Shown here in pieces: positions 1 to 64,000 of a stretch of DNA of 64,000 nucleotides (the stretch's first letter is position 1; every line of letters starts with the position of its first letter). The notes below the pieces were generated by a model. The model searched no databases. It was not told where the DNA came from and saw only the letters and a program-made list of their open reading frames with translations. The stretch is from Lentisphaerota bacterium (GTDB taxonomy: Bacteria > Verrucomicrobiota > Lentisphaeria > Victivallales > Victivallaceae): the NCBI GenBank assembly GCA_015061685.1, contig SUWD01000002.1:124001-188000 (forward strand). Direction: 5' to 3'. The position numbers and the translations under genes are program-made.

Positions 1-3
1 AAC

Positions 4-32
4 TTGCGTTATCATGTTTGGGAGATTATATT
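4..32 (+). promoter_or_regulatory. Promoter of the first gene
   Basis: TTGCGT (4-9), a 17-bp spacer and TATATT (27-32). The layout matches the other promoters of this window. A second TATATT at 98-103 is too close to the start codon at 119 to serve as its -10. Confidence 0.6.
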
Positions 33-118
33 TATTAAGTGTATCATAAATCGTGGCTCCGGATAATCCGGCACGAAAAGGATTAAATTCAGTAAACTAT
101 ATTTGAAAGGTTGATGCA

Positions 119-718
119 ATGTTGAAAAAAATGTCGTTGATTGCTGTACTTGCCGCAGTATTTTCTTTTTCTGTGCAGGCTGCTCCGTGGATCTCTCACA
201 ATTCCCGGCGTGCCCCTAAAACTCTGATCGTTGTCGGTAATTACAAAACCCCGCGCCTGATGGCGGCCACCATCAAAGGACTCACCAGTCAACCGTATTT
301 GATTATTACCAAAGACAACCGTTATTTCATGGTTATGACCAAGGCTACTGTACCGGTTCCGGCTGACAAATTGGATGTCTATATCAATCAGCTTAACCCC
401 AACCGGGTTGTCATTATCGGTGACGAGCGTTTTGTGACCCGGGCACAGGAGGAGAAACTGCGGACAATCAAGATCCAGCGGATTCCGATCGTCCGTATCT
501 ATGGCGGAGATTGGGGCCGAATTGCAGAAGAATTGGATGATATGCTCAATATCGGTAATCTCGCCCGGGAATTCCGTCGCAATTATTTTGATCTTTCTAT
601 GAGTGATTCGACCTTGCGTCCCGTTGCTCCCCAAAAGGTGGAAGAACAGTCTGCTTCTGTGTCCGCTGAAAATAACAACTCTGAAGAGTTGCCGTCAACA
701 GAGCCCGATGAACTCTGA
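119..718 (+). CDS. Secreted protein of unknown function
   Basis: A 199-residue protein with a clear Sec signal peptide at residues 1-21 (cleavage likely after VQA), so it is exported. The mature part holds two short alpha/beta-looking stretches rich in VVxG/VIIG (TLIVVGNY near residue 36, RVVIIGDE near 96). These faintly recall cell-wall-binding repeats, but the match is too weak for a family call. The C-terminal 30 residues are Ser/Glu/Asn-rich and probably disordered. AAAGG at 105-110 sits 8 bases before the ATG. An ABC-2 permease gene follows 20 bp downstream and is probably cotranscribed. Function not recognised. Confidence 0.7.
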   Translation: MLKKMSLIAVLAAVFSFSVQAAPWISHNSRRAPKTLIVVGNYKTPRLMAATIKGLTSQPYLIITKDNRYFMVMTKATVPVPADKLDVYINQLNPNRVVIIGDERFVTRAQEEKLRTIKIQRIPIVRIYGGDWGRIAEELDDMLNIGNLAREFRRNYFDLSMSDSTLRPVAPQKVEEQSASVSAENNNSEELPSTEPDEL

Positions 719-738
719 ATTTTAGCCGGGGAAAAACT

Positions 739-1698
739 ATGCTTCACCTCTACCGCATTGCAGTTAACAGTTTTCGCGAAGCACTCCGGGAACCAGTCTA
801 TTTCCTGATGCTTTTCGGAGCATTGCTTCTTATCGGACATTATCCGTGGATGACGCTGTTCGTTTTCCGGGAGCAGCTGAAACTTGTAGTTGACAGTGCT
901 ATGGCAACTACTATGCTGTTTTCTCTTGCGGTGTGCGTGTTGTGTGCAACCAGTACCGTTTCCCGTGAAATGCGTAACGGTACGGTTTTGCTGCTTTTGA
1001 GTAAGCCGATAACCCGGTGGAGTTTTATCCTTGGTAAAATTTGCGGCATTGTAGCAGCTTCACTGCTGTTCTGCTGGACTTGCAGTTGTGCATCTGTCAT
1101 ATCGGTGTATGTCGCAGTTGATCAATTCCGCATGGAGACCGGTTTGTATTTTGCCTTTGTCGGTTTGGTTTTTCTGGCCTGCATAGCAGGTATGGTGCTC
1201 AACTACCTCAAAGGTTGTTCTTTTTCAGAATATTCTGCCTATGCCGGAGCGATTTTGATGTTTGGTATGACTGTTTTCTGCTGGAAATTCCAGCCGCATC
1301 CGGAGCTTTCTCTCATGGATCTCGGCAAAGCACTCATTCTTCTTTCCCCGGCGGTTTTGATCATGGCGGTAATGGCAGTAGGTTTTGCCAGCCGTTTTGA
1401 TGTTGTTCCCAGCATGTGTCTTTGTACATTGTTTTTCTTTCTTGGCTTGATTTCATCCTATCTTTTTGGTGGAAAAGTTGAGGATCCGGCTCTTGCAGCT
1501 TTGTCATCCTTGCTTTATGCGGCAATTCCCAATTGGCAGTTTTTCTGGATGGCGGATGCTTTGGCGGTAAACAGAAACATCCCCGGTTATTATGTCTGGT
1601 GGGCCATCGGTTATGCCGTTATCTATTCTGTGGTGATTGCTGTATGGGCGGTGGTGTTCTTCCAGAACCGCGAGGCTGCCGGAACCAGAGAAAACTGA
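739..1698 (+). CDS. ABC-2 type transporter permease
   Basis: A 319-residue polytopic membrane protein with about six hydrophobic segments. It has the signature of ABC-2 (NosY-like) permeases: an amphipathic N-terminus (RIAVNSFREALREP), then STVSREMRNGTVLLLLSKPITRWSFILGK near residues 76-106, which is the coupling region of this family. A permease of this kind needs an ATP-binding partner, and none is encoded in the window. The partner may lie upstream of base 1 or elsewhere. Substrate unknown. It lies between the unknown secreted protein and birA, with short gaps that suggest one transcript. Confidence 0.8.
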   Translation: MLHLYRIAVNSFREALREPVYFLMLFGALLLIGHYPWMTLFVFREQLKLVVDSAMATTMLFSLAVCVLCATSTVSREMRNGTVLLLLSKPITRWSFILGKICGIVAASLLFCWTCSCASVISVYVAVDQFRMETGLYFAFVGLVFLACIAGMVLNYLKGCSFSEYSAYAGAILMFGMTVFCWKFQPHPELSLMDLGKALILLSPAVLIMAVMAVGFASRFDVVPSMCLCTLFFFLGLISSYLFGGKVEDPALAALSSLLYAAIPNWQFFWMADALAVNRNIPGYYVWWAIGYAVIYSVVIAVWAVVFFQNREAAGTREN

Positions 1699-1721
1699 TC
1701 CTGCCGGAGAGGTTTTGAAAG

Positions 1722-2516
1722 ATGGCTGCGGCACCGGATAAAAGTACCCTGATCGTTTTGCCGCAGGTCGATTCCACCAATACTTACGCAAAAAATCATT
1801 TCTTTGAACTTGAAGATTGTACTGTCGTAGCCGCTGTAGAACAGACAGCCGGCAGGGGGCGTTTGGGCAGAAAATGGGTCACTTCTCCTGATACAGCACT
1901 TACCGTAACGGCTGTTTTCAAGAATATACAGCAGCCGTTTCACGCCGGGGCGATAGCCGGTCTCGCCGGCTTGGAATTGATCCGGGAATATCTGCCGGAT
2001 CATTTTGTCTTTTTTAAGTGGCCGAATGATATTTATGTCCGTGATTGTAAAATTTCAGGAATCCTTTGTGAAGGAGTTTTACTCAAAGGCAAACTTGCCG
2101 GAGTAGTTGCCGGTATCGGAATAAATGTCAATCAAAGTACCGATGAGATGAATTTACTGGATAATCCGGCGATTTCAGTTACCGCCCTGACCGGGAAAAA
2201 GTTTTTTCTGGAAAAAATGCGTTTTGAGCTTGCAGAAAAGATAAAAAAATACTATATTATATATCGATCAGATTCAGAGACCGTGCTTCAGTTGTGGCGA
2301 AAAGAAAATTGCCTGATTGGGGAGACTCTGGTTTTGAAAACTCCCGATGGAAAAATAAAGCAGGGGTGTTTTATGTCTATCGGGGCAGGGGGCGAGATGT
2401 TATTGCGTTCTTCCGATGGTGAAGTTTTTACTTTTTCCAGCGGAGATGTAAAAATAGATGCCTCTTTAATAAATTTCAAATTGTTGGAAGACAAGTATTA
2501 TAAACAAAGACGCTGA
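1722..2516 (+). CDS. birA: Biotin--[acetyl-CoA-carboxylase/decarboxylase] ligase
   Basis: A 264-residue group I biotin protein ligase that lacks the DNA-binding domain of E. coli BirA. It shows the catalytic-domain motifs STNTYAK (about residue 18), the biotinyl-AMP loop AGRGRLGRKW (about 44), KWPNDIY (about 102) and GIGINVN (about 130). A small SH3-like C-terminal domain follows. It attaches biotin to a lysine in acceptor domains. The two biotinyl domains of the OadA protein encoded just downstream are obvious substrates, and the gene sits 26 bp before oadG. That coupling of ligase and substrate is inferred from context; the enzyme assignment is solid. Confidence 0.93.
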   Translation: MAAAPDKSTLIVLPQVDSTNTYAKNHFFELEDCTVVAAVEQTAGRGRLGRKWVTSPDTALTVTAVFKNIQQPFHAGAIAGLAGLELIREYLPDHFVFFKWPNDIYVRDCKISGILCEGVLLKGKLAGVVAGIGINVNQSTDEMNLLDNPAISVTALTGKKFFLEKMRFELAEKIKKYYIIYRSDSETVLQLWRKENCLIGETLVLKTPDGKIKQGCFMSIGAGGEMLLRSSDGEVFTFSSGDVKIDASLINFKLLEDKYYKQRR

Positions 2517-2542
2517 GGCGTCGCCAAAACAAAGGAGTATCC

Positions 2543-2788
2543 ATGAGCGAAAAACTTCTCGCCGGACTTCAGTTGATGGTCTTCGGCATGGGGATGGTGT
2601 ATGTGTTCCTCATTGTCATGATCTTCTGCATGAAGTTGATGTCCAAGATCATTGCCCCGATAGCTGCAAAACAAAAGGCTGCAGAAGATGCCGCCAAAGC
2701 GGCCGCTGCCAAGCCTGCTGGTGCATCTGCCAATGATGCGGCTCTTGCGGCGGCGGCTGTTGCTGCCGTTGCTGCTGCACGTAAATAA
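2543..2788 (+). CDS. oadG: Na+-translocating decarboxylase gamma subunit (OadG-like)
   Basis: An 81-residue protein with one N-terminal membrane helix (LMVFGMGMVYVFLIVMIFCMKLM). A hydrophilic tail rich in Ala and Lys follows, the classic build of OadG, which anchors and assembles the decarboxylase complex. The gene is preceded by AAAGGAG and followed 29 bp later by the alpha subunit. The tail is low-complexity (long Ala runs) and lacks an obvious His-rich zinc-binding end such as that of Klebsiella OadG. The call rests on architecture plus context rather than on strong sequence signatures. Confidence 0.85.
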   Translation: MSEKLLAGLQLMVFGMGMVYVFLIVMIFCMKLMSKIIAPIAAKQKAAEDAAKAAAAKPAGASANDAALAAAAVAAVAAARK

Positions 2789-2817
2789 GTTTAATCAAAT
2801 TAAATACAGGTGTATAA

Positions 2818-4887
2818 ATGAAAAAAATAAAATTCATGGATTGTTCGTTCCGTGACGGTTTCCAGTCCTGTCTCGGTGCCCGTGTTAAAACTGAAGATTT
2901 CCTGCCGGCTCTCGAAGCTGCAGTGAAAGCCGGTATCAGCCATATTGAAATCGGTGGTGGTGCCCGTTTCCAAGCATTGTATTTCTATTGTCAGGAAGAT
3001 GCCTTTGAAATGATGGACAAATGGCGTGAAGTCGTCGGTCCTGAAGTCAACTTGCAGACTCTTTCCCGCGGTGTCAACGTGGTCGGTCTTTCCAGTCAGT
3101 CCAGCGACATCATTGACCTCCATGCCAAACTTTTCAAGAAACACGGCATTACCACCATCCGTAACTTTGATGCTCTCAATGATGTGCGGAATCTGGAAGT
3201 TTCCGGTCGTGCCATTGCCAAACATGGTTTGAAACATCAGGCAACTGTTACTTTGATGGGCTTGGCTCCCAATCTGACTGAAGCGTATGCTCATACTCCG
3301 AAATTTTACATTGACCGTTTGAATGAGATCCTTGCTTCCGGAATTCCTTTTGACAGCATCGCTTTCAAAGACGCTTCCGGCACCAGTACTCCGGCGACTG
3401 TTTTTGAAACTGTCAAAATGGCCCGTGAAATTCTCGATAACAGCTTTGGCAAAGGTGCCAAAGAAATCCAATTCCACACTCATGATACTGCCGGTATGGC
3501 GGTCGCTTGCAACATGGCGGCTATTGAAGCCGGTGCCGATGTTATCGACCTCGCCATGAGTCCGCTTTCCGGTGGCACTTGTGAAGCTGATATTCTGGTT
3601 ATGTATCAGCGTCTGCGTGGTACTGATTACACTTTGGATATTGATCCTGAAAAGATCCTCGGTGTTGAAAAAGTCTTTGAACAGTGCATGGATAAATATT
3701 TTATGCCGCCTGAATCAATGCAGGTTTCTCCCAAAATTATTTTCTCACCCATGCCCGGTGGAGCTCTTACTGCCAATACCCAGATGATGCGTGACAACAA
3801 ATGTCTGGACAAATATGACAAATGTATCGAAGAAATGCGTGAAGTCGTTGCCAAAGGTGGCTTCGGTACCAGTGTGACTCCGGTCAGCCAGTTCTACTTC
3901 CAGCAGGCTTTCCGTAATGCCATGCAGGGCAAAAATCCGGATGGTTCCTGGAAAATGGATCCCAACGGTTACGGCAAAATGGTTCTCGGTTACTTCGGTA
4001 AAACCCCGGTCGCCCCTGATCCGCAGCTGGTTAAATGGGCAAGCGAGCAGCTCGGTCTTGAACCCACCGACAAACCTGTTGTTGAAATCAATGATGCCAA
4101 TCCCAAACTGGGCATTGCCTATAACACTGAACTGCTGAAAGAAAACGGCTTGGAAGTTACCGAAGAAAACATCTTTATTGCCGCCGCTTGCGGTGAAAAA
4201 GGTATCAACTTCCTCAAAGGCGACAAACCCATGGGTATCCGTTACAAAGAAGCTGAGAAACCAGCAGCCGCAAAAGGTGCCCAGGCTTACACTGCCAATG
4301 TCAGCGGAACCAATGTCGTTGTGGAAATCAATGCTGCCGGTGATGCTTACACTGCCAAAGTCAATGGCAAGAGTTTTGAGGTCAAATTGACCGAAGGAGC
4401 TTCTGCTGCTGCCGCTGCTCCTGTTTGCGGTGCTGCCAGTGTGATGACCAGCCCGTTGCCGGGTACTGTGACCAAGATTCTGGTCAAGGCCGGTGATGCG
4501 GTCAAGGCCGGTGATACGATCATGGTTCTTGAAGCGATGAAAATGGAAACCCCGGTTGCTGCTGATAAAGATGGCGTGGTTGCTTCCATTGATGTTGCCG
4601 TCGGTGCGGTTGTTGCTGAAGGAGACGCCTTGGTCTCTATCGCAGGTGCAGCCGGTGCAGCTCCCGCAGGTGCAGCCTCTGCAATGACCAGCCCGTTGCC
4701 GGGTACTGTTACCAAAATTCTGGTCAAGGCCGGTGATGCGGTCAAAGCCGGAGATACGGTCATGGTTCTTGAAGCAATGAAAATGGAAACTCCGATTGCC
4801 GCTGATAAAGATGGCGTGGTTGCTTCTGTTGATGTTGCTGTCGGTGCAGTTGTCGCAGAAGGCGATGCCCTTTTGACTATCGCATAA
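2818..4887 (+). CDS. oadA: Biotin-dependent decarboxylase alpha subunit with two biotinyl domains
   Basis: A 689-residue carboxyltransferase of the OadA/pyruvate carboxylase B family. The N-terminal TIM barrel (about 1-300) keeps the metal and catalytic residues: Asp in MDCSFRDG, Lys in FKDASG, and HTHD near residue 222. A conserved PYC/OADA domain follows to about 460. After an Ala-rich linker come two nearly identical biotinyl domains (about 543-622 and 623-689), each with EAMKME. The biotinylated lysines are K575 and K655. Most OadA proteins carry one. The barrel motifs read [10 protein letters not shown] and KDASG where oxaloacetate decarboxylases usually have LRDAHQS and KDMAG. The exact substrate (oxaloacetate or another 3-oxo/acyl-CoA acid) is therefore uncertain. 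Confidence 0.9.
4444..4884 (+). repeat. Tandem 240-bp coding duplication (biotinyl domains)
   Basis: Bases 4444-4683 and 4684-4884 are near-identical direct repeats inside oadA (the second copy stops at the gene end). Long stretches match base for base, with scattered mainly third-position differences. The biotinyl Lys codons lie at 4540 and 4780, exactly 240 bp apart. The low divergence points to a recent or gene-converted duplication. Confidence 0.9.
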
Positions 4888-4900
4888 GGAATTTGGTACA

Positions 4901-6610
4901 ATGAATATAATTAAAAAAATCAGTTTGCTGCTGATGTTTGCAGCTGTGGCGGTTTTCTCCGCCTCAGCTGCGGAAAAATGCGGCAAGGCTTGTGATGAAG
5001 CAAAAAAGTGCTGTCCTGTTCAGATCACTCGTGATGTTTTGACTGCCAAAGGCGCTGTCCTGGATGAGAAATCCAGTGACGATATCTTTGAATGGTGGAC
5101 CAAAGGCTCTTCCCGTTATCTGGTTTACGTCGGTAAACTCAATGAGGGAGGCAAGGTCAAATATGTTCCTACGACCATCTACACTGTTACCATCCCATAC
5201 GATGGCGTTTGCAATCCCGGACGTCAGATGATGATGTATCATCCGGAAGGATACAGCAAAGGTCTTTTGAATGCCAAATCCACGATCAAACTTGTTCCCG
5301 GAACTTTGCATGAGAGCGTAAAAGACGCCGGAACTCTGCTTCCCGGAACGATGATGGCTGAATTTGAAGCTGTGGAAATCGCCCAGAGTGCAGTTGCCGG
5401 CGGTGATGCTGCCGGTCAGAAGCTTGATGGTTGGGGAAAAACCTTTGACAGCTTGTGGAAAAGCACCGGTATTTATGACCTTTACCGTCAGAGTACGGAA
5501 AACTTCAGCTCCACCTGGACTCTCGGTCTCGGCAGAATTATTATGATGATGGTTGCATTGGTTTTGATTTATCTTGCCATTGTCAAGGAATTTGAACCGC
5601 TTCTGCTTCTGCCCATCGGTTTCGGTGCATTGCTTGCCAATATCCCGCTTGCCGGAATTTCCGGTCCGGATGGTCTTCAGGGACAGGTCTTTGAAGTCGG
5701 TATCAATAGTGGCGTATTCCCGCTGCTCATCTTCCTCGGTGTCGGAGCTATGACTGACTTCGGTCCGTTGATTGCCAATCCGAAAACAGCTCTTTTGGGC
5801 GGTGCCGCTCAGTTCGGTATTTTTACTGCTCTGCTCGGTGCTCTTGCACTTGCTCCTCTCGGTATCAATTTTGATCTGAAAGATGCAGCCAGTATCGGTA
5901 TCATTGGGGGGGCGGATGGTCCGACTGCAATTTACCTTGCCAGCCGTCTTTCCCCGAAATTGCTCGGTGCTATCGCCGTTGCGGCATACAGCTATATGGC
6001 ACTGGTTCCGATCATTCAGCCGCCTATCATGCGTCTTTTGACCACGGAAAAAGAGCGTAAGATCAGAATGACTACGTTGCGTCCTGTCAGTAAGATCGAA
6101 AAAATTTGCTTCCCGATCCTTATTACTTTGCTGTGTGCTTTTCTGTTGCCGGATGCTGCTCCTCTGATGGGTATGCTGATGTTTGGTAACCTGTTGAAAG
6201 AAAGCGGAGTTACTGAGCGTTTGAGCAATACTGCTCAGAATGCATTGATCAACATCGTTACTATTTTCCTCGGAGTTGCGGTGGGCAGTAAGCTTTCAGC
6301 TGATCAATTCCTGTCAGTACAGACCCTCGGAATCCTTTTCCTCGGAGCGGTCGCATTCTCGATTGGTACTGCCACCGGTTTGCTTTTTGCCAAGCTGATG
6401 AATTGTTTCAGCAAGACCAAAATCAATCCATTGATCGGTTCTGCCGGTGTTTCTGCCGTGCCGATGGCAGCCCGTGTCGCCAATAAGGTTGGTCAGGAAA
6501 CTGATCCTCACAACTTCCTGTTGATGCATGCGATGGGACCCAATGTTGCCGGTGTTATCGGTTCAGCGGTTGCCGCAGGTGTAATGCTCAACATGCTCAA
6601 GAATCTCTGA
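4901..6610 (+). CDS. oadB: Na+-translocating decarboxylase beta subunit with secreted N-terminal extension
   Basis: A 569-residue membrane protein. Residues from about 185 onward are a canonical OadB: the start resembles [18 protein letters not shown], then about nine membrane segments, and [15 protein letters not shown] with the conserved Asp339 of the sodium channel. Normal OadB proteins are about 400-435 residues. Here the first 20 residues are a signal peptide, and about 160 extra residues precede the first OadB helix, including a Cys-rich start ([13 protein letters not shown]). The extension looks periplasmic. The subunit couples decarboxylation to Na+ export. The gene ends with a strong terminator, closing the birA-oadGAB transcript. 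Confidence 0.92.
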
Positions 6611-6631
6611 TTTTTAGAGAGTTATCTGTCT

Positions 6632-6658
6632 GGCACCGGTTTTTCCGGTGCCTTTTTT
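6632..6658 (+). terminator. Rho-independent terminator of the oad operon
   Basis: Perfect 8-bp stem GGCACCGG/CCGGTGCC (6632-6639 with 6645-6652), 5-base loop, then six T residues. It lies 22 bp after the oadB stop codon. Confidence 0.93.
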
Positions 6659-6680
6659 GCCATAGACTCATGGGGGGATT

Positions 6681-7664
6681 ATGTTTCGAAAAATCTGTTT
6701 TATAATATTGGCATTTGCCTTTTTTTTGGTTCCGTGGCTTTGGAGTCCAGCTCGGGATTGGGCATCGGGGATAGCGGTGATCGCCGGAATCGTTTTTGCT
6801 GTTTGCTGGGGAAATCCTTTCAGTAAATATACTGCCAAAATCACATCTCCGTTGTTGGGTGCTTCTATTGTCGGAATGGGGTGCGGTATGAACCTGATCA
6901 AGGTGCTTTATGCCGGAGCCAGCGGCTTTTTTTATACATTTATTGGAATTGCTGCCGGTATCGGCTTGGGAGCATTATTCGGTAAATTGCTTAAAATGCC
7001 GAAAAATGCCACATTTCTGGTCAGTGTCGGGACATCAATATGCGGAGGCAGTGCCATTGCTGCCGCAGCTCCTGCATTGAAAGCCAAAGCTCATGAAGTA
7101 GCAATGGCATCGGCAACAGTTTTTGCTTTGAATGCGGTGGCATTGCTCATTTTTCCGGTAATCGGCAGAGCTCTGGGATTTGATGAGAATCAATTTGGCT
7201 TCTGGGCAGCTTTGGCAATTCATGATACCAGTTCGGTGGTCGGAGCTTGTTTTCAGTATGGAGAAAAAGCTCTGGAAATCGGTACGGTAGTCAAGTTGGC
7301 AAGGGCACTTTGGATCGTGCCGGTGACATTGTTTCTTTCATGGTTTATTGCGGATAAAAACAGTGAGTCAGAAAGAGATGATCGTAAGTTGAAGTTTCGA
7401 GTCCCGTGGTTTATTCCCGGATTTTTAATTGCAGCAGCTTTAGTGACCTGGTTGCCTTTTTTACAGGGGGCAGGGGGATGTGTCAAAGAGATTTCCAAAT
7501 ACCTTATGGTTGTCACATTGTTTCTGATTGGTGCAAATTTGAGCCGGGAAAAGCTTAAAGAATTGGGGATGCGTCCAGTTATTCATGGTGTGATTTTGTG
7601 GTTGATACTTGGCATATCCTGGTGTGCAGCGATCCGTTTGGGATTCGTAAATTGTTCAATGTGA
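6681..7664 (+). CDS. YeiH/UPF0324 family transporter (putative sulfate or sulfonate exporter)
   Basis: A 327-residue membrane protein with about ten hydrophobic helices. It shows features of the YeiH/Cons_hypoth698 family: GASIVGMGCGMNL near residue 63, VSVGTSICGGSAIAAAAPALKAK near 114 and AIHDTSSVVGA near 180. Family members are annotated as putative sulfate exporters, but few have been tested, so the substrate is unknown. The start ATG follows GGGGG at 6672-6676. It is a single-gene transcript bracketed by the oad terminator and its own terminator at 7690-7729. Confidence 0.85.
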   Translation: MFRKICFIILAFAFFLVPWLWSPARDWASGIAVIAGIVFAVCWGNPFSKYTAKITSPLLGASIVGMGCGMNLIKVLYAGASGFFYTFIGIAAGIGLGALFGKLLKMPKNATFLVSVGTSICGGSAIAAAAPALKAKAHEVAMASATVFALNAVALLIFPVIGRALGFDENQFGFWAALAIHDTSSVVGACFQYGEKALEIGTVVKLARALWIVPVTLFLSWFIADKNSESERDDRKLKFRVPWFIPGFLIAAALVTWLPFLQGAGGCVKEISKYLMVVTLFLIGANLSREKLKELGMRPVIHGVILWLILGISWCAAIRLGFVNCSM

Positions 7665-7689
7665 TTTCTGGCAAATTACTTGTTTTCTG

Positions 7690-7729
7690 ATCTTTCCGGG
7701 ATGTATTATTCCGGGAAGATTATTTTTTT
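7690..7729 (+). terminator. Terminator of the yeiH-like gene
   Basis: A 10-bp stem (7690-7699 with 7711-7720, one G-U pair), 11-base loop, then a T-rich run with seven consecutive T at 7723-7729. Confidence 0.85.
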
Positions 7730-7740
7730 ACAACTGCAAA

Positions 7741-7767
7741 TAAAAAGCCCCGAAAAATTTTCGGGGC
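7741..7767 (-). terminator. Terminator of the lemA-htpX operon
   Basis: GCCCCGAAAA/TTTTCGGGGC stem at 7747-7767. Read on the minus strand it is followed by five T residues (complement of 7742-7746). It ends transcription just after the htpX-like stop codon and faces the yeiH terminator. Confidence 0.9.
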
Positions 7768-7773
7768 AGTAAT

Positions 7774-8709
7774 TTAATACATATTGCGTAAACGTGCTAT
7801 CCGTTCTCTGATTGGAGGATGAGAGGCGAATAATTCATTTACAGATGGGAAGTGGATGTACATGGCTGCCAACTGATTGGAGCCGAGAGATTCAACTTCC
7901 TGTTTGGTATAATGGTCATCTACGGCAAGTTTTTCCAATGCACTGGCCAGACCTTCATTGTAACTGCACAAACGCACAGCTACGGCATCAGCGGCGTATT
8001 CCCGCTGGCGGGATATTGATGATTGCAGCAAAGCTCCGAATATCGCCGCAAGGGGACGGATCAACAGCACTATCAGCAACAATACGATCACAACTGCTCC
8101 ACCTCCGGAATCCCGGTCACGGCGGCGGCGGTCTCCTCCACTGATCAACTCCAGAAATCCCAGATTTTCAATGATCGCCACAATTACCAGCAGCACACTG
8201 ATCAAGCCGACAACCAATTGATTGAGCATGATGTCACGATGAATAATATGTCCGAATTCATGTGCCAAAACACCCTCTAACTGCTGATCATCCATTGTGT
8301 CAAGCAATCCCTGAGTAACTCCGATGAAAGCACTGTTTTCATTCAAACCGGAGGCAAAAGCATTGGCAACCGGTGTTTGGAGAATATAAACCTCCGGCAC
8401 TTTCTGCAGTCCGGCGGAGATACTCAATCCCTCTGTAAGATGCAGTAAACGTCTTTCGCGGAGATTATTCATATCCGGCTTTCTGCCGTGAGCCATACTC
8501 AAAATGACCCATTTGGCAGTGAGGATCTGCAAAGGAATCAGAAAAACAGCGATTCCGGCACCGATAAGCAATCCGGTTCTTACATCGCCAAGCATATCAC
8601 CAAGCAGCCAGGAGGCTCCAAAGACAGCGGCAATGACGACGCAAACCAGAATGATGCTTTTTATGAAATTTTTCCGGATCTCTTCGGATGCGATCAAAGG
8701 TGTATTCAT
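7774..8709 (-). CDS. htpX: HtpX-like M48 family membrane zinc metalloprotease
   Basis: A 311-residue protease. Two N-terminal membrane helices (about residues 16-65) precede the zinc motif HEFGH (about 149-153). A second helix pair follows, interrupted by a charged RRRRDRDSGGG loop. The third zinc ligand is the Glu of SRQREYAADA. HtpX cleaves misfolded membrane proteins with its active site facing the cytoplasm. The gene is downstream of lemA by 20 bp on the same strand, the usual LemA-HtpX pairing. Length and motifs fit the family well; whether it is orthologous to E. coli HtpX is less certain. Confidence 0.9.
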   Translation of the reverse strand: MNTPLIASEEIRKNFIKSIILVCVVIAAVFGASWLLGDMLGDVRTGLLIGAGIAVFLIPLQILTAKWVILSMAHGRKPDMNNLRERRLLHLTEGLSISAGLQKVPEVYILQTPVANAFASGLNENSAFIGVTQGLLDTMDDQQLEGVLAHEFGHIIHRDIMLNQLVVGLISVLLVIVAIIENLGFLELISGGDRRRRDRDSGGGAVVIVLLLIVLLIRPLAAIFGALLQSSISRQREYAADAVAVRLCSYNEGLASALEKLAVDDHYTKQEVESLGSNQLAAMYIHFPSVNELFASHPPIRERIARLRNMY

Positions 8710-8729
8710 TTGATTGTGATTTCTGATTT

Positions 8730-9287
8730 TTAGAGTTTACTGATCCGCATATTATCTGCTTCTTCTCTTGCAGATGCAGAGATTTCAAACATCTCCTCTG
8801 CGGTCAATCCCATTGTCCCGGCAACGATACTTGCCGGAATCATGACGATATCAGCATTATATTTTGCGACCGTCATATTGTAACGGTTGCGGGCGTAAGT
8901 GATTTTGTCTTCGCAATCACGGATATCTTCCATCAATTTCAGGAATGAGGAATTTGTTCCCAATGCCGGATAACTTTCTGCTGTGGCTCTGATTTGCGGT
9001 ATCATCGAACTGATTTTATCGCTGGCAGCAATGGCTTCAGCCCGGTTGCCGCTGATAAGTCCGGTGCGTGCGGCTGTCAGATCAGTGAGGACTTTGCTTT
9101 CAAAGTCCATCTGCATTTTCAGCGTATCAACCAGATTGGGTATGATATTGGCTTTGCGTTTGAGTTGGACATCGATACCGCTCCAGGCTTCCTGTATGGC
9201 AATTTTGAGCCTGCGGAACATGTTTACCGTACTGATCCACCAAAGCAGAATAATTACGACGACAGCACCAATAATCCAATAAATCAT
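8730..9287 (-). CDS. lemA: LemA family protein
   Basis: A 185-residue LemA protein. It has an N-terminal membrane anchor (MIYWIIGAVVVIILLWWI) with the rest a long helical, coiled-coil-prone domain. The family signatures are VQLKRKANIIPNLVDTLK near residue 39 and the conserved arrangement ARNRYNMTVAKYN near 130. The start at 9287 is chosen over an upstream in-frame ATG because AAGGAGAG lies immediately before it. LemA proteins are membrane-anchored scaffolds of unknown biochemistry, often next to an M48 protease as here. Confidence 0.9.
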   Translation of the reverse strand: MIYWIIGAVVVIILLWWISTVNMFRRLKIAIQEAWSGIDVQLKRKANIIPNLVDTLKMQMDFESKVLTDLTAARTGLISGNRAEAIAASDKISSMIPQIRATAESYPALGTNSSFLKLMEDIRDCEDKITYARNRYNMTVAKYNADIVMIPASIVAGTMGLTAEEMFEISASAREEADNMRISKL

Positions 9288-9310
9288 TTTGTCTCTCCTT
9301 TTGTTATCGG

Positions 9311-9353
9311 GTTGTATATCTGTAAATATACAACATCGCAAGGGGATATTCAA
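9311..9353 (-). promoter_or_regulatory. lemA promoter with overlapping inverted repeat
   Basis: On the minus strand TTGAAT (complement of 9348-9353), 17-bp spacer and TATATT (complement of 9325-9330). A perfect 8-bp inverted repeat GTTGTATA/TATACAAC (9311-9318 and 9327-9334, 8-bp gap) overlaps the -10 and the start site. That is where a repressor dimer would bind. Confidence 0.6.
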
Positions 9354-9383
9354 GGAGGAACGGTGATTTTTTATTTCAACTCC

Positions 9384-9411
9384 TTGAAAAAACGCAAAAA
9401 GATACTATATT
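9384..9411 (+). promoter_or_regulatory. Promoter of the DUF362 gene
   Basis: TTGAAA (9384-9389), 16-bp spacer, TATATT (9406-9411), 35 bp before the start codon. Confidence 0.55.
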
Positions 9412-9446
9412 TGATGAGAAACTTACAGTAAACGATAAGGTTTTTT

Positions 9447-10493
9447 ATGAAAAGCAATGTATATTTTTTCCCTTTGTCCGGGAAATCATCTTCGCTGCAA
9501 CGCTCTCAAGCGGGCAGGGCGGTTTTGGAAAAATTGTTGTCTGCAGAAAAAACGGAGCTTTGCAATGAAGTCCCGATAAAGCTCCATTTCGGTGAAAAAG
9601 GCAATCACACCTATTTGAAACCTGAATTGTACGATGGTATAATTGATTTATTGGAAGAAAAGAGTGTCAAAAGCTGTTTTACTGAAACAAGCGTACTTTA
9701 TGGCGGAGAGCGTTTTTCTGCTGAAAAGCACAAGAAATTGGCAGAAAAACATGGTTTCACCCGTTTGCCGGTGGTAATCGCAGATGGTGATAACGGAGAA
9801 AAATCAAAACTGATTCCTGTTGACGGAGGAAGACATTTTCAAAGTGCGGCAATCGCAGAAATGCTTGCTGAATCAGAACAGGTTCTGGTAGTTTCCCATT
9901 TCAAGGGGCATATTCTCGCCGGTTTCGGTGGAGCGTTGAAGCAACTCTCCATGGGGTTTGCAGCAAAGGGCGGCAAAATGGCAATGCATTTGAGCGTTAC
10001 CCCAAAAATAAAAAGCTGGAAGTGTAAAAAATGCAAGCTTTGCATGAGCCGCTGTAATGCCGGAGCGATCATTGCCGGAGATAAATTTTTCATAGATCCG
10101 GCGAAGTGTGTCGGCTGCGGAGCGTGTTTTGCTATTTGTCCAGCCAAAGCAATTTCCGTTTTCAGTTTCGCCGGATTGAAAAACATGCTTTTCGGCAGAC
10201 GCTTTTTCCGGGAAAAACTTGCGGAATATGCGTATGCTTCCCATCATGGTAAAAGGAATATTTATCTGACCTACGCGGTTGATATTACACCGGGGTGTGA
10301 TTGTGAACCCCGGAGAATGTCATCCTGTGTGCCGGATATAGGTGTCTTTGCCTCACTTGATCCGGTCGCATTGGATTCTGCCTGTTATGATGCTGCGGTC
10401 AAAGCCGGAAAACATTTCCGGGGACATGAACAGCTCGCTTATGCCGAAAAATTGCAGATCGGTTCAATGGATTATAAACTGGTCGAAGTATGA
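9447..10493 (+). CDS. DUF362 domain protein with two [4Fe-4S] ferredoxin motifs
   Basis: A 348-residue protein. The N-terminal part (about 1-185) and the C-terminal part resemble the DUF362 fold. Between them is a bacterial ferredoxin insert with two CxxCxxCxxxC clusters (CKKCKLCMSRC near 192 and CVGCGACFAIC near 221). Such proteins are putative cytoplasmic iron-sulfur oxidoreductases; no reaction has been settled for the family. It overlaps the next gene by four bases (ATGA), so the two are translationally coupled. Confidence 0.85.
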   Translation: MKSNVYFFPLSGKSSSLQRSQAGRAVLEKLLSAEKTELCNEVPIKLHFGEKGNHTYLKPELYDGIIDLLEEKSVKSCFTETSVLYGGERFSAEKHKKLAEKHGFTRLPVVIADGDNGEKSKLIPVDGGRHFQSAAIAEMLAESEQVLVVSHFKGHILAGFGGALKQLSMGFAAKGGKMAMHLSVTPKIKSWKCKKCKLCMSRCNAGAIIAGDKFFIDPAKCVGCGACFAICPAKAISVFSFAGLKNMLFGRRFFREKLAEYAYASHHGKRNIYLTYAVDITPGCDCEPRRMSSCVPDIGVFASLDPVALDSACYDAAVKAGKHFRGHEQLAYAEKLQIGSMDYKLVEV

Positions 10494-11161
10494 AAAACTC
10501 CGGAGATATTCAAGTCTGGCGGACCAATCGTCCCCGGGATTTTTTGTTGAATGGCAAAGTCGTTACAGTTCCGGATGATTGGATATTCGTTCCCTCCGGA
10601 GATCCGGGGTTGACCCGGAGATTGAAAAGCACAACCGAATGCTGGAGCGTTGTGCATAAAAGGAAAAACCGGATCGAAGCGATCGGATTGTGGTGCAGAC
10701 AAGGCGTAGTGGAAAAGGTTAAGGAAGATCTTGAAACTGAACGCAATAACCCTGCTTATCAGCGTAAACTTGAAGCTGCCCGGCAAGCCAGAATTGCTAA
10801 ACAGGATGCGTATGTCGTTGAATTCCGGCAGGCGGTTGTCGATTTTTTGGCATTTGCCCCACGTTATGAAGAAATGGCTTGGGATTTTGCTGATTCTGTT
10901 ACAGATCATGCGATCCCTGTCGGCAGTGGTACAGTCGCCAGAACGGAAAGAATTCCTCTTGCTCAACGTGCCGAAGCGGCAGTGATCGCCTGGATGCGGC
11001 ATCAAACGACCGATTATGACAATATGTATATCGCACGTATAAAGGGTGAACGACGGTCAGTTCGCCGGGAGCTTGCCGGGATTTCAAGGGATATTCTGGA
11101 AATTTACCGCAAAGGCGAAGATGCTCCTGAAAATTGTCCGTTGAAAGCTGCGTTGTATTGA
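10490..11161 (+). CDS. DUF2293 domain protein
   Basis: A 223-residue protein whose C-terminal third matches the DUF2293 pattern: AEAAVIAWMRHQTTDYD, then RIKGERRSVRRELA and ILEIYR (about residues 160-210). This is a short basic helical domain of unknown function. The N-terminal half starts with WRTNRPRDFLLNGKVVTVPDDWIFVPSGDPGLTRR, a beta-rich region. Arg/Lys content suggests nucleic-acid contact, but that is speculation. It is translationally coupled to the DUF362 gene. Confidence 0.75.
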   Translation: MKNSGDIQVWRTNRPRDFLLNGKVVTVPDDWIFVPSGDPGLTRRLKSTTECWSVVHKRKNRIEAIGLWCRQGVVEKVKEDLETERNNPAYQRKLEAARQARIAKQDAYVVEFRQAVVDFLAFAPRYEEMAWDFADSVTDHAIPVGSGTVARTERIPLAQRAEAAVIAWMRHQTTDYDNMYIARIKGERRSVRRELAGISRDILEIYRKGEDAPENCPLKAALY

Positions 11162-11171
11162 ATTTCTGCGA

Positions 11172-12230
11172 TCAATGCTTCATATCCATTGCTACGTTTA
11201 TGGCAAATGTACGCAGTGCCAATTCATCATTGACATTGAATTTCAACGTGTAATCCAATTCCTCGGCTTCCCGCAGGATCCTTTCTGCCCGTTCCGGTGA
11301 AATTACTGCCGGAATGGCAAGATGTTCAAAAAGTTCCGGATTTGCCATCGATGAGAAATCTGCCCCCAGTGCCAGCATGTAAATTTGCGAACAGAATGTA
11401 GTTATTGCTGCAATAAAACTGCGGCGGTCACGAATATATGCCCCACTGGCAGCATCGCTTTTGCGGGTTTCCGCCCGTTTGATGAATGCCGGATCTTCAC
11501 TGTTTTTGGCATTTTCGATCAAATCAGCGAATTCTTCTTCCACGGAAGCTGCGGCAGCTTCAGCCAGATTGGCTGCTACTGCAGTCAACTTTGAGGCGGC
11601 GGTTTCTATTTTTATCAGATCACATCCGCAATAAAAACACAAATCATTCAATGCCGCACAGGTCTCTTTTACTCCGGCAAAGTTGAAACGGAATTTGTTG
11701 TCCGGCAGAGACAAAAGTTGACAGCGGGAACGGGTCGTCGGCAACAGGGCAGATGGATTGGCTGTCGTCAGGATCATCGTGGTTTCTGCCGGAGGCTCTT
11801 CGAGGGTTTTCAACAAGGCATTTTGTGCTTCTGTATTCATCCGGTCGGCGTCATGGATCAAACCGAATTTGCGATGATTGCCGGAGGTGTATCCGATGTG
11901 ATCAAGCAGATAACGCAGAGTATTCGGCTCCGGATTGATTCTTTCCCCGACCTTGATCTGGTACATTTTGCCAACCGGAAACACGCTGTGACAATCAGCA
12001 TAATTACCGCTGGCAACCTGATTGCAGAATGAACAAGTCCCATCCGGTCTGCCTTCTTTTTCATTGCGGCATCCGGCTATTTGCATAACAACGGCGGCAA
12101 ATTCTTTTCTTACCAGAGGATCGGGAGAATGGATTAGAAACGCATGAGCCATCCGGCCGGATTTGCGGGAATTCTCCAGACAGGCGATCAAATCGCCGAA
12201 CCTTTTGGCGTATTCAGAATAAAGCGACAT
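11172..12230 (-). CDS. holB: DNA polymerase III subunit delta'
   Basis: A 352-residue clamp-loader subunit. It keeps the AAA+-like fold with AHAFLIHSPDPLVRKEF where ATP-binding paralogues have the P-loop. A CxFC zinc-type motif (TCSFCNQ) follows. Then come RKFGLIHDADRMNTEAQNALLKTLEEPPAETTMILTT and the arginine-finger SRC motif (TTRSRCQ). Delta' stabilises the clamp loader that puts the beta sliding clamp on DNA. The start overlaps tmk by 17 bp, the usual tmk-holB order. Confidence 0.93.
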   Translation of the reverse strand: MSLYSEYAKRFGDLIACLENSRKSGRMAHAFLIHSPDPLVRKEFAAVVMQIAGCRNEKEGRPDGTCSFCNQVASGNYADCHSVFPVGKMYQIKVGERINPEPNTLRYLLDHIGYTSGNHRKFGLIHDADRMNTEAQNALLKTLEEPPAETTMILTTANPSALLPTTRSRCQLLSLPDNKFRFNFAGVKETCAALNDLCFYCGCDLIKIETAASKLTAVAANLAEAAAASVEEEFADLIENAKNSEDPAFIKRAETRKSDAASGAYIRDRRSFIAAITTFCSQIYMLALGADFSSMANPELFEHLAIPAVISPERAERILREAEELDYTLKFNVNDELALRTFAINVAMDMKH

Positions 12231-12852
12231 CGATCACCTGACGGATTTTTTGAGCGATAGTTTCCCGGTCAAGAGTTGCATCAATAACACAGAATCTTTC
12301 CGGCTCACGTTCTGCAAGGTGAAGAAAGGACTGTCTTACCTTACGGTGGAATTCCAACTTTTCGTTTTCAAACCGGTCAAAACCCTCACTCTGACGTTTC
12401 ACAATACGGGCGAAACCTGCTTCCGGAGCGAGATCCATAAGGATCGTTAAATCCGGTTTCCTTCCGGCTGAAGCAAAATCATTCAAATAATCGACAGTTT
12501 CCATGGACATGTTTCTTGCCCCTCCCTGATATGCACAGGTCGAGTCGCTGAAACGGTCACAAATCACCACTTTCCCGGCTGCAAGGGCAGGGAGTATCTT
12601 TTCTCTGACATGTTGAGCCCTTGCCGCTTCCATTAAAAGCAATTCGGTTTCGTTGTGAAGCTTTTCTTCCGTATGATGGGATTTTACAACCCCGCGGATT
12701 ACTTCCGCCAAATCTGTGCCGCCCGGTTCCCGGGTGATAACACATTCCAAGCCGCGTGATGTCAGATATTCGGCAAGTTTCAATACCTGTGAACTTTTGC
12801 CGGCCCCCTCCGGGCCTTCAAAAGTGATAAAAAATCCTTTGATTTTTGACAT
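12214..12852 (-). CDS. tmk: Thymidylate kinase
   Basis: A 212-residue dTMP kinase. P-loop GPEGAGKSSQ at about residues 13-22, the DR-type motif REPGGTDLAE near 40, DRFSDSTCAYQGGAR near 98 and a LID region RIVKRQSEGFDRFENE. It makes dTDP for DNA synthesis. Length and motifs are typical. It is the first gene of the tmk-holB pair and diverges from the purH-like gene. Confidence 0.95.
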   Translation of the reverse strand: MSKIKGFFITFEGPEGAGKSSQVLKLAEYLTSRGLECVITREPGGTDLAEVIRGVVKSHHTEEKLHNETELLLMEAARAQHVREKILPALAAGKVVICDRFSDSTCAYQGGARNMSMETVDYLNDFASAGRKPDLTILMDLAPEAGFARIVKRQSEGFDRFENEKLEFHRKVRQSFLHLAEREPERFCVIDATLDRETIAQKIRQVIDVALF

Positions 12853-12921
12853 AAGAACTCCGATTTTTGCGGATTTTTAAAAATAAAACAGGAAAATCCG
12901 TCTTTTATAAGATAGTTCCAT

Positions 12922-12950
12922 TTGCTCATAAGTTCAAATGGTGTTATATT
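12922..12950 (+). promoter_or_regulatory. Promoter of the AICAR transformylase operon
   Basis: TTGCTC (12922-12927), 17-bp spacer, extended -10 TGT-TATATT (12942-12950), followed 55 bp later by the start codon with AAAAGGATG before it. Confidence 0.55.
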
Positions 12951-13004
12951 GTATAAATGATTTTTTTTCAAAAACAACAGCAATTCTAAAAAAAGGATGA
13001 AAAA

Positions 13005-14123
13005 ATGGCTGAGTTGTCCCGTTCCAGTTATCTGGAAAAAAATGTCGGCAGTTTTCCGGAAGAGATCGTTGTTGCCGGAAAACGTTATGAAAAAGTTGAT
13101 GATCTGCGTTACGGTACCAATCCGCACCAGCCGGCAGCTTATTATCGTCCGGTGGGCGAAAAAGGTGTCATCGGCGGTATGGAGATTCTTAAAAACGGAA
13201 AAAATGGTCTTTCCCAGACCAACCTTGAAGATATTTCCGGAGCCCTTAATATTGTGAAATTCTTTTCCGGAGTACCTGCCTGTGCAGTAATGAAACACGT
13301 CAACCCCTCCGGAGCTGCGATCGCTTGTCCCGGTGAAACTCTCTGCGATGTTTATCTCAAAGCCAGAGATGCAGATGCCCGTGCTGCATTCGGAAGCGTG
13401 ATCGCTTTTAATGTGGAGGTGGATGCTGAAACTGCCAAAGCCATTATGAGTACTTTTGTCGAGTGTGTGGTCGCTCCTGCTTTTACTGATGAAGCTCTGG
13501 CTGTTTTTCACGATTCAGAAACTTTTAAACTCAACAAGCATGTCCGTATCATCCGGTGCGGAAATCCAGATTTGCTTCCCAAATACTGTTCCGATGCGGC
13601 ACAGGCCGTTGATACGGTCAAAGTGCTTACCGATGGTTCTCTGATCGTTGCTGCACCGCTGCTTACTTCTCTTACTGATATCGCTGATCTCAAACCGGCC
13701 CAGGGAGAAAACAGCCGTTGCGGCAAACAGATTTCATCTGTTCCCTGTACCGAAGAACAGAAACGTGATCTGCTTTTCTCATGGTATGTGAATTTGAGTG
13801 TCCGCTCCAATGGTGTGGTTATTTGTGCCAATGGTCAAACTCTCAGTGTCGGTACCGGTGAACAGGATCGTGTCGGTGCTATTGAGCAGGCTATCGCCAA
13901 ATTTGAGCAGAAATACGAGGGCGAAGGAAAACTTGAGAATTCTGTAATGTCCAGTGACGGATTCTTCCCCTTTGAAGACGGCGTTGAAACTGCTGCCAAA
14001 GCAGGTATCAAAGCTATCATCGCTCCCGCCGGAAGTTTGCGTGATGCGGACGTGATCAAGCGGGCCAATGAATTGGGCGTTGCTCTTTTCCATGCTCCGG
14101 AACGGATCTTCTCTCACCACTGA
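13005..14123 (+). CDS. purH: Stand-alone AICAR formyltransferase (PurH C-terminal type)
   Basis: A 372-residue protein covering only the AICAR transformylase half of PurH. RYGTNPHQPA is near residue 37. The catalytic VMKHVNPSGAA follows near 95. DRVGAIEQAI, then MSSDGFFPFEDGV and the APAGSLRD end are also typical. It formylates AICAR with 10-formyl-THF, the penultimate step of purine synthesis. The roughly 200-residue MGS-like IMP cyclohydrolase domain that precedes it in E. coli PurH is absent, and there is no room for it upstream. The cyclohydrolase must be encoded elsewhere. Single-domain forms are known (often called PurV). Confidence 0.9.
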   Translation: MAELSRSSYLEKNVGSFPEEIVVAGKRYEKVDDLRYGTNPHQPAAYYRPVGEKGVIGGMEILKNGKNGLSQTNLEDISGALNIVKFFSGVPACAVMKHVNPSGAAIACPGETLCDVYLKARDADARAAFGSVIAFNVEVDAETAKAIMSTFVECVVAPAFTDEALAVFHDSETFKLNKHVRIIRCGNPDLLPKYCSDAAQAVDTVKVLTDGSLIVAAPLLTSLTDIADLKPAQGENSRCGKQISSVPCTEEQKRDLLFSWYVNLSVRSNGVVICANGQTLSVGTGEQDRVGAIEQAIAKFEQKYEGEGKLENSVMSSDGFFPFEDGVETAAKAGIKAIIAPAGSLRDADVIKRANELGVALFHAPERIFSHH

Positions 14124-14150
14124 TAACAAATTTTTATAAGGAATCAAAAA

Positions 14151-14795
14151 ATGGCCAAGCATAAAAACAAACCGGTCGCAGAGCGTAAAAAAGTTACCGA
14201 TATCGAAAAAGCTCTCAATGATGATGAACGCATTGAATTGTGGTTGAGTCAGAATTGGCTTAAATGTCTGATTGCTGTCATTGTGATCGCCATTGTCGTA
14301 ATTGCGGTTCTGACCTTTTTTAATATCAAAGAGAAAAATGCTGCTGAAGTTACTCGGGCATTTGCGTCTGCTAAAGCTGAAGAGCTGCCCGTTCTGCTGG
14401 CAAAAGATCCCAACGCGGCCGGTGCCGACGTTGCCCGCCTGCGTTTGGCAGCTCACCTGCTGGATAAAAAAGATGCAAAAGGAGCTCTTACTCAATTTAC
14501 GGAAGTATCAATTTCGACAACAGCTCCCGTTGAATTCCGTATCCGGGCCCGTCTTTCTGCAGCTGCCTGCCGCGAAATTCTCGGCAATGCCAAAGAGGCC
14601 GCCGCATCATACAAAGCGATTTATGACGACAAGAGTGTCGCTGAAAGTATCCGGCTTGAAGCCGGTTATCATGCTGCCCGTCTCCTGATGGCTTCCGGCA
14701 ATGCGGAGCAGGCAAAAAATATCCTCAGTGAGATTGTTGCACTCAAAACAGTCTCTCCGTGGAAAAATCAGGCAGAAATGTTGTTGAATCGCTGA
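14151..14795 (+). CDS. Membrane-anchored TPR protein (YfgM-like)
   Basis: A 214-residue protein. A charged 45-residue cytoplasmic start is followed by one membrane helix (LKCLIAVIVIAIVVIAVLTFF, about 45-65). An exported helical domain with about three tetratricopeptide-like repeats follows. The layout matches the YfgM/TPR_21 family of periplasmic chaperone-like proteins that work near the Sec translocon. The role here is inferred from that layout. It is followed by the RNA methyltransferase after an 11-bp gap. Confidence 0.7.
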   Translation: MAKHKNKPVAERKKVTDIEKALNDDERIELWLSQNWLKCLIAVIVIAIVVIAVLTFFNIKEKNAAEVTRAFASAKAEELPVLLAKDPNAAGADVARLRLAAHLLDKKDAKGALTQFTEVSISTTAPVEFRIRARLSAAACREILGNAKEAAASYKAIYDDKSVAESIRLEAGYHAARLLMASGNAEQAKNILSEIVALKTVSPWKNQAEMLLNR

Positions 14796-14806
14796 GTCCG
14801 GCAGTT

Positions 14807-15562
14807 ATGGAAATTTCCCGCAAAGAAAGTTCTCTGCTTCGGGCACTGGCAACCAGAGCCGGACGTAAAAAGTCCGGTTGCTGCCGTTGTGAGGGAATCC
14901 GGGCGGTACGGGAGTTGCTTTCTTACTATCCCGAAAAAGTGAGATTTATTGCCATTGCCAAACGTGCTTTGCCGCAAATGCAATGTGATGCATCACTTTT
15001 GCGGATCGTACCGGATAATCTTTTTGACGAGCTTGCCGGTACGGTAAACAGTCAGGGGGTTATCGCAGTTGCAGATATTCCCGCTCCGGCGACCGGAGCC
15101 GTTGAGGGAGAATTCGTCCTGGCATTGGATCAACTGGGAGATCCGGGGAATTTTGGAACTATTGCCCGGAGTTTGCGGGCTGCCGGTCAAAAAGAGTTGT
15201 GGTACACCAAAGGATCAATTGATCCGTGGGGAGATAAAGCGATCCGTTCCGGCATGGGGGTGCAATTCGGCTTGAATCTGCGCCGCTTTGATACGCTTCA
15301 CGACTTGGCTTCCTTCGGTGCGGTGCAGGGTATAAATAATGTTTTTATCGCTGATCCGCATCAGGGGGAAAATTGTTTTACCTGTAAAGCTCTTTTTGAT
15401 CGTTCCATCATCGTTATAGGTGGTGAACCCAATGGGGTCATGGGGGTTTATCCCGGTGCTGAAAAAGTTATTATTCCCATGCCGGGGAATTACGAATCGA
15501 TCAATGCTGCCCAGGCGGCAACTGTGTTGATTTTTGAATCAGTCCGCAGAAAAACGGTCTGA
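14807..15562 (+). CDS. SpoU/TrmH family RNA 2'-O-methyltransferase
   Basis: A 251-residue SPOUT methyltransferase. All three knot motifs are visible: motif 1 DQLGDPGNFGTIARSLRAAG near residue 105, motif 2 IVIGGEPNGV near 204, motif 3 IPMPGNYESINAAQAATVLIFE near 223. The N-terminal about 85 residues form a substrate-binding domain of the L30e-like type. The start at 14807 follows the preceding stop; an upstream ATG at 14759 would overlap the TPR gene by 37 bp. The target (tRNA or 23S rRNA) cannot be told from sequence. The motif 3 wording ESINAAQA departs slightly from the common ESLNVSVA. Confidence 0.87.
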   Translation: MEISRKESSLLRALATRAGRKKSGCCRCEGIRAVRELLSYYPEKVRFIAIAKRALPQMQCDASLLRIVPDNLFDELAGTVNSQGVIAVADIPAPATGAVEGEFVLALDQLGDPGNFGTIARSLRAAGQKELWYTKGSIDPWGDKAIRSGMGVQFGLNLRRFDTLHDLASFGAVQGINNVFIADPHQGENCFTCKALFDRSIIVIGGEPNGVMGVYPGAEKVIIPMPGNYESINAAQAATVLIFESVRRKTV

Positions 15563-15573
15563 TGGAGGTTTTT

Positions 15574-16698
15574 ATGATTGATAAATGGTTGATAGTTTAT
15601 TCGGTCGTGTTTGCAGCCGGATTGTTGCTTACACTGTTGACAACTCCGTTGTGCCGGGCACTGGCTCATAAATGCGGCTTGCTTGACCGGCCGGCTGATA
15701 ACCACAAAGGTCATGCAAAAGCGACTGCCCTGCTGGGTGGTGCAGCGATGTTTTCTTCGTGGATGTTGTGCATTATCATCGGTGTCGCCGTTGTATTTTG
15801 TTTTGATCCATCCTCCTGTTTTGCTGATATACTTGCAATTCACCGAGCCGGGATAAAAAGTGTGGTGAATTCAAAATTGATTTTTGTGATTACCGGAGCT
15901 TTGCTGGCTGTTGTCCTCGGTTTGATTGATGACAAGTGGGCTTTGAAAGCCAAATGGAAGTTTTTGGGACAATTTATCATTGCATTGATTGCTGTTATCG
16001 GCGGCGGGATCAGAATAAACCTTTTTATCAACAGTCAGATATTTTCAGTTTGCATTACAGTTTTCTGGATCATGCTGCTGATGAATTCCATAAATTTTTT
16101 CGACAACATGGATGGACTTGCGGTGGGGACTATTGCTGTTGCAATGGGATTTTTTACTGTTTTTGCCGCCCTGAATAATGAGTTTTTTTACGCTGCATTT
16201 GCTGCTCTTAATTTCGGGGTTTGCTGTGGATTCTGGTTTTTTAATGCAAATCCGGCATCGATTTTCATGGGAGATTCCGGCAGCCACTTTCTTGGGTATC
16301 TCGCTGCTGTGGTCGCAGCCGGAGTGACATTTTTTGACCGGAGCGTATCACTTTCCCGTTTCCCAGTGATTATTCCGCTGATGATTTTGGCTCTGCCTCT
16401 CTTTGATACTGCAATGGTAGTGATTATCAGGACGATCAACAAAAAACCTTTCTGGATCGGAGATCACAACCATATTTCTCACCGTTTTGTCAGAATGGGG
16501 TTAAGCCGCAAAATTGCCGTCAATCTCGTTCACCTGACCGCATTGATAATTGCTCTTGGGACTTTGCCTGTTTTCTGGGGGGATTTCCGGACGGCGGCAA
16601 TATTGGTGATACAGGCAGTTTTGCTGTTGGCGATCATTACAATTTTGCAATTTTGCCTGGAAGAACGCAAAGATGCGGTTGAAAAGGTTGAAAAATAA
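15574..16698 (+). CDS. WecA/MraY-family undecaprenyl-phosphate sugar-1-phosphate transferase
   Basis: A 374-residue membrane enzyme with about ten helices. Family motifs are GLIDDKW (near residue 114), NSINFFDNMDGLAVG (near 168), FMGDSGSHFLGY (near 230) and GDHNHISHRFV (near 294, the HxHH-type nucleotide site). It transfers a HexNAc-1-phosphate from a UDP-sugar to undecaprenyl phosphate to start a surface polysaccharide. TGGAGG at 15563-15568 sits 5 bases before ATG 15574. That makes 15574 the start rather than the upstream ATG at 15562, which overlaps the preceding stop. Confidence 0.88.
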   Translation: MIDKWLIVYSVVFAAGLLLTLLTTPLCRALAHKCGLLDRPADNHKGHAKATALLGGAAMFSSWMLCIIIGVAVVFCFDPSSCFADILAIHRAGIKSVVNSKLIFVITGALLAVVLGLIDDKWALKAKWKFLGQFIIALIAVIGGGIRINLFINSQIFSVCITVFWIMLLMNSINFFDNMDGLAVGTIAVAMGFFTVFAALNNEFFYAAFAALNFGVCCGFWFFNANPASIFMGDSGSHFLGYLAAVVAAGVTFFDRSVSLSRFPVIIPLMILALPLFDTAMVVIIRTINKKPFWIGDHNHISHRFVRMGLSRKIAVNLVHLTALIIALGTLPVFWGDFRTAAILVIQAVLLLAIITILQFCLEERKDAVEKVEK

Positions 16699-16751
16699 CA
16701 GAATCAGATACATATTATATATGGACTAACCCAAATAAAAGGAGTTTTATC

Positions 16752-18647
16752 ATGTCGCTGCAAATTATTGCTCAATTGTCCAATCGTTTTGGTGCCGATC
16801 CGGCATACGTTCTTGCCGGTGGTGGAAACACCTCTTTTAAAGATGAAAAATTTCTCTATGTTAAACCCAGTGGTATTTCTCTGGCGGCGATCAAAGAGTG
16901 TGATTTCGTAAAAATGGATCGTGAAATCGTTCGCAGCTGTTTCGCTTTGCCGGAATTTTCCTGCAGTGCCGAAAGAGAAGCTAAAGTTAAAAGTCTGATG
17001 GCGTTTGCTATGGTCGGAGATGGATTGCGTCCTTCTGTTGAAGCTCCGATGCACGAGATCATGCCTTTTACCTATGTAGTTCATACTCATCCGGCATTGG
17101 TCAATGGTATGACCTGCGGTAATGATGGTAAGAATATCTGCAAAGAACTTTTTCCGGAAGCTCTCTGGGTCGATTATTGCGATCCCGGTTTCATCCTTGC
17201 CAAAGTCGTTTTTGATCGCTGTGAGGAGTACAAAAAAGCTTTTGCCAAAGATCCGCAGGTGATTTTCCTGCAGAATCACGGCGTTTTTGTCGGAGCTGAT
17301 ACTGCTGAAGAAATCGAGGCCATTTACAATGATATCATGGCAAAACTGGCAGCATTCTGTCAGAGTAAATCCGTTGATACTGCCGCAATCGTTCCCGGCG
17401 AAGCTGATTTGGAAACTGTTATGCAGTATGCTCCGCAACTTCGCGGATTTTTGCGGGAAAAAGATCAAACCAAACCGGTTACAGTTACGACATCCGGGGG
17501 GTTCAGCATTCCCCGTGGGCCGCTTACTCCGGACCATCTGGTTTATGCAAAAGCTTTCGGCTTGATTTCCGAAGCTCCGGAAAAAGCCGACGTTGATAAA
17601 TTTATTGCCGATCATTCTTATGCTCCCCGGATGGTTGAGATCCCCGGCAAAGCCGTTTTCTGTGCCGGAAAGAATCGTGCCGGTGCCGCTACGGTGCAAG
17701 CACTGGCTCTCAATGGAGCCTTGATTGAAAAAATCGCCGCAGCTTTCGGAGGGGTCCATTATCTCACAGATGCCCAGCGTGAATTTATTGAAAACTGGGA
17801 AGTTGAGTCTTACCGGGCAAAAGTTGCTTCCGGCAGTGCCACCGGATTGACTGGTTTGGTCGCAGTTGTTACCGGCGGTGCCCAGGGATTCGGCTATGGT
17901 ATTGCCGAAAGCCTTGCTGTACTGGGAGCTGATATCGTTGTCGCCGATATGAATGCGGAGGGAGCTGCCAAAGCCGCCGCCACTCTTGGTGCCGGTGCCA
18001 GAGGTTTTGCAGTCAATGTGGCTGATGAAGCATCCGTGGAAAAACTGGTCCAGGATATTGTGAAAGAGTATGGCGGTGTTGATCTGCTGGTTTCCAATGC
18101 CGGAGTCGCCCGTGCCGGAAGTGTCAAATCTTTCGCCATGAAAGACTGGGAATTTGTTACCAATGTCAACTATAACGGATTTTTCCTCTGTACCAAATAC
18201 TTTGCCCAAGTAATGAGTGTTCAGAATAAAGCAACCGGATTGTGGAGCGATATTGTTCAGGTCAACAGTAAAAGCGGTCTTGCCGGAAGTAAAAACAATG
18301 GAGCTTATGCCGGAAGTAAATTCGGCGGCTTGGGCTTAGTTCAGAGCTTTGCTCTGGAATTGGTTTCCGATTCCATTAAAGTCAATGCGGTTTGCCCCGG
18401 CAACTTCCTTGATGGTCCGTTGTGGAGCGATCCTGAACGCGGTCTTTTCGTCCAGTACCTCGCTGCCGGAAAAGTTCCCGGTGCAAAAACTGTTGCCGAT
18501 GTCCGCCGTCACTACGAAAGTCTCGTTCCGATGAATCGCGGTTGTTTCCCCGCTGATGTGGCAAAAGCTATTGTTTACGCTGTTGAGCAGCAGTATGAAA
18601 CCGGACAGGCAATCGCCGTCACCGGCGGTCAGATCATGTTGAACTAA
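16752..18647 (+). CDS. Bifunctional class II aldolase / short-chain dehydrogenase
   Basis: A 631-residue fusion. Residues 1-230 are a class II aldolase with zinc ligands in HTHPALVNG (near 115) and NHGVFVGAD (near 177). Residues about 370-631 are an SDR domain with NAD motif TGGAQGFG (near 373), NAGVA and catalytic Ser/Tyr519/Lys in AYAGSKFG. The family includes rhamnulose-1-phosphate aldolase/lactaldehyde dehydrogenase fusions. It would cleave a ketose-1-phosphate to DHAP plus lactaldehyde and then convert the aldehyde. A PfkB kinase follows 25 bp downstream and rhaA lies at 38.8 kb, so deoxyhexose catabolism is likely. The exact sugar is inference. Confidence 0.88.
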   Translation: MSLQIIAQLSNRFGADPAYVLAGGGNTSFKDEKFLYVKPSGISLAAIKECDFVKMDREIVRSCFALPEFSCSAEREAKVKSLMAFAMVGDGLRPSVEAPMHEIMPFTYVVHTHPALVNGMTCGNDGKNICKELFPEALWVDYCDPGFILAKVVFDRCEEYKKAFAKDPQVIFLQNHGVFVGADTAEEIEAIYNDIMAKLAAFCQSKSVDTAAIVPGEADLETVMQYAPQLRGFLREKDQTKPVTVTTSGGFSIPRGPLTPDHLVYAKAFGLISEAPEKADVDKFIADHSYAPRMVEIPGKAVFCAGKNRAGAATVQALALNGALIEKIAAAFGGVHYLTDAQREFIENWEVESYRAKVASGSATGLTGLVAVVTGGAQGFGYGIAESLAVLGADIVVADMNAEGAAKAAATLGAGARGFAVNVADEASVEKLVQDIVKEYGGVDLLVSNAGVARAGSVKSFAMKDWEFVTNVNYNGFFLCTKYFAQVMSVQNKATGLWSDIVQVNSKSGLAGSKNNGAYAGSKFGGLGLVQSFALELVSDSIKVNAVCPGNFLDGPLWSDPERGLFVQYLAAGKVPGAKTVADVRRHYESLVPMNRGCFPADVAKAIVYAVEQQYETGQAIAVTGGQIMLN

Positions 18648-18672
18648 TTAACTTAAGGAAGGATATAATATT

Positions 18673-19689
18673 ATGAAAAGAGGAATTATCGGAGCTGGAA
18701 ACTGGATTCAGGATCGGGTAAAAACCATTGACCGGTGGCCTGGAGAGGGAAATCTTTGCAATATTACCAAAGAGGAAGCTGCTCCCGGCGGCGGTCCGGC
18801 TAATGTCCTTTTTGATATCAGTGCTGCTGATCCGGCATTGCCGCTTTATGCTGCCGGACGTATCGGCACTGACGGTGAAGGTGATTATCTGCTTGATGAA
18901 ATCACCAAACGCGGAATTGATGCCCGTTATATGTTCCGTACCAATGGAAGAACCAGTTACACCGACGTTATGTCCGGCGAGGGGAAGAGGACCTTTTTCC
19001 ATTGCCGTGGAGCGAATGCAGAACTTTGTTTTGACGACCTCAAAGATATCGACGTTCCGGCAAAGTATTTCTATCTTGCTTATTTGCTGCTTTTGGACAC
19101 TATGGATTCCGAAGATCCTGAATATGGCACTCAGGCTGTCCGTACCTTGAAAACCATGCAGGATAAAGGTTATGAAACCGTTGTGGATTTCGTTTCCGAA
19201 GCTCCGGAAAAATTCCGGACCAAAGTTTTGCCTGCTCTGCCGTACATTGACCACTTGATTGTCAATGAAGTGGAAACGGCCTGCTGTACCGGAGAAGCTC
19301 TGCGGGATGATGATGGCAAATTGCTTGCAGATAAACTTCCGGCTGCCGTAAAATTCCTTTTTGACAAAGGTGTAAAAAAGACAGTTGTGATTCATTTTCC
19401 GGAAGGTGCCTGTGCCGGTTTGCCGGATGGAACTTATCTCTATGTTCCCAGTTTTTACATTGCCAAAGATGATATTGTAGGAAGTAACGGGGCAGGGGAT
19501 GCTTTCTGTGCCGGTGTACTTTATGGTCTGCATGAAAACTGGGATCTGAAAAAATGTCTTACCATCGGTGGGGCATTCAGTAACTTCAATCTTCGTTCTG
19601 CGACTGCCAGCGGCGGAGCTGTTTCACTGGATAAAATGTTGAAATTCGTTGAAACAGCCAAGTTGTCTCCGTTGCCGGAAAATATGTAA
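18673..19689 (+). CDS. PfkB family sugar kinase
   Basis: A 338-residue ribokinase-fold kinase. It has the N-terminal GGGPANVLFDIS motif near residue 40 and the C-terminal anion-hole motif VGSNGAGDAFCAG near 272 with the catalytic Asp. It is cotranscribed with the aldolase/dehydrogenase fusion, so it probably phosphorylates the ketose that the aldolase cleaves. No RhaB-type rhamnulokinase is in the window although rhaA is. This kinase is therefore a candidate stand-in, which is inference. RBS AAGGAAGGA lies ahead of the ATG. Confidence 0.88.
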   Translation: MKRGIIGAGNWIQDRVKTIDRWPGEGNLCNITKEEAAPGGGPANVLFDISAADPALPLYAAGRIGTDGEGDYLLDEITKRGIDARYMFRTNGRTSYTDVMSGEGKRTFFHCRGANAELCFDDLKDIDVPAKYFYLAYLLLLDTMDSEDPEYGTQAVRTLKTMQDKGYETVVDFVSEAPEKFRTKVLPALPYIDHLIVNEVETACCTGEALRDDDGKLLADKLPAAVKFLFDKGVKKTVVIHFPEGACAGLPDGTYLYVPSFYIAKDDIVGSNGAGDAFCAGVLYGLHENWDLKKCLTIGGAFSNFNLRSATASGGAVSLDKMLKFVETAKLSPLPENM

Positions 19690-19709
19690 TCATACATCGG
19701 AGCTTTTTC

Positions 19710-22112
19710 ATGCTTAATGCTCAAAACGGACCGGCGATTACAATTGACGGCGGTTTGGAAAGTACAACGTATCTGCTTCGCTTGCGTGAACCGGTTGTGT
19801 TTCCATACACTCTCGGATCGGCACAAGCATCGGCAGATTGTGATTTGGCCGCTCTTTCAGCGGCGATGAAACACGATCGGGTCGTTGCAGTTTTTAATGA
19901 GATTCCGACTGTCAGGGAATTGAAAAACCTGCAAATTGGCGGCACATTGCCCCAATTTCAGGATGGAACAACCCGGCGTTGTGCAGTAGGAACATTGGCG
20001 AGAGTAGTCAAGGAGATCAGTTTGCCGGATGGAACAAAAAAAATTGTCATCCGGGGATTGAAAAGAATTATTGTCTCCAGTTTGCTCACTTCAGCTGATG
20101 GTACGCCTTTAGTGCGTTACCGGGTAATGAATGAAACCGGCAATGCCGATGCGATGAAACTTGCCGGAAGATTAAAGGCAGTTCAGCAGATGTTTGCCGA
20201 ATTATCATCCATTCAACCGGGATTTCAGGAGGAGTTGGCACTTGGTTTTCAAGGCAACATTTCTCCTGCCCGCTGCACGGATCAGGTCGCTGATGTTGTA
20301 AATCTTTCTTATGCGGAAAAGTTGCTTTTGCTGGCTTCCGGAGATTTGGAAAGCCGTATGGAATTGCTCACTGTTTTGCTCAACCGGGAGTTGGAAAACA
20401 ATCGGATGGGGATGCAGTTGCAAGCCCAGGTACAGGAGGCAATGGGGGCATCTCAACGGGAATTTTTCCTCAGAGAACAGCTTAAGGCGATCAAGAATGA
20501 ATTAGGCGAATTAAGCAGCAACTCCGATGTAGTCGAGCTGATGGAAAAGATGAGCAATTGTCAACTGCCGGAATTGGTAGAGACAACTGTAAAAAAAGAA
20601 CTTGAGCGTCTTGAGCTGCTCCCGCAAAATGCTCCGGAGTATCATATCAGCTACAATTATATAAATACGATGCTTGACATACCGTGGATGGTTTTCAGCC
20701 AGGATTTGCTGGATTGTGCAAAAGCCGCAAAAGTCCTTGATGAAGATCACTACGGTCTGGAAGATGTCAAGGTGAGGATTCTTGAGTTTCTTGCCGTTAT
20801 GCAGCGACGCAGCAGTACCGGCGATTGCCGGGCTCCGATCCTCTGCCTTGCAGGTCCTCCCGGTGTCGGGAAAACCTCTATCGGCAGATCTATTGCCAGA
20901 GCAATGGGACGGGAATTTATCCGGGTTTCTTTCGGGGGTGTCAGAGATGAAGCGGAAATCCGTGGTCACCGACGCACTTATGTCGGAGCTATGCCGGGAC
21001 GAATTGTTCAGAATTTAAAAAGGGCAGGGACTTCCAATCCGGTATTCATGCTTGATGAGATCGATAAACTTGCTCATGATTTCCGTGGCGATCCGGCATC
21101 TGCTTTGCTGGAAGTGCTGGATCCTGAACAAAACAATGCGTTTAATGATAATTTTGTTGAATTGCCGCTTGATTTATCCAAGGTGTTTTTTATAGCTACA
21201 GCCAACGTATTGGAAGATATTCCCGGACCGTTGCGTGATCGTATGGAAATCATCCGTTTGTCCGGATATACTGCTTTGGAAAAGAAAGAGATCGCCAAGC
21301 GTTATCTTATTCCGCGTCAGCTGAAAGAGAATGGATTGGATAATTGCAAAATCACATTCAGAACATCTGCCGTCAACGAGGTGATCGAGGGATATACAAT
21401 GGAAGCCGGTGTCCGGGAACTTGACCGGATCATTGCCCGTGTGTGCCGGAGAATCGCCAGAAAAATGATTGCCGGAGAACTGAACGAGAATAATCCACTT
21501 CCCGTTGATAATAAAATGGTAAACAGCTTGCTTGGCGCCCGCAAATATTTGAAAGATCTTGCACCTGCACCATTGCCGGGATGTGCAACCGGCATGGCAT
21601 GGACAAGTGCCGGCGGTGTGGTTCTCCCGGTTGAAACGGCGGTTCTTCCCGGCGGCAAAGGTAATTTGAAATTGACCGGATCATTGGGGAAAGTCATGCT
21701 TGAATCAGCGGAGACAGCTTTTACATTCATCCGTTCACAAGCTCCCAAAAGCATTAAGCCGGAATTCTTTTACGAGAATGATTTTCACATTCATGTCCCC
21801 GATGGAGCCACTCCCAAAGATGGACCGTCAGCAGGCATAACGATTTCGCTGGCTTTGATGTCAAGATTGCTCAACAAACCTTTGATTCCCCGTCTGGCGA
21901 TGACCGGAGAAATCACATTGCAGGGCAGGGTAACTGCAATCGGCGGAGTAAGAGAGAAACTGGTTGGAGCTATTCGAGCCGGGATCAAGACGGTACTTGT
22001 GCCGCAAGATAACCGCAAAGATGTCGAGGAATTGCCGGAAAACATCCGTAAATCTCTTGATATTCATTTTGTCAGTTCTTTTGCTGAAGCTGTAAAAATC
22101 GCATTCAAATAA
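19710..22112 (+). CDS. lon: ATP-dependent protease Lon
   Basis: An 800-residue LonA. The N-terminal substrate-binding LAN domain (about 1-200) is followed by a coiled-coil segment. The AAA+ module has Walker A GPPGVGKTS near 382 and Walker B VFMLDEIDK near 447. The protease domain has catalytic Ser707 in PKDGPSAG and Lys750 in REKLVGA. It degrades damaged and regulatory cytoplasmic proteins. Full length for the family. It lies 20 bp after the PfkB kinase gene, which looks accidental rather than functional. Confidence 0.96.
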   Translation: MLNAQNGPAITIDGGLESTTYLLRLREPVVFPYTLGSAQASADCDLAALSAAMKHDRVVAVFNEIPTVRELKNLQIGGTLPQFQDGTTRRCAVGTLARVVKEISLPDGTKKIVIRGLKRIIVSSLLTSADGTPLVRYRVMNETGNADAMKLAGRLKAVQQMFAELSSIQPGFQEELALGFQGNISPARCTDQVADVVNLSYAEKLLLLASGDLESRMELLTVLLNRELENNRMGMQLQAQVQEAMGASQREFFLREQLKAIKNELGELSSNSDVVELMEKMSNCQLPELVETTVKKELERLELLPQNAPEYHISYNYINTMLDIPWMVFSQDLLDCAKAAKVLDEDHYGLEDVKVRILEFLAVMQRRSSTGDCRAPILCLAGPPGVGKTSIGRSIARAMGREFIRVSFGGVRDEAEIRGHRRTYVGAMPGRIVQNLKRAGTSNPVFMLDEIDKLAHDFRGDPASALLEVLDPEQNNAFNDNFVELPLDLSKVFFIATANVLEDIPGPLRDRMEIIRLSGYTALEKKEIAKRYLIPRQLKENGLDNCKITFRTSAVNEVIEGYTMEAGVRELDRIIARVCRRIARKMIAGELNENNPLPVDNKMVNSLLGARKYLKDLAPAPLPGCATGMAWTSAGGVVLPVETAVLPGGKGNLKLTGSLGKVMLESAETAFTFIRSQAPKSIKPEFFYENDFHIHVPDGATPKDGPSAGITISLALMSRLLNKPLIPRLAMTGEITLQGRVTAIGGVREKLVGAIRAGIKTVLVPQDNRKDVEELPENIRKSLDIHFVSSFAEAVKIAFK

Positions 22113-22122
22113 AAGGTGTTTT

Positions 22123-22848
22123 ATGAAAAAAGTACTGTTTGTAATGACAGTTTTGCTGTCTGCACTGGTTTTTGCTGCTGATGCTCCGGAAAATATTCCG
22201 ATGGAGGAATTTGTTGCCCGGGCAAGACGCACGAATAATGTAGCAACGTATGCAAAACTTCACGGTACACTTCAGCATCGCCGCCGTGGGCAGGATACTA
22301 TTTCCATGCCGGTTTATTTTGGTACAATTATCCATCCTGACCGTACTATCGGTCAACTGGTACTTGACCGGAAAGAAGGTTACATGCTGACACAGGCTCA
22401 AGGTTCCGGTATGACTATCGTGAAGCCTATGGGGGATTCTGCAGAAACAGACAAATTGGGTTATGTCGGAGTCCGGGCTTCTGATTTGGTAATGAGCTTT
22501 CTTTTTTGCAAAGTGGAAAAGGAATTTGACAGCGAATTGCTTCGGGGGATGGTGCATTGCCGGGTGTTTTTGCTGGATGATCCGGAACACAAGGAAAAGA
22601 TTAAAGTTTGGATATCCAGTGAACATGCCTTCCCGTTGAAAGCTGAATTTTATCATTATGGTGAGGATAAACGTTTCCGGGAATTGGAAGCCAGTGCTTT
22701 GACCAAGAAAAACGATCTTTATTATGTCCGCAGGATTCGTCTTGAGGGACCGGGGTGGATGACTAAAATCGATTTTGATGGAGAGCAGGCAGAGATTAAT
22801 TTACTGGGTAATCCGGCTCCGAATATTTTTATCCCATTGGCAAAATAG
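22123..22848 (+). CDS. Exported outer-membrane lipoprotein-sorting-like protein
   Basis: A 241-residue protein with a signal peptide (MKKVLFVMTVLLSALVFAADA). The mature beta-rich domain resembles the outer membrane lipoprotein-sorting family (LolA/LolB-like fold): FGTIIHPDRTIGQLVLDRKEG, VWISSEHAFPLKAEFY, and a C-terminal RRIRLEGPGWMTKIDFDGEQAEINL. It likely binds lipid or a lipoprotein in the periplasm. The family match is by pattern recognition and the precise role is unknown. The following deoxyribosyltransferase gene starts 26 bp later. Confidence 0.75.
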   Translation: MKKVLFVMTVLLSALVFAADAPENIPMEEFVARARRTNNVATYAKLHGTLQHRRRGQDTISMPVYFGTIIHPDRTIGQLVLDRKEGYMLTQAQGSGMTIVKPMGDSAETDKLGYVGVRASDLVMSFLFCKVEKEFDSELLRGMVHCRVFLLDDPEHKEKIKVWISSEHAFPLKAEFYHYGEDKRFRELEASALTKKNDLYYVRRIRLEGPGWMTKIDFDGEQAEINLLGNPAPNIFIPLAK

Positions 22849-22874
22849 TGATTGTAAGCAGGGCAGGGGGCAAA

Positions 22875-23496
22875 ATGGAAACAGGGAAGGTGTATTGGGC
22901 CGGGGATCTTTTTAACTTCAAAGATCTTTTAGGCAACCGGATGCTTGCTGATCGTTTCAATACTTTGGCAGAAGGCCGTTGGCAGGCAGTTTTACCACAG
23001 GATTCCGAGTCGAATTCATCCCGTTCTCAAAGTATTCGGGATGATGACCTTGAATTACTTTTTTTCCAGTGATGCTGTTGTTGCCAATTTCGATGGTACA
23101 GATTTGGATTCCGGAACAGTTGTGGAATTTTGTTTTGCCAAGTTTCTGGAATTGCCCACGGTGCTGTTGAGGACAGATTTCCGCAAAAACGGTGATTCCG
23201 CTGCCTCCAATGCCGATCCCTGGAATCTGATGTGTTCCGGATATCCGGGGACAGAAACGATTTGCATCCATTCCATGATGCAATTCCGGCAAAAATCTAT
23301 AGATCAACTTCTGGATTATCTTGCAGGAGAGATAATCCGGAAGTTGGATCATTGTTCTGCTTCCCCCAGAGTTTCAACGCCGGAAGAGGATTTCGCCGCA
23401 TTTGTCAGGGCTGTCAAGTGTGCCGGAGGATCTATGATTGAACGGTTTCCTGAAGAACGGATCAAAAAATTGATTTCACGCCGCCATTACAGCTGA
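22875..23496 (+). pseudogene. Nucleoside 2-deoxyribosyltransferase family gene with a +1 frameshift at a T7 run
   Basis: The first frame (ATG 22875, after GGGGG) reads KVYWAGDLFNFKDLLGNRMLADRF and ends DDLELLFFQ-stop at 23072. The second frame continues the same protein with FSSDAVVANFDGTDLDSGTVVEF, the catalytic region of the family. The break is at seven T residues (23059-23065). Removing one T restores DLELLFSSDAVVANFDG and a full-length protein of about 206 residues. The enzyme family exchanges or hydrolyses deoxynucleosides. It may be a young pseudogene, a sequence error in a homopolymer, or a gene rescued by slippage at T7. The rest of the reading frame is intact, which argues against an old pseudogene. 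Confidence 0.8.
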
Positions 23497-23498
23497 AG

Positions 23499-25337
23499 TT
23501 ATTTATCTATTGTAAACAGATCTTTCTTGCGGATATACATTACTGCCGCAATGATCATTAAAATGCCGACAGAAATCAACGCTGTAATACGCCACAAAGA
23601 ATCAAGACCGGATAAATCAATCAGAATAATTTTGAAACAGGTCAATGCAAAAAGCAATCCTCCCAGATGCCGCAATACCGGCAGTGCTTTTTTTATTCCG
23701 GTCAAAGTCAGCACAAGAGCGATAATACTCCACAAAACAGATACACCTCCCAAACGGAATGACGGCAGATAATTTTCAAGGAATTCATATGTTTCGCAAC
23801 TGAGGTAAATAAAGAGCATTGCTCCGCCGACAATAAACATGACATTTGATACGACACTCATCCATTCATATTTTTCTCTGCACTGATTTTTCTTTATAAA
23901 AGATGCTGCGATGAGTAATGATACGGCAAATGTACCATACGTCAACAGATTGTAACGCAGTTCGATCAAGTAACCACTGTCAGCCGGTTCGGTGAAAGTC
24001 AAAACGGCATAAATAAACAGCACCAAGCTGCTGGCTGTAAAAAGTTTTGTGTAAAAATATTTTGCCATGAGAGCTGAAGATAATGCCGTAAGTGATAAAA
24101 CCGTGGAATGCCAGAAGTATTTCCTTAAGGCAAATTCCTCCGCACATACCAAAGCCAATATTGCAAATGCAAGGAAACAGAACTTATTCTTTTTATCCGG
24201 ACAAAAACGGAAAACCAGCAAATTGATCAATACCGCCAATATGGAATTGCATGCGGCCAATATGCCGGATTGATCGATGTGATTGGCAAAAAGCAGCGAA
24301 AATATGAAAAAATTCACATTTGCAATGCTCCACAAATAATACTCAACTTTCTCCAAATCGGATCTATTCCAAAAGGGCAGGGTACAGAGAAGATAATTTA
24401 TTCCCGATAAACCCAACAGCCAATAACTGTAAAGACCTGTTTGTTCACATTCGTATTTTGAAAACAGATAAACGATCGGATAAGCGTATCCGACTGCCAG
24501 CAGGCATCGAAGCGATGGCCAATTTTTCCGGAAAGCTGTAAAAGCCAAACCGGAGTTCAGCAATGCAAAATAGCAGATAAAAGGGTAGGGTACCGGCAGA
24601 TCTGCCGCCATAAAAACAGGAGCAATATATCCTCCGAGGCCTCCAACAAAGGCGGTGACCGGAGAGTTGCGATGCCAGGAACAGGCAATGGAAGCAAGGA
24701 CGGTTGCTATCGTCAATATTGAGATCGTTTTTATGCCGAACATACCGTAAAAACTGTATGCGGCAAAAGAGGTGAAAAACATAAGTGCAAATCCGCCGCC
24801 GGATATAGTTAAATTGAGTTTGCGATACTTGCCACGGGCAAAAAAGTGTCCTGCTGCGGCAGCAGCTGTCCCGGCAAAATAAGATATCCCAATACGCAGG
24901 GCAGGGGAAAACATTTTTCTGTCAAACGAATATTTCAGTAAAAAGCCGGCCCCGACCAATAAAAGTAATACTCCACACCGGATCAACCATGTCGTGACAA
25001 CTGCATATTCCGGAGCAACATTGTCCGGACGGAAATTTTCTCCGACAGACAGCCAATTCCAGAATTTGTTCCATGGGGTATTGTTTTTATTCTGCTCCTG
25101 TGGCAACAGAATTGCTTTGTAAACAACCGGTTCTGCTTTTTTTACTTCCGGATATGTTTCTGTGGTCGCAGCAGTCGAATTGTCTACTTCCTGACAGTCT
25201 GCATTGTTTTTATTATAAAGGTGATATTCTATCCGGGAAACAGTGTTTTGAATCCTTTCGATCTTGTTAAAAAGAAAAAATATAATAGAAAGCAACAAAA
25301 GAACAAGCAATATAGTGGCCGTAAGCAACAATTCCAT
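23499..25337 (-). CDS. DUF2339 polytopic membrane protein
   Basis: A 612-residue protein with an N-terminal membrane helix and a short coiled coil (KIERIQNTVSRIEYHLYNKN). A hydrophilic linker follows to about residue 110, then about 18 hydrophobic helices. The start of the membrane part (TWLIRCGVLLLLVGAGFLLKYSFDRKMFSPALRIGISYFAG) and GGGFALMFFTSFAAYSFYG are typical of DUF2339. Function unknown. It converges with the deoxyribosyltransferase gene (2 bp between stops). It is AT-richer and more hydrophobic than its neighbours. Confidence 0.85.
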   Translation of the reverse strand: MELLLTATILLVLLLLSIIFFLFNKIERIQNTVSRIEYHLYNKNNADCQEVDNSTAATTETYPEVKKAEPVVYKAILLPQEQNKNNTPWNKFWNWLSVGENFRPDNVAPEYAVVTTWLIRCGVLLLLVGAGFLLKYSFDRKMFSPALRIGISYFAGTAAAAAGHFFARGKYRKLNLTISGGGFALMFFTSFAAYSFYGMFGIKTISILTIATVLASIACSWHRNSPVTAFVGGLGGYIAPVFMAADLPVPYPFICYFALLNSGLAFTAFRKNWPSLRCLLAVGYAYPIVYLFSKYECEQTGLYSYWLLGLSGINYLLCTLPFWNRSDLEKVEYYLWSIANVNFFIFSLLFANHIDQSGILAACNSILAVLINLLVFRFCPDKKNKFCFLAFAILALVCAEEFALRKYFWHSTVLSLTALSSALMAKYFYTKLFTASSLVLFIYAVLTFTEPADSGYLIELRYNLLTYGTFAVSLLIAASFIKKNQCREKYEWMSVVSNVMFIVGGAMLFIYLSCETYEFLENYLPSFRLGGVSVLWSIIALVLTLTGIKKALPVLRHLGGLLFALTCFKIILIDLSGLDSLWRITALISVGILMIIAAVMYIRKKDLFTIDK

Positions 25338-25370
25338 AAAAACCTCTCAATGAAAGCAAACTGATATCTT

Positions 25371-25399
25371 AATATAGTTCCACAACCCGCAAAATGCAA
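25371..25399 (-). promoter_or_regulatory. Promoter of the DUF2339 gene
   Basis: On the minus strand TTGCAT (complement of 25394-25399), 17-bp spacer and TATATT (complement of 25371-25376), 34 bp before the start codon. Confidence 0.55.
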
Positions 25400-25548
25400 A
25401 CGAAAATAGGCAGATGAATTTTTCAGAACAAAAGAAGATAGTTATCAACAATTATTGCCAAGTTATTAACAATCTGTTTTTTGAGAAGCATAATACCTTT
25501 GTAATTATAAAGATACAAAAATAAAACTCGGTTGGCAAATGATATTTA

Positions 25549-25576
25549 ACTTAACATAACGCACATTATGCGACGT
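25549..25576 (-). other. dif: Candidate dif site (XerCD chromosome dimer resolution)
   Basis: Read on the minus strand: XerC arm ACGTCGCATAA (25576-25566), central TGTGCG (25565-25560), XerD arm TTATGTTAAGT (25559-25549). The E. coli site is GGTGCGCATAA, TGTATA, TTATGTTAAAT. The XerD arm matches 10 of 11. The XerC arm matches 7 of 11 to E. coli, including the whole CGCATAA core, and 10 of 11 to the broader RNTKCGCATAA consensus. It lies in the 354-bp intergenic stretch between the DUF2339 gene and fabD. It sits inside the only interval where the orientation of GGGNAGGG octamers flips (24906-26542). XerC/XerD would resolve chromosome dimers here under FtsK control. Confidence 0.9.
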
Positions 25577-25616
25577 TACAGGTGGATAAAAATCAATCGT
25601 TTATTTTGTTGACAGT

Positions 25617-25645
25617 TTGCTTTTTGCATGATTAGGCTTTATATT
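25617..25645 (+). promoter_or_regulatory. Promoter of fabD
   Basis: TTGCTT (25617-25622), 17-bp spacer, TATATT (25640-25645), 46 bp before the fabD start. The better-looking TTGACA at 25609-25614 is 25 bp from this -10 and so not its partner. Confidence 0.55.
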
Positions 25646-25691
25646 TAATAGATGTCAATATTTTAATCTAACCAAAGCAAGGTGTAAAATT

Positions 25692-26606
25692 ATGAAAGCG
25701 TTTTTTGTGTTTTCCGGTCAGGGAGCTCAATTTCCCGGTATGGGGAAGGATATTGCAGAAAATTCAGCTGCGGCAAAATCAATTTTCGAAGCCGCAGATA
25801 ATGCATTAGGTTACAGCTTGAGTGATATCATATTCAATGGACCGTCCGAAAAACTCACCCAGACCATTTATTGTCAGCCGGCAATCTATACGATGAGTTG
25901 TGCGGCACTGGCTGCATTCCGGGAAAAATTTCAGGATATCAAGCCGGTAGCGTGTGCAGGTTTGAGTCTTGGGGAATATGGTGCCCTCTATGCAGCCGGA
26001 GCTTTTGACTTTGTTTCCGGATTGAAATTATTGGCAAAGCGGGCTGAATTGATGGATGAAGCATGTCGTGCCGCTGAAGGAGCTATGGCCTCGGTCATAA
26101 ATGGTGATCCGGAGATCATTAAGGATGTTTGCGGCAAATGCGGTATTGATGTTGCAAACTTCAACAGCCCCGGTCAAATTGTTATTTCCGGAGAAAAAAA
26201 TGGCGTTGCCGCAGCGGTTGATGCTTTGAAGGCTGCCGGTATCCGCAAGGTGATCGTCCTCAATGTTGCCGGTGCATTCCACTCCAGAATGATGAAATCT
26301 GCCGGAGATGCCCTGCTCCCGGTATTGGAACAAACAGCTTTTGCCCAGCCCGCTTGTCCGGTGTATCACAACTTTACTGCAGCTCCAGCTGTTGATGCAG
26401 CTGCTTTGCGGGCAAATCTTGCCGCTCAAGTTGCAGGATCTGTCCGCTGGGAAGAGTGTGTGCGGGCAATGGCAGCTCTTGGAGCCAATACCATGATCGA
26501 ATTCGGTCCCGGCAATGTTCTTACCAAACTTTGTTCCCGTACCCTGCCCGATGTAAAAACTTTCAATATCGGAAGTTTTGATGAAATTAATTCCTTCGTT
26601 CTGTGA
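25692..26606 (+). CDS. fabD: Malonyl-CoA:ACP transacylase
   Basis: A 304-residue FabD. The N-terminal FSGQGAQFPGMGKD, the nucleophile elbow GLSLGEYGALYAAG with the active Ser near residue 91, and the catalytic His in GAFHSRMM near 200 are all present. It loads malonyl groups on acyl carrier protein for fatty-acid synthesis. The gene is not next to other fab genes. It is followed by a HAD phosphatase 17 bp downstream and is the first gene to the right of the dif-like site. Confidence 0.94.
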   Translation: MKAFFVFSGQGAQFPGMGKDIAENSAAAKSIFEAADNALGYSLSDIIFNGPSEKLTQTIYCQPAIYTMSCAALAAFREKFQDIKPVACAGLSLGEYGALYAAGAFDFVSGLKLLAKRAELMDEACRAAEGAMASVINGDPEIIKDVCGKCGIDVANFNSPGQIVISGEKNGVAAAVDALKAAGIRKVIVLNVAGAFHSRMMKSAGDALLPVLEQTAFAQPACPVYHNFTAAPAVDAAALRANLAAQVAGSVRWEECVRAMAALGANTMIEFGPGNVLTKLCSRTLPDVKTFNIGSFDEINSFVL

Positions 26607-26623
26607 AGTAGTTGACTTGAGCA

Positions 26624-27283
26624 ATGATGATTGAAGCTCTTTTCTTTGACTTTGACGGTACCATCGGTGCGACAGAGGTCGATATTCGTGCTGCCTGGTT
26701 GTCTGCGATCAATAAACTGGAGCTGGAGTGCAAAGATTTCGACCGCATATTCCGGGTAGGCCCACCGGTACGGGATACTGCTGCCATGCTTTTTCCGGAA
26801 ATGCCATCCGAAGAGCTGGCTGTTCTTGTAACTGCATACAAATCGTTCTATGATGAAGCAGAAATTTATCAGGCAGTCCCCTACCCCGGTGTTGAGGATA
26901 TGCTTCATAAATTGGCAGAGAATGGTAAAAAAATTTATATTGTTACCAACAAAAGAATCAAACCTTTGCTAAAACTGGTTCGTCAGTTTGATTTACTGCC
27001 ATTGTGCCATGGTTTATTTGCTCCGGATATTGTTGATCCGGACAACCATATGAGCAAAACTGAATTGCTGGCTCTTGCTGTGCGTATATCCGGCTGTTCC
27101 CATGAAAGAGCTTTGATGATTGGTGATACAGAACTTGATATTCATGCTGCCCATACAAACGGCATTGCGGCATGCGGGGTCACCTGGGGATATGGTTCAC
27201 TGAAAAATCTTCAGACCGCCAATCCTGAGTTTATTGTTGACACTCCGCAGGATTTGACCTGGATCACTTCAGTGAAGCAATAA
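26624..27283 (+). CDS. HAD-superfamily phosphatase (phosphoglycolate phosphatase-like)
   Basis: A 219-residue HAD hydrolase of subfamily IA. Motif I is FFDFDGTIGATEVD (residues 7-20), the motif II region is YIVTNKR, and motif IV is MIGDTELDIHAAHTNGI near 165. The cap region between motifs I and II resembles Gph/PGP proteins. The substrate is a small phosphorylated metabolite, not definable from sequence. ATGATG at the start gives two possible starts (26624 or 26627). Its 3' end overlaps the convergent marC-like gene by 20 bp. Confidence 0.83.
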   Translation: MMIEALFFDFDGTIGATEVDIRAAWLSAINKLELECKDFDRIFRVGPPVRDTAAMLFPEMPSEELAVLVTAYKSFYDEAEIYQAVPYPGVEDMLHKLAENGKKIYIVTNKRIKPLLKLVRQFDLLPLCHGLFAPDIVDPDNHMSKTELLALAVRISGCSHERALMIGDTELDIHAAHTNGIAACGVTWGYGSLKNLQTANPEFIVDTPQDLTWITSVKQ

Positions 27284-27884
27284 AGCCCCCTGCCCCGGAA
27301 AGCATCATTTGCATTGCAACAGCCATTACGATCAATCCGGTCAAACGGATCACCGGTCCGGCAAAGGCAAAAAATTCCAACGTCTTGGTAATGTGACGGC
27401 TCAACAACATCAAGCACCAGTTCGTCAGCAGTGCCGGAATCAGAGACAACAGTGTTGACAGAGTGCCGTACTGCATGGAAAAGGATATCGTTGCCGCAAT
27501 TGTGCCGGGGCCGGCTATCAATGGTGCAGCCAGAGGTACAACTGATAATTCATCAAAAGATGGATGTGTCTGTTCATCCCGGTCATGATAAAAAACGCCT
27601 TTTTGCACAGCGGCCATGCCGGAAAATAATAAAACCAATCCACCTGAAAGCTGCAAAGCATAAAGTTTCACCCGGAATACATGTTCCAATACAAAATACC
27701 CGCCGAGACAGCATCCAAGTAAAATCAAAAAAGCAAATAAAGAAGCTCGGCATGAAATACGAATCACCTCTTTCGAGCTTAAAGATGGCCGCTGGGCCGT
27801 AAGAAAGAATATTTTACTTGCCGGATTTATCAATGCAATAAAATACAAAGAATTTTCCAAAACCGTTGAAATTTCGTGCCACAT
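27264..27884 (-). CDS. MarC family membrane protein
   Basis: A 206-residue protein with six membrane helices. It has MarC (UPF0056) hallmarks: LFFIALINPASKIFF-type N-terminus, FRVKLYALQLSGGLVLLFSGM near 70, VVPLAAPLIAGPGTIAATI near 110. Transport function is unproven for this family. Start 27884 is chosen because AGGTGA lies just before it and it follows the stop of the CPBP gene. An upstream TTG at 27911 would overlap that gene. Third gene of the tsaE-CPBP-marC operon. Confidence 0.85.
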   Translation of the reverse strand: MWHEISTVLENSLYFIALINPASKIFFLTAQRPSLSSKEVIRISCRASLFAFLILLGCCLGGYFVLEHVFRVKLYALQLSGGLVLLFSGMAAVQKGVFYHDRDEQTHPSFDELSVVPLAAPLIAGPGTIAATISFSMQYGTLSTLLSLIPALLTNWCLMLLSRHITKTLEFFAFAGPVIRLTGLIVMAVAMQMMLSGAGGFIASLK

Positions 27885-27888
27885 GAAA

Positions 27889-28554
27889 TCACCTGATATT
27901 TGTTTCACCAAAAATATTTACAAAAAATGCCATAGTGTTGACGACAGAATGCAGCAGCATTGCAGTCAAAAGATTTTCCCGGATGAGATACGCCAATTGA
28001 AATGCCAGTCCCATAATCAGCAACCCGGGGATCCCCATCAAAAAGAAGTGAGCAAGCGAAAAGATCAGAGACGTACCAAAAAAGGCTGTCGGCGGATGTA
28101 TGTGGTGCCATGAACTGTAAATTATCCGTCGAAAAAGGACTTCTTCCACAACCGGAGTTATGACACACACCGAAATATACAGCCGGATTTGATCCTGTCT
28201 TGCTGCGGTACTGATCATTTGCAGCATATCCTGGCTCTCTGCATACTTGACACCCATGCTGTCCCAAAACAATTTCCATGGAGCAGCTGCAAGCATGGAG
28301 AGTAAAATTATCGCAACATATCCTCCGGTGACCAATGCAAAATCAGAGAATTCCAACGGCTTTATTCCCAATTGTCTGCAGGTGCCGATACAAGCCGGCA
28401 GAGCCGCCAGAACCGAGAAAAAAGGGACCTGTATTTCCGGGATCTTGCACAAAAACAATATCCCCGGCAGAAGCAGCAGGCAAAAAATGATCCACCCTGC
28501 CCGCAAAGGAGCTAAAGGGAGTTTTTCCTGCCACGGCTCAGGATTGAGTTTCAT
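27889..28554 (-). CDS. CPBP family intramembrane metalloprotease (CAAX protease-like)
   Basis: A 221-residue polytopic membrane protein. It carries the Abi/CPBP active-site motifs EEVLFRR (EExxxR, near residue 133) and SLAHFFLMG (FxxxH type, near 165). About seven hydrophobic helices. Members include prenyl-protein CAAX proteases and bacterial immunity or regulatory proteases; the substrate here is unknown. Its start overlaps the tsaE end by 17 bp. Confidence 0.85.
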   Translation of the reverse strand: MKLNPEPWQEKLPLAPLRAGWIIFCLLLLPGILFLCKIPEIQVPFFSVLAALPACIGTCRQLGIKPLEFSDFALVTGGYVAIILLSMLAAAPWKLFWDSMGVKYAESQDMLQMISTAARQDQIRLYISVCVITPVVEEVLFRRIIYSSWHHIHPPTAFFGTSLIFSLAHFFLMGIPGLLIMGLAFQLAYLIRENLLTAMLLHSVVNTMAFFVNIFGETNIR

Positions 28555-28972
28555 ATAAAGTTATTTCCCGTTCATTTTCATTGAGATGCCGGATGTCGAT
28601 TTTTATGGCGTTTTCCGGAATCACGTCACCGATCCGTTCCGGCCATTCCACTAAAGCTACAGCTTTAGGATCATTCAAAAACTCATCAACGCCGAAAGCC
28701 AACGCCGCTTCCGCTCCGGAAATCCGGTAAAGATCAAGATGATACAAGCGATGTTTTTCATCCGGGAGCAAATACTCCTGCACTATTGTATAAGTCGGAC
28801 TGGAAACGGCTTCATCTATTCCCAGACCTCTGGCAAATCCCCGGGCGAAAACGGTTTTTCCTGCTCCCAAATCTCCGTTGAGGGTTAAGACACTTCCCAT
28901 GGGCAGAGTTGTGGCAAGATTCCGGGCGAATTCAGCAGTTTCGCTTTCAGAGTGAGAAATTATTTTCTTCAT
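28538..28972 (-). CDS. tsaE: tRNA threonylcarbamoyladenosine biosynthesis ATPase TsaE
   Basis: A 144-residue P-loop protein. Walker A GDLGAGKTVFARG near residue 30, the threonine switch SSPTYTIVQEY, HLDLYRISGAEA near 79, and VEWPERIGDVIP near 108. It works with TsaB and TsaD to make t6A37 in ANN-decoding tRNAs. The start 28972 is supported by AAAGG six bases upstream; an in-frame start 42 bp earlier has none. First gene of a three-gene operon. Confidence 0.94.
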   Translation of the reverse strand: MKKIISHSESETAEFARNLATTLPMGSVLTLNGDLGAGKTVFARGFARGLGIDEAVSSPTYTIVQEYLLPDEKHRLYHLDLYRISGAEAALAFGVDEFLNDPKAVALVEWPERIGDVIPENAIKIDIRHLNENEREITLYETQS

Positions 28973-28999
28973 AAAAAACCTTTCATATACCATCTGTGA

Positions 29000-29028
29000 A
29001 ATATAACTCCGCAAGCCTCAATTTACAA
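29000..29028 (-). promoter_or_regulatory. tsaE promoter
   Basis: On the minus strand TTGTAA (complement of 29023-29028), 17-bp spacer and TATATT (complement of 29000-29005), back to back with the asnB promoter. Confidence 0.55.
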
Positions 29029-29037
29029 GCTTGATGA

Positions 29038-29066
29038 TTGAAAAATTTTGTTTTTGGTGTTATATT
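29038..29066 (+). promoter_or_regulatory. asnB promoter
   Basis: TTGAAA (29038-29043), 17-bp spacer ending TGT, extended -10 TATATT (29061-29066). Confidence 0.65.
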
Positions 29067-29105
29067 AACAACAGAACAACTCATGAAACGAGGAATCGGA
29101 GAAAT

Positions 29106-31001
29106 ATGTGTGCAATTTCGGGAATCGTTAATACTCACGGAGAGTCATACCGGGAAATAGTTTCTGCCATGATTGAGGTACAGAAACATCGCGGTCCTGA
29201 TGATTGTGGCATTTTTGAATGTGACGATGCTGTTCTTGCACATCGCCGTCTTGCAATAATCGATGTTGCCAACGGGCATCAGCCGATGATAAGTGATAAT
29301 GGTAAAATCGTTGTTTTACTGAATGGCGAAATTTACAATTTTCAGGAATTACGCCGCAAACTGACAGAGACGGGACACAAATTCACTACCAATTCAGATA
29401 CGGAAACCTTGCTTCATCTTTATGAGAATTACGGCAGTGAATGTGTTACCATGCTCGACGGTATGTTTGCCTTTGCGGTCTTTGACCGGGTTAAACGCAA
29501 ACTGTTATTGGGCAGAGACCGGCTCGGACAAAAGCCCCTGCTCTATTTTATGGACGGGGACGCTCTTGTTTTTGCCAGTGAATTTGCCGGTTTGGAGAAA
29601 CATCCGCGTTTCCCCCGGGAATTGGACAAAGAAGCTCTTACCAATTTCATGTCCCTCCAGTATATCCCCCAGCCGGATACTGCTTACCTGAATGTCCGCA
29701 AATTGGCACCGGGGCATATTTTGGAACTCAATCTGGCAAACAGCCACATTTCCATACGCTGCTACTGGCAAGCTGATTTTTCGATAAAAAACAGTACATT
29801 GAGGATGGATGCGGCAACCGCCAAACTTCGTACTCTTGTTGAAAAAGCTGTTGAAAAACGTCTTGTTTCGGATGTTCCGGTCGGCACATTTCTGTCCGGC
29901 GGGGTTGATTCCTGTATTGTTACCGGGGTTGCGGCCAGATTGCTTTATCCGGCTCCTTGCGACACGTTTACAGCGGCATTTTCGACTGCGGCTTATGATG
30001 AGAGAAATGCGGCACAGCGTTCAGCAGAGATAATCAATCAGGTTACCGGCGGCAATTTGAGATATCATCAACGGGAGATCAAACCGGACGATTTTTCGAT
30101 AGCTGAATTGCTTTCCAGGCACTTCGGTGAACCATTTGCCGATGCTTCATCCATTCCGCTTTATCTTTTAAGCAAATTTGCCAAAGAGAAAATATCTGTT
30201 GCTCTTTGCGGCGATGGAGCGGATGAGATTTTTGCCGGTTACGAGCGTTATCTTGCGATGCGTTATGCAGAAAAAGTTTACTGGATTCCTCAAACTGCCC
30301 GGAAAATGATTTTTAACACTCTTGCCTCTTTTTTTCCGGAGCATGGAGAGAGAAGCCGCAGCAGCCGGATAAAACGGTTGTTGAAACTTTTTGCCTCTCC
30401 GGAAGAAGTCGGGTATTTTAATTTACTGGATCGCTGTCCGTCAGACATCAAAAAAGAATTATATGGACCGCAACTGGCAGATGTTGTAAATTTTGATTCA
30501 TCTCAATGTTTTACTTCTCTTGATTGGGAATTAATCGCCAAAGACCGTGTCGAAAAACTTGCCGAACTTGATTTACGCACCTACCTGCCGGGAGATATTT
30601 TACCCAAAGCAGATATTTCCTCAATGGCAAATGCTTTGGAACTGCGGTCACCTTTTCTGGACACGGGGGTCGTTGAATTTGCCGCACGTTTGCCGATGAG
30701 TTACAAGCTTTCGGCAAAACGGCGTAAATACATCTTGTGTGCGGCATTCCCGGAATTCATCACTCCGGAATTGTTGAATCGTCCGAAACGCGGTTTCGGA
30801 GTTCCGATTGCTCACTGGCTGCGTGATTCCTGGAAAGAACAGGCTTATGACAAACTTTTCAACTCCAGGTTGACCGCAGATGGTTTTATCAGGAAAGATT
30901 CTCTTGAAAAGTATTGGAATCTGCATCAACAGGGCAAAGACTTCAGTTATCTGCTTTGGAACCTGATCATTTTTGCCTTTTTTCTTGACCGGCAGCCGTA
31001 A
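29106..31001 (+). CDS. asnB: Asparagine synthase (glutamine-hydrolysing)
   Basis: A 631-residue class II amidotransferase. The start at 29106 is set by biochemistry: it makes MCAISG, where Cys1 after Met removal is the glutaminase nucleophile. GGAG precedes it, while an upstream start would bury that Cys. RGPDDCG near residue 33 and NGEIYNFQELR near 75 mark the glutaminase domain. FLSGGVDS near 263 and ALCGDGADEIFAGYERY near 361 mark the ATP-pyrophosphatase synthetase domain. It makes Asn from Asp, Gln and ATP. The longer AsnB type may instead amidate surface-sugar precursors. No polysaccharide cluster is adjacent, so Asn synthesis is preferred. Confidence 0.93.
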   Translation: MCAISGIVNTHGESYREIVSAMIEVQKHRGPDDCGIFECDDAVLAHRRLAIIDVANGHQPMISDNGKIVVLLNGEIYNFQELRRKLTETGHKFTTNSDTETLLHLYENYGSECVTMLDGMFAFAVFDRVKRKLLLGRDRLGQKPLLYFMDGDALVFASEFAGLEKHPRFPRELDKEALTNFMSLQYIPQPDTAYLNVRKLAPGHILELNLANSHISIRCYWQADFSIKNSTLRMDAATAKLRTLVEKAVEKRLVSDVPVGTFLSGGVDSCIVTGVAARLLYPAPCDTFTAAFSTAAYDERNAAQRSAEIINQVTGGNLRYHQREIKPDDFSIAELLSRHFGEPFADASSIPLYLLSKFAKEKISVALCGDGADEIFAGYERYLAMRYAEKVYWIPQTARKMIFNTLASFFPEHGERSRSSRIKRLLKLFASPEEVGYFNLLDRCPSDIKKELYGPQLADVVNFDSSQCFTSLDWELIAKDRVEKLAELDLRTYLPGDILPKADISSMANALELRSPFLDTGVVEFAARLPMSYKLSAKRRKYILCAAFPEFITPELLNRPKRGFGVPIAHWLRDSWKEQAYDKLFNSRLTADGFIRKDSLEKYWNLHQQGKDFSYLLWNLIIFAFFLDRQP

Positions 31002-31024
31002 TAAAATCCTCTTTGATTTTGTAT

Positions 31025-31068
31025 AAAAAACAAAAGCTCCGTTTGTCATCTGGCAAATGGAGCTTTTG
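31025..31068 (-). terminator. Bidirectional terminator between asnB and nagA
   Basis: A 15-bp stem (31031-31045 with 31054-31068, one G-U pair) and 8-base loop. The minus-strand reading ends in six T (complement of 31025-31030), so it mainly ends nagA. The plus-strand reading, with TTTTG inside the stem end, may also stop asnB. Confidence 0.88.
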
Positions 31069-31081
31069 ATATGACGTGATT

Positions 31082-32227
31082 TCAGCAGGCGAAACGTACT
31101 TCTCCGCCGACCAGAGTTTTACGGACCTTGAATTCTCCGTCAAGAAGGACGATATCCGCCAGATAACCGGGCATCAGATAGCCGCGGTCAAGCCATCCCA
31201 TAGCAGTTGCAGCGGAGGCTGAAGTGGATTTGATCAATTCAGATGCTTTGATACCGGTTACTTCGCAAATATTTTTGAATGCGGTTGCCAACTGCAACGT
31301 ACTGCCAGCCAATGCTCCGCCCTCTTTCAGTCTGGCGGCACCATCGGCGACCATCACAGGCAATCCGCCGAGAGAATATTCCCCATCGGGCATTCCGGAG
31401 GCACGCATGGCATCGGATATCAAAATGATTTTATCCGCTCCTTTTACGCTGAATACCAATTGGATCATTGCCGGAGATATATGCAGTTTATCGCAAATCA
31501 ATTCTGCAAAAACATCTTTGTGAAGCAATCCGGCTCCGACCAGTCCGATATCCCGGTGATGCAGTGGTGTCATCTGATTGCAGAAGTGGGACAAGTTGCG
31601 TAATCCGGCCTGATGAGCCTGCTTGAATGTCTCGTATTTAGCCTGACTGTGGGTACAGGATGGTACGATGCCCCGTTTGAGCATTTCGCTGACAAATTCG
31701 ATGCCGTTATTTTCTTCAATGGCAAAAGTGATTTTCTTCACCGGAAATACGGCATTGAGACGGTCAACTTCTGCTGCATCCGGGGTGCGTACAAATGCCG
31801 GGTTTTGGGCTCCGGCAGCCTTTACATTGATAAATGGACCTTCGAGGTGGACTCCGGGGATACGGCATCCGGTTTTCTGATCGTATGCTGCAACGGCCCG
31901 CAATGAATCTGCCAGATCAGCTTCACTGACAGTCAGAGTCGTGGGGAGCAAGGTGGTAACACCCTCGGCAAGTTTATTTTCAGCAATAGCTTTTGCTCCA
32001 TCCGCAGAACCATCGCAGAAGTCAAAGCTGTTGCGGCCGTGGCAATGCAGATCAATAAATCCGGGAACTGCGGTCAATCCGGCGGCATCAATAATTTCAG
32101 CACCGGCAGGAGCTGTGATTTTGCCGGGAGAAACTTTGATTATCCGATCGTTTTCGATCAGAATTGATGCTTCGGATATTTCCACATCCGGGGAAATCAA
32201 ACGGCAGTTTTCGATCAAAGTAAACAT
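31082..32227 (-). CDS. nagA: N-acetylglucosamine-6-phosphate deacetylase
   Basis: A 381-residue amidohydrolase. FIDLHCHGRNSFDFCDG near residue 57, HLEGPFIN near 128 (metal Glu), CTHSQAKYETF near 192, HFCNQMTPLHHRD near 212 and the catalytic Asp in LISDAMRASGMPDG near 272. It removes acetate from GlcNAc-6-P in hexosamine catabolism. A NagB partner is not in the window. It diverges from the hexosamine salvage operon that starts at 32433. Confidence 0.93.
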   Translation of the reverse strand: MFTLIENCRLISPDVEISEASILIENDRIIKVSPGKITAPAGAEIIDAAGLTAVPGFIDLHCHGRNSFDFCDGSADGAKAIAENKLAEGVTTLLPTTLTVSEADLADSLRAVAAYDQKTGCRIPGVHLEGPFINVKAAGAQNPAFVRTPDAAEVDRLNAVFPVKKITFAIEENNGIEFVSEMLKRGIVPSCTHSQAKYETFKQAHQAGLRNLSHFCNQMTPLHHRDIGLVGAGLLHKDVFAELICDKLHISPAMIQLVFSVKGADKIILISDAMRASGMPDGEYSLGGLPVMVADGAARLKEGGALAGSTLQLATAFKNICEVTGIKASELIKSTSASAATAMGWLDRGYLMPGYLADIVLLDGEFKVRKTLVGGEVRFAC

Positions 32228-32351
32228 AAATACATTATCTCCATTGTTAGACGTTGATATGACACGGTTATAAATATAGATGAATTTTGTAAATTTACTA
32301 TTGACGCTTACGCATAGTTAATGGATTTTCCTGCAAATTGCAATAAAAAAG

Positions 32352-32380
32352 TTGTAAATTTCCGGAAAGAGGATTATATT
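32352..32380 (+). promoter_or_regulatory. Promoter of the hexosamine salvage operon
   Basis: TTGTAA (32352-32357), 17-bp spacer, TATATT (32375-32380), 52 bp before the start codon. Confidence 0.6.
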
Positions 32381-32432
32381 AGCATAAATACAGGCTTTAT
32401 ACCTTATAACAAAAAACAAAAGGATTGAGAAT

Positions 32433-33341
32433 ATGGGACTTTCATTATTGATTCTTGCGGCCGGCATGGGCAGCCGCTACGGTGGATTAAAGCAGTTGGA
32501 CCAGATGGGACCGTCCGGTGAAACGGTAATGGATTATTCTGTTTTTGATGCAATGCGTGCCGGCTTTGACCGGGTCGTTTTCGTGATCCGCAAAGATTTT
32601 GAAAATGAATTCAAAAATGTGATCGCCAAGCGTTATGAAAACAAGATCAATATGGAGTTTGCCTTTCAGGATCTCAATGATCTGCCCGGTTCTTTCAAAG
32701 TTCCGGAAGGCAGAATAAAACCCTGGGGAACTGGTCATGCTGTATATGCGGCAAGACATTTGCTCAATGAGCCGTTTGCAGTTATCAATGCGGATGATTT
32801 TTATGGCAAAGACAGCTATGCCCAGCTTGCGGCTTATCTGAAAAATCCTCCGGCAAGTGATCTTGTCCGCGGCTGTATCGCATCTTTTAAACTCTCCAAT
32901 ACGCTCAGTGAAAATGGTTCCGTTTCCAGAGGAATTTGTTCTGCTGATGGCAATGGACATCTGGCAAAGGTGGTTGAGAATACAAAAATTTACCGTCGCA
33001 ATGACGGACAAATCGTTTCAGCGACAGATAATGGAGACGAGGTCATTCTTACCGGTGATGAACCTGCCTCGATGAATTCCTGGGGATTCATGCCGGAAAT
33101 GATCAATGAATTGGAAGCACTTTTTACCGGTTTCCTTGAAGAACACGGTAGTGAATTGAAAAGTGAATTTTATCTGCCTTTTGTTGTGGATTCTCTCATT
33201 CACTCCGGTAAGGCTCAGATCGATATGCTTTACAGCCGTGACAGCTGGTTCGGAGTTACCTACAAAGAGGATCGCCCGTCTGTGCAGGCTGCATTGAGCA
33301 ATCTGGTGAAAACAGGTGCTTATCCGGAAAAACTTTTCTGA
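32433..33341 (+). CDS. Sugar-phosphate nucleotidyltransferase family protein
   Basis: A 302-residue GT-A-fold nucleotidyltransferase. It has the NTP-binding loop LAAGMGSRYGGLKQLDQMGP (residues 8-27), a PWGTGHAV motif near 93 and NADDFYG near 114, where the metal-binding Asp lies. Paired with the NahK-like kinase 21 bp downstream, it would make a UDP-HexNAc or similar from HexNAc-1-phosphate. That substrate is inference from context. Similar genes in gut bacteria occur next to anomeric kinases. Confidence 0.85.
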   Translation: MGLSLLILAAGMGSRYGGLKQLDQMGPSGETVMDYSVFDAMRAGFDRVVFVIRKDFENEFKNVIAKRYENKINMEFAFQDLNDLPGSFKVPEGRIKPWGTGHAVYAARHLLNEPFAVINADDFYGKDSYAQLAAYLKNPPASDLVRGCIASFKLSNTLSENGSVSRGICSADGNGHLAKVVENTKIYRRNDGQIVSATDNGDEVILTGDEPASMNSWGFMPEMINELEALFTGFLEEHGSELKSEFYLPFVVDSLIHSGKAQIDMLYSRDSWFGVTYKEDRPSVQAALSNLVKTGAYPEKLF

Positions 33342-33362
33342 TTTTGCAAATGGAGAAATATC

Positions 33363-34460
33363 ATGGCAACTCCTTATACCCAGCGGGAAATCCGGCGTCT
33401 TGCCGGGATGTTTGATATTTACGGTGATTTTCTGGTTGCGACACCATTCGGAAACGGTAATGTCAATGATACGTTTCAGTTGACCTACGATCAGGGCGGT
33501 ATCCGCTTGCATTATGCTTTACAGCGGATAAATTCCAATGTTTTCAAAGATCCGGTGGCTGTAATGGAAAATGTTTCCCGGGTTACCGACCACATTCTCG
33601 GCAAAATCCGGGCGGCTCATGCCGAAACCCGCAAACGCACTCTGCGTTTGCTGCATGCTCACGACGGCAAGCCATACGCATTTGATGATATGGGGAATTG
33701 CTGGCGTGCGTACGTTTTTGTTGAACACGCCCGGGCTTATGAGGTGTTGGAAAATCCGGAACAGGCTTTCCGGGTGGCTCAAGGTTTCGGAGAGTTCCAG
33801 AAGCAGCTTGTCGATTTAAAAGGTCGTCTGCATGAAACGATTCCGGACTTTCACAACACTCCGAAGCGGGTGGATGCACTGGAAGCTGCAATAAAAGCTG
33901 ATCCCTGCAACCGGGCAAAAAGTGTCGGTCCTGAAATTGATTTTGTACTTTCCCGCAAAGATGAGTGCGGTAAGTTGATCGCCTTGAATAAAGAAGGGGC
34001 GATCCCCGAAAGAATCACGCACAACGATACAAAAGCCAATAATATTTTGATCGATGACCTTTCCGGAGAGGCAATTTGCGTGATCGATCTTGATACAGTC
34101 ATGCCCGGTTTGGCATTGTATGACTTCGGAGACATGGTTCGCAGCGGTGCCAATCCGGCAGAGGAGGACGAACTTGATCTCAATCGGGTCGGCATGAGAT
34201 TTGACATGTACGAGGGACTGTACGATGGTTTTATCAGTGCTGCCGGCGGTTTTCTGACTGAAGCGGAAAAAGAGATGCTGCCGTTTTCTGCAAAATTGAT
34301 CACGCTTGAAATTGGAATGCGTTTCCTTACAGACTATCTGATGGGAGATGTCTATTTCAAAACCAGACGCAAGCAGCAAAATCTTGATCGCAGCCGCACG
34401 CAATTTAAACTGGTGGAATCGATTGAAGCACAAATGAATAAAATGCAGGCTTTGCTTTGA
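33363..34460 (+). CDS. N-acetylhexosamine 1-kinase-like phosphotransferase
   Basis: A 365-residue protein of the aminoglycoside phosphotransferase fold, NahK branch. It has the glycine-rich GNGNVNDTFQL near residue 28, the catalytic loop THNDTKANNILID near 219, and VIDLDTVMPGLALYDFGDMVRSG near 242 with the metal Asp. NahK phosphorylates GlcNAc or GalNAc at C1. Together with the preceding nucleotidyltransferase it forms a two-step salvage route to a nucleotide sugar. The stop overlaps the next start (TGATG). Confidence 0.88.
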   Translation: MATPYTQREIRRLAGMFDIYGDFLVATPFGNGNVNDTFQLTYDQGGIRLHYALQRINSNVFKDPVAVMENVSRVTDHILGKIRAAHAETRKRTLRLLHAHDGKPYAFDDMGNCWRAYVFVEHARAYEVLENPEQAFRVAQGFGEFQKQLVDLKGRLHETIPDFHNTPKRVDALEAAIKADPCNRAKSVGPEIDFVLSRKDECGKLIALNKEGAIPERITHNDTKANNILIDDLSGEAICVIDLDTVMPGLALYDFGDMVRSGANPAEEDELDLNRVGMRFDMYEGLYDGFISAAGGFLTEAEKEMLPFSAKLITLEIGMRFLTDYLMGDVYFKTRRKQQNLDRSRTQFKLVESIEAQMNKMQALL

Positions 34461-35317
34461 TGGAAAAAATCGGTACATTTACAGATTTTTTACGGTGTAA
34501 TACAGCGGCATTTGATGCAGTATTCTTTGATATAGATGGTACTTTAACCAAAGGGAAAGCCGCCCTGCCCGGAGCTGAAAGGCTTTTTGAATATCTGCAT
34601 GACATACAAATGCCGTACGTTCTTGTTACCAATGATGCAACGACTCCGCCGGAAAAGAAAGCTTATTATCTGCAAAAAAGCGGTATCAATGTTGATCCAT
34701 CCCGGATCATCTCTGCCGGAAAAGCATTGAAATACTGGATACGGGAGCATAATTGTACCGGAATGAATTTTTTTCAATATGGTACTCTTGATCCGGAGAA
34801 AGTTGCAGCAGCTGACATTACAGTTATTACTGATCCGGATAAGGCGTTTTTGTGCCAAGGGGTTCTTGGCGGCGGTTACGGAGATTGGCAAAGTATCGAA
34901 GCGGCATTTAATTTATTGCTCTCGCATCCGGAATATCCCTTTGTTGTAGCCAATCCGGATTGTATTTATCCATCGTTTCGGGTGCCTGGTTTCATTGGTT
35001 TCGGTCCCGGAGCGGTTGCTAATTTTATCTGTCAGCAACTGCAAAAGTTGGGAATTGATAAAAAACCGTTTTTTCTGGGCAAACCTTATGATCCGATTTA
35101 CCGTTGTGCATTGACATTTCTGAGTGAAAATTTCCCGGAAAGATCTTTTTTTGTGAACCGGATCATTATGGTGGGGGATTCTTTGGATTCTGATATTGCC
35201 GGAGCTTGTGCGAATGGTTTGCAAAGTGCTCTGGTGTTAAGCGGGATCACTGATATAAAACAAGTTGATGGGATAGATAAAAAGCAGCATCCCGATTTTA
35301 TTTTTTCCGGAGTATGA
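34460..35317 (+). CDS. HAD-IIA (NagD-like) sugar phosphatase
   Basis: A 285-residue HAD hydrolase. The motif I FFDIDGTLTKGKAALPGA and the C2-cap sequence VLVTNDATTPPEKKAYYLQKSG are classic NagD/NPPase type. Motif IV is MVGDSLDSDIAGACANG near 238. Start ATG 34460 overlaps the stop of the NahK-like gene; an in-frame TTG at 34457 is less likely. The position suggests dephosphorylation of a hexose or hexosamine phosphate in the same pathway. Substrate not defined by sequence. Confidence 0.85.
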   Translation: MEKIGTFTDFLRCNTAAFDAVFFDIDGTLTKGKAALPGAERLFEYLHDIQMPYVLVTNDATTPPEKKAYYLQKSGINVDPSRIISAGKALKYWIREHNCTGMNFFQYGTLDPEKVAAADITVITDPDKAFLCQGVLGGGYGDWQSIEAAFNLLLSHPEYPFVVANPDCIYPSFRVPGFIGFGPGAVANFICQQLQKLGIDKKPFFLGKPYDPIYRCALTFLSENFPERSFFVNRIIMVGDSLDSDIAGACANGLQSALVLSGITDIKQVDGIDKKQHPDFIFSGV

Positions 35318-35323
35318 GCAACT

Positions 35324-36274
35324 ATGGACAAAAAAAATCTGGTCGTTGTTTGCGGAGCAAATCCGGCATGGCAGAAAACATTGTTTTTCAGTGAAGTTAT
35401 ACCCGGCAAAGTAAACCGGGCGGTAAAGGAAGAAAATTATCCGTCCGGCAAAGGAGTTAATTTTTGCCGGGCATTACGCTGTTCAGGGTTGGCAGATTCC
35501 TGTCTTATCCAGTTTGCAGGAGGGATCAATGGACAAAGACTTTGTTCAGGGTTGGATAGTGCCGGATTCAAACATGTCACCATACCGGTCAAAGCGGAAA
35601 CCCGTAATTGCATAACCTGCTTGGATGCAAATGGTAATATGACGGAATTGATCGGTGTTTCACACCGGGTTTTACCTGAAGAAGGTGTAGATTTTTTGGA
35701 AAAACTGAATATTTTGCTCGACAACGCAGATATTTTTGCCATTACCGGTTCCCTGCCCGATAACAGTGATCCGGAAATTTATGTAAAAGCAGTAAAATCA
35801 GCCGTTGAGAAAAAGGTGACATTACTGCTGGATACCTTGGTTCGACTCGATTATATATTGAGTTTGCCGGGAAAAATGATTTTGAAAGTTAATAAGGAAG
35901 AATTTTTCAAAATTACCGGCAAAGATGATATTATTGCCGCACACTGTTGGGCGAATAATAAATATCCCGGCAAAATTTTTGCCGTTACCGACGGAGAAAA
36001 TTTTGCAACATTATCCATTGAAAAAAGTTTGTGGAAATATGGGTTGCCGTCTGTTTCAGTGGTTAATCCTCTGGGGGCCGGAGATACAGCATCCGCAGTG
36101 ATGTCAGGAGCATTGGTATCCGGAATATCCCCGCAGGAGAGTTTCCGTCTGGCACTGGCGGCTGCATCTGCAAATTGTCAAACGCCGACGGCCGGAGAAT
36201 ATTCTCTTGAAACAGCGGCTTTTTTTGCAGAACAAATAACGATCACTCAACACAAATTGCCGGTTCAATTATGA
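35324..36274 (+). CDS. PfkB family hexose-phosphate kinase (1-phosphofructokinase / tagatose-6-phosphate kinase type)
   Basis: A 316-residue ribokinase-fold kinase of the FruK/LacC branch: N-terminal GANPAWQKTLFF, GKGVNFCRAL near residue 43, and catalytic NPLGAGDTASAVMSG near 245. FruK/LacC enzymes phosphorylate fructose-1-P or tagatose-6-P. In this hexosamine operon a GalNAc/galactosamine-derived tagatose phosphate would fit, which is inference. The stop overlaps the next start by ATGA. Confidence 0.83.
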   Translation: MDKKNLVVVCGANPAWQKTLFFSEVIPGKVNRAVKEENYPSGKGVNFCRALRCSGLADSCLIQFAGGINGQRLCSGLDSAGFKHVTIPVKAETRNCITCLDANGNMTELIGVSHRVLPEEGVDFLEKLNILLDNADIFAITGSLPDNSDPEIYVKAVKSAVEKKVTLLLDTLVRLDYILSLPGKMILKVNKEEFFKITGKDDIIAAHCWANNKYPGKIFAVTDGENFATLSIEKSLWKYGLPSVSVVNPLGAGDTASAVMSGALVSGISPQESFRLALAAASANCQTPTAGEYSLETAAFFAEQITITQHKLPVQL

Positions 36275-37719
36275 AAAATATATCTGTTCAAGTTTCACAA
36301 CATGACAAATATCAAATTGAATTGAAATTTATTTGTCCAATAAAAAATGGCAAAAAAATCGGTGATTACCACATCGAATTATACTTTTTTATGCCACGCA
36401 ATCTGGATGTTACTGACCGCAGTTTCGGAACGGAACAATTTTACAATGATTTTTATGAGCATATCCGTTTTCAGACGCCTCATATAGATTTGCATACTCT
36501 TATTTCGTCTGCTGACAGTCCATTGGCGAAGTTGAAATCGGCAAACAGCTTCAATCAGGATGAATATGCAAAATGGTTGAAAATGTGTTGTTCCATTGCC
36601 CGAAGTGCGATGCGGGACGGGGAAAAGGCCGTAGAAAGTGCCCATCCGCAAAAAAGAATTCAGGTGGGACGGGAATATCTTGAAAACAGTGAGATACTGT
36701 TGAAAAAATTCCGGGCATGCCGTCCGGAAAAGGGAGCCGCCGAAAGTTTGGAACTGTTTGATCTGGTCGATGAGTTTTTGAGCATTATGGCAAATTCTTA
36801 CCGTTATAAACTCTGGGAATTTTTCAATATCTACGACGACCAGGAACTTGCCGGGATGATTGCTCAAATTACTGGAGATGAATTAAGTTACCGCAAAGCT
36901 CATAATTATCCATCCATGCCGTATGCCCATGCCGATAATTCCGAATTGCTTTACCGGGAAAGTACTCTAAAAAAGGCAATGGCAAATATCCTTTTCCTTG
37001 ATGTGGAAACCCGGCGTGCAGGAGTGTTTCTGGAAAACCTGCTTCTTGGTATTTCTGCTGCAATAGCCATGGCATTTGCCACAACAGTATCTTTCATTTG
37101 GAAAGGTTTGTTTTTAGAAGAATTCTCCCTCTCCTTTTTTGTGGTTTGGGTAATTGCTTACATGTTCAAAGACCGGATAAAATCATCTTTACAGCTTTAC
37201 TGTCTCAAGCACCGCAATAGTTATTCTTATGACTTCCGGCAAAAGATCAGAGACGGTTTGGGTACGGAGATCGGCATCTGTCGGGAAGGATTCAGTTATT
37301 GCAACGCCGCTGAATTGGATTCAGAAATTACACAAGCGAGGAACCGGCACACATTAAGCAGATTGGAAAACGGCTCTTTTGAAGAAAACGTGATGGTATT
37401 CCGTAAACGGATTGAAATATTCGGTGATCCCTGCAAAAATATTTTCCGTGAATTTGACGTTGATGGCATCGTGGATATCATGCGGCTCAATGTCCGGCAT
37501 TGGACGTACAAAATGGACAATCCGTCCAGGGCAGTATATACCTCTGATGGGGAAAATATCTCAAAATTAAAGGCTCATCGGGATTATCACGTCAATATGG
37601 TTGTTCGCTATGGTGAACGGCATGGTAAAGACGCTTTTGAGCGTTACCGTCTGGTAATTTGCCGCAATGGCATCCGCAGACTGGAAAAATTCAATACTGA
37701 TGGCGAGCAGATCGATTGA
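36271..37719 (+). CDS. Conserved membrane protein of unknown function
   Basis: A 482-residue protein that I cannot assign to a named family. The soluble N-terminal about 240 residues are mixed alpha/beta with a charged helical stretch. Two membrane helices follow at about 250-295 (LLLGISAAIAMAFATTVSFIW and FFVVWVIAYMF). The next segment is KDRIKSSLQLYCLKHRNSYSYDF, then a soluble C-terminal domain of about 170 residues. This gives a helical hairpin with both large domains on the same side, presumably cytoplasmic. It is coupled by ATGA to the PfkB kinase gene, but nothing in the sequence suggests sugar metabolism. Real gene: long, intact frame with normal codon use. Confidence 0.75.
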   Translation: MKNISVQVSQHDKYQIELKFICPIKNGKKIGDYHIELYFFMPRNLDVTDRSFGTEQFYNDFYEHIRFQTPHIDLHTLISSADSPLAKLKSANSFNQDEYAKWLKMCCSIARSAMRDGEKAVESAHPQKRIQVGREYLENSEILLKKFRACRPEKGAAESLELFDLVDEFLSIMANSYRYKLWEFFNIYDDQELAGMIAQITGDELSYRKAHNYPSMPYAHADNSELLYRESTLKKAMANILFLDVETRRAGVFLENLLLGISAAIAMAFATTVSFIWKGLFLEEFSLSFFVVWVIAYMFKDRIKSSLQLYCLKHRNSYSYDFRQKIRDGLGTEIGICREGFSYCNAAELDSEITQARNRHTLSRLENGSFEENVMVFRKRIEIFGDPCKNIFREFDVDGIVDIMRLNVRHWTYKMDNPSRAVYTSDGENISKLKAHRDYHVNMVVRYGERHGKDAFERYRLVICRNGIRRLEKFNTDGEQID

Positions 37720-37747
37720 TTTTGCAACTGCTTTTTATTTTACAGTA

Positions 37748-38215
37748 TCAAATCAGAGAGATTTTTCCGGAAGCATTGCGAATTGCTTCCAGCATGATGG
37801 TAACTGGACCATCATTACAAAGCGTCACCTGCATATCAGCTCCGAATTTACCGCACGCCACCGGAACAAATTTTGCTGCATCCGCCTTGAATTTCTCATA
37901 GAGTTCATCTGCCAGTTGCGGTGGGGCGGCATTGCCGAAGTACGGCCGCCTGCCCTGAGTGGTATCGGCAAAAAGCGTAAATTGGGAAACGACCAGCATA
38001 CTGCCCTTGATATCCAACAAAGAGCGATTCATTTTTCCGGCTTCATCCTCGAAAATACGCAATGTCGCACAGCGTTCAGCAAGAAAAGCTCCGATTTCAG
38101 CATCATCTTCCGGAGCGACCCCAAGCAGAACAAGCAATCCCTGTTTGATTGCTCCGGAAAATTCTCCATCGGCAGTAACCGATGCTTCTTTTACCCTTTG
38201 GATCAATGCTCTCAT
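37748..38215 (-). CDS. dtd: D-aminoacyl-tRNA deacylase
   Basis: A 155-residue DTD. N-terminal [14 protein letters not shown], the SQFTLFAD motif near residue 81 and the Gly-cisPro-type NDGPVTIML motif near 140 are diagnostic. It hydrolyses D-aminoacyl and Gly-tRNA-Ala errors. It overlaps the end of folE by 4 bp and closes the rhaA-folE-dtd transcript. Confidence 0.96.
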
Positions 38216-38757
38216 CGTATCAACCGGGTGAATTCATTACGGGTGGCAAGCTCCCTGCGGAAACTGCCGAGCATGGAACTGGTGGTCATTACCGAATTCT
38301 GCTTTTCAACACCCCGCATCTGCATACACAGATGCCGGGCATCCATAACGACGCCGACTCCTTCGGCATTCAGAATGTCCTGCAGAGCATGGGCGATCTC
38401 TTTGGTCAATCTCTCCTGCACCTGCAATCTGCGGGCAAACATATCAACGATACGGGCGATCTTGCTGACTCCGATGATTTTGCCATTGGGGATGTAACCG
38501 ACATGACATTTTCCGAAAAACGGCAGCATGTGGTGTTCGCACATGCTGAAAAACTCTATATCACGTACGATAACCATATCATCGGATTCGGCTTCAAAAA
38601 GAGCCCCGTTGACAACCTCATCCAAATTCTGATGATATCCTCTGGTGAGGAAACGCAAACTGCGGTCAACTCTTTCCGGGGTTTTGATCAAACCTTCACG
38701 TTCGGGATCCTCGCCTAATTCGACGAGGATTTCCCGGATATTTTTCTGCATATCCAT
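38212..38757 (-). CDS. folE: GTP cyclohydrolase I
   Basis: A 181-residue Fol[19 protein letters not shown] near residue 71 supplies the Cys and His zinc ligands, then [20 protein letters not shown] and [18 protein letters not shown] with the second Cys. It makes dihydroneopterin triphosphate, the first folate step. Start 38757 (ATG) is preferred over a TTG at 38769 that overlaps the rhaA stop. ATG 38751 is also possible; no strong RBS separates them. Confidence 0.94.
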
Positions 38758-38765
38758 AAGATTTC

Positions 38766-40007
38766 TCAACGTTTACTCAAAACATTTTTTTCGTATTCTT
38801 TGATCTCGTTCATAACCGCCATGCCGCACGGCACCTGATTACGCTGACAAAATTCATTCCAGACGGCACCGAAAGGCATGGATTTGGATTCCTCAAGGAG
38901 CATCAGACGGCTGGCAAGATCACCGGATTTTTCAGCATCATCCAACATTTTTGCCGGTTCAAGCAAGGCAAAAAGCAGTGCTTTGTACATATTGCGGGCA
39001 CCGATGCACCAAGCTGCCAGACGATTGATGGAAGCATCGAAATAATCCAGACCGATGTGGACTTTTTTATCGTAGTTGTGACGGATGATCTCCGAAGCGA
39101 TCGCCTGCAATTCACCATCCCAGCAAACCACATGGTCACTGTCCCAGCGGACACCCCGGGAAACATGCAGAAGAATTTCATCCAGATAGAGCAGAGTGCT
39201 GGAAATTTTATCCGAGATAACTTCAGTCGGATGGAAGTGTCCGGCATCCAGACAGAGCAGAATCCCTCTGCTGACGGCATAGCCCATGTAAAATTCGTGA
39301 GAACCGTAAGTACAGCTCTCCGCTCCGATACCGAAAAGTTTGCTTTCAACCGCATCACGGTTGTATTTGGAATCGATTTTTTCTGCCAGGATCGCATCCA
39401 GAGAATCCATGAGCCGTTTCCGGGGAGCCAGCCGGTCATAAGGGGTGTCTTTGGAACCATCGGGTATCCAGATATTGGTAACACAGGTGTTATTCAATTC
39501 TTTGCCGAAGTCAGCGGCGATCCGGCGGCAGGCAATGGCGTGTTCTATCCAGAAATTACGGATACCGGCATCAGCATTGGTCAAAGTTCCGTTTTCTGCG
39601 AGGGGATGAGCGAAGCAGGTCGGGTTGAAGTCCAATCCGATATTCTGCTCTTTTGCAAAATTGAGCCAGTTGACGAAATGTTTGGTTTCCAATTCATTGC
39701 GTTCAACTTTTTTGCCGTCGGTTTCCGCATAGATCGCATGAAGATTGAGCCGTTTTTTGCCGGGGATCAGAGTCAGAACTTTGGCAATATCTTTCCGCAG
39801 TTCCTCCGCATTACGGGCCCGACCGGGATAGTTTCCGGTAACTGCAAGACCTCCATCCAGAGATCCGGCATTCTCAAAACCGGAAACATCATCGCCCTGC
39901 CAGCAATGCAAACTGACCGGAATTTCACTCAAACGGCTGATTGCCGCTTCCACATCCACACCGATTGAAGCGTAAAATTCTTTAGCACTGTCAAAACATC
40001 CAGACAT
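38766..40007 (-). CDS. rhaA: L-rhamnose isomerase
   Basis: A 413-residue enzyme very close to E. coli RhaA over its whole length. Shared blocks are [98 protein letters not shown] and VRWDSDHVV, which hold the metal ligands. It converts L-rhamnose to L-rhamnulose. Start 40007 is chosen for AAAGAGG upstream and alignment to known RhaA. Neither a RhaB kinase nor a RhaD-only aldolase is adjacent; candidates lie at 16.8-19.7 kb. Confidence 0.96.
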
Positions 40008-40061
40008 AAAAAACCTCTTTTTTTGAATTGTTTGGCAAATAAGAAAAAAATGCACACTATC

Positions 40062-40067
40062 AATATA
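40062..40067 (-). promoter_or_regulatory. Probable extended -10 of the rhaA promoter
   Basis: Minus-strand TGT-TATATT (complement of 40062-40070), identical to the extended -10 of asnB and the purH-like gene. The -35 is poor. No clear catabolite or RhaR-type operator is visible in the 209-bp gap to hydF. Confidence 0.4.
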
Positions 40068-40142
40068 ACACCGGAATCACTCTTTTGCATCCTGTTTTTC
40101 CGATTATAAACAACAAATTTTTCATTTTTTCACGAATTCCCC

Positions 40143-40171
40143 TTTTCAGAAGCATTTCAAGGCAGTATATT
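40143..40171 (+). promoter_or_regulatory. hydF promoter
   Basis: TTTTCA (40143-40148), 17-bp spacer, TATATT (40166-40171); AAAAGGAG at 40194-40201 is the ribosome binding site. Confidence 0.55.
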
Positions 40172-40216
40172 ATCCTGCGGATAAACATCACTTAAAAGGA
40201 GATTTTTCAGTAAATC

Positions 40217-41476
40217 ATGGAAAGTACACCCAAATCACTCCGTCTCCAGCTGGCTATCTGCGGCAGAATCAACGCCGGGAAATCCACCTTGTTAAATTTG
40301 ATCTCGGGGCAGAATACCGCAATTACCTCCGATGAGAGAGGAACGACCACCGACGTTGTGGAAAAAACAATGGAGTTGCGTCCGCTCGGAGCGGCCGTAT
40401 TACTGGATACAGCCGGAGTTGATGATGACACGCCGCTGGGCAAACAACGTTTTCAAAAAACACTTAATGCTCTGGATCGTGCTGATGCGGTGATTCTGGT
40501 TGCCGTTCCCGGCGATTGGGGAGAACCGGAACAGGAGGTCATCTCTCTTGCCGGAGAAAGAAAAATACCGGTTGTAACGGTATTCAATTTCAGATCAACT
40601 CCTCTTGCGGAAGAAGAAATCACCACCTTTTCGCAAAGAGAAAATATATCTTCTGTCATTCAAGTTTGTGCCGCAGATCAGAGTCAGCGGAGTGCTTTCC
40701 TGGACAAACTGGTCTCCATATTACTGGAATTACTGCCCGAATCCCGGACGACTCCCCCCTTGCTGAATGATTTGCTCACTCCTGATTCTCTGGTCGTTTT
40801 GATGACTCCTATTGATTCTCAGGCTCCCAAAGGACGGCTCATTATGCCGGAAGTTATGGCGATCCGGGATGCTCTTGATGGGAATGCTTCCGTCGTAATA
40901 GCTAAAGAAAATGCCTTCCCCGGCATTTACCGCAAACTGAATGAAAAACCGGCTTTGATTGTCTGCGATTCGCAAGTTGTTCACAAAATGACTGAATCTT
41001 CCGATCCGGAGATTCCGCAGACGACCTTTTCGATCCTCATGTCCCGGCTGAAAGGCGATATAGAAGAGTTTGCCGCCGGTTGTGCCGCAATCGAATCTTT
41101 GCGTCCGGGAGACAAAGTCCTGATTGCCGAGGCATGTACTCACCATGCGGCAGACAATGACATCGGCAAGGTGCAAATACCCAAACTGCTGCAAAAAAAG
41201 TGCGGTGGCATGTTGGATTTCACCTTCACTGCCGGAGCAGACTATCCCGATGATCTGCAAAGCTATAAACTTATCGTTCATTGCGGCGGCTGTATGCTCA
41301 ATCGCAAAGCGATGCTCAACCGTCTGCGTACGGCAAAAAATGCCGGAGTTCCGATCTGCAATTACGGGATGTGCATCTCTGCGTGCAAAGGGGTGCTGAA
41401 AAAAGTGTTATCACCTTTTCCAGCGGCTCTGGAAAAATACCTTTCTGAACTTGACAAACACTCAAAAGCGATGTAA
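40217..41476 (+). CDS. hydF: [FeFe]-hydrogenase H-cluster maturation GTPase HydF
   Basis: A 419-residue protein. N-terminal GTPase domain with P-loop GRINAGKST near residue 16, switch TTTDVV near 48, and G3 DTAGVDD near 67. A dimerisation domain follows. The C-terminal cluster-binding domain has EACTHHAADNDIGKVQIP near 303 and the diagnostic HCGGCMLNR near 353. HydF is the scaffold that delivers the 2Fe subcluster to [FeFe]-hydrogenase. Neither HydE, HydG nor a hydrogenase catalytic subunit is in the window, so they must lie elsewhere if the pathway is complete. Confidence 0.95.
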   Translation: MESTPKSLRLQLAICGRINAGKSTLLNLISGQNTAITSDERGTTTDVVEKTMELRPLGAAVLLDTAGVDDDTPLGKQRFQKTLNALDRADAVILVAVPGDWGEPEQEVISLAGERKIPVVTVFNFRSTPLAEEEITTFSQRENISSVIQVCAADQSQRSAFLDKLVSILLELLPESRTTPPLLNDLLTPDSLVVLMTPIDSQAPKGRLIMPEVMAIRDALDGNASVVIAKENAFPGIYRKLNEKPALIVCDSQVVHKMTESSDPEIPQTTFSILMSRLKGDIEEFAAGCAAIESLRPGDKVLIAEACTHHAADNDIGKVQIPKLLQKKCGGMLDFTFTAGADYPDDLQSYKLIVHCGGCMLNRKAMLNRLRTAKNAGVPICNYGMCISACKGVLKKVLSPFPAALEKYLSELDKHSKAM

Positions 41477-41479
41477 ATT
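41451..41479 (+). promoter_or_regulatory. Possible internal promoter before the NuoE-like gene
   Basis: TTGACA (41451-41456), 17-bp spacer, TAAATT (41474-41479), lying at the hydF stop and 52 bp before the next start. It could let the flavoprotein genes be transcribed apart from hydF. Confidence 0.5.
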
Positions 41480-41531
41480 ATATCGGTTAACAAAGTCACA
41501 TATATCACCTACATAAAACAGGGATTCTTAT

Positions 41532-41984
41532 ATGAAAAAAGAGTTTGATTTTCTCAAAAACATCCCGAATGATCCGGGGAACCTGATCAAGGGACTTCAA
41601 TTGCTGCAAGCCACGGAGGGATACATTTCCGAAGATGGTATCCGTGCCGCTGCTGAATATTTCGGCAGACCGGAAGCAGATGTAGAGGGAGTAGTTTCTT
41701 TCTACGCCCAATTCAAACGGGTCAAGCCCGGACGTTTCCAGATTTCAGTCTGTGACGGAACCGCCTGTCATCTCAAAGGAGCCCCGCTCATCCATGAGTG
41801 GCTCAATCAGGAACTTAACCTCAAGCCCGGAGAAACAGCTCCGGACGGAGTGTTTTCTCTGGAGACAGTTGCCTGTCTGGGATGCTGCAGTCTTGCTCCG
41901 GTAATGAGTGTGAATGGCAAAGTCCATGGTAAACTTGACCGGAAAACCATGATGAAAATTTTAAAGGAGTACGCCGCAAAATGA
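41532..41984 (+). CDS. NuoE/HndA-like thioredoxin-fold [2Fe-2S] subunit
   Basis: A 150-residue protein with the four Cys ligands of NuoE-type ferredoxins: CDGTAC near residue 75 and CLGCC near 116 in VACLGCCSLAPVM. The N-terminal helical bundle begins with LLQATEGYISEDGI. It carries one [2Fe-2S] cluster and partners the flavin subunit encoded next, with which it overlaps by ATGA. In this context it belongs to a soluble NAD(P)H-linked complex, not to respiratory complex I. Confidence 0.92.
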   Translation: MKKEFDFLKNIPNDPGNLIKGLQLLQATEGYISEDGIRAAAEYFGRPEADVEGVVSFYAQFKRVKPGRFQISVCDGTACHLKGAPLIHEWLNQELNLKPGETAPDGVFSLETVACLGCCSLAPVMSVNGKVHGKLDRKTMMKILKEYAAK

Positions 41985-43693
41985 GCAGGATCAGCAAATT
42001 GAAAATCGGTCTCGCCAGTTGCGGCATTGCCGCCGGCGGAGATGCCGTCCTTGAAGCATTGAAAAAAGCGACCGATCTGCCGATCGCGGAAGTCGGCTGC
42101 ATAGGACACTGTTACGCAGAACCTCTGGTTGAAGCCTGTCTGGATGACGGTTCATCAATCATGTACGGCAATGTCAAAGCGGATGAAAAAAGTATTGCCA
42201 ATATCCTTTCTCTCGGGGAAAGCGGCCGCTTTGAGATCCCGGCTGCCCGGAAAGCCAAAGAACTGCTCAAAGTTCTCGCTCTGGCAGGAAAAATCGTGCC
42301 GACTAAGCTTGAAGATTATATCGCAAACGGCGGTTACGAGGGATTGAAAAAAGCTCTGACCATGAAACCGGAAGAGGTAATCAATGAGGTTAAAATTTCC
42401 GGTTTACGCGGACGTGGCGGCGGTGGATTTCCCACCGGCATGAAGTGGGGATTTCTGGCTGCCAAACCCGGTTTTGACAAAACTGTTATCTGCAATGCCG
42501 ACGAGGGTGACCCCGGAGCATTCATGGATCGCTCTTTGATGGAGAGTGTGCCGCATCAGGTACTTGAGGGCATGCTGATTGCAGCTTATGCTACCGGAGC
42601 AAGCAATCTGGTCATTTACTGTCGTGCCGAATATCCGCTGGCAATCAAGCATCTGAAAATAGCCATCGGACAGATCTACGATGCAAAACTCAATGTATTC
42701 GGTGACCGCAGTGTGGAAATTTCCATCAAAGAAGGTGCCGGAGCTTTTGTCTGCGGCGAAGAAACCGCTTTGATCGCCTCTCTTGAGGGACAACGTGGCA
42801 TGCCCCGTTTCCGTCCCCCCTTCCCCACTGATCGGGGATATCAGGGGAAACCCACGATGATCAATAACGTCGAAACATTCGGCAATATCCCGGTAATTCT
42901 CCGTGACGGCGGCGACACCTTTGCCGCAACCGGTTCTGAGGGAGGCAAAGGCACAAAACTTTTTGCTCTTGCCGGCGACTTGAAATACCCCGGTCTGGTT
43001 GAAGTTCCCATGGGAACCACACTTAACGAGATCGTCTTTGAAATTGGCGGAGCTGACAGAGAACACGTCAAAGCAGTTCAGACTGGAGGACCCTCCGGCG
43101 GCTGTATTCCGGTTGAACTTTTTGATACTCCGGTGGATTATGATTCACTGCGTTCACTTGGAGCGATCATGGGTTCCGGCGGTATGATCGTGATCGGCAA
43201 AGACCGCTGTATGGTGGAAACGGCCCGTTATTTTCTGGACTTTACTCACAGGGAGAGCTGCGGCAAATGCACATTCTGCCGGGTAGGAACCACCAGAATG
43301 TATGAAACTCTTGAGCGGATCGTCGCCGGAAAAGGCTGTGAAGCAGACCTTGAGTTACTGGAAGATCTCGGCAAAAAAATCAAAGCCGGTTCTCTCTGCG
43401 GTCTCGGACAGACAGCTCCCAATCCGGTATTGGCGACCTTGAGATTTTACCGTGATGAATATCTTGAACACGTCAATGAGCATAAATGCCGGGCAATGCA
43501 GTGCAATGCTCTGGTCGATATCGCACTGGATAAAGATAAATGTGTAAAATGCAAAATTTGTCTTAAGACCTGTCCGGTCAATGCGATCAGCGATGATTTC
43601 ATCATTGATCCGTCAATCTGTACCCGCTGCAACAGCTGTCTGGACAGCTGTCCCAAGCACGCCATCACCAGAGTGGCGAAAGGAGATAAATAA
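41981..43693 (+). CDS. NuoF-like NAD(P)H/FMN subunit with C-terminal ferredoxin
   Basis: A 570-residue protein of the HydB/HndC build. The N-terminal about 90 residues are a second thioredoxin-like domain. The NADH/FMN core has RGRGGGGFPTGMKW near residue 142, CNADEGDPGAF near 170 and GAGAFVCGEETALI near 255. The [4Fe-4S] motif SCGKCTFCRVGT is near 426. Two CxxCxxCxxxCP clusters lie at the end (about 515-560). It oxidises or reduces NAD(P)H on FMN and passes electrons through the clusters. This fits electron-bifurcating hydrogenases and related complexes. Confidence 0.92.
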   Translation: MSRISKLKIGLASCGIAAGGDAVLEALKKATDLPIAEVGCIGHCYAEPLVEACLDDGSSIMYGNVKADEKSIANILSLGESGRFEIPAARKAKELLKVLALAGKIVPTKLEDYIANGGYEGLKKALTMKPEEVINEVKISGLRGRGGGGFPTGMKWGFLAAKPGFDKTVICNADEGDPGAFMDRSLMESVPHQVLEGMLIAAYATGASNLVIYCRAEYPLAIKHLKIAIGQIYDAKLNVFGDRSVEISIKEGAGAFVCGEETALIASLEGQRGMPRFRPPFPTDRGYQGKPTMINNVETFGNIPVILRDGGDTFAATGSEGGKGTKLFALAGDLKYPGLVEVPMGTTLNEIVFEIGGADREHVKAVQTGGPSGGCIPVELFDTPVDYDSLRSLGAIMGSGGMIVIGKDRCMVETARYFLDFTHRESCGKCTFCRVGTTRMYETLERIVAGKGCEADLELLEDLGKKIKAGSLCGLGQTAPNPVLATLRFYRDEYLEHVNEHKCRAMQCNALVDIALDKDKCVKCKICLKTCPVNAISDDFIIDPSICTRCNSCLDSCPKHAITRVAKGDK

Positions 43694-45720
43694 TGAGTAT
43701 TGAATTTTTCCTTGACGGCAAAGCTGTTACTGCCGAAGCCGGTCAGACGATTATGGATGTTGCCCGTGCCAATGGGATCGAAATTCCCGGATTGTGCGGA
43801 GAAAAAAGAATCAGCAAAACCACCAGCTGTTTTGTCTGTGTGGTAAAAGACCGTAAAACCGGCAAATTTCTGCCTTCCTGCTCTGCAATGCCCTCTGCCG
43901 GTCAGGAGATCGACGTCACCACAGACGAAGTTCTGGAGATGCGTCGCACCGCCCTGGAGCTGCTGCTCAGTGAACACAATGGCGACTGCGAAGCCCCATG
44001 CACCCTCGCCTGCCCTGCTCATGCAGCTGTCGAAGAATACGTGCGTGCTGCCGGAAACGGTGATTTTGAAACTGCACTCAAAATCATCAAAGAAAGAATT
44101 CCCATGCCGATCACGGTCGGCAGAGTCTGTCCCCGCTTCTGTGAGAAACAGTGCCGCCGCAATATCGATGGCGAGCCGGTGGCGATCAACGAATTCAAAC
44201 GTCTTGCCGCAGATAAATGTTACGACTCCTACATGGAAGATCTGCCGGAATTGACCGGCAAAAAAGTTGCTGTCATTGGCGGCGGTCCTGCCGGATTGTC
44301 GGCGGCCTACTATCTGCGTATGCAGGGCATCAAAGCAGTTATCTTTGAACAAATGCCCTTCGCCGGCGGTATGACCCGTTACGGGATCCCCGAATACCGT
44401 TTGCCGAAATCCCTTTTGGATAAAGAGATCGCCCACTTCAGCAAAATGGGCATTGAGTTCTCCTACGGCAAAAAACTTGGAGAAAACCTCTCTCTTAATG
44501 AGTTGAAATCCTCTTTTGATGCCGTCATTGTCGCAGTCGGCTGCTGGCAGGCATCCGGAATGCGTTGCGAAGGTGAAGAACTTGCCACACCGGGTATAGA
44601 CTTCCTCCGCAATGTTGTTGAGAATAATTGTGTTGCCGCCAATCCGGGCAAAGTACTGGTGGTCGGCGGAGGCAATACCGCTATGGATTGTCTGCGTACC
44701 TGTGTGCGTCTCGGTTCCCCGCAGGTAATTTGCCTCTACCGCCGCAGTGAAGCTGAAATGCCGGCTGAAAAAATCGAGATCCATGAAGCCAAAGAAGAGG
44801 GTGTGGAGTTCCAATTTCTCACCGCTCCGGTAAAACTGGAGAAACGCAACGGCAAACTGGTTCTGACCTGTCAGAAAATGACTCTCGGTGAGCCGGATGC
44901 TTCCGGCAGAAGAAAACCTGTCCCGGAGATCGGCAGTGATTTTGAAATCGAAGCGGATACCGTTATTGCGGCAATCGGTCAGAAAACCGATGTTCCCGCC
45001 GGAATTCCGGTCAACCGTTACGGTTGTTTGGCTGTCGGTGATGACGGGGTTACCGTTGGAGATGGTCTCTATGGTGCCGGAGATTGTGTTTCCGGAGCGG
45101 CGACAGTGGTTGAGGCTCTTGCTTCCGGACGCACGGCGGCTCTTGCCGTTGTCCGTGATCTGCTGGGTATTCCGATGGAGAAAGATAATCCGATCAACGT
45201 TTCCCGTGGAAAATGGCAGGATCTGTCAAAAGATGAGCTGGTTGTTTTGAGAGACAACCTCTCTGCTGAACCCCGGGAAAAACTTTCTTTTATCCCGTTG
45301 GAAGAACGTAAAACGACCTTCAAAGAAGTTTGTGCAACGATGAGTGCCGAACAGCTTGCCAAAGAGACCAAACGCTGTGTCGAGTGCAGCTGTTCGGACA
45401 AAGCAGATTGTAAATTGCGTAAATTTGCCGGAGAAGCCGGATGCAAAGCAGATGCTTACAGCGGTATGCGTCAAGCTCCCAGCTACGATGTCCGTCATCC
45501 GGAGATCATTCAGGATCGCGGCAAATGTATAAAATGCGGCATCTGTGTAAAAATCTGCAAAGAAGTGGTCAACAAATCACTGTTGTCTCTCCAGAAACGC
45601 GGATTTGCCAGCTGCATTGGGACAGCATTCAATCAAGGATTGCCGGAGAGCTGCCGGGAGTGCGGTGAATGTATCAACGCCTGTCCGACCGGAGCTTTGG
45701 ATTGGCGTAAAAAACGCTGA
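43693..45720 (+). CDS. [2Fe-2S]/GltD-like FAD oxidoreductase with C-terminal ferredoxin
   Basis: A 675-residue multi-domain protein. The N-terminus is a [2Fe-2S] ferredoxin (LCG, SCFVC and SCSA cysteines, residues about 30-70). Next come the HNGDCEAPCTLACPAH and RVCPRFCEKQCRR cluster motifs typical of glutamate-synthase small subunits. The FAD site is KKVAVIGGGPAGLSAAYYL near 190 and the NADPH site GKVLVVGGGNTAMDCLR near 318. Two ferredoxin clusters (CIKCGICVKIC and CRECGECINAC) end the protein. It occupies the place held by NuoG or the hydrogenase subunit in related operons. It would supply a second flavin and pyridine-nucleotide site. Together the three genes look like a flavin-based electron-bifurcating oxidoreductase (inference). 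Confidence 0.88.
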   Translation: MSIEFFLDGKAVTAEAGQTIMDVARANGIEIPGLCGEKRISKTTSCFVCVVKDRKTGKFLPSCSAMPSAGQEIDVTTDEVLEMRRTALELLLSEHNGDCEAPCTLACPAHAAVEEYVRAAGNGDFETALKIIKERIPMPITVGRVCPRFCEKQCRRNIDGEPVAINEFKRLAADKCYDSYMEDLPELTGKKVAVIGGGPAGLSAAYYLRMQGIKAVIFEQMPFAGGMTRYGIPEYRLPKSLLDKEIAHFSKMGIEFSYGKKLGENLSLNELKSSFDAVIVAVGCWQASGMRCEGEELATPGIDFLRNVVENNCVAANPGKVLVVGGGNTAMDCLRTCVRLGSPQVICLYRRSEAEMPAEKIEIHEAKEEGVEFQFLTAPVKLEKRNGKLVLTCQKMTLGEPDASGRRKPVPEIGSDFEIEADTVIAAIGQKTDVPAGIPVNRYGCLAVGDDGVTVGDGLYGAGDCVSGAATVVEALASGRTAALAVVRDLLGIPMEKDNPINVSRGKWQDLSKDELVVLRDNLSAEPREKLSFIPLEERKTTFKEVCATMSAEQLAKETKRCVECSCSDKADCKLRKFAGEAGCKADAYSGMRQAPSYDVRHPEIIQDRGKCIKCGICVKICKEVVNKSLLSLQKRGFASCIGTAFNQGLPESCRECGECINACPTGALDWRKKR

Positions 45721-45722
45721 AT

Positions 45723-47006
45723 ATGGCAAAAAAAGCACAAATTTTCACTTTAGGGTGCCGGTTGAATCATGCCGACACCGCTTTACTCTCTGCCCGGCTG
45801 AAAAATGCCGGGTATGAGTTGGTGGATTGCTGTGCTGAAAATCCGGACCTTATCGTCCTCAACAGCTGTGCAATAACTGCTGAAGCGGAGCGTAAAAGCC
45901 GTCAGCAGATACGCAAACTCCGCCGGGAGCATCCCTTTGCCCGGATCGCAGTAGCCGGATGTGCCGCCGAAATCGGCGGGAATAAATTTCTGGATTGCGG
46001 AGCGGATATTATTCTGACCAATCCGGACAAAAAATCTTTTCCGGACAGTTCTTGTGCCGGATTGAAAAGCCGGGAGATCGCCGTGGAAAATTTTCAGGAG
46101 AAAAGCTTTTCTGAATTTCCTTTCCGTACCCGGGCATTTATAAAGATACAGGAGGGGTGCGACAATTTCTGCTCTTACTGCATAGTTCCCTATGTCCGGG
46201 GGGCGTCACGTTCCCGGAAATTTGCCGAATGTATTGCCGATTGCCATAATGCGATCAAGTCCGGATTTCCGGAGATCGTTCTGACCGGAGTAAATACCTG
46301 CAATTATCTGGATGATGGGAAAAACTTATGCGATTTGATCAAAGAAATTGCCGCTATTCCGGGGAATTTCCGTATCCGTTTAAGTTCGACTGAGCCGCAT
46401 CCGGATGATTTGAGTCTGGCTGAATTGATCGCTGATCCGGCGAATAGATTATGCCGTTTTCTGCACCTTTCCATGCAGCACGGCAGTGATCCGATCCTGA
46501 AAGCGATGAACCGCAAATACAGCTCTGAACAATTTATTTCATTTGTAAAGAACATTCGGGAACTGGTTCCTGACATTCATATCGGCAGTGATTTTATCGT
46601 CGGCTTTCCCGGAGAAAGCGAAGCGGATTTTGAACGTCTGCTGGAAGTAGTCCGGGAGGTGAATTTCGCAAATATCCACGCATTTGCTTATTCCGTCCGT
46701 CCGGGAACACCTGCGGCAGAGCTGCCGGATCAGATTCCGGCAGCGACAGTAAAGGGACGCATGAAAATTTTAACTGCGGCTGCAAAAGATACGGCGGTAA
46801 AATTTGCATATTCCCAGCTTGGCAAAGAACTGCCGGTCATTTTTGAGCAGCAGCGGAATGGATTTTTGTACGGCTGGAGCGATAATTATCTGGCAGTCAA
46901 AGTCCCGGAGGGGCGTTTTAGTGCCGGAACGATAGAAAATATCATTGCTGATGAAAAAAATCTGGCAGAAAATTTGAAAAACTGTACTTTACAGAGTATT
47001 TTATAA
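45723..47006 (+). CDS. mtaB: tRNA t6A37 methylthiotransferase MtaB
   Basis: A 427-residue radical-SAM methylthiotransferase. The N-terminal UPF0004 domain has TLGCRLNHADT (Cys at residue 11), NSCAITAEA and VAGCAAE as the first cluster ligands. The radical-SAM CDNFCSYC follows near 145. LHLSMQHGSDPILKAMNRKY and FIVGFPGES are also typical, with a TRAM-like end. The TLGCxxN start separates MtaB from MiaB and RimO. It converts t6A to ms2t6A. Only 2 bp separate it from the flavoprotein gene. Confidence 0.92.
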   Translation: MAKKAQIFTLGCRLNHADTALLSARLKNAGYELVDCCAENPDLIVLNSCAITAEAERKSRQQIRKLRREHPFARIAVAGCAAEIGGNKFLDCGADIILTNPDKKSFPDSSCAGLKSREIAVENFQEKSFSEFPFRTRAFIKIQEGCDNFCSYCIVPYVRGASRSRKFAECIADCHNAIKSGFPEIVLTGVNTCNYLDDGKNLCDLIKEIAAIPGNFRIRLSSTEPHPDDLSLAELIADPANRLCRFLHLSMQHGSDPILKAMNRKYSSEQFISFVKNIRELVPDIHIGSDFIVGFPGESEADFERLLEVVREVNFANIHAFAYSVRPGTPAAELPDQIPAATVKGRMKILTAAAKDTAVKFAYSQLGKELPVIFEQQRNGFLYGWSDNYLAVKVPEGRFSAGTIENIIADEKNLAENLKNCTLQSIL

Positions 47007-47008
47007 AC

Positions 47009-47746
47009 ATGAAAAAGTTACTGACATATATTTTATTCTTTTCGCTGCTGATTTTTTGCGGCTGCGAACGTAAAGCACACACCCCTCCTCCGGTGGAGTC
47101 GCTCTCGTTGACGACCCGTTTTTTTGACAGTATTGCCAAGCGGGATTCTGCAACTGCGGTAAGACAGGGGAAAACGATTTATCAACTGGATAAGTCCCGC
47201 AATTATATCAGCACTTTGATCAGCATCCAGCAGAGCAACAATGCCATTGCACAAGCACAGAAATTGCTTGATGCCGGGAAAACCAAGGAGGCATTGGAGA
47301 CCGTAAACAATGCTCTCAAGCTTTATCCGGACAATGATGTTTTGAGAAAATCCAAAGTCAAACTGGAACAATTGGTAAATGCCGACCGCTTATTGATCGC
47401 CATGGCAAGAGCCCGCAGTTCTGCGGCTATGTGTGATGCCCGTGAAACCGCTGAAACCGGTCTTTCCGAGAACCGCACCCCCGCCCTGATCGCATATCTT
47501 GCCGAGTATGAGAAGCTTGAAAAATCCATTGCCATGCGGGAAGAGAAAAATACTCAGGAAAGTTTGGAGGCTGCCACTGCCGCCGCCGAGAAAGCAAAAA
47601 AAGAGGATGCTTTACGGGAGGCTGAATATATTAAATTCATGCAGGAGATGGCAAGCATAAGCGAAAAGGGAGATCAAATGCGGCAGGATGCAGGCGGTGT
47701 TCCTTTTGAAGAACCTGCCAAAGAAGAAACTCAAAAAAATGATTGA
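47009..47746 (+). CDS. Lipoprotein with TPR-like repeat and coiled coil
   Basis: A 245-residue protein. Signal peptide with lipobox ending FCGC (lipid Cys19), so it is membrane-anchored and periplasmic. A tetratricopeptide-like pair (AQKLLDAGKTKEALETVNNALKLYPDN) follows near residues 85-115. A long Ala/Glu/Lys coiled coil (about 165-215) and an acidic tail end the protein. No named family was recognised. It overlaps rsmG by 8 bp, so translation is probably coupled, which is unusual company for rsmG. Confidence 0.72.
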   Translation: MKKLLTYILFFSLLIFCGCERKAHTPPPVESLSLTTRFFDSIAKRDSATAVRQGKTIYQLDKSRNYISTLISIQQSNNAIAQAQKLLDAGKTKEALETVNNALKLYPDNDVLRKSKVKLEQLVNADRLLIAMARARSSAAMCDARETAETGLSENRTPALIAYLAEYEKLEKSIAMREEKNTQESLEAATAAAEKAKKEDALREAEYIKFMQEMASISEKGDQMRQDAGGVPFEEPAKEETQKND

Positions 47747-48398
47747 CGGATTTGATTTTGCCGCTTATGCCGGAGAGTGCGGAGTTGCGGAACCTCTGAA
47801 ATTCAGAAATAATTGTGAGGTTTTGCGTCTGTTTCTGGAAGAATACAATCAGCACGTCAATTTGACCCGGTTGACCTCACCGGAGGACTTTTACTTCAAA
47901 CATGCAGTTGACTCTCTTTCCATTGCCCGGATCTTCCCGGAATTGACTGCTGCAAAATTATCTGTTGCCGATATCGGTTGCGGAGCCGGATTTCCGAGCT
48001 TGATTTTGGCGATGGCTTTTCCGCAATTGCAGATCACAGCGATCGACTCTATCGGCAAAAAGATCACCTTTGTCAAAGCAGCGGCGGAAAAATTGGGGTT
48101 GACCAATCTGACAGCTATCCACGGGCGGTCAATCGAGATGAATTGCAAAAAAGAGTATCAAAACCGTTTTGATATCGTTACAGCCCGGGCGGTTGCCCCC
48201 TCCCCTAAAATTTACCATGAAGCAAAATGCTTCATCAAAAAAGACGGAAGATTCATATTCTACAAGACCCCGCAGCAAGCTGCTGAAGAAGCTCCGCTGC
48301 TTGCCAATATCAAAGGCATATCATGGAGCAATACCTCCTCTTTTGAATTACCCGGCAACGCCGGAGAGCGGCTTTTTACCGTTGGAAAAAAGCCCTGA
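47739..48398 (+). CDS. rsmG: 16S rRNA (guanine-527 N7)-methyltransferase
   Basis: A 219-residue class I methyltransferase. NLTRLTSPEDFYFKHAVDSL is the family motif near residue 39. The SAM site VADIGCGAGFPSLILA is near 69. TARAVAP sits near 148. It methylates G527 of 16S rRNA. Start 47739 overlaps the lipoprotein stop; a start 51 bp upstream would reach further into that gene. The stop codon is inside the terminator hairpin of the facing DUF1703 gene. Confidence 0.94.
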   Translation: MIDGFDFAAYAGECGVAEPLKFRNNCEVLRLFLEEYNQHVNLTRLTSPEDFYFKHAVDSLSIARIFPELTAAKLSVADIGCGAGFPSLILAMAFPQLQITAIDSIGKKITFVKAAAEKLGLTNLTAIHGRSIEMNCKKEYQNRFDIVTARAVAPSPKIYHEAKCFIKKDGRFIFYKTPQQAAEEAPLLANIKGISWSNTSSFELPGNAGERLFTVGKKP

Positions 48399-48419
48399 AA
48401 AGATAATCCTCTTTTCAGG
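48385..48419 (-). terminator. Terminator of the DUF1703 gene, overlapping the rsmG stop
   Basis: A 10-bp stem CCTGAAAAGA/TCTTTTCAGG (48394-48403 with 48410-48419), 6-base loop. The minus-strand reading is followed by six T (complement of 48385-48390). It sits across the last codons of rsmG. Confidence 0.8.
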
Positions 48420-49968
48420 CTTGCTCAAATATCCAGCGGTCGATCTGTCCGGCAGCGTTATCGAAGTTGACGCCGATCAGAATAATCTTTTTGCCGCTAT
48501 CCATATAACGGCGGAAGTAATCCCGCTCTCTGATCTGCTGTAAGGCGATCTCATCGCTCTTATTCAACTTGAATTCAAAGACAAATACGAAGTTTTCATT
48601 GGTTGCAACTGCATCTATTCTGCCGTTATTGGTACGGGATTCAGCGGTGATGCTGATACCCAGCAGCATGAAAATCGAATAGAAAAGCAGCTGAAAATTA
48701 CTCTCATTTTTCAAATGCACATCATACGGCACTTTGGCGAAAAATATTTTCATCGTTTCCATGAATCCGTCAACATCCCCGGCAGTAACCTTGTCTGCCA
48801 GACGGTAAACAGAATCTTTTACCTGATCGACATGCAGTCCGCTGCAATCCCCGGTCAAATAAGCCTCAAATGAGCCTTTGACTTCCAGATTGGGGAAGCG
48901 GAGCATGTAAGCCGTATCTCCATAACGCTCGACGGCTTTGTCGATCGTAAGATAGCCGGTCTGCAAAAGCAATGTCAGCGGATTGAGTTTGTCAACTTCA
49001 TAAGCATCAAAGGCGAAAGAGGAAACCGGATTTGACAGAACATCCTCAAAACTGAAGTGATTTTTGCGGATAAGTTCCAGCAGAAACGAGGGCGTACCGG
49101 TGGAAAACCAGTAGTTGTTGAATTTTCCGCCGGACTCAAGGAATTTGGCAAAAGATACCGGATTGTAAACCGTTTTTGCTTTTTCCTCAAAGCGGTAACC
49201 GTTGTACCACTCTTTGATTTTTGCCTTGAATGATTCCAAATCCTGTTCCCCGGCAACAGCTTCGATACGATCGCCGAAATTGGCTTCCAATTCTTCCTGC
49301 GTGTAGCCGAACATTGTAGCATACCGGGCATCCATGGTGATATCGGTAAGGTTGTTCAAGTCGGAAAAGAGCGAAACATGGCTGAATTTGCTCACTCCGG
49401 TAACAAAGAGGAAACGCTCTTTTTCGTTGCGGTCTTTCAGCACGCTGTAAAAACCTTTAAGACACTTCTGGATATTGGCGATTTCCGGATTGGCAATATT
49501 GTCCAGAATCGGTTTGTCGTACTCATCGACCAGAATGACCACTTTATTTTTTTGGGCAAGCCGGTCGATCAGATCACCGAAACAGAGTGCGGGGGTGGAA
49601 CCGGAAACCTCTATACCGTATTCTGCGGCGATTCTTTTTATTTTTTCCGTCAGATAATCCGGCAGTTCTTTCATCGCATCGGAAGTAACATTGTAATCGC
49701 CGAAACTCAAGTGGATGACCGGATGGATTTTCCAGTCGTAGGGTTTATCGTAAAGGGCAAGACCTTTAAAAAGCTCTTTTCTGCCCTCAAAGACCGCTTT
49801 CAAAGTGGATACGGTCAAAGATTTACCGAAGCGGCGGGGACGGGAAAGAAAATATCCGGCACTGCTCGAAAAAATAAGCTGCCAAATATATTCGGTCTTA
49901 TCCACATAGAGAAAATTCCCCTGTATGATCTCTTCAAAACTGTAAACGTAACTGGTAATATCTTTCAT
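48415..49968 (-). CDS. AAA-ATPase with PD-(D/E)XK nuclease domain (DUF1703 family)
   Basis: A 517-residue protein. The N-terminal AAA-ATPase-like domain starts YSFEEIIQGNFLYVDKTEYIWQLI, with Walker A RPRRFGKSLTVSTL near residue 42 and Walker B VVILVDEYDKPI near 148. The C-terminal nuclease-type domain has the motif GRIDAVATNENFVFVFEFKL (D...ExK) near 460. Proteins of this family occur in many copies in gut anaerobes. Their role is unknown, with proposed links to mobile elements or defence. Start 49968 is favoured by AGGAG upstream and the typical family start. It stands alone between two terminators. Confidence 0.87.
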   Translation of the reverse strand: MKDITSYVYSFEEIIQGNFLYVDKTEYIWQLIFSSSAGYFLSRPRRFGKSLTVSTLKAVFEGRKELFKGLALYDKPYDWKIHPVIHLSFGDYNVTSDAMKELPDYLTEKIKRIAAEYGIEVSGSTPALCFGDLIDRLAQKNKVVILVDEYDKPILDNIANPEIANIQKCLKGFYSVLKDRNEKERFLFVTGVSKFSHVSLFSDLNNLTDITMDARYATMFGYTQEELEANFGDRIEAVAGEQDLESFKAKIKEWYNGYRFEEKAKTVYNPVSFAKFLESGGKFNNYWFSTGTPSFLLELIRKNHFSFEDVLSNPVSSFAFDAYEVDKLNPLTLLLQTGYLTIDKAVERYGDTAYMLRFPNLEVKGSFEAYLTGDCSGLHVDQVKDSVYRLADKVTAGDVDGFMETMKIFFAKVPYDVHLKNESNFQLLFYSIFMLLGISITAESRTNNGRIDAVATNENFVFVFEFKLNKSDEIALQQIRERDYFRRYMDSGKKIILIGVNFDNAAGQIDRWIFEQA

Positions 49969-50093
49969 TGTTCCATACTCCTGTTGACGTAATATACACT
50001 GTACAGGCAATGATTTCAATTACCTGTTTTGCAAAAACAGGAAAATATATATGATTCAATACCGTAAAACGTTACCGTCGGAAAAAAGCACTG

Positions 50094-50129
50094 AAAAAAG
50101 CGGAACGACCAATTTCAGTCATTCCGCTT
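50094..50129 (-). terminator. Terminator of the LacI-glycan operon
   Basis: A 12-bp stem AAGCGGAAYGAC (50098-50109 with 50118-50129, one G-U pair), 8-base loop. On the minus strand it is followed by T residues (complement of 50094-50099). It lies 17 bp after the pseudopilin stop. Confidence 0.88.
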
Positions 50130-50146
50130 GAGAAGATTAATCAGAA

Positions 50147-51007
50147 TCAATCCAACTCTTTACCTTTGCCGAACATAGCGGATTTCAAAGCAGTGTTCTG
50201 ATCCGGACAAATGCCACGCAAATCTCCTGCGGTGTAATTTGCCACATGCCCATCAACATGCAGAATATTGGTACTCTGGCGGTGTCGGCGACGGGAAACC
50301 TGTTTTCCCCAGTTGTCCACCACATAATATCCAGGATAAGCTGTATCTGCAACGTCAGTATCAGCCGCACTATAGAAGGAACTGGCTCCATTATTTACAG
50401 AACCATTGGAATGTGCTTTTGAGTCAAAAGTACTATCCGTAAGATAAGCCACAACTGACGGATTTTTCAATCCGGACATTTTATGCGGATATCTTTTGGT
50501 TCCATCAGAACCTTGCACCAGTCCTCCAACGTAAAATCGGGGCATACCATAGGATGGCACATGGAACATGTCCACAGGATTTTTTCCGCCGAATGATGGG
50601 CAAAGCAATATCCCACGACGATATCCGACTGGTATCTCCGCAGCAATCTGTGGAGAAATATTTTGGCTGATTCCCAGATAATGACGAATGAGGAATACCC
50701 AAGTAACCGTCGTTTGATTCAAGCCTCTGGCTGTAAAATGCCCGTTCCAAGTAGGATCAATACCATCTTCAGGACGGGTTTCAAAAGGTATCAGCACGTC
50801 TTCATTATCCATGCTGTAAGACATCATGAATCCGCCGAGCTGTTTGAGGTTGTTCATGCAGGAGGCTACTCTGCCGCGTTCACGGGCGGAATTGAGAGCC
50901 GGAAGCAGAATCGCAGCGAGGATCGCGATGATGGCAATTACGACGAGAAGCTCAATGAGAGTAAAGCCGTACGGCTTTACTCCGGATATCCGGAGTGATC
51001 TTTTCAT
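50147..51007 (-). CDS. DUF1559-type pseudopilin (prepilin-type N-terminal methylation domain)
   Basis: A 286-residue type IV pilin-like protein. The prepilin leader ends GVKPYG; cleavage and methylation would fall before F15 of [19 protein letters not shown], the classic hydrophobic stem. The C-terminal part has the H-x-DG-type motif [12 protein letters not shown] near residue 250. Planctomycetes, Verrucomicrobia and Lentisphaerae carry many such proteins, thought to be surface or secretion-system pseudopilins. The gene is last in an operon with a DUF4838 protein and a glycosidase, so a role in handling the same glycan is likely. Its leader codons contain two adjacent perfect palindromes. Confidence 0.92.
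50961..50996. repeat. Twin perfect palindromes in the pseudopilin leader codons
   Basis: GTAAAGCCGTACGGCTTTAC (50961-50980, 20 bp) and ACTCCGGATATCCGGAGT (50979-50996, 18 bp) are each their own reverse complement and overlap by two bases. They cover codons for [10 protein letters not shown] of the prepilin leader. Confidence 0.95.
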
Positions 51008-51031
51008 GATTTATTTCTCCTTCTGTTAAAC

Positions 51032-53257
51032 TTATTTAGCCGGAACCAATGTGATCCGGTCGATCCAAATCGTACCGGCATCATCCGGAGTCGCTTCTCC
51101 GAAAAGTTTACCGGTAAAACGCATGTGCAGTTTGACAACCATTTTTTTCGCTTCCTCTCCGCCGGAAATCATTCTGCCGCGGATCCGCCATGAACGGGTC
51201 AGATAGAGATAACAGCCGGAGTGGATTTTGGTTGCAGGAATACTGTACCAGTGATATTTTCCGTCAGTCGGCACACTTTTCACCGTCACATCACGGAGCG
51301 TCTGATTGTTGATGGTGTTGTGAATACCGGCATTAAAGGGCATCCCGTAAGTTTTGGGATTTTTTGCCGCATCGATTTTGATTGCGACATTGCAAGCAGC
51401 CTGCGGTTCAGCGGCGATGCTAACGATTCCCGGTGCGAGATTGATCATGGAAACCAGCGGCAGATCAAAACAACCCTCTCCGGTATATTCCGCATTTTCC
51501 GGCAAAGCTTTGATATTGTCGATAAAAACCAGTTTTGATTTTGCTGCCCGGACAGACTTCAAACTGTTTTTATAACAGGATGCCGGCTGATCTTTGGCAG
51601 ATGCCGCGATCTCCAGACGTTCTTTTAATGCGGCAACATCGACATCAAATGCTTTTTGCATTTCGACCAGACGTCCGGCAACCAGTAAGTCAAAACCGAT
51701 ACTGGCACGCCGTACCCGGGCAGACAATTCCGGATCATCGGCGACAGCCTGCCTTGCAGCATCAAAATGAGCCATCATCTCTTTGGCACAAGCCCCGTCA
51801 ATAAATTTGAAGTCCGCCGCCAAGGTGTACCACGGAACAAAACCATTATTCTTTTTGCGGGCATTGTAAAGAGCTTTGCGGGCGGCAAAAATATGTTTGC
51901 CGGCAGCTCCGTAAAATCCATTGCAGAAATCCTTGATCAAAGCTTCGGCATCCAGATCCGGATTTTCCATAAACTTGGCCTCCAGCCAGACTTTCAGCTG
52001 GTGCATGTCACTGCTTTCCGGATACTCATGCTCCCAGAAAATTCCGCGGACGTTGTTTTTGGCATATTCTCTTGCCAGAATCCCCTGATCAAATTCAGAG
52101 GGGAAAGGATAAACCGAACCGTCATAAGCAATGCCGTAATCCCAGATAAAAAGCTCATTGGAGATTTTACCCCACTCCTGCAGACGTTTCAGATAAATCC
52201 CGTTTTCAGGAGAAGTGATGGCAGATGCATGATTGGTAACCGTGTCGCAAAGTTTGACGATCACATTGGATGCCGGACGGATATCGGTTTTGGGAATATC
52301 CTCGCAGAACCAGTAAGCCAAAGTGGTGATTTTGACGTCCGGAAATTCTTTACCGATCTCTCCGGCGATCTTATTGATGAAGTTGAGAATAATACCGCTG
52401 TGTCCGATTTCGGCGGACTGTTTTTTGCACATTTCACAACGGCAGTAATTCGTTGAATCGTTGATGGAAACATCATACAAAACATACGGAGCCCTGCCCG
52501 CCTTTTTCGCAGCCTCCCGATCCTTGAGAATATTCTGACGCAATTGGGGGAGAATGACTCCGATCAAATCAGGATTACTCAAGCAAAGCTGTCCGGTGGA
52601 TAAGCCCCCGACCCGTTTTCCTTTGACCAGAGCAAAATATTCCGGATTGGTTTTGATATATTTTTTCTCCGGCACATAGAAAGAAAAAGTGTGACAGTGA
52701 TAAGGTTTGCCGTAATTGTATGTCCCGCCATACTGTACGGAGATCGGCTCATCGCCCCGCCGGTTCAACCGGTTGCGAGCGGCGAATTTACCTTTATCAT
52801 CCTTGAGATTGTTGCGGTAGATATCCCGGTAGATCATCACCGGTTTACCCTTTTTATCCAAAGCAGGAAGCTGCAATGCTCCGGTGTATTCCGGAACCAA
52901 TTCTGCATCTTCGGAGTACCAGCGGATACCCACTTCATTTTCCAGAAAGCAGTAAACGCCGTAGAGCAGACCTCTGCCGGATCCGCCAATGGTCAGCGTG
53001 TCGCCTTTGGAAAAATAAAACCAGCTCTCCTCCGGCAGAGTATCATCACGCTGCAGGACGACATTTTTGATCTCTTTACCGTCAATGATCAAAGATGATT
53101 TCAATGACCGCTGCAAGTAATCTTTCAACTCCTTTTCAGCAGTCAACTCCCATGCCCGGGGAGATTCGGGCAGCTTTACCGGAATTTCTGCGGCAAAACA
53201 GATCCCGGAAAGCATCGCCGCCGCCAACATGGCAAGCGGAGTGGCTTTTTTTACCAT
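51032..53257 (-). CDS. Secreted DUF4838 domain protein (glycan-active)
   Basis: A 741-residue protein with a signal peptide (first 22 residues, cleavage after CFA). A GH67/GH20-type N-terminal accessory domain includes LTIGGSGRGLLYGVYCFLENEVGIRWYSEDAELVP near residues 95-130. A TIM-barrel region follows: YVLYDVSINDSTNYCRCEMCKKQSAE near 264, then ITTLAYWF and FIWDYGIAYDGSVYPFP. This is the DUF4838 pattern. A C-terminal beta-rich module (about 600-741) looks carbohydrate-binding. Family members sit in polysaccharide-use loci and are probable glycosidases; catalytic residues are not established. It is in an operon with a GHL6-like protein. Confidence 0.85.
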   Translation of the reverse strand: MVKKATPLAMLAAAMLSGICFAAEIPVKLPESPRAWELTAEKELKDYLQRSLKSSLIIDGKEIKNVVLQRDDTLPEESWFYFSKGDTLTIGGSGRGLLYGVYCFLENEVGIRWYSEDAELVPEYTGALQLPALDKKGKPVMIYRDIYRNNLKDDKGKFAARNRLNRRGDEPISVQYGGTYNYGKPYHCHTFSFYVPEKKYIKTNPEYFALVKGKRVGGLSTGQLCLSNPDLIGVILPQLRQNILKDREAAKKAGRAPYVLYDVSINDSTNYCRCEMCKKQSAEIGHSGIILNFINKIAGEIGKEFPDVKITTLAYWFCEDIPKTDIRPASNVIVKLCDTVTNHASAITSPENGIYLKRLQEWGKISNELFIWDYGIAYDGSVYPFPSEFDQGILAREYAKNNVRGIFWEHEYPESSDMHQLKVWLEAKFMENPDLDAEALIKDFCNGFYGAAGKHIFAARKALYNARKKNNGFVPWYTLAADFKFIDGACAKEMMAHFDAARQAVADDPELSARVRRASIGFDLLVAGRLVEMQKAFDVDVAALKERLEIAASAKDQPASCYKNSLKSVRAAKSKLVFIDNIKALPENAEYTGEGCFDLPLVSMINLAPGIVSIAAEPQAACNVAIKIDAAKNPKTYGMPFNAGIHNTINNQTLRDVTVKSVPTDGKYHWYSIPATKIHSGCYLYLTRSWRIRGRMISGGEEAKKMVVKLHMRFTGKLFGEATPDDAGTIWIDRITLVPAK

Positions 53258-53282
53258 TTTTCACCTCCTTGTGTTTGTTGTT

Positions 53283-55274
53283 TTATTTAAAGGATATTTC
53301 GATCATCTGATGACATTCAAAAGCCGGAGCGGTGAATTTGATTCTGCCGTTTTCCTGCACAAAAGGAACTTCTTTTCCTTCCGGAACGATCCGGACTGTC
53401 GATACCGGGCGATCACAGAGCAAGTCGATTTCCGTCGGCGGAGCCGGTGGCAGGTCTTCAATGATTTCCAGCGTACTGAAACCGAATTTTTCTCCGGTTT
53501 CATGATTGAGGAATTGTCCGCCGCGTTTGATGCCCGGGCCGTAAAGCAGATGCATGATCATGCGGTTTTCCGCTTTCTGCTCCAAAAGAGAGACTCTCTG
53601 AGTGGAAAGAAGCGAACTGCGGAGCTGGATATCATCACCGAGCAGTGATTGCAGGGCATTTACCACAAAATATTTAAGGGCAGCTTTTCCCCATGCCGCA
53701 TAGAGCGAGAAAACATCATGGGCAAAATACAGGGTATTGCCGGTGATGACTCCGGCTGCGAAACCGGAAGCTTCCGTTTCAAAAGGAGTTTGCCGGTGAC
53801 TGCTGAAGTGCTTGTAACTGCGCTGGAAGTAGGGATTGTGGATATCTCCCAGAGATTTTCCGCCGTTAAGTTTGATCTTGCGGGCAGTACCGTAGCTGAT
53901 AAAGGGCGTTTTCACCCAATGCGGAGCAAATTCCGGAGCCGGATGCAGGTAATCGGGATCAGCAATACCGGCACCGCAATCTTCTACTTCCGGGAAAAGT
54001 CCGGAGTTAAGAGCCTTGCCGGAACCAACGATCTTACCGCCGTCGGCAAGATATTTTTTCAATTTTCCGATCAATTCCTGCGGCATATTTTCTGATTCAG
54101 GGACGATGATCAGAGAATATTTGCCGAAATCAACCGTCGGCAGGATGAAGTCAAACGGCAGATGGCTCTCCAGAAGAAGCCGGGAAATTCCGGTATCAGA
54201 GGCAGGTGTGCCGGGAGCACTCTGGAACATCTTACTGCCCAACACCCCGATTTTGGCAACGCTGCTGATATCTTTGCACCACGGCTCTTTTACCTTGACC
54301 TCCCGGTAAGCCTGTCCGATCAATTCGCAGGTACTTTCATCCAGAATGCCCGACGGATGGAGCTGATCGCCAATCGAACAACCCGAACCGTAAGCAAGCA
54401 TCGCCGAACACTCATAACGCAGAGCATTGGGATGTTTGAAACCGCCGAATTCCCCCCAGGTGGTGTGAAATTTGCCGGTCATGCCGATAAAATCATAGCC
54501 GAGGTTGCGGCAATAAGCTGCCGACATCGGGAAGTGGTCATAACCCCAGCCGCCGGTAGGCAGTGATTCTGCCTCAAGATGGGTGAAATAAGGCAGGATT
54601 TCCGTATCACCCATCGGGATGTTGCCGCCATTGTGAAACAACCGCATATTGGGGTCGATATCGTGGACAGTTTTGGTTGTCCGCCGGTAATATTCCATAA
54701 GCACCTGACGGGCAAACTTACGCCGGTCGGCATCAACTTCCGGATTCAACCCGGCAGCAAGCATTCCCTCAATACAGCGGGGACAGCAGCAGGGATTCTG
54801 AACCGTGATATCAATAAATACACCGTCAGCATCCGGATAACGGGTGACTGCTTCAGCGAGCAACTCACAGAAATAATCCATATAGGAAGTATTGAGACAG
54901 AGTTTGTGGAATCCTGCTTCAAACGGACTTTTCGTCCAGCCGAACCAGTGTCCGGTGTGGTCAAGGGTCATCCAGCCGGGATTCCTGGCAAAAGCTTCTT
55001 CGTTGACGCCGCAGGAGAGGTAAATAGGCACATTCACGCCGATCTCATGACTGGCATCGATCTGAGCCCGGAGCAGATCGTATTTCAGATTGGGGTGCAT
55101 CACACCGACTTTGGTCGGATGGTAACTCATTCCGTGGTGGCAGAGGGAAAAACAGGTTATTGAATCGGCTTCAGCCTGTTTCAAACGCTCCTGCCAGAGT
55201 TTCTTGTTGAAGGATTCTCCCATCGGCACCAACGGTGAATTGTGAAAATCCAGGTGAATTTGACGAAAACGCAT
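53283..55274 (-). CDS. GHL6-like glycoside hydrolase with trimerisation-like domain
   Basis: A 663-residue protein beginning RQIHLDFHNSPLVP, with CHHGMSYHPTKVGVMHPNLKYDLL near residue 46. This is the signature of hypothetical glycosyl hydrolase family 6 (alpha-L-fucosidase/amylase-like TIM barrel). DGVFIDITVQNPCCCPRC near 150 may hold the nucleophile Asp, and HLEAESLPTGGWGYDHFP near 232 a partner acid. Residues about 350-480 resemble the beta-galactosidase trimerisation (amidotransferase-like) domain. No signal peptide, so it appears cytoplasmic, unlike its secreted DUF4838 neighbour. Substrate unknown. It follows lacI-type gene by 11 bp. Confidence 0.83.
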   Translation of the reverse strand: MRFRQIHLDFHNSPLVPMGESFNKKLWQERLKQAEADSITCFSLCHHGMSYHPTKVGVMHPNLKYDLLRAQIDASHEIGVNVPIYLSCGVNEEAFARNPGWMTLDHTGHWFGWTKSPFEAGFHKLCLNTSYMDYFCELLAEAVTRYPDADGVFIDITVQNPCCCPRCIEGMLAAGLNPEVDADRRKFARQVLMEYYRRTTKTVHDIDPNMRLFHNGGNIPMGDTEILPYFTHLEAESLPTGGWGYDHFPMSAAYCRNLGYDFIGMTGKFHTTWGEFGGFKHPNALRYECSAMLAYGSGCSIGDQLHPSGILDESTCELIGQAYREVKVKEPWCKDISSVAKIGVLGSKMFQSAPGTPASDTGISRLLLESHLPFDFILPTVDFGKYSLIIVPESENMPQELIGKLKKYLADGGKIVGSGKALNSGLFPEVEDCGAGIADPDYLHPAPEFAPHWVKTPFISYGTARKIKLNGGKSLGDIHNPYFQRSYKHFSSHRQTPFETEASGFAAGVITGNTLYFAHDVFSLYAAWGKAALKYFVVNALQSLLGDDIQLRSSLLSTQRVSLLEQKAENRMIMHLLYGPGIKRGGQFLNHETGEKFGFSTLEIIEDLPPAPPTEIDLLCDRPVSTVRIVPEGKEVPFVQENGRIKFTAPAFECHQMIEISFK

Positions 55275-55285
55275 ATTTTTTTCCT

Positions 55286-56269
55286 TTACATTGATTCCCG
55301 CGGAATTATCCGCGACGTTATTGTTTTATTTTCAACTTTGTTAAAAAGTTCTTCATTACCGTTTTCCAGCCAGTCAACCAGCATATTTGCAGCGTTTTGA
55401 CCGATTTCCCGGTGATTCTGATTGACGCTGGTCAATGGCAGCAATCCCCAGCGTACCATCAAGGCATCCCCGAAACCGCATATTCCGTAACGGGAAGAAG
55501 AAAAGTCATCCCGCTTCCAGTGCGGCTTTTGCAATATCCACAACGCCTGCTGATCAGATTGACAGATAATGGCACACTTTTCCGGCAGATGCTCCCAATC
55601 GGCATCGGCAAAATCTATCACCTGATCTATCTCTGCGGCATATTTGGCAATACCTTCAGCGAATCCGGCACTGCGGCGTTGCTGAAATTCCCAGATATCT
55701 TTGCTTTTCAGAGGCCCGCAAAAGTTGCGGTAACCTTTGTCCAATGCGTAGCGGATCAATTCCGGAACGACCTCCTTGTCTCCGGAAACGACCCCGATAC
55801 CGTAAAGCCGGTTGCTGATATCCATCGTAGCACAGGGGATGTGCATTTTTTGCAATTCATATTGAACATCCTCGAAATCCCGGTGCCCCGGAGAGTGAAA
55901 AAAGACCGCTTCGATCCGTTGCTCCATGATTTCCCGGATTATTTCGTTGTGATTATTTTCCGTCAGGGAAAACACCCTTAACGCATATCCTTTTCCGGCA
56001 AGCACTTCCAATACCCCGGAGATGATCCTGCCCATAAATTCATCGTCACCGATATTATTGGAGATGATTCCGAGGATCCGGCTGTGTCCGCTTTTGACCG
56101 CCTGGGCAAGACGGTTCGGACGGTAGCCGGTTTCTTTAACAGCCGCCAGAATCCTCTTTCTGGTTTCCGGACGCAACTTGGCAGCTTTGGGATGATTATT
56201 CAGCACGTGAGAAACTGTACCGATGTCAACATTTGCCAATTTTGCAATATCTTTCAAACCAGGTGCCAT
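55286..56269 (-). CDS. LacI family transcriptional regulator
   Basis: A 327-residue repressor. The N-terminal helix-turn-helix LKDIAKLANVDIGTVSHVLNNH with hinge GYRPNRLAQAVKSG is typical. The effector domain is a periplasmic-binding fold ending in SVNQNHREIGQNAANMLVDWLENG. Start 56269 is set by GAGGGG upstream and by the HTH position; a longer frame to 56374 adds 35 residues across the promoter. It is the first gene of the glycan operon and probably represses itself at the palindrome 56290-56305. Effector is presumably a sugar. Confidence 0.93.
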   Translation of the reverse strand: MAPGLKDIAKLANVDIGTVSHVLNNHPKAAKLRPETRKRILAAVKETGYRPNRLAQAVKSGHSRILGIISNNIGDDEFMGRIISGVLEVLAGKGYALRVFSLTENNHNEIIREIMEQRIEAVFFHSPGHRDFEDVQYELQKMHIPCATMDISNRLYGIGVVSGDKEVVPELIRYALDKGYRNFCGPLKSKDIWEFQQRRSAGFAEGIAKYAAEIDQVIDFADADWEHLPEKCAIICQSDQQALWILQKPHWKRDDFSSSRYGICGFGDALMVRWGLLPLTSVNQNHREIGQNAANMLVDWLENGNEELFNKVENKTITSRIIPRESM

Positions 56270-56289
56270 AAATCCCCTCTTTTTTGTCA

Positions 56290-56305
56290 ATCCAAACCTT
56301 TGGAT
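56290..56305. promoter_or_regulatory. Probable LacI-type operator
   Basis: ATCCAAACCTTTGGAT: 7-bp arms ATCCAAA/TTTGGAT with a 2-bp centre. It lies about seven bases after the -10, so it would cover the transcription start. The size and near-perfect symmetry suit a LacI-family operator, although most have CG at the centre. Confidence 0.75.
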
Positions 56306-56311
56306 GCTTAT

Positions 56312-56340
56312 ATTATACGTCATAAAATCTCTTTTGTCAA
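56312..56340 (-). promoter_or_regulatory. Consensus promoter of the LacI-glycan operon
   Basis: On the minus strand a perfect TTGACA (complement of 56335-56340), 17-bp spacer and perfect TATAAT (complement of 56312-56317). It is the only promoter in the window with full sigma-70 consensus at both hexamers, as expected for an operon held by a repressor. Confidence 0.85.
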
Positions 56341-56507
56341 GAGCTGAAACAAAAAAAATCAAAAAAAATGACAACCGGAAGCATCGGCTTTCTCATCGGG
56401 ATTTCTGCCGCATCGACCACATACCGGATAATATGCCGCAGATCACCGGCATCCGATACATCTCCCGGTGCATTTCTTTCTTGTCATGATCTTCGGGGAC
56501 ACGATAC

Positions 56508-56536
56508 TAAAACACCGCACTCCTATTCTGCGGTGC
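56508..56536 (-). terminator. Weak terminator after the unknown AT-rich gene
   Basis: Stem GCACCGCA/TGCGGTGT region (56513-56519 with 56529-56535), 9-base loop, followed on the minus strand by only four T. It is about 100 bp beyond the stop at 56639. The rest of the 369-bp gap 56270-56638 holds the LacI promoter and operator and no gene that I can support. Confidence 0.5.
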
Positions 56537-56638
56537 TTTCGTTCATCATCCCGGTTGCAAGGAACAGCGGAAACAGATATATCATTATCAGCGAAAAATT
56601 TGTCATTCAGCATCTTGTATCTGTCAGCTAATGCAGAA

Positions 56639-57409
56639 TCACTTCCCTCTGGAAGTCTTGCCGTATAACCATTCTTGTATCCGTTTCTTTGCAATCTTGC
56701 TGTCAAGAGGGAAAAAATTAATTTTTTCAGGAGTAAAAAATAATTTCCCGGGCTTTTTCTTATACAAAATATTTTGAGATAAATCATAAAATACCCGTTC
56801 CTTTCCACTGCTACTGCCCAACTGATATTCAATATAATTGTCCTTAAAAATAAACGATGCCGTTCTTTCTCTTTGATGGGAATATAAAGTTATTGTTCCG
56901 TTTTTAAGCATTATAATTTCGCCGATGCATCTTCGTGGTTCTCCTGAAACAGAGTTATAATTCACATATTGTCCCCAATATTTCTCTTGTTTGGAAATCA
57001 GCGGGAGATTTGTATCGCTGTATACAGATAATATTTTTCCTTTATTTTTAGAAAACATTATTGTAACACAATAAAAAGTTTTTGGAGAAATGGTAGTGAG
57101 TAGTTCATACCTGAAAAAAGTAAATAAATCAGGATTATGAAATTTAAATTGTCCATGCGAATATTTTTTAGTTGGTTTTCCCAGCAGTTTTTCAATTTCT
57201 TCAGGAGTCATTTCCGGAGAAATGTTTTGAATATTTTGAACAAAAGAAGAGAAATCTTTCGCAGCAAATTTTAATTTGTCTTGCGGTAAGGATTTCAGTT
57301 CAGACACGACCTCATTTATCTCATTTTTTATATCTGCTTTTGCATCCGCATATATACATCCCAAAGCAGAAATTGCAATCAGCATACATTTTATCAGCAG
57401 TTGTTTCAT
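56639..57409 (-). CDS. Exported protein of unknown function (AT-rich)
   Basis: A 256-residue protein with a signal peptide (MKQLLIKCMLIAISALGCIYADA). A helical region with MTPEEIEKLLGKPTKKYSHGQF near residue 69 recalls small SmpA/BamE-like outer membrane proteins (a short helix ending in a G-x-P turn), but the match is weak. The C-terminus is basic and beta-rich. Base composition is clearly more AT than the flanking operons, and the protein is rich in Lys, Ile and Phe. No family recognised. It lies 59 bp after the next gene, probably in the same transcript. Confidence 0.65.
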   Translation of the reverse strand: MKQLLIKCMLIAISALGCIYADAKADIKNEINEVVSELKSLPQDKLKFAAKDFSSFVQNIQNISPEMTPEEIEKLLGKPTKKYSHGQFKFHNPDLFTFFRYELLTTISPKTFYCVTIMFSKNKGKILSVYSDTNLPLISKQEKYWGQYVNYNSVSGEPRRCIGEIIMLKNGTITLYSHQRERTASFIFKDNYIEYQLGSSSGKERVFYDLSQNILYKKKPGKLFFTPEKINFFPLDSKIAKKRIQEWLYGKTSRGK

Positions 57410-57468
57410 GAATACGTTTCCTTGTTATAATCAGTAAGATTCTATACCAGATACTTTTCTTTATTAAC

Positions 57469-58077
57469 TTACAATCCACCATTACCGCTGTAAACTTCAA
57501 CACTTTCCTGTTTTTTATTTAATTGTTTTAATGCATTTTTCAGGCATTGCTTAAGATTGCTTTTTGCGATATTCATAATAATCTTATTTTCATTATATAT
57601 ACTTGGAATCAAAGCATTCTCGACTGCATATCTAAAATGAGAGTCTGACAGTATATGGTTCTTAAAAAAACTGTCATGATCAATGTTTTCTATTTCTTGT
57701 AAAATTACATTGATTGCAGATTCGCGTATTTTGTTATATTCATCTGTTTTTTTTAATTGTTTTTCAATTCTCATCAATGCAAGCATCGCATCAACATATA
57801 ATGGATTGTTTTTTAACGATTTCATGTAATTGATTTCAGCATTATTAATATCGTTTTTGCGTTCATAAGCCAATCCCTTAAGATAATAAATCAACGATAA
57901 TTTGATTTTGTTGCTTGCATACTTTTTTTCTGCGATATCAATTTGCCTGAATAATGATTTTTCGGAATTACTCAAATATGGATTGCCACTGTAAAAGCGA
58001 AGTGCCAATGCCAAATTATCTATTCCGAGGCAGGATAAACTCAAAAAACAAAATACTGATGATAATAAAAATTTCAT
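57469..58077 (-). CDS. Exported TPR-like protein of unknown function (AT-rich)
   Basis: A 202-residue protein. Signal peptide MKFLLSSVFCFLSLSCLG (a lipobox-like LSC may make it a lipoprotein). A TPR-like segment (LIYYLKGLAYERKNDINNAEINYMKSLKNNPLYVDAMLALMRIEKQL) follows near residues 65-110, then Asn/Lys-rich helices. Start 58077 is chosen for AAAGGATA upstream. AT-rich like its partner gene at 56639. Function unknown; the pair may be a recent arrival. Confidence 0.68.
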   Translation of the reverse strand: MKFLLSSVFCFLSLSCLGIDNLALALRFYSGNPYLSNSEKSLFRQIDIAEKKYASNKIKLSLIYYLKGLAYERKNDINNAEINYMKSLKNNPLYVDAMLALMRIEKQLKKTDEYNKIRESAINVILQEIENIDHDSFFKNHILSDSHFRYAVENALIPSIYNENKIIMNIAKSNLKQCLKNALKQLNKKQESVEVYSGNGGL

Positions 58078-58372
58078 TGCTGATATCCTTTCTGAAAACA
58101 GCAAAGTGATATACTTCATTTTTCCTCCTCATTCCCCGGAGAAACGCAATGTTTTTCACGTTCTGTTTTCAAAATCCCGGAAACTCACTCTTAATTATAC
58201 GCAAAAAAATGTAAAAAACAAGAGCTCGAATGATTTTTCTAAAAAAATTGATAATGTCCCGAATTTTGTGAAACTCGTAACAGGAGCTTATAAACAAACA
58301 TTTTTGTTAACGTATAAAACATATCACATAAGTTGTGATTTGTCAAACCGGCAAGCACGGGTTCGATCTAAC

Positions 58373-58495
58373 CGGTGGATGCAGTGTGAGGCAAGGTCGC
58401 AGACAAATCAAGGCGGATGAGCAGGAGTGTACTGACGTACATGACTGCGAAAACGTCCGCTGATTTGCCAAGAGATTGCCCGCAATGCACCACCG
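58373..58495. repeat. 123-bp imperfect palindromic intergenic element
   Basis: The sequence is symmetric about base 58434. Outer arms are CGGTGG...CCACCG (58373-58378, 58490-58495), with ATGCA/TGCA-type, AAATCA/TGATTT and GCGGA/TCCGC inner pairs. The centre is TGTAC-tgac-GTACA (58428-58441). It could fold into one long hairpin as DNA or RNA. Its GC content stands out in the AT-rich 618-bp gap 58078-58695, which holds no gene. The form is that of a REP/MITE-like multi-copy element. I recall similar intergenic elements in other bacteria but cannot confirm this. Confidence 0.75.
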
Positions 58496-58619
58496 CAGGA
58501 AAGATTTTTCACAAAAAATGAGACAATAACAAAAAATTTATAAAAATTCATCCTTTGAAAACTCCTTGCGATACTTTCAGCATCTTTCGCGGATTATGCT
58601 TTTTACACAGAAAAAGCTC

Positions 58620-58648
58620 TTGACTTGGGCGGGAAAGTGTGTTATATT
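58620..58648 (+). promoter_or_regulatory. znuABC promoter
   Basis: TTGACT (58620-58625), 17-bp spacer ending TGT, extended -10 TATATT (58643-58648), 48 bp before the start codon. No recognisable Zur-box palindrome overlaps it. Confidence 0.75.
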
Positions 58649-58695
58649 TATAAGAATAGAGGATAGTCCAATATTTTTACAAGGATACAATATAA

Positions 58696-59586
58696 ATGAA
58701 ACAGATCATCGCCTTCTTATTCAGTGCCATTCTTCTGGTACTGTGCGGATGCGGCAAAAATAATAACAGCAGCGGCAAAACAAAAGTTGTCGCAGGTCTC
58801 CCCCCGATTGCCGGATTGGCTGAAATCATAGCCGGCGACCGGGCAGAAGTTATCACCATCCTCCCGCAGGGAAGAACACCGCACGATTTTGCACCCCGCA
58901 CCGATACGATCAGACAAACTTCCGGTGCTTCGGCGTTTTTTACCACTAAAATGCCCTTTGAAAACAAAGTTGCCTCATTTATGAGCGGCAAAGCTGATAT
59001 TTGTGATGTTTCAAGCGGAATTGAAAGGATCGCTTTTCATGACGGCGGAGACCATCAGCACCAGCATCATGACGGATGTTCCCACGACGATCACGATCCG
59101 CACATCTGGCTCTCCTGCCGCAACGCGATCATTATCGCCGATAATATCAGAGCAGAGTTGACCAAAATCGATCCGGAGGGAGAAAAAATTTATCAGCAGA
59201 ATTTTGAAGTCCTCAAAAAAAGACTCCAGGATCTTGATGCAAAAATCACCAAACAGCTTGCTCCTTTCAAAAAACGGACATTTTTTGTCTATCATCCGGC
59301 ATTCGGTTATTTCGCCCATGATTACCAGCTCAATCAGCGGGCAATCGAATTGAACGGCAGAGAAGCCACCCCGGTTCAACTGGCTAATATCATCAAAGAA
59401 GCCAAAGAAAACGGAGCATCTACCATCTTTGTGCAGGAACAATTCAATCCCCGCAGTGCCCAGTCCATTGCCAAAGAGATCAACGGTACAGCCGCAGCTC
59501 TCGATCCGCTGGCTCACGACCTGATCGCCAATCTTGAAAAGATCGCAGCAAGTCTCGCAGACGGATTCAACCGGGAAAGAAAATAA
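58696..59586 (+). CDS. znuA: Zinc/manganese ABC transporter substrate-binding lipoprotein
   Basis: A 296-residue cluster A-I metal-binding protein. Lipoprotein signal with LCGC (Cys19). Metal ligands are likely the His in GRTPHDFAP near residue 60, HDPHIWL near 138, the His in YHPAFGYFAHDY near 202, and the Asp in ALDPLAHD near 274. Between them is a His-rich mobile loop (HDGGDHQHQHHDGCSHDDHD), the hallmark of zinc-type rather than manganese-type binders. It captures zinc for the ZnuBC pair encoded next. Confidence 0.93.
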   Translation: MKQIIAFLFSAILLVLCGCGKNNNSSGKTKVVAGLPPIAGLAEIIAGDRAEVITILPQGRTPHDFAPRTDTIRQTSGASAFFTTKMPFENKVASFMSGKADICDVSSGIERIAFHDGGDHQHQHHDGCSHDDHDPHIWLSCRNAIIIADNIRAELTKIDPEGEKIYQQNFEVLKKRLQDLDAKITKQLAPFKKRTFFVYHPAFGYFAHDYQLNQRAIELNGREATPVQLANIIKEAKENGASTIFVQEQFNPRSAQSIAKEINGTAAALDPLAHDLIANLEKIAASLADGFNRERK

Positions 59587-59590
59587 TATT

Positions 59591-60367
59591 ATGAGAGATC
59601 AATCAGCAATCGTTGAAATAAAAGATCTTGTTTTCGGATACACCGGTAATACCCCGGTGCTGGAAAACGTTTCTCTGTCCATTGCCCCCGGACAATCCGG
59701 ATGCATTGTCGGACCAAACGGAGGCGGCAAAAGCACTTTACTGAAATTGATGCTGGGTCTTCTCCAGCCGGACAAAGGATCCATCCGCATATTCGGCAAC
59801 CCCCCCGTTGAAGCAAGAGCATGGATCGGTTACATGCCGCAATATCACCAGTTGGATGCCTCCTTTCCGGCAAGCGTACTGGAAGTAGCCTTGATGGGCA
59901 GAGTAACTCCGCACACTTTTTTCGGTTACAGCCGCAAGGACAAAGCTGCGGCAATGGCAGCACTGGACATTCTGGGTATCACCGATCTGGCGGATCGCTC
60001 TTTTGCCGGACTTTCCGGCGGGCAGCGGCAGCGGGTGCTGATTGCCAGGGCTCTTGCCGGTGAACCGAAACTGCTGCTTTTGGATGAACCGACCGCCAAT
60101 ATCGATCCCGGTGCGGAAGAGCAATTTTACGCCACGCTGGATGAGTTACGCAAAATCATGACTGTTATTACCGTATCTCATGATCTCGGATTTGTGAACC
60201 GGGAAACCGATCTGGTCATCTGCGTAAACCGGACGGTGAATATCCACGAAGCAACCGGTTTTACTGCTGAAACAGCCAATGAAGTTTATCATCACCATGT
60301 AAATATGATCAAGCACGAACACGCCTGCTTCTGTCATTGCGAAAAGGAAAAAGATCATCATGAATGA
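59591..60367 (+). CDS. znuC: Zinc ABC transporter ATP-binding protein
   Basis: A 258-residue ABC ATPase. Walker A GPNGGGKSTLL near residue 41, Q-loop YMPQYHQLD, signature LSGGQRQRV near 141, Walker B LLLLDEPTANIDPGAEE, and switch His in VSHDLGF. The tail is His/Cys-rich (HHHVNMIKHEHACFCHCEKEKDHHE), which may sense or bind metal. The start is set just after the znuA stop; an in-frame start inside znuA is less likely. Overlaps znuB by 8 bp. Confidence 0.93.
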   Translation: MRDQSAIVEIKDLVFGYTGNTPVLENVSLSIAPGQSGCIVGPNGGGKSTLLKLMLGLLQPDKGSIRIFGNPPVEARAWIGYMPQYHQLDASFPASVLEVALMGRVTPHTFFGYSRKDKAAAMAALDILGITDLADRSFAGLSGGQRQRVLIARALAGEPKLLLLDEPTANIDPGAEEQFYATLDELRKIMTVITVSHDLGFVNRETDLVICVNRTVNIHEATGFTAETANEVYHHHVNMIKHEHACFCHCEKEKDHHE

Positions 60368-61202
60368 ATTTGCTGAATTTTTTCTCGCTCCGGAGTGGGG
60401 CTTCCTGCGTTTTGCGATGCTTGTAGGTCTCTGCATATCCCCTGCCCTCGGCGTGATCGGAACCATGGTGGTTACCCGCCGCATTTCCTCTCTTGCCGGA
60501 GCAAGTACTCATGCGGCATTGGGAGGATTCGGTCTTGCCCTCTTTTTGCAGAGAGTTTGTATGCTTGAGTGGTTCACTCCGACTTTCGGTGCGGTCATCG
60601 GAGCTGTCGGAGCGGCAGTCGCAGTCGGTATTGTGAGTATTTACGCAAAAGAAAGAGAAGACACTGTTATTGGAGCCGTCTGGGCGATCGGAATGTCCAT
60701 CGGATTGCTTTTCCTCGACCGCACACCGGGATACGTGGATTGGCAGGGATATCTTTTCGGCAGTATTCTGCTTTTGAATAAGAGTGACCTTTATATGACC
60801 TTGATTCTGGATGCAATTATCCTGATCCCGGCTATAGTTCTCTTTCCCATGCTGCTTGCCCTGACCTTTGATGATACATTTGCCCGTCTGCGTGGAATAA
60901 AGGTAACGACCATCTATCTGGGATTGCTGATCCTTACCGCATTAACGATCGTCCTGCTGATAAATCTGGTTGGGATCATGCTGGTCATCGCTCTGCTTAC
61001 GCTGCCGTCAGCGGCGGCGGCATGTTACACCAATCATCTGCGGTCAACGATGATCCTGTCTGCGATTTTCAATGCCTGTTTTATATTTGCCGGCTTGCTT
61101 TTGAGCAGTCTGCTTGCCCTGCCTTCCGGACCTACGATCGTGGTTCTGGCTGGCGTGGTTTACGTTTTAAGCATCATCAGGAAAAAACATCTTTCAAAAT
61201 AA
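60360..61202 (+). CDS. znuB: Zinc ABC transporter permease
   Basis: A 280-residue ABC-3 family permease with about eight membrane helices. N-terminal SPALGVIGTMVVTRRISSLAGASTHAALGGFGLAL near residues 24-58 and ATTIYLGLLILTALTIVLLINLVGIMLVIALLTLPSAAAAC near 185-225 are family-typical. It moves the metal handed over by ZnuA through the inner membrane, powered by ZnuC. Coupled to znuC by overlap. Confidence 0.93.
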   Translation: MNEFAEFFLAPEWGFLRFAMLVGLCISPALGVIGTMVVTRRISSLAGASTHAALGGFGLALFLQRVCMLEWFTPTFGAVIGAVGAAVAVGIVSIYAKEREDTVIGAVWAIGMSIGLLFLDRTPGYVDWQGYLFGSILLLNKSDLYMTLILDAIILIPAIVLFPMLLALTFDDTFARLRGIKVTTIYLGLLILTALTIVLLINLVGIMLVIALLTLPSAAAACYTNHLRSTMILSAIFNACFIFAGLLLSSLLALPSGPTIVVLAGVVYVLSIIRKKHLSK

Positions 61203-61217
61203 CAGCGGGGGAACCAC

Positions 61218-61976
61218 ATGAAATTACTCTATTTTTCAGCAGCATTTTTAAGTTCATTACTGATTTTCAGCGGCTGCTCGGACAGTACATCAACGGATGA
61301 AAAACTTACTCAGGCGGTAACCAATGCCCGTCAGAACAACTGGACCGAAGTGAAAAAAATTTCAGCCGAAGTATCTGAAAGCAATCCCGGAACCATTGCC
61401 CCCATGCTGTTGACCGCCCTCGCTTATGAAAAAGAGGGAGACATGGCCAAAGCCATTGACCTTGCCAATCAGTGCGTAAAGAATTCGCCGCAGGATTTTA
61501 CTGCGAATTATACATTGGGCAGACTTTACTCGATGGACATCAAGCGTCATACGGAAGCGTTTTCGATTTTGGAAAAAGCATTAAAACTTTCCCCCGGAGA
61601 CACCAATACGTTGATTCTGCTTTGCAATCTCGGAGTCCAAAGAAATGAACAGGCTACCGGCAAATATCTGGATCAACTGCTTGCCCAGAAAAAACTTTCC
61701 CGTATTGAAACCGGAAAGATCCACTATCAGAAAGCTCTTTTTCTTGCCAATAATGACAATATCAGCGATGCGTGCAGCAGCATGATCCAGGCAGCCGCCT
61801 GCAGCGGAAAAAATCCGGAATTGATTTTGCAGGCAGCCCGTTTTATTGATAATTCAGGAGTCAACCGGCGGAATGCGAAACTGCTTTATAACAGTTTTAT
61901 CCAGTTCTACAAAAAACAGAATGACTGTGATCCGGCAAAAATAGCCGAAGCTGAAGCACGCATGGCAAAACTGTAA
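61218..61976 (+). CDS. TPR lipoprotein
   Basis: A 252-residue protein with a lipoprotein signal (lipobox IFSGC, Cys20). About four tetratricopeptide-type repeats follow: LTQAVTNARQNNWTEVKKISAEV, LLTALAYEKEGDMAKAIDLANQCV, YTLGRLYSMDIKRHTEAFSILEKAL and a degenerate one. It is a periplasmic scaffold of unknown partner. It lies 15 bp after znuB and 10 bp before dnaG, so it sits in a transcript with both but need not share their function. Confidence 0.78.
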   Translation: MKLLYFSAAFLSSLLIFSGCSDSTSTDEKLTQAVTNARQNNWTEVKKISAEVSESNPGTIAPMLLTALAYEKEGDMAKAIDLANQCVKNSPQDFTANYTLGRLYSMDIKRHTEAFSILEKALKLSPGDTNTLILLCNLGVQRNEQATGKYLDQLLAQKKLSRIETGKIHYQKALFLANNDNISDACSSMIQAAACSGKNPELILQAARFIDNSGVNRRNAKLLYNSFIQFYKKQNDCDPAKIAEAEARMAKL

Positions 61977-61986
61977 GTGAGCTGAA

Positions 61987-63807
61987 ATGAGTCTTGATCT
62001 GACAAAAGAGATCATCGAAGAGATCCGGCATCGCTGCGATATCAGTGATGTTATCAGCAGTTGCGGAGTTCAGCTGAAACGTTCCGGTTCTTCCAGTTTT
62101 AAGGGTTTGTGTCCTTTTCATCAGGAGAAAACCCCCTCTTTTCATGTTGATACCGCCCGGCAAAGCTTTCACTGTTTCGGTTGCGGCAAAGGCGGAGATG
62201 TTTTCCGTTTTTTCATGGATAAGGAGAATGTGGACTTCCCCAATGCCGCCCAGATCCTTGCCTCCCGTTGCGGAGTGATGATCCCGGAAAAAACCGACGG
62301 CAAAAAAGAAGATCCCTCCAAACGCAGTGAAAGAGACCGTCTCTATGCGGTAAATGGTGAATTCAGCAACTTTTTCTGCCGTTATTTAAGAGATAATCCC
62401 AATTCTCCGGCGGCACGTTATCTGGTTCAAAGAGCTATCCCTAAAGATGTGGTCGAGAAATTCCGCATCGGAGCCGTCCCGGACAGTTGGACAGCCTGCC
62501 GTGATTACGGAAGATCGCTCGGTTTTTCCGATGCCGACATGATAACTGCGGGGATTCTGCGGCAGAAAGAAGATACCGGCAGAATATATGACCAATTCAA
62601 AGGACGCCTTGCATTCACGATCGAAAATGAACAGGGAAAACCGGTCGGATTCAGTGCCAGAACTCTGGAAGCAAAACCGCTTGACGGCAGAAAATATGTC
62701 AATACGCCGGAAACCCCGGTCTTTCACAAAGGACATTTACTTTATGCTCTGCCGCAGGCAAGACAGGGTATCGGCAGATTGAAAAAGGCGATTCTTTGCG
62801 AGGGTCAGCTTGATGCAATAGCCTTTCACCGGGCTGGCTTTGATTGTGCCGTAGCACCTTTGGGGACAGCCTTTACCCCCGATCAGGCAAAGATAATCCG
62901 CAGGTATTCAAGGAATCTCATTCTGGCATTTGATGCCGATAATGCCGGACGCAAGGCCGTTTTGCGGGCAGCGGAAATTTTACTGCCGCTGTCAGTTGAC
63001 CTGCAAGTTTTGCAGATCCCCGGCGGTAAAGATCCGGATGAGCTGTTTGCCCACGGCGGCAGCAATGCGGTTGCAGAAGCTTTGAATAACACCGTGGCTT
63101 GGATGGATATTCTGCGGGAAACTCTGCCGGAGAAATTTGATTTATCTTCACCGGTCGGCAGAAGTCAGGCGGCGGCATTCGTTGCCGGATTTTTGAAACT
63201 GATCGTCAATCAGGTCGAGCTGGAAGTATATACAAAAGAAGCGGCAAAAATACTCGATATCAGCGAAAGTGCAATGAAAAGTGAGCTTTCCGGAGCAGTA
63301 AGGAACAATTTTATCAATCAGGACAAAACAGCCGCTGAAAAAACTCCAACTGCCAAAACCGTAAAAAAAACGGGGAATAGTACCGCCTTGACCACACTGC
63401 TTGAATTAGCCGTTGCCGATGGCAATACCGGCAGAGCTTTAGCAGAGTTGCTTCCCCCTGAATTGTTCAACGGCAATACGCCGCTGGAGAATGCATTGAA
63501 TATGGCGATCAATGCGGCTCTTAATGATGAGATGGATTCTTTGCAGGATGAGTTGAAAAATCTGCTTATTGAGTCCCCCTGCCCCGAAGTCAGCAAAGCG
63601 ATTTTTCAGCCGGCAGCATTCCCCCCGGAAAAACGGGAAAAAGCCATGATGGATGCTGTTAACGAGTTTCTCAATTCCAAACGGAAAAAAGATACCGATG
63701 ATTTACTGCTGAAATTGCGGAGTGCTTCCAGTGATGAGGAAAAAATGAAAATTCTTCAAGAATTACAAAATGCAACCTTAAATACAGAAAGGAATCCTGT
63801 TTTATGA
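61987..63807 (+). CDS. dnaG: DNA primase
   Basis: A 606-residue DnaG. The CHC2 zinc ribbon (CPFHQEKTPSFHV then FHCFGCGKGGD, residues about 40-77) is followed by the catalytic core with YDQFKGRLAFTIENEQGKPVGFSARTL near 198. The TOPRIM motif is AILCEGQLDAIAFHRAG near 268 and LAFDADNAGRKAV near 312. The C-terminal helicase-interaction region (about 440-606) is weakly conserved as usual. It makes RNA primers for replication. No rpoD or rpsU is next to it. Confidence 0.95.
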   Translation: MSLDLTKEIIEEIRHRCDISDVISSCGVQLKRSGSSSFKGLCPFHQEKTPSFHVDTARQSFHCFGCGKGGDVFRFFMDKENVDFPNAAQILASRCGVMIPEKTDGKKEDPSKRSERDRLYAVNGEFSNFFCRYLRDNPNSPAARYLVQRAIPKDVVEKFRIGAVPDSWTACRDYGRSLGFSDADMITAGILRQKEDTGRIYDQFKGRLAFTIENEQGKPVGFSARTLEAKPLDGRKYVNTPETPVFHKGHLLYALPQARQGIGRLKKAILCEGQLDAIAFHRAGFDCAVAPLGTAFTPDQAKIIRRYSRNLILAFDADNAGRKAVLRAAEILLPLSVDLQVLQIPGGKDPDELFAHGGSNAVAEALNNTVAWMDILRETLPEKFDLSSPVGRSQAAAFVAGFLKLIVNQVELEVYTKEAAKILDISESAMKSELSGAVRNNFINQDKTAAEKTPTAKTVKKTGNSTALTTLLELAVADGNTGRALAELLPPELFNGNTPLENALNMAINAALNDEMDSLQDELKNLLIESPCPEVSKAIFQPAAFPPEKREKAMMDAVNEFLNSKRKKDTDDLLLKLRSASSDEEKMKILQELQNATLNTERNPVL

Positions 63808-64000
63808 AAAAAACAATGCTGCTGCCGGGAGTGTTGGGACTCCTCCTTTTCGCAGGCTGTTCATCAACGCCTCCGGAAATGCCGAAAATGAAAATGACCA
63901 TGGGTGTGCCGGATGGAACGATCGAATACAAGCCGGTATCCTCAAAAAATCTTTCGTTGAAAATGCTGTCAAAACCAACTGTTTATGCCGGAGATAAAAC
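63804..64000 (+). CDS. Lipoprotein, cut by the window end
   Basis: ATG 63804 overlaps the dnaG stop (ATGA) and is preceded by AAAGGA at 63788-63793. The visible 65 residues begin with a lipoprotein signal (KKTMLLPGVLGLLLFAGC, lipobox FAGC, Cys19) and a Pro/Met/Lys-rich stretch (STPPEMPKMKMTMGVPDG). A possible beta-domain start (LSLKMLSKPTVYAGDKT) follows. The frame is open to the last base, so the gene continues beyond the window. Family not recognisable from this part. Confidence 0.75.
   Translation, partial: MKKTMLLPGVLGLLLFAGCSSTPPEMPKMKMTMGVPDGTIEYKPVSSKNLSLKMLSKPTVYAGDK

Follow-up and report, generated by a model that had tools for sequence, protein, structure and literature searches.

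Does a 28-bp sequence in an intergenic gap of a Lentisphaeria genome mark the site where chromosome dimers are resolved, or does it only resemble one? The window analyzed here is a 64,000-nucleotide stretch of DNA corresponding to bases 124001–188000 of contig C48, in an assembly of 2,942,620 bases distributed over 61 contigs and 93.75% complete. A first-pass annotation had proposed that a dif site lies in this window, marking the dimer-resolution point and the approximate replication terminus, and had described such sites as little known in this phylum. The latter remark is justified. The survey of dif predictions across 16 phyla by Kono et al. 2011 (PMC3025954) lists three Verrucomicrobia but no Lentisphaerae; a full-text literature search, with most subscription journals outside its coverage, likewise returned no report of dif in Lentisphaerae.

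The minus strand of the window from 25576 to 25549 reads ACGTCGCATAATGTGCGTTATGTTAAGT, exactly as quoted in the annotation, and the sequence is located in a 354-bp gap with divergent DUF2339 and fabD genes on either side (Table 1). The 28-mer is partly palindromic, with an 11-bp arm on each side of a 6-bp center. Using the E. coli dif sequence supplied in the annotation as the reference, 20 of 28 positions are equal (10/11 in the XerD arm, 3/6 in the center, and 7/11 in the XerC arm). All seven XerC-arm matches fall inside CGCATAA, so both the single-base difference claimed for the XerD arm and the shared XerC core hold. An E. coli-derived pattern, searched with up to three mismatches, matched the window only at this site (with one mismatch), against 0.07 matches in shuffled versions of the window. 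The search was extended to the whole 2.94-Mb assembly with CGCATAA-N6-TTATGTTAA, which occurs exactly once, at the dif site; there were no matches with one mismatch, the next best had two, and 26 more had three. A reversed control pattern produced comparable numbers only at the noise level. No better match therefore exists elsewhere in the assembly, although uniqueness is not absolute because the assembly is fragmented and incomplete. The gap is AT-rich and the three-mismatch pattern is frequent in the genome, as a chance likeness to dif would predict; the single exact match, with none at one mismatch, speaks against that reading. Elsewhere in the window, positions 56001–58000 have a G+C content of 35%, compared with approximately 46% around them, and are possibly acquired DNA.

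Table 1. Coordinates of the dif site, its neighboring genes, and KOPS motifs (GGGNAGGG) in the window.
Feature	Position	Strand	Basis or remark
dif site, 28 bp	25549..25576	-	ACGTCGCATAA TGTGCG TTATGTTAAGT; unique in genome assembly; clade consensus
Putative XerC-binding arm, ACGTCGCATAA	25566..25576	-	predicted from homology; identical in many Lentisphaeria dif loci
Central region, 6 bp, TGTGCG	25560..25565	-	putative strand-exchange region, predicted from position; part variable among relatives
Putative XerD-binding arm, TTATGTTAAGT	25549..25559	-	predicted from homology; 10/11 vs E. coli; conserved in order
fabD (malonyl-CoA ACP transacylase), right neighbor	25692..26606	+	Pfam PF00698; context only
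DUF2339 membrane protein, left neighbor	23499..25337	-	Pfam PF10101; gene start 25337; context only
KOPS, toward dif	2383..2390	+	motif search
KOPS, toward dif	7468..7475	+	motif search
KOPS, toward dif	9512..9519	+	motif search
KOPS, toward dif	12585..12592	+	motif search
KOPS, toward dif	19490..19497	+	motif search
KOPS, toward dif	21022..21029	+	motif search
KOPS, toward dif	21923..21930	+	motif search
KOPS, toward dif	22861..22868	+	motif search
KOPS, toward dif	24375..24382	+	motif search
KOPS, toward dif	24583..24590	+	motif search
KOPS, last of left arm	24899..24906	+	motif search; 0.65 kb to dif
KOPS, first of right arm, points back	26542..26549	-	motif search; 0.97 kb to dif
KOPS, toward dif	26879..26886	-	motif search
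KOPS, toward dif	27288..27295	-	motif search
KOPS, toward dif	28495..28502	-	motif search
KOPS, toward dif	34563..34570	-	motif search
KOPS, toward dif	35751..35758	-	motif search
KOPS, toward dif	42818..42825	-	motif search
KOPS, toward dif	48198..48205	-	motif search
KOPS, toward dif	52492..52499	-	motif search
KOPS, toward dif	60440..60447	-	motif search
KOPS, toward dif	63577..63584	-	motif search

Judged by the relatives of its fabD, the genome belongs to Lentisphaeria/Victivallales. Among 198 genomes representing this class, 125 carry the dif core when up to one mismatch is allowed (116/137 within the order and 9/61 outside it). Among the 34 members of the genus, the six that lacked it are all ≤76% complete. 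Conservation extends to both arms throughout the clade, which is a further argument against chance, and the ACGT left end, unlike its E. coli counterpart, is typical of these organisms. The centers are variable among relatives, including within the genus. The site is found 116 bp upstream of fabD, and this position is kept in several relatives, raising the alternative that the 28-mer is an operator or terminator of fabD that happens to resemble dif. Within the genus, fabD is found ≤1.5 kb from dif at 6 of 27 loci, a minimum count because contig ends truncate several of the loci, and the neighbor differs at most of the others; in more distant relatives, no dif lies close to fabD. Since the 28-mer moves between neighboring genes, a role as a fabD regulatory element was rejected as extremely improbable. 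Additional sites were noted in two relatives. G161 has a second dif-like site (C149:7312, L188) with the center CGGGTG, possibly belonging to a Xer-using element. G150 contains two identical dif-like sites in direct repeat, 486 bp apart (C65:5367 and 5853, L177); these adjoin unread bases and are possibly an effect of assembly.

The orientation of KOPS motifs was analyzed on the entire 228,447-bp contig C48, where dif occupies 149549–149576. All 34 forward copies of GGGNAGGG are located to the left of dif and all 18 reverse copies to the right, so that 52 of 52 point at the site (p ~4e-16 under random orientation, by our own arithmetic). Dinucleotide shuffles of the contig contained approximately 20 motifs in total, in mixed orientation. 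The most polarized of all octamers on C48 is GGGCAGGG (39:0). The last forward KOPS starts at 148899 and the first reverse KOPS at 150542; this reversal, which was absent from the first-pass annotation, narrows the point of FtsK convergence to 1.64 kb around dif. Strand skew was computed on the same contig and on samples of a relative assembled in one contig (G084; 3.66 Mb). On C48, the cumulative TA skew reaches its maximum at 147.5 kb, 2.1 kb from dif, and the cumulative GC skew peaks at 171.8 kb, 22 kb from dif, on a plateau spanning approximately 150–180 kb. In G084, the 20 kb to the left of dif have a GC skew of +0.067 and the 20 kb to the right a skew of −0.123, with KOPS distributed 3:0 and 0:2 in the same flanks. 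Sampled blocks farther from dif mostly have the same skew signs, with exceptions at 0 and 3.30 Mb. The KOPS reversal and the nearby skew maxima support assignment of the locus as the dimer-resolution point and approximate terminus. Given the uniqueness of the 28-mer, its conservation in the clade, and the convergence of KOPS upon it, chance likeness was rejected and is vanishingly improbable.

Secondary dif-like sites do exist in relatives, and the 28-mer could in principle be one of these, as the attachment site of a mobile element or the end of an inverton, with the true dif elsewhere. No inverted or direct partner for it was found in the host genome assembly, and an element or inverton end was rejected for the lack of such a partner. 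The 28-mer also sits at the switch in KOPS orientation and skew, has core genes, among them lon and fabD, around it, and lies beside fabD in six relatives of the same genus. A secondary Xer site is thus highly unlikely.

The genes for the cognate machinery are all present in the host genome. XerD (contig C22) scored 346 bits on TIGR02225 (cut-off 329.6), and our reading of its alignment with the solved E. coli XerD (1a0p) identified the catalytic RHRY residues. The best match of XerC (contig C59) is TIGR02224, at 320.6 bits against a cut-off of 335.15; the protein falls 14.5 bits below this equivalog threshold, though it exceeds the general Xer cut-off (NF001399). FtsK (contig C43) possesses both the motor and the gamma domain (89.6 bits on PF09397) and aligns with the solved FtsK structure 2ius across the IGYNRAA stretch. 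Separately, contig C8 of genome G000 encodes three adjacent tyrosine recombinases in the same direction (~950–4180; L005, L088–L090), resembling a recombinase-in-trio element, and a dif-like palindrome, TACATAAGCGATCTTATGTAAA, is located approximately 0.8 kb past the trio.

The 28-mer is almost certainly the chromosomal dif of this Lentisphaeria bacterium, a gut organism. The observations behind this are the sequence itself, its single occurrence in the assembly, the genes for both recombinases and FtsK, the reversal of KOPS orientation, the change of skew, and the retention of the site in relatives. The conditions that the annotation had named as refuting it were all checked, and none applied. 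Counting against it are the 22-kb offset of the GC-skew maximum, the XerC score slightly under its cut-off, and the fragmented, incomplete assembly. We infer from homology that XerCD bind, are activated, and recombine there. In the proposed mechanism, FtsK at the division septum would load on KOPS, which are oriented toward dif on both sides, and would translocate a dimeric chromosome until its two dif copies are brought together. The gamma domain of FtsK would then activate XerD at dif, and XerC and XerD, seated on the two 11-bp arms, would exchange strands in the 6-bp center and resolve the dimer. This dif is of the same kind as known dif sites; its function is ordinary and its position newly mapped. 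It locates the terminus region and dimer-resolution point of a Lentisphaerae chromosome and places an E. coli-type KOPS–FtsK–XerCD–dif system, down to the motif itself, in a phylum that has received little study. The consensus of the 28-mer can assist in orienting and completing draft assemblies from these bacteria.

The more interesting outcome concerns relatives, some of which carry 5–20 dif-like sites. The 198 class genomes were searched for two inverted cores, 88–118 bp apart, with their XerC arms outward. Such pairs occur in 13 genomes (G087, G089, G094, G095, G099, G102, G143, G145, G146, G154, G162, G163, and G188; L104–L154 and L205–L224), with a maximum of 21 pairs in G188, and the reversed control pattern had no matches in the same 198 genomes. 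Three of the 13 (G154, G162, and G163) belong to the genus. The pair search found none in the host genome, and a sample of approximately 250 genomes from elsewhere in the phylum, beyond this class, also had none. The elements measure ~125–150 bp end to end and are located at the starts or putative promoters of genes. Their anatomy was examined in 57 distinct pairs (114 sites) from the 13 genomes; the search pattern itself dictates the letters GCATAA and TTATG. Positions that it leaves open are still dif-like (TC before the core and T after TTATG), and the outer XerD arm is looser. The 6-bp center is identical within 54 of the 57 pairs, and none of the 114 sites has the center of its own chromosomal dif, if each genome is assumed to have one dif, represented by its unpaired clade-consensus site. 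In the case of Vibrio phage VGJ, the center lacks homology on its XerD side, and this prevents XerD from acting (PMC5357621); by analogy, the differing centers may insulate the switches from recombination with dif. Variant arrangements were also encountered. G148 contains approximately 19 copies of the site GTCGCATAA-TATGCG-TTCTGTTAAGT (L204, L224, and further places). At the two loci read, they lie where pseudopilin genes begin: one locus has an inverted pair, and the other has same-direction copies in tandem pilin genes ~1 kb apart, through which pilin genes could be deleted or shuffled. In a Lentisphaeria MAG from sheep colon (RGIG5373; L039:680–806), a diverged dif-like inverted pair is found at a pseudopilin start approximately 5 kb upstream of fabD.

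In most of the ~133-bp elements, a pseudopilin gene starts inside the element, with its start codon and ribosome-binding site, and reads through one dif-like site. The pseudopilins have weak DUF1559 and N_methyl matches, both just under cut-off. The ~157-bp elements of G143 and G154 are upstream of long AIDA-repeat adhesins (PF16168 in both of those scanned), and a family-2 glycosyltransferase gene follows one of the elements in G102. Orientation was scored by comparing the present and flipped states for a ribosome-binding site and an in-frame start; 27 elements were ON, 12 OFF, and 6 undecided, and both states were present within each of G188, G089, and G146. An orthologous locus shared by two species (G087 and G089) is in opposite states: the distal flank is 88% identical over 356 bp, and the spacers align only with one of them flipped (scores of 12.5 vs −16.5; shuffles −16.3, SD 3.1). 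Similarly, the spacers of paralogous loci L129 and L134 in G188 are 79.5% identical when one is flipped and 39.2% when it is not, and both flanks retain the same order. Element L139 separates two divergently oriented pseudopilin genes, of which one is ON and the other OFF.

Candidate enzymes were sought in ten genomes. No tyrosine recombinase besides XerC and XerD was found in G143 (94% complete), G089 (82%), or G099 (78%), no serine recombinase was found in G154, G163, or G146, and no recombinase type other than XerC/XerD was common to all ten. XerCD is therefore the best candidate, and the incompleteness of the genomes leaves room for an overlooked invertase. Comparison among these relatives shows dif-ended invertible switches, with XerCD as their probable driver. 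Some members of the order have thus probably recruited their own XerC/XerD dimer-resolution system to phase variation, with the recombinases inverting DNA at the start regions or putative promoters of genes for pseudopilins, AIDA adhesins, and glycosyltransferases. If XerCD does drive the switches, phase variation of surface pilins and adhesins would be tied to the chromosome-segregation machinery, a link that is testable.

The literature search, with most subscription journals outside its coverage, turned up no description of dif-like invertons; the nearest precedents are other inversion systems. Xer-type inversion is known in Ureaplasma, where XerC acts at mba (PMC3599477), and at the Vpma locus of Mycoplasma agalactiae (PMC11868660). 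As proposed for the Lentisphaeria elements, surface proteins in these mollicutes are switched when a Xer-type tyrosine recombinase inverts the segment bounded by two short inverted sites. The putative dif of Ureaplasma, however, is bound by another recombinase, CodV (PMC3599477), whereas the inverted sites in Lentisphaeria are themselves dif-like. The invertons of Akkermansia, a member of the same wider group, resemble them as invertible elements controlling surface structures (PMC13343947) but have CGGATT..AATCCG repeats; the 114 Lentisphaeria sites compared are dif-like instead. For the host dif itself, the sites predicted in three Verrucomicrobia species represent the same system in a sister group, with placement apparently checked by skew rather than KOPS (PMC3025954). 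The closest likeness is to the dif/XerC/XerD/FtsK/KOPS system of E. coli, which shares the 28-bp layout, all but one base of the XerD arm, the core of the XerC arm, both recombinases, the FtsK gamma domain, and the same KOPS consensus converging on the site. The Lentisphaerae version differs in the outer XerC arm (ACGT here, GGTG in E. coli) and in the center (TGTGCG here, TGTATA in E. coli), the latter varying even within a single genus.
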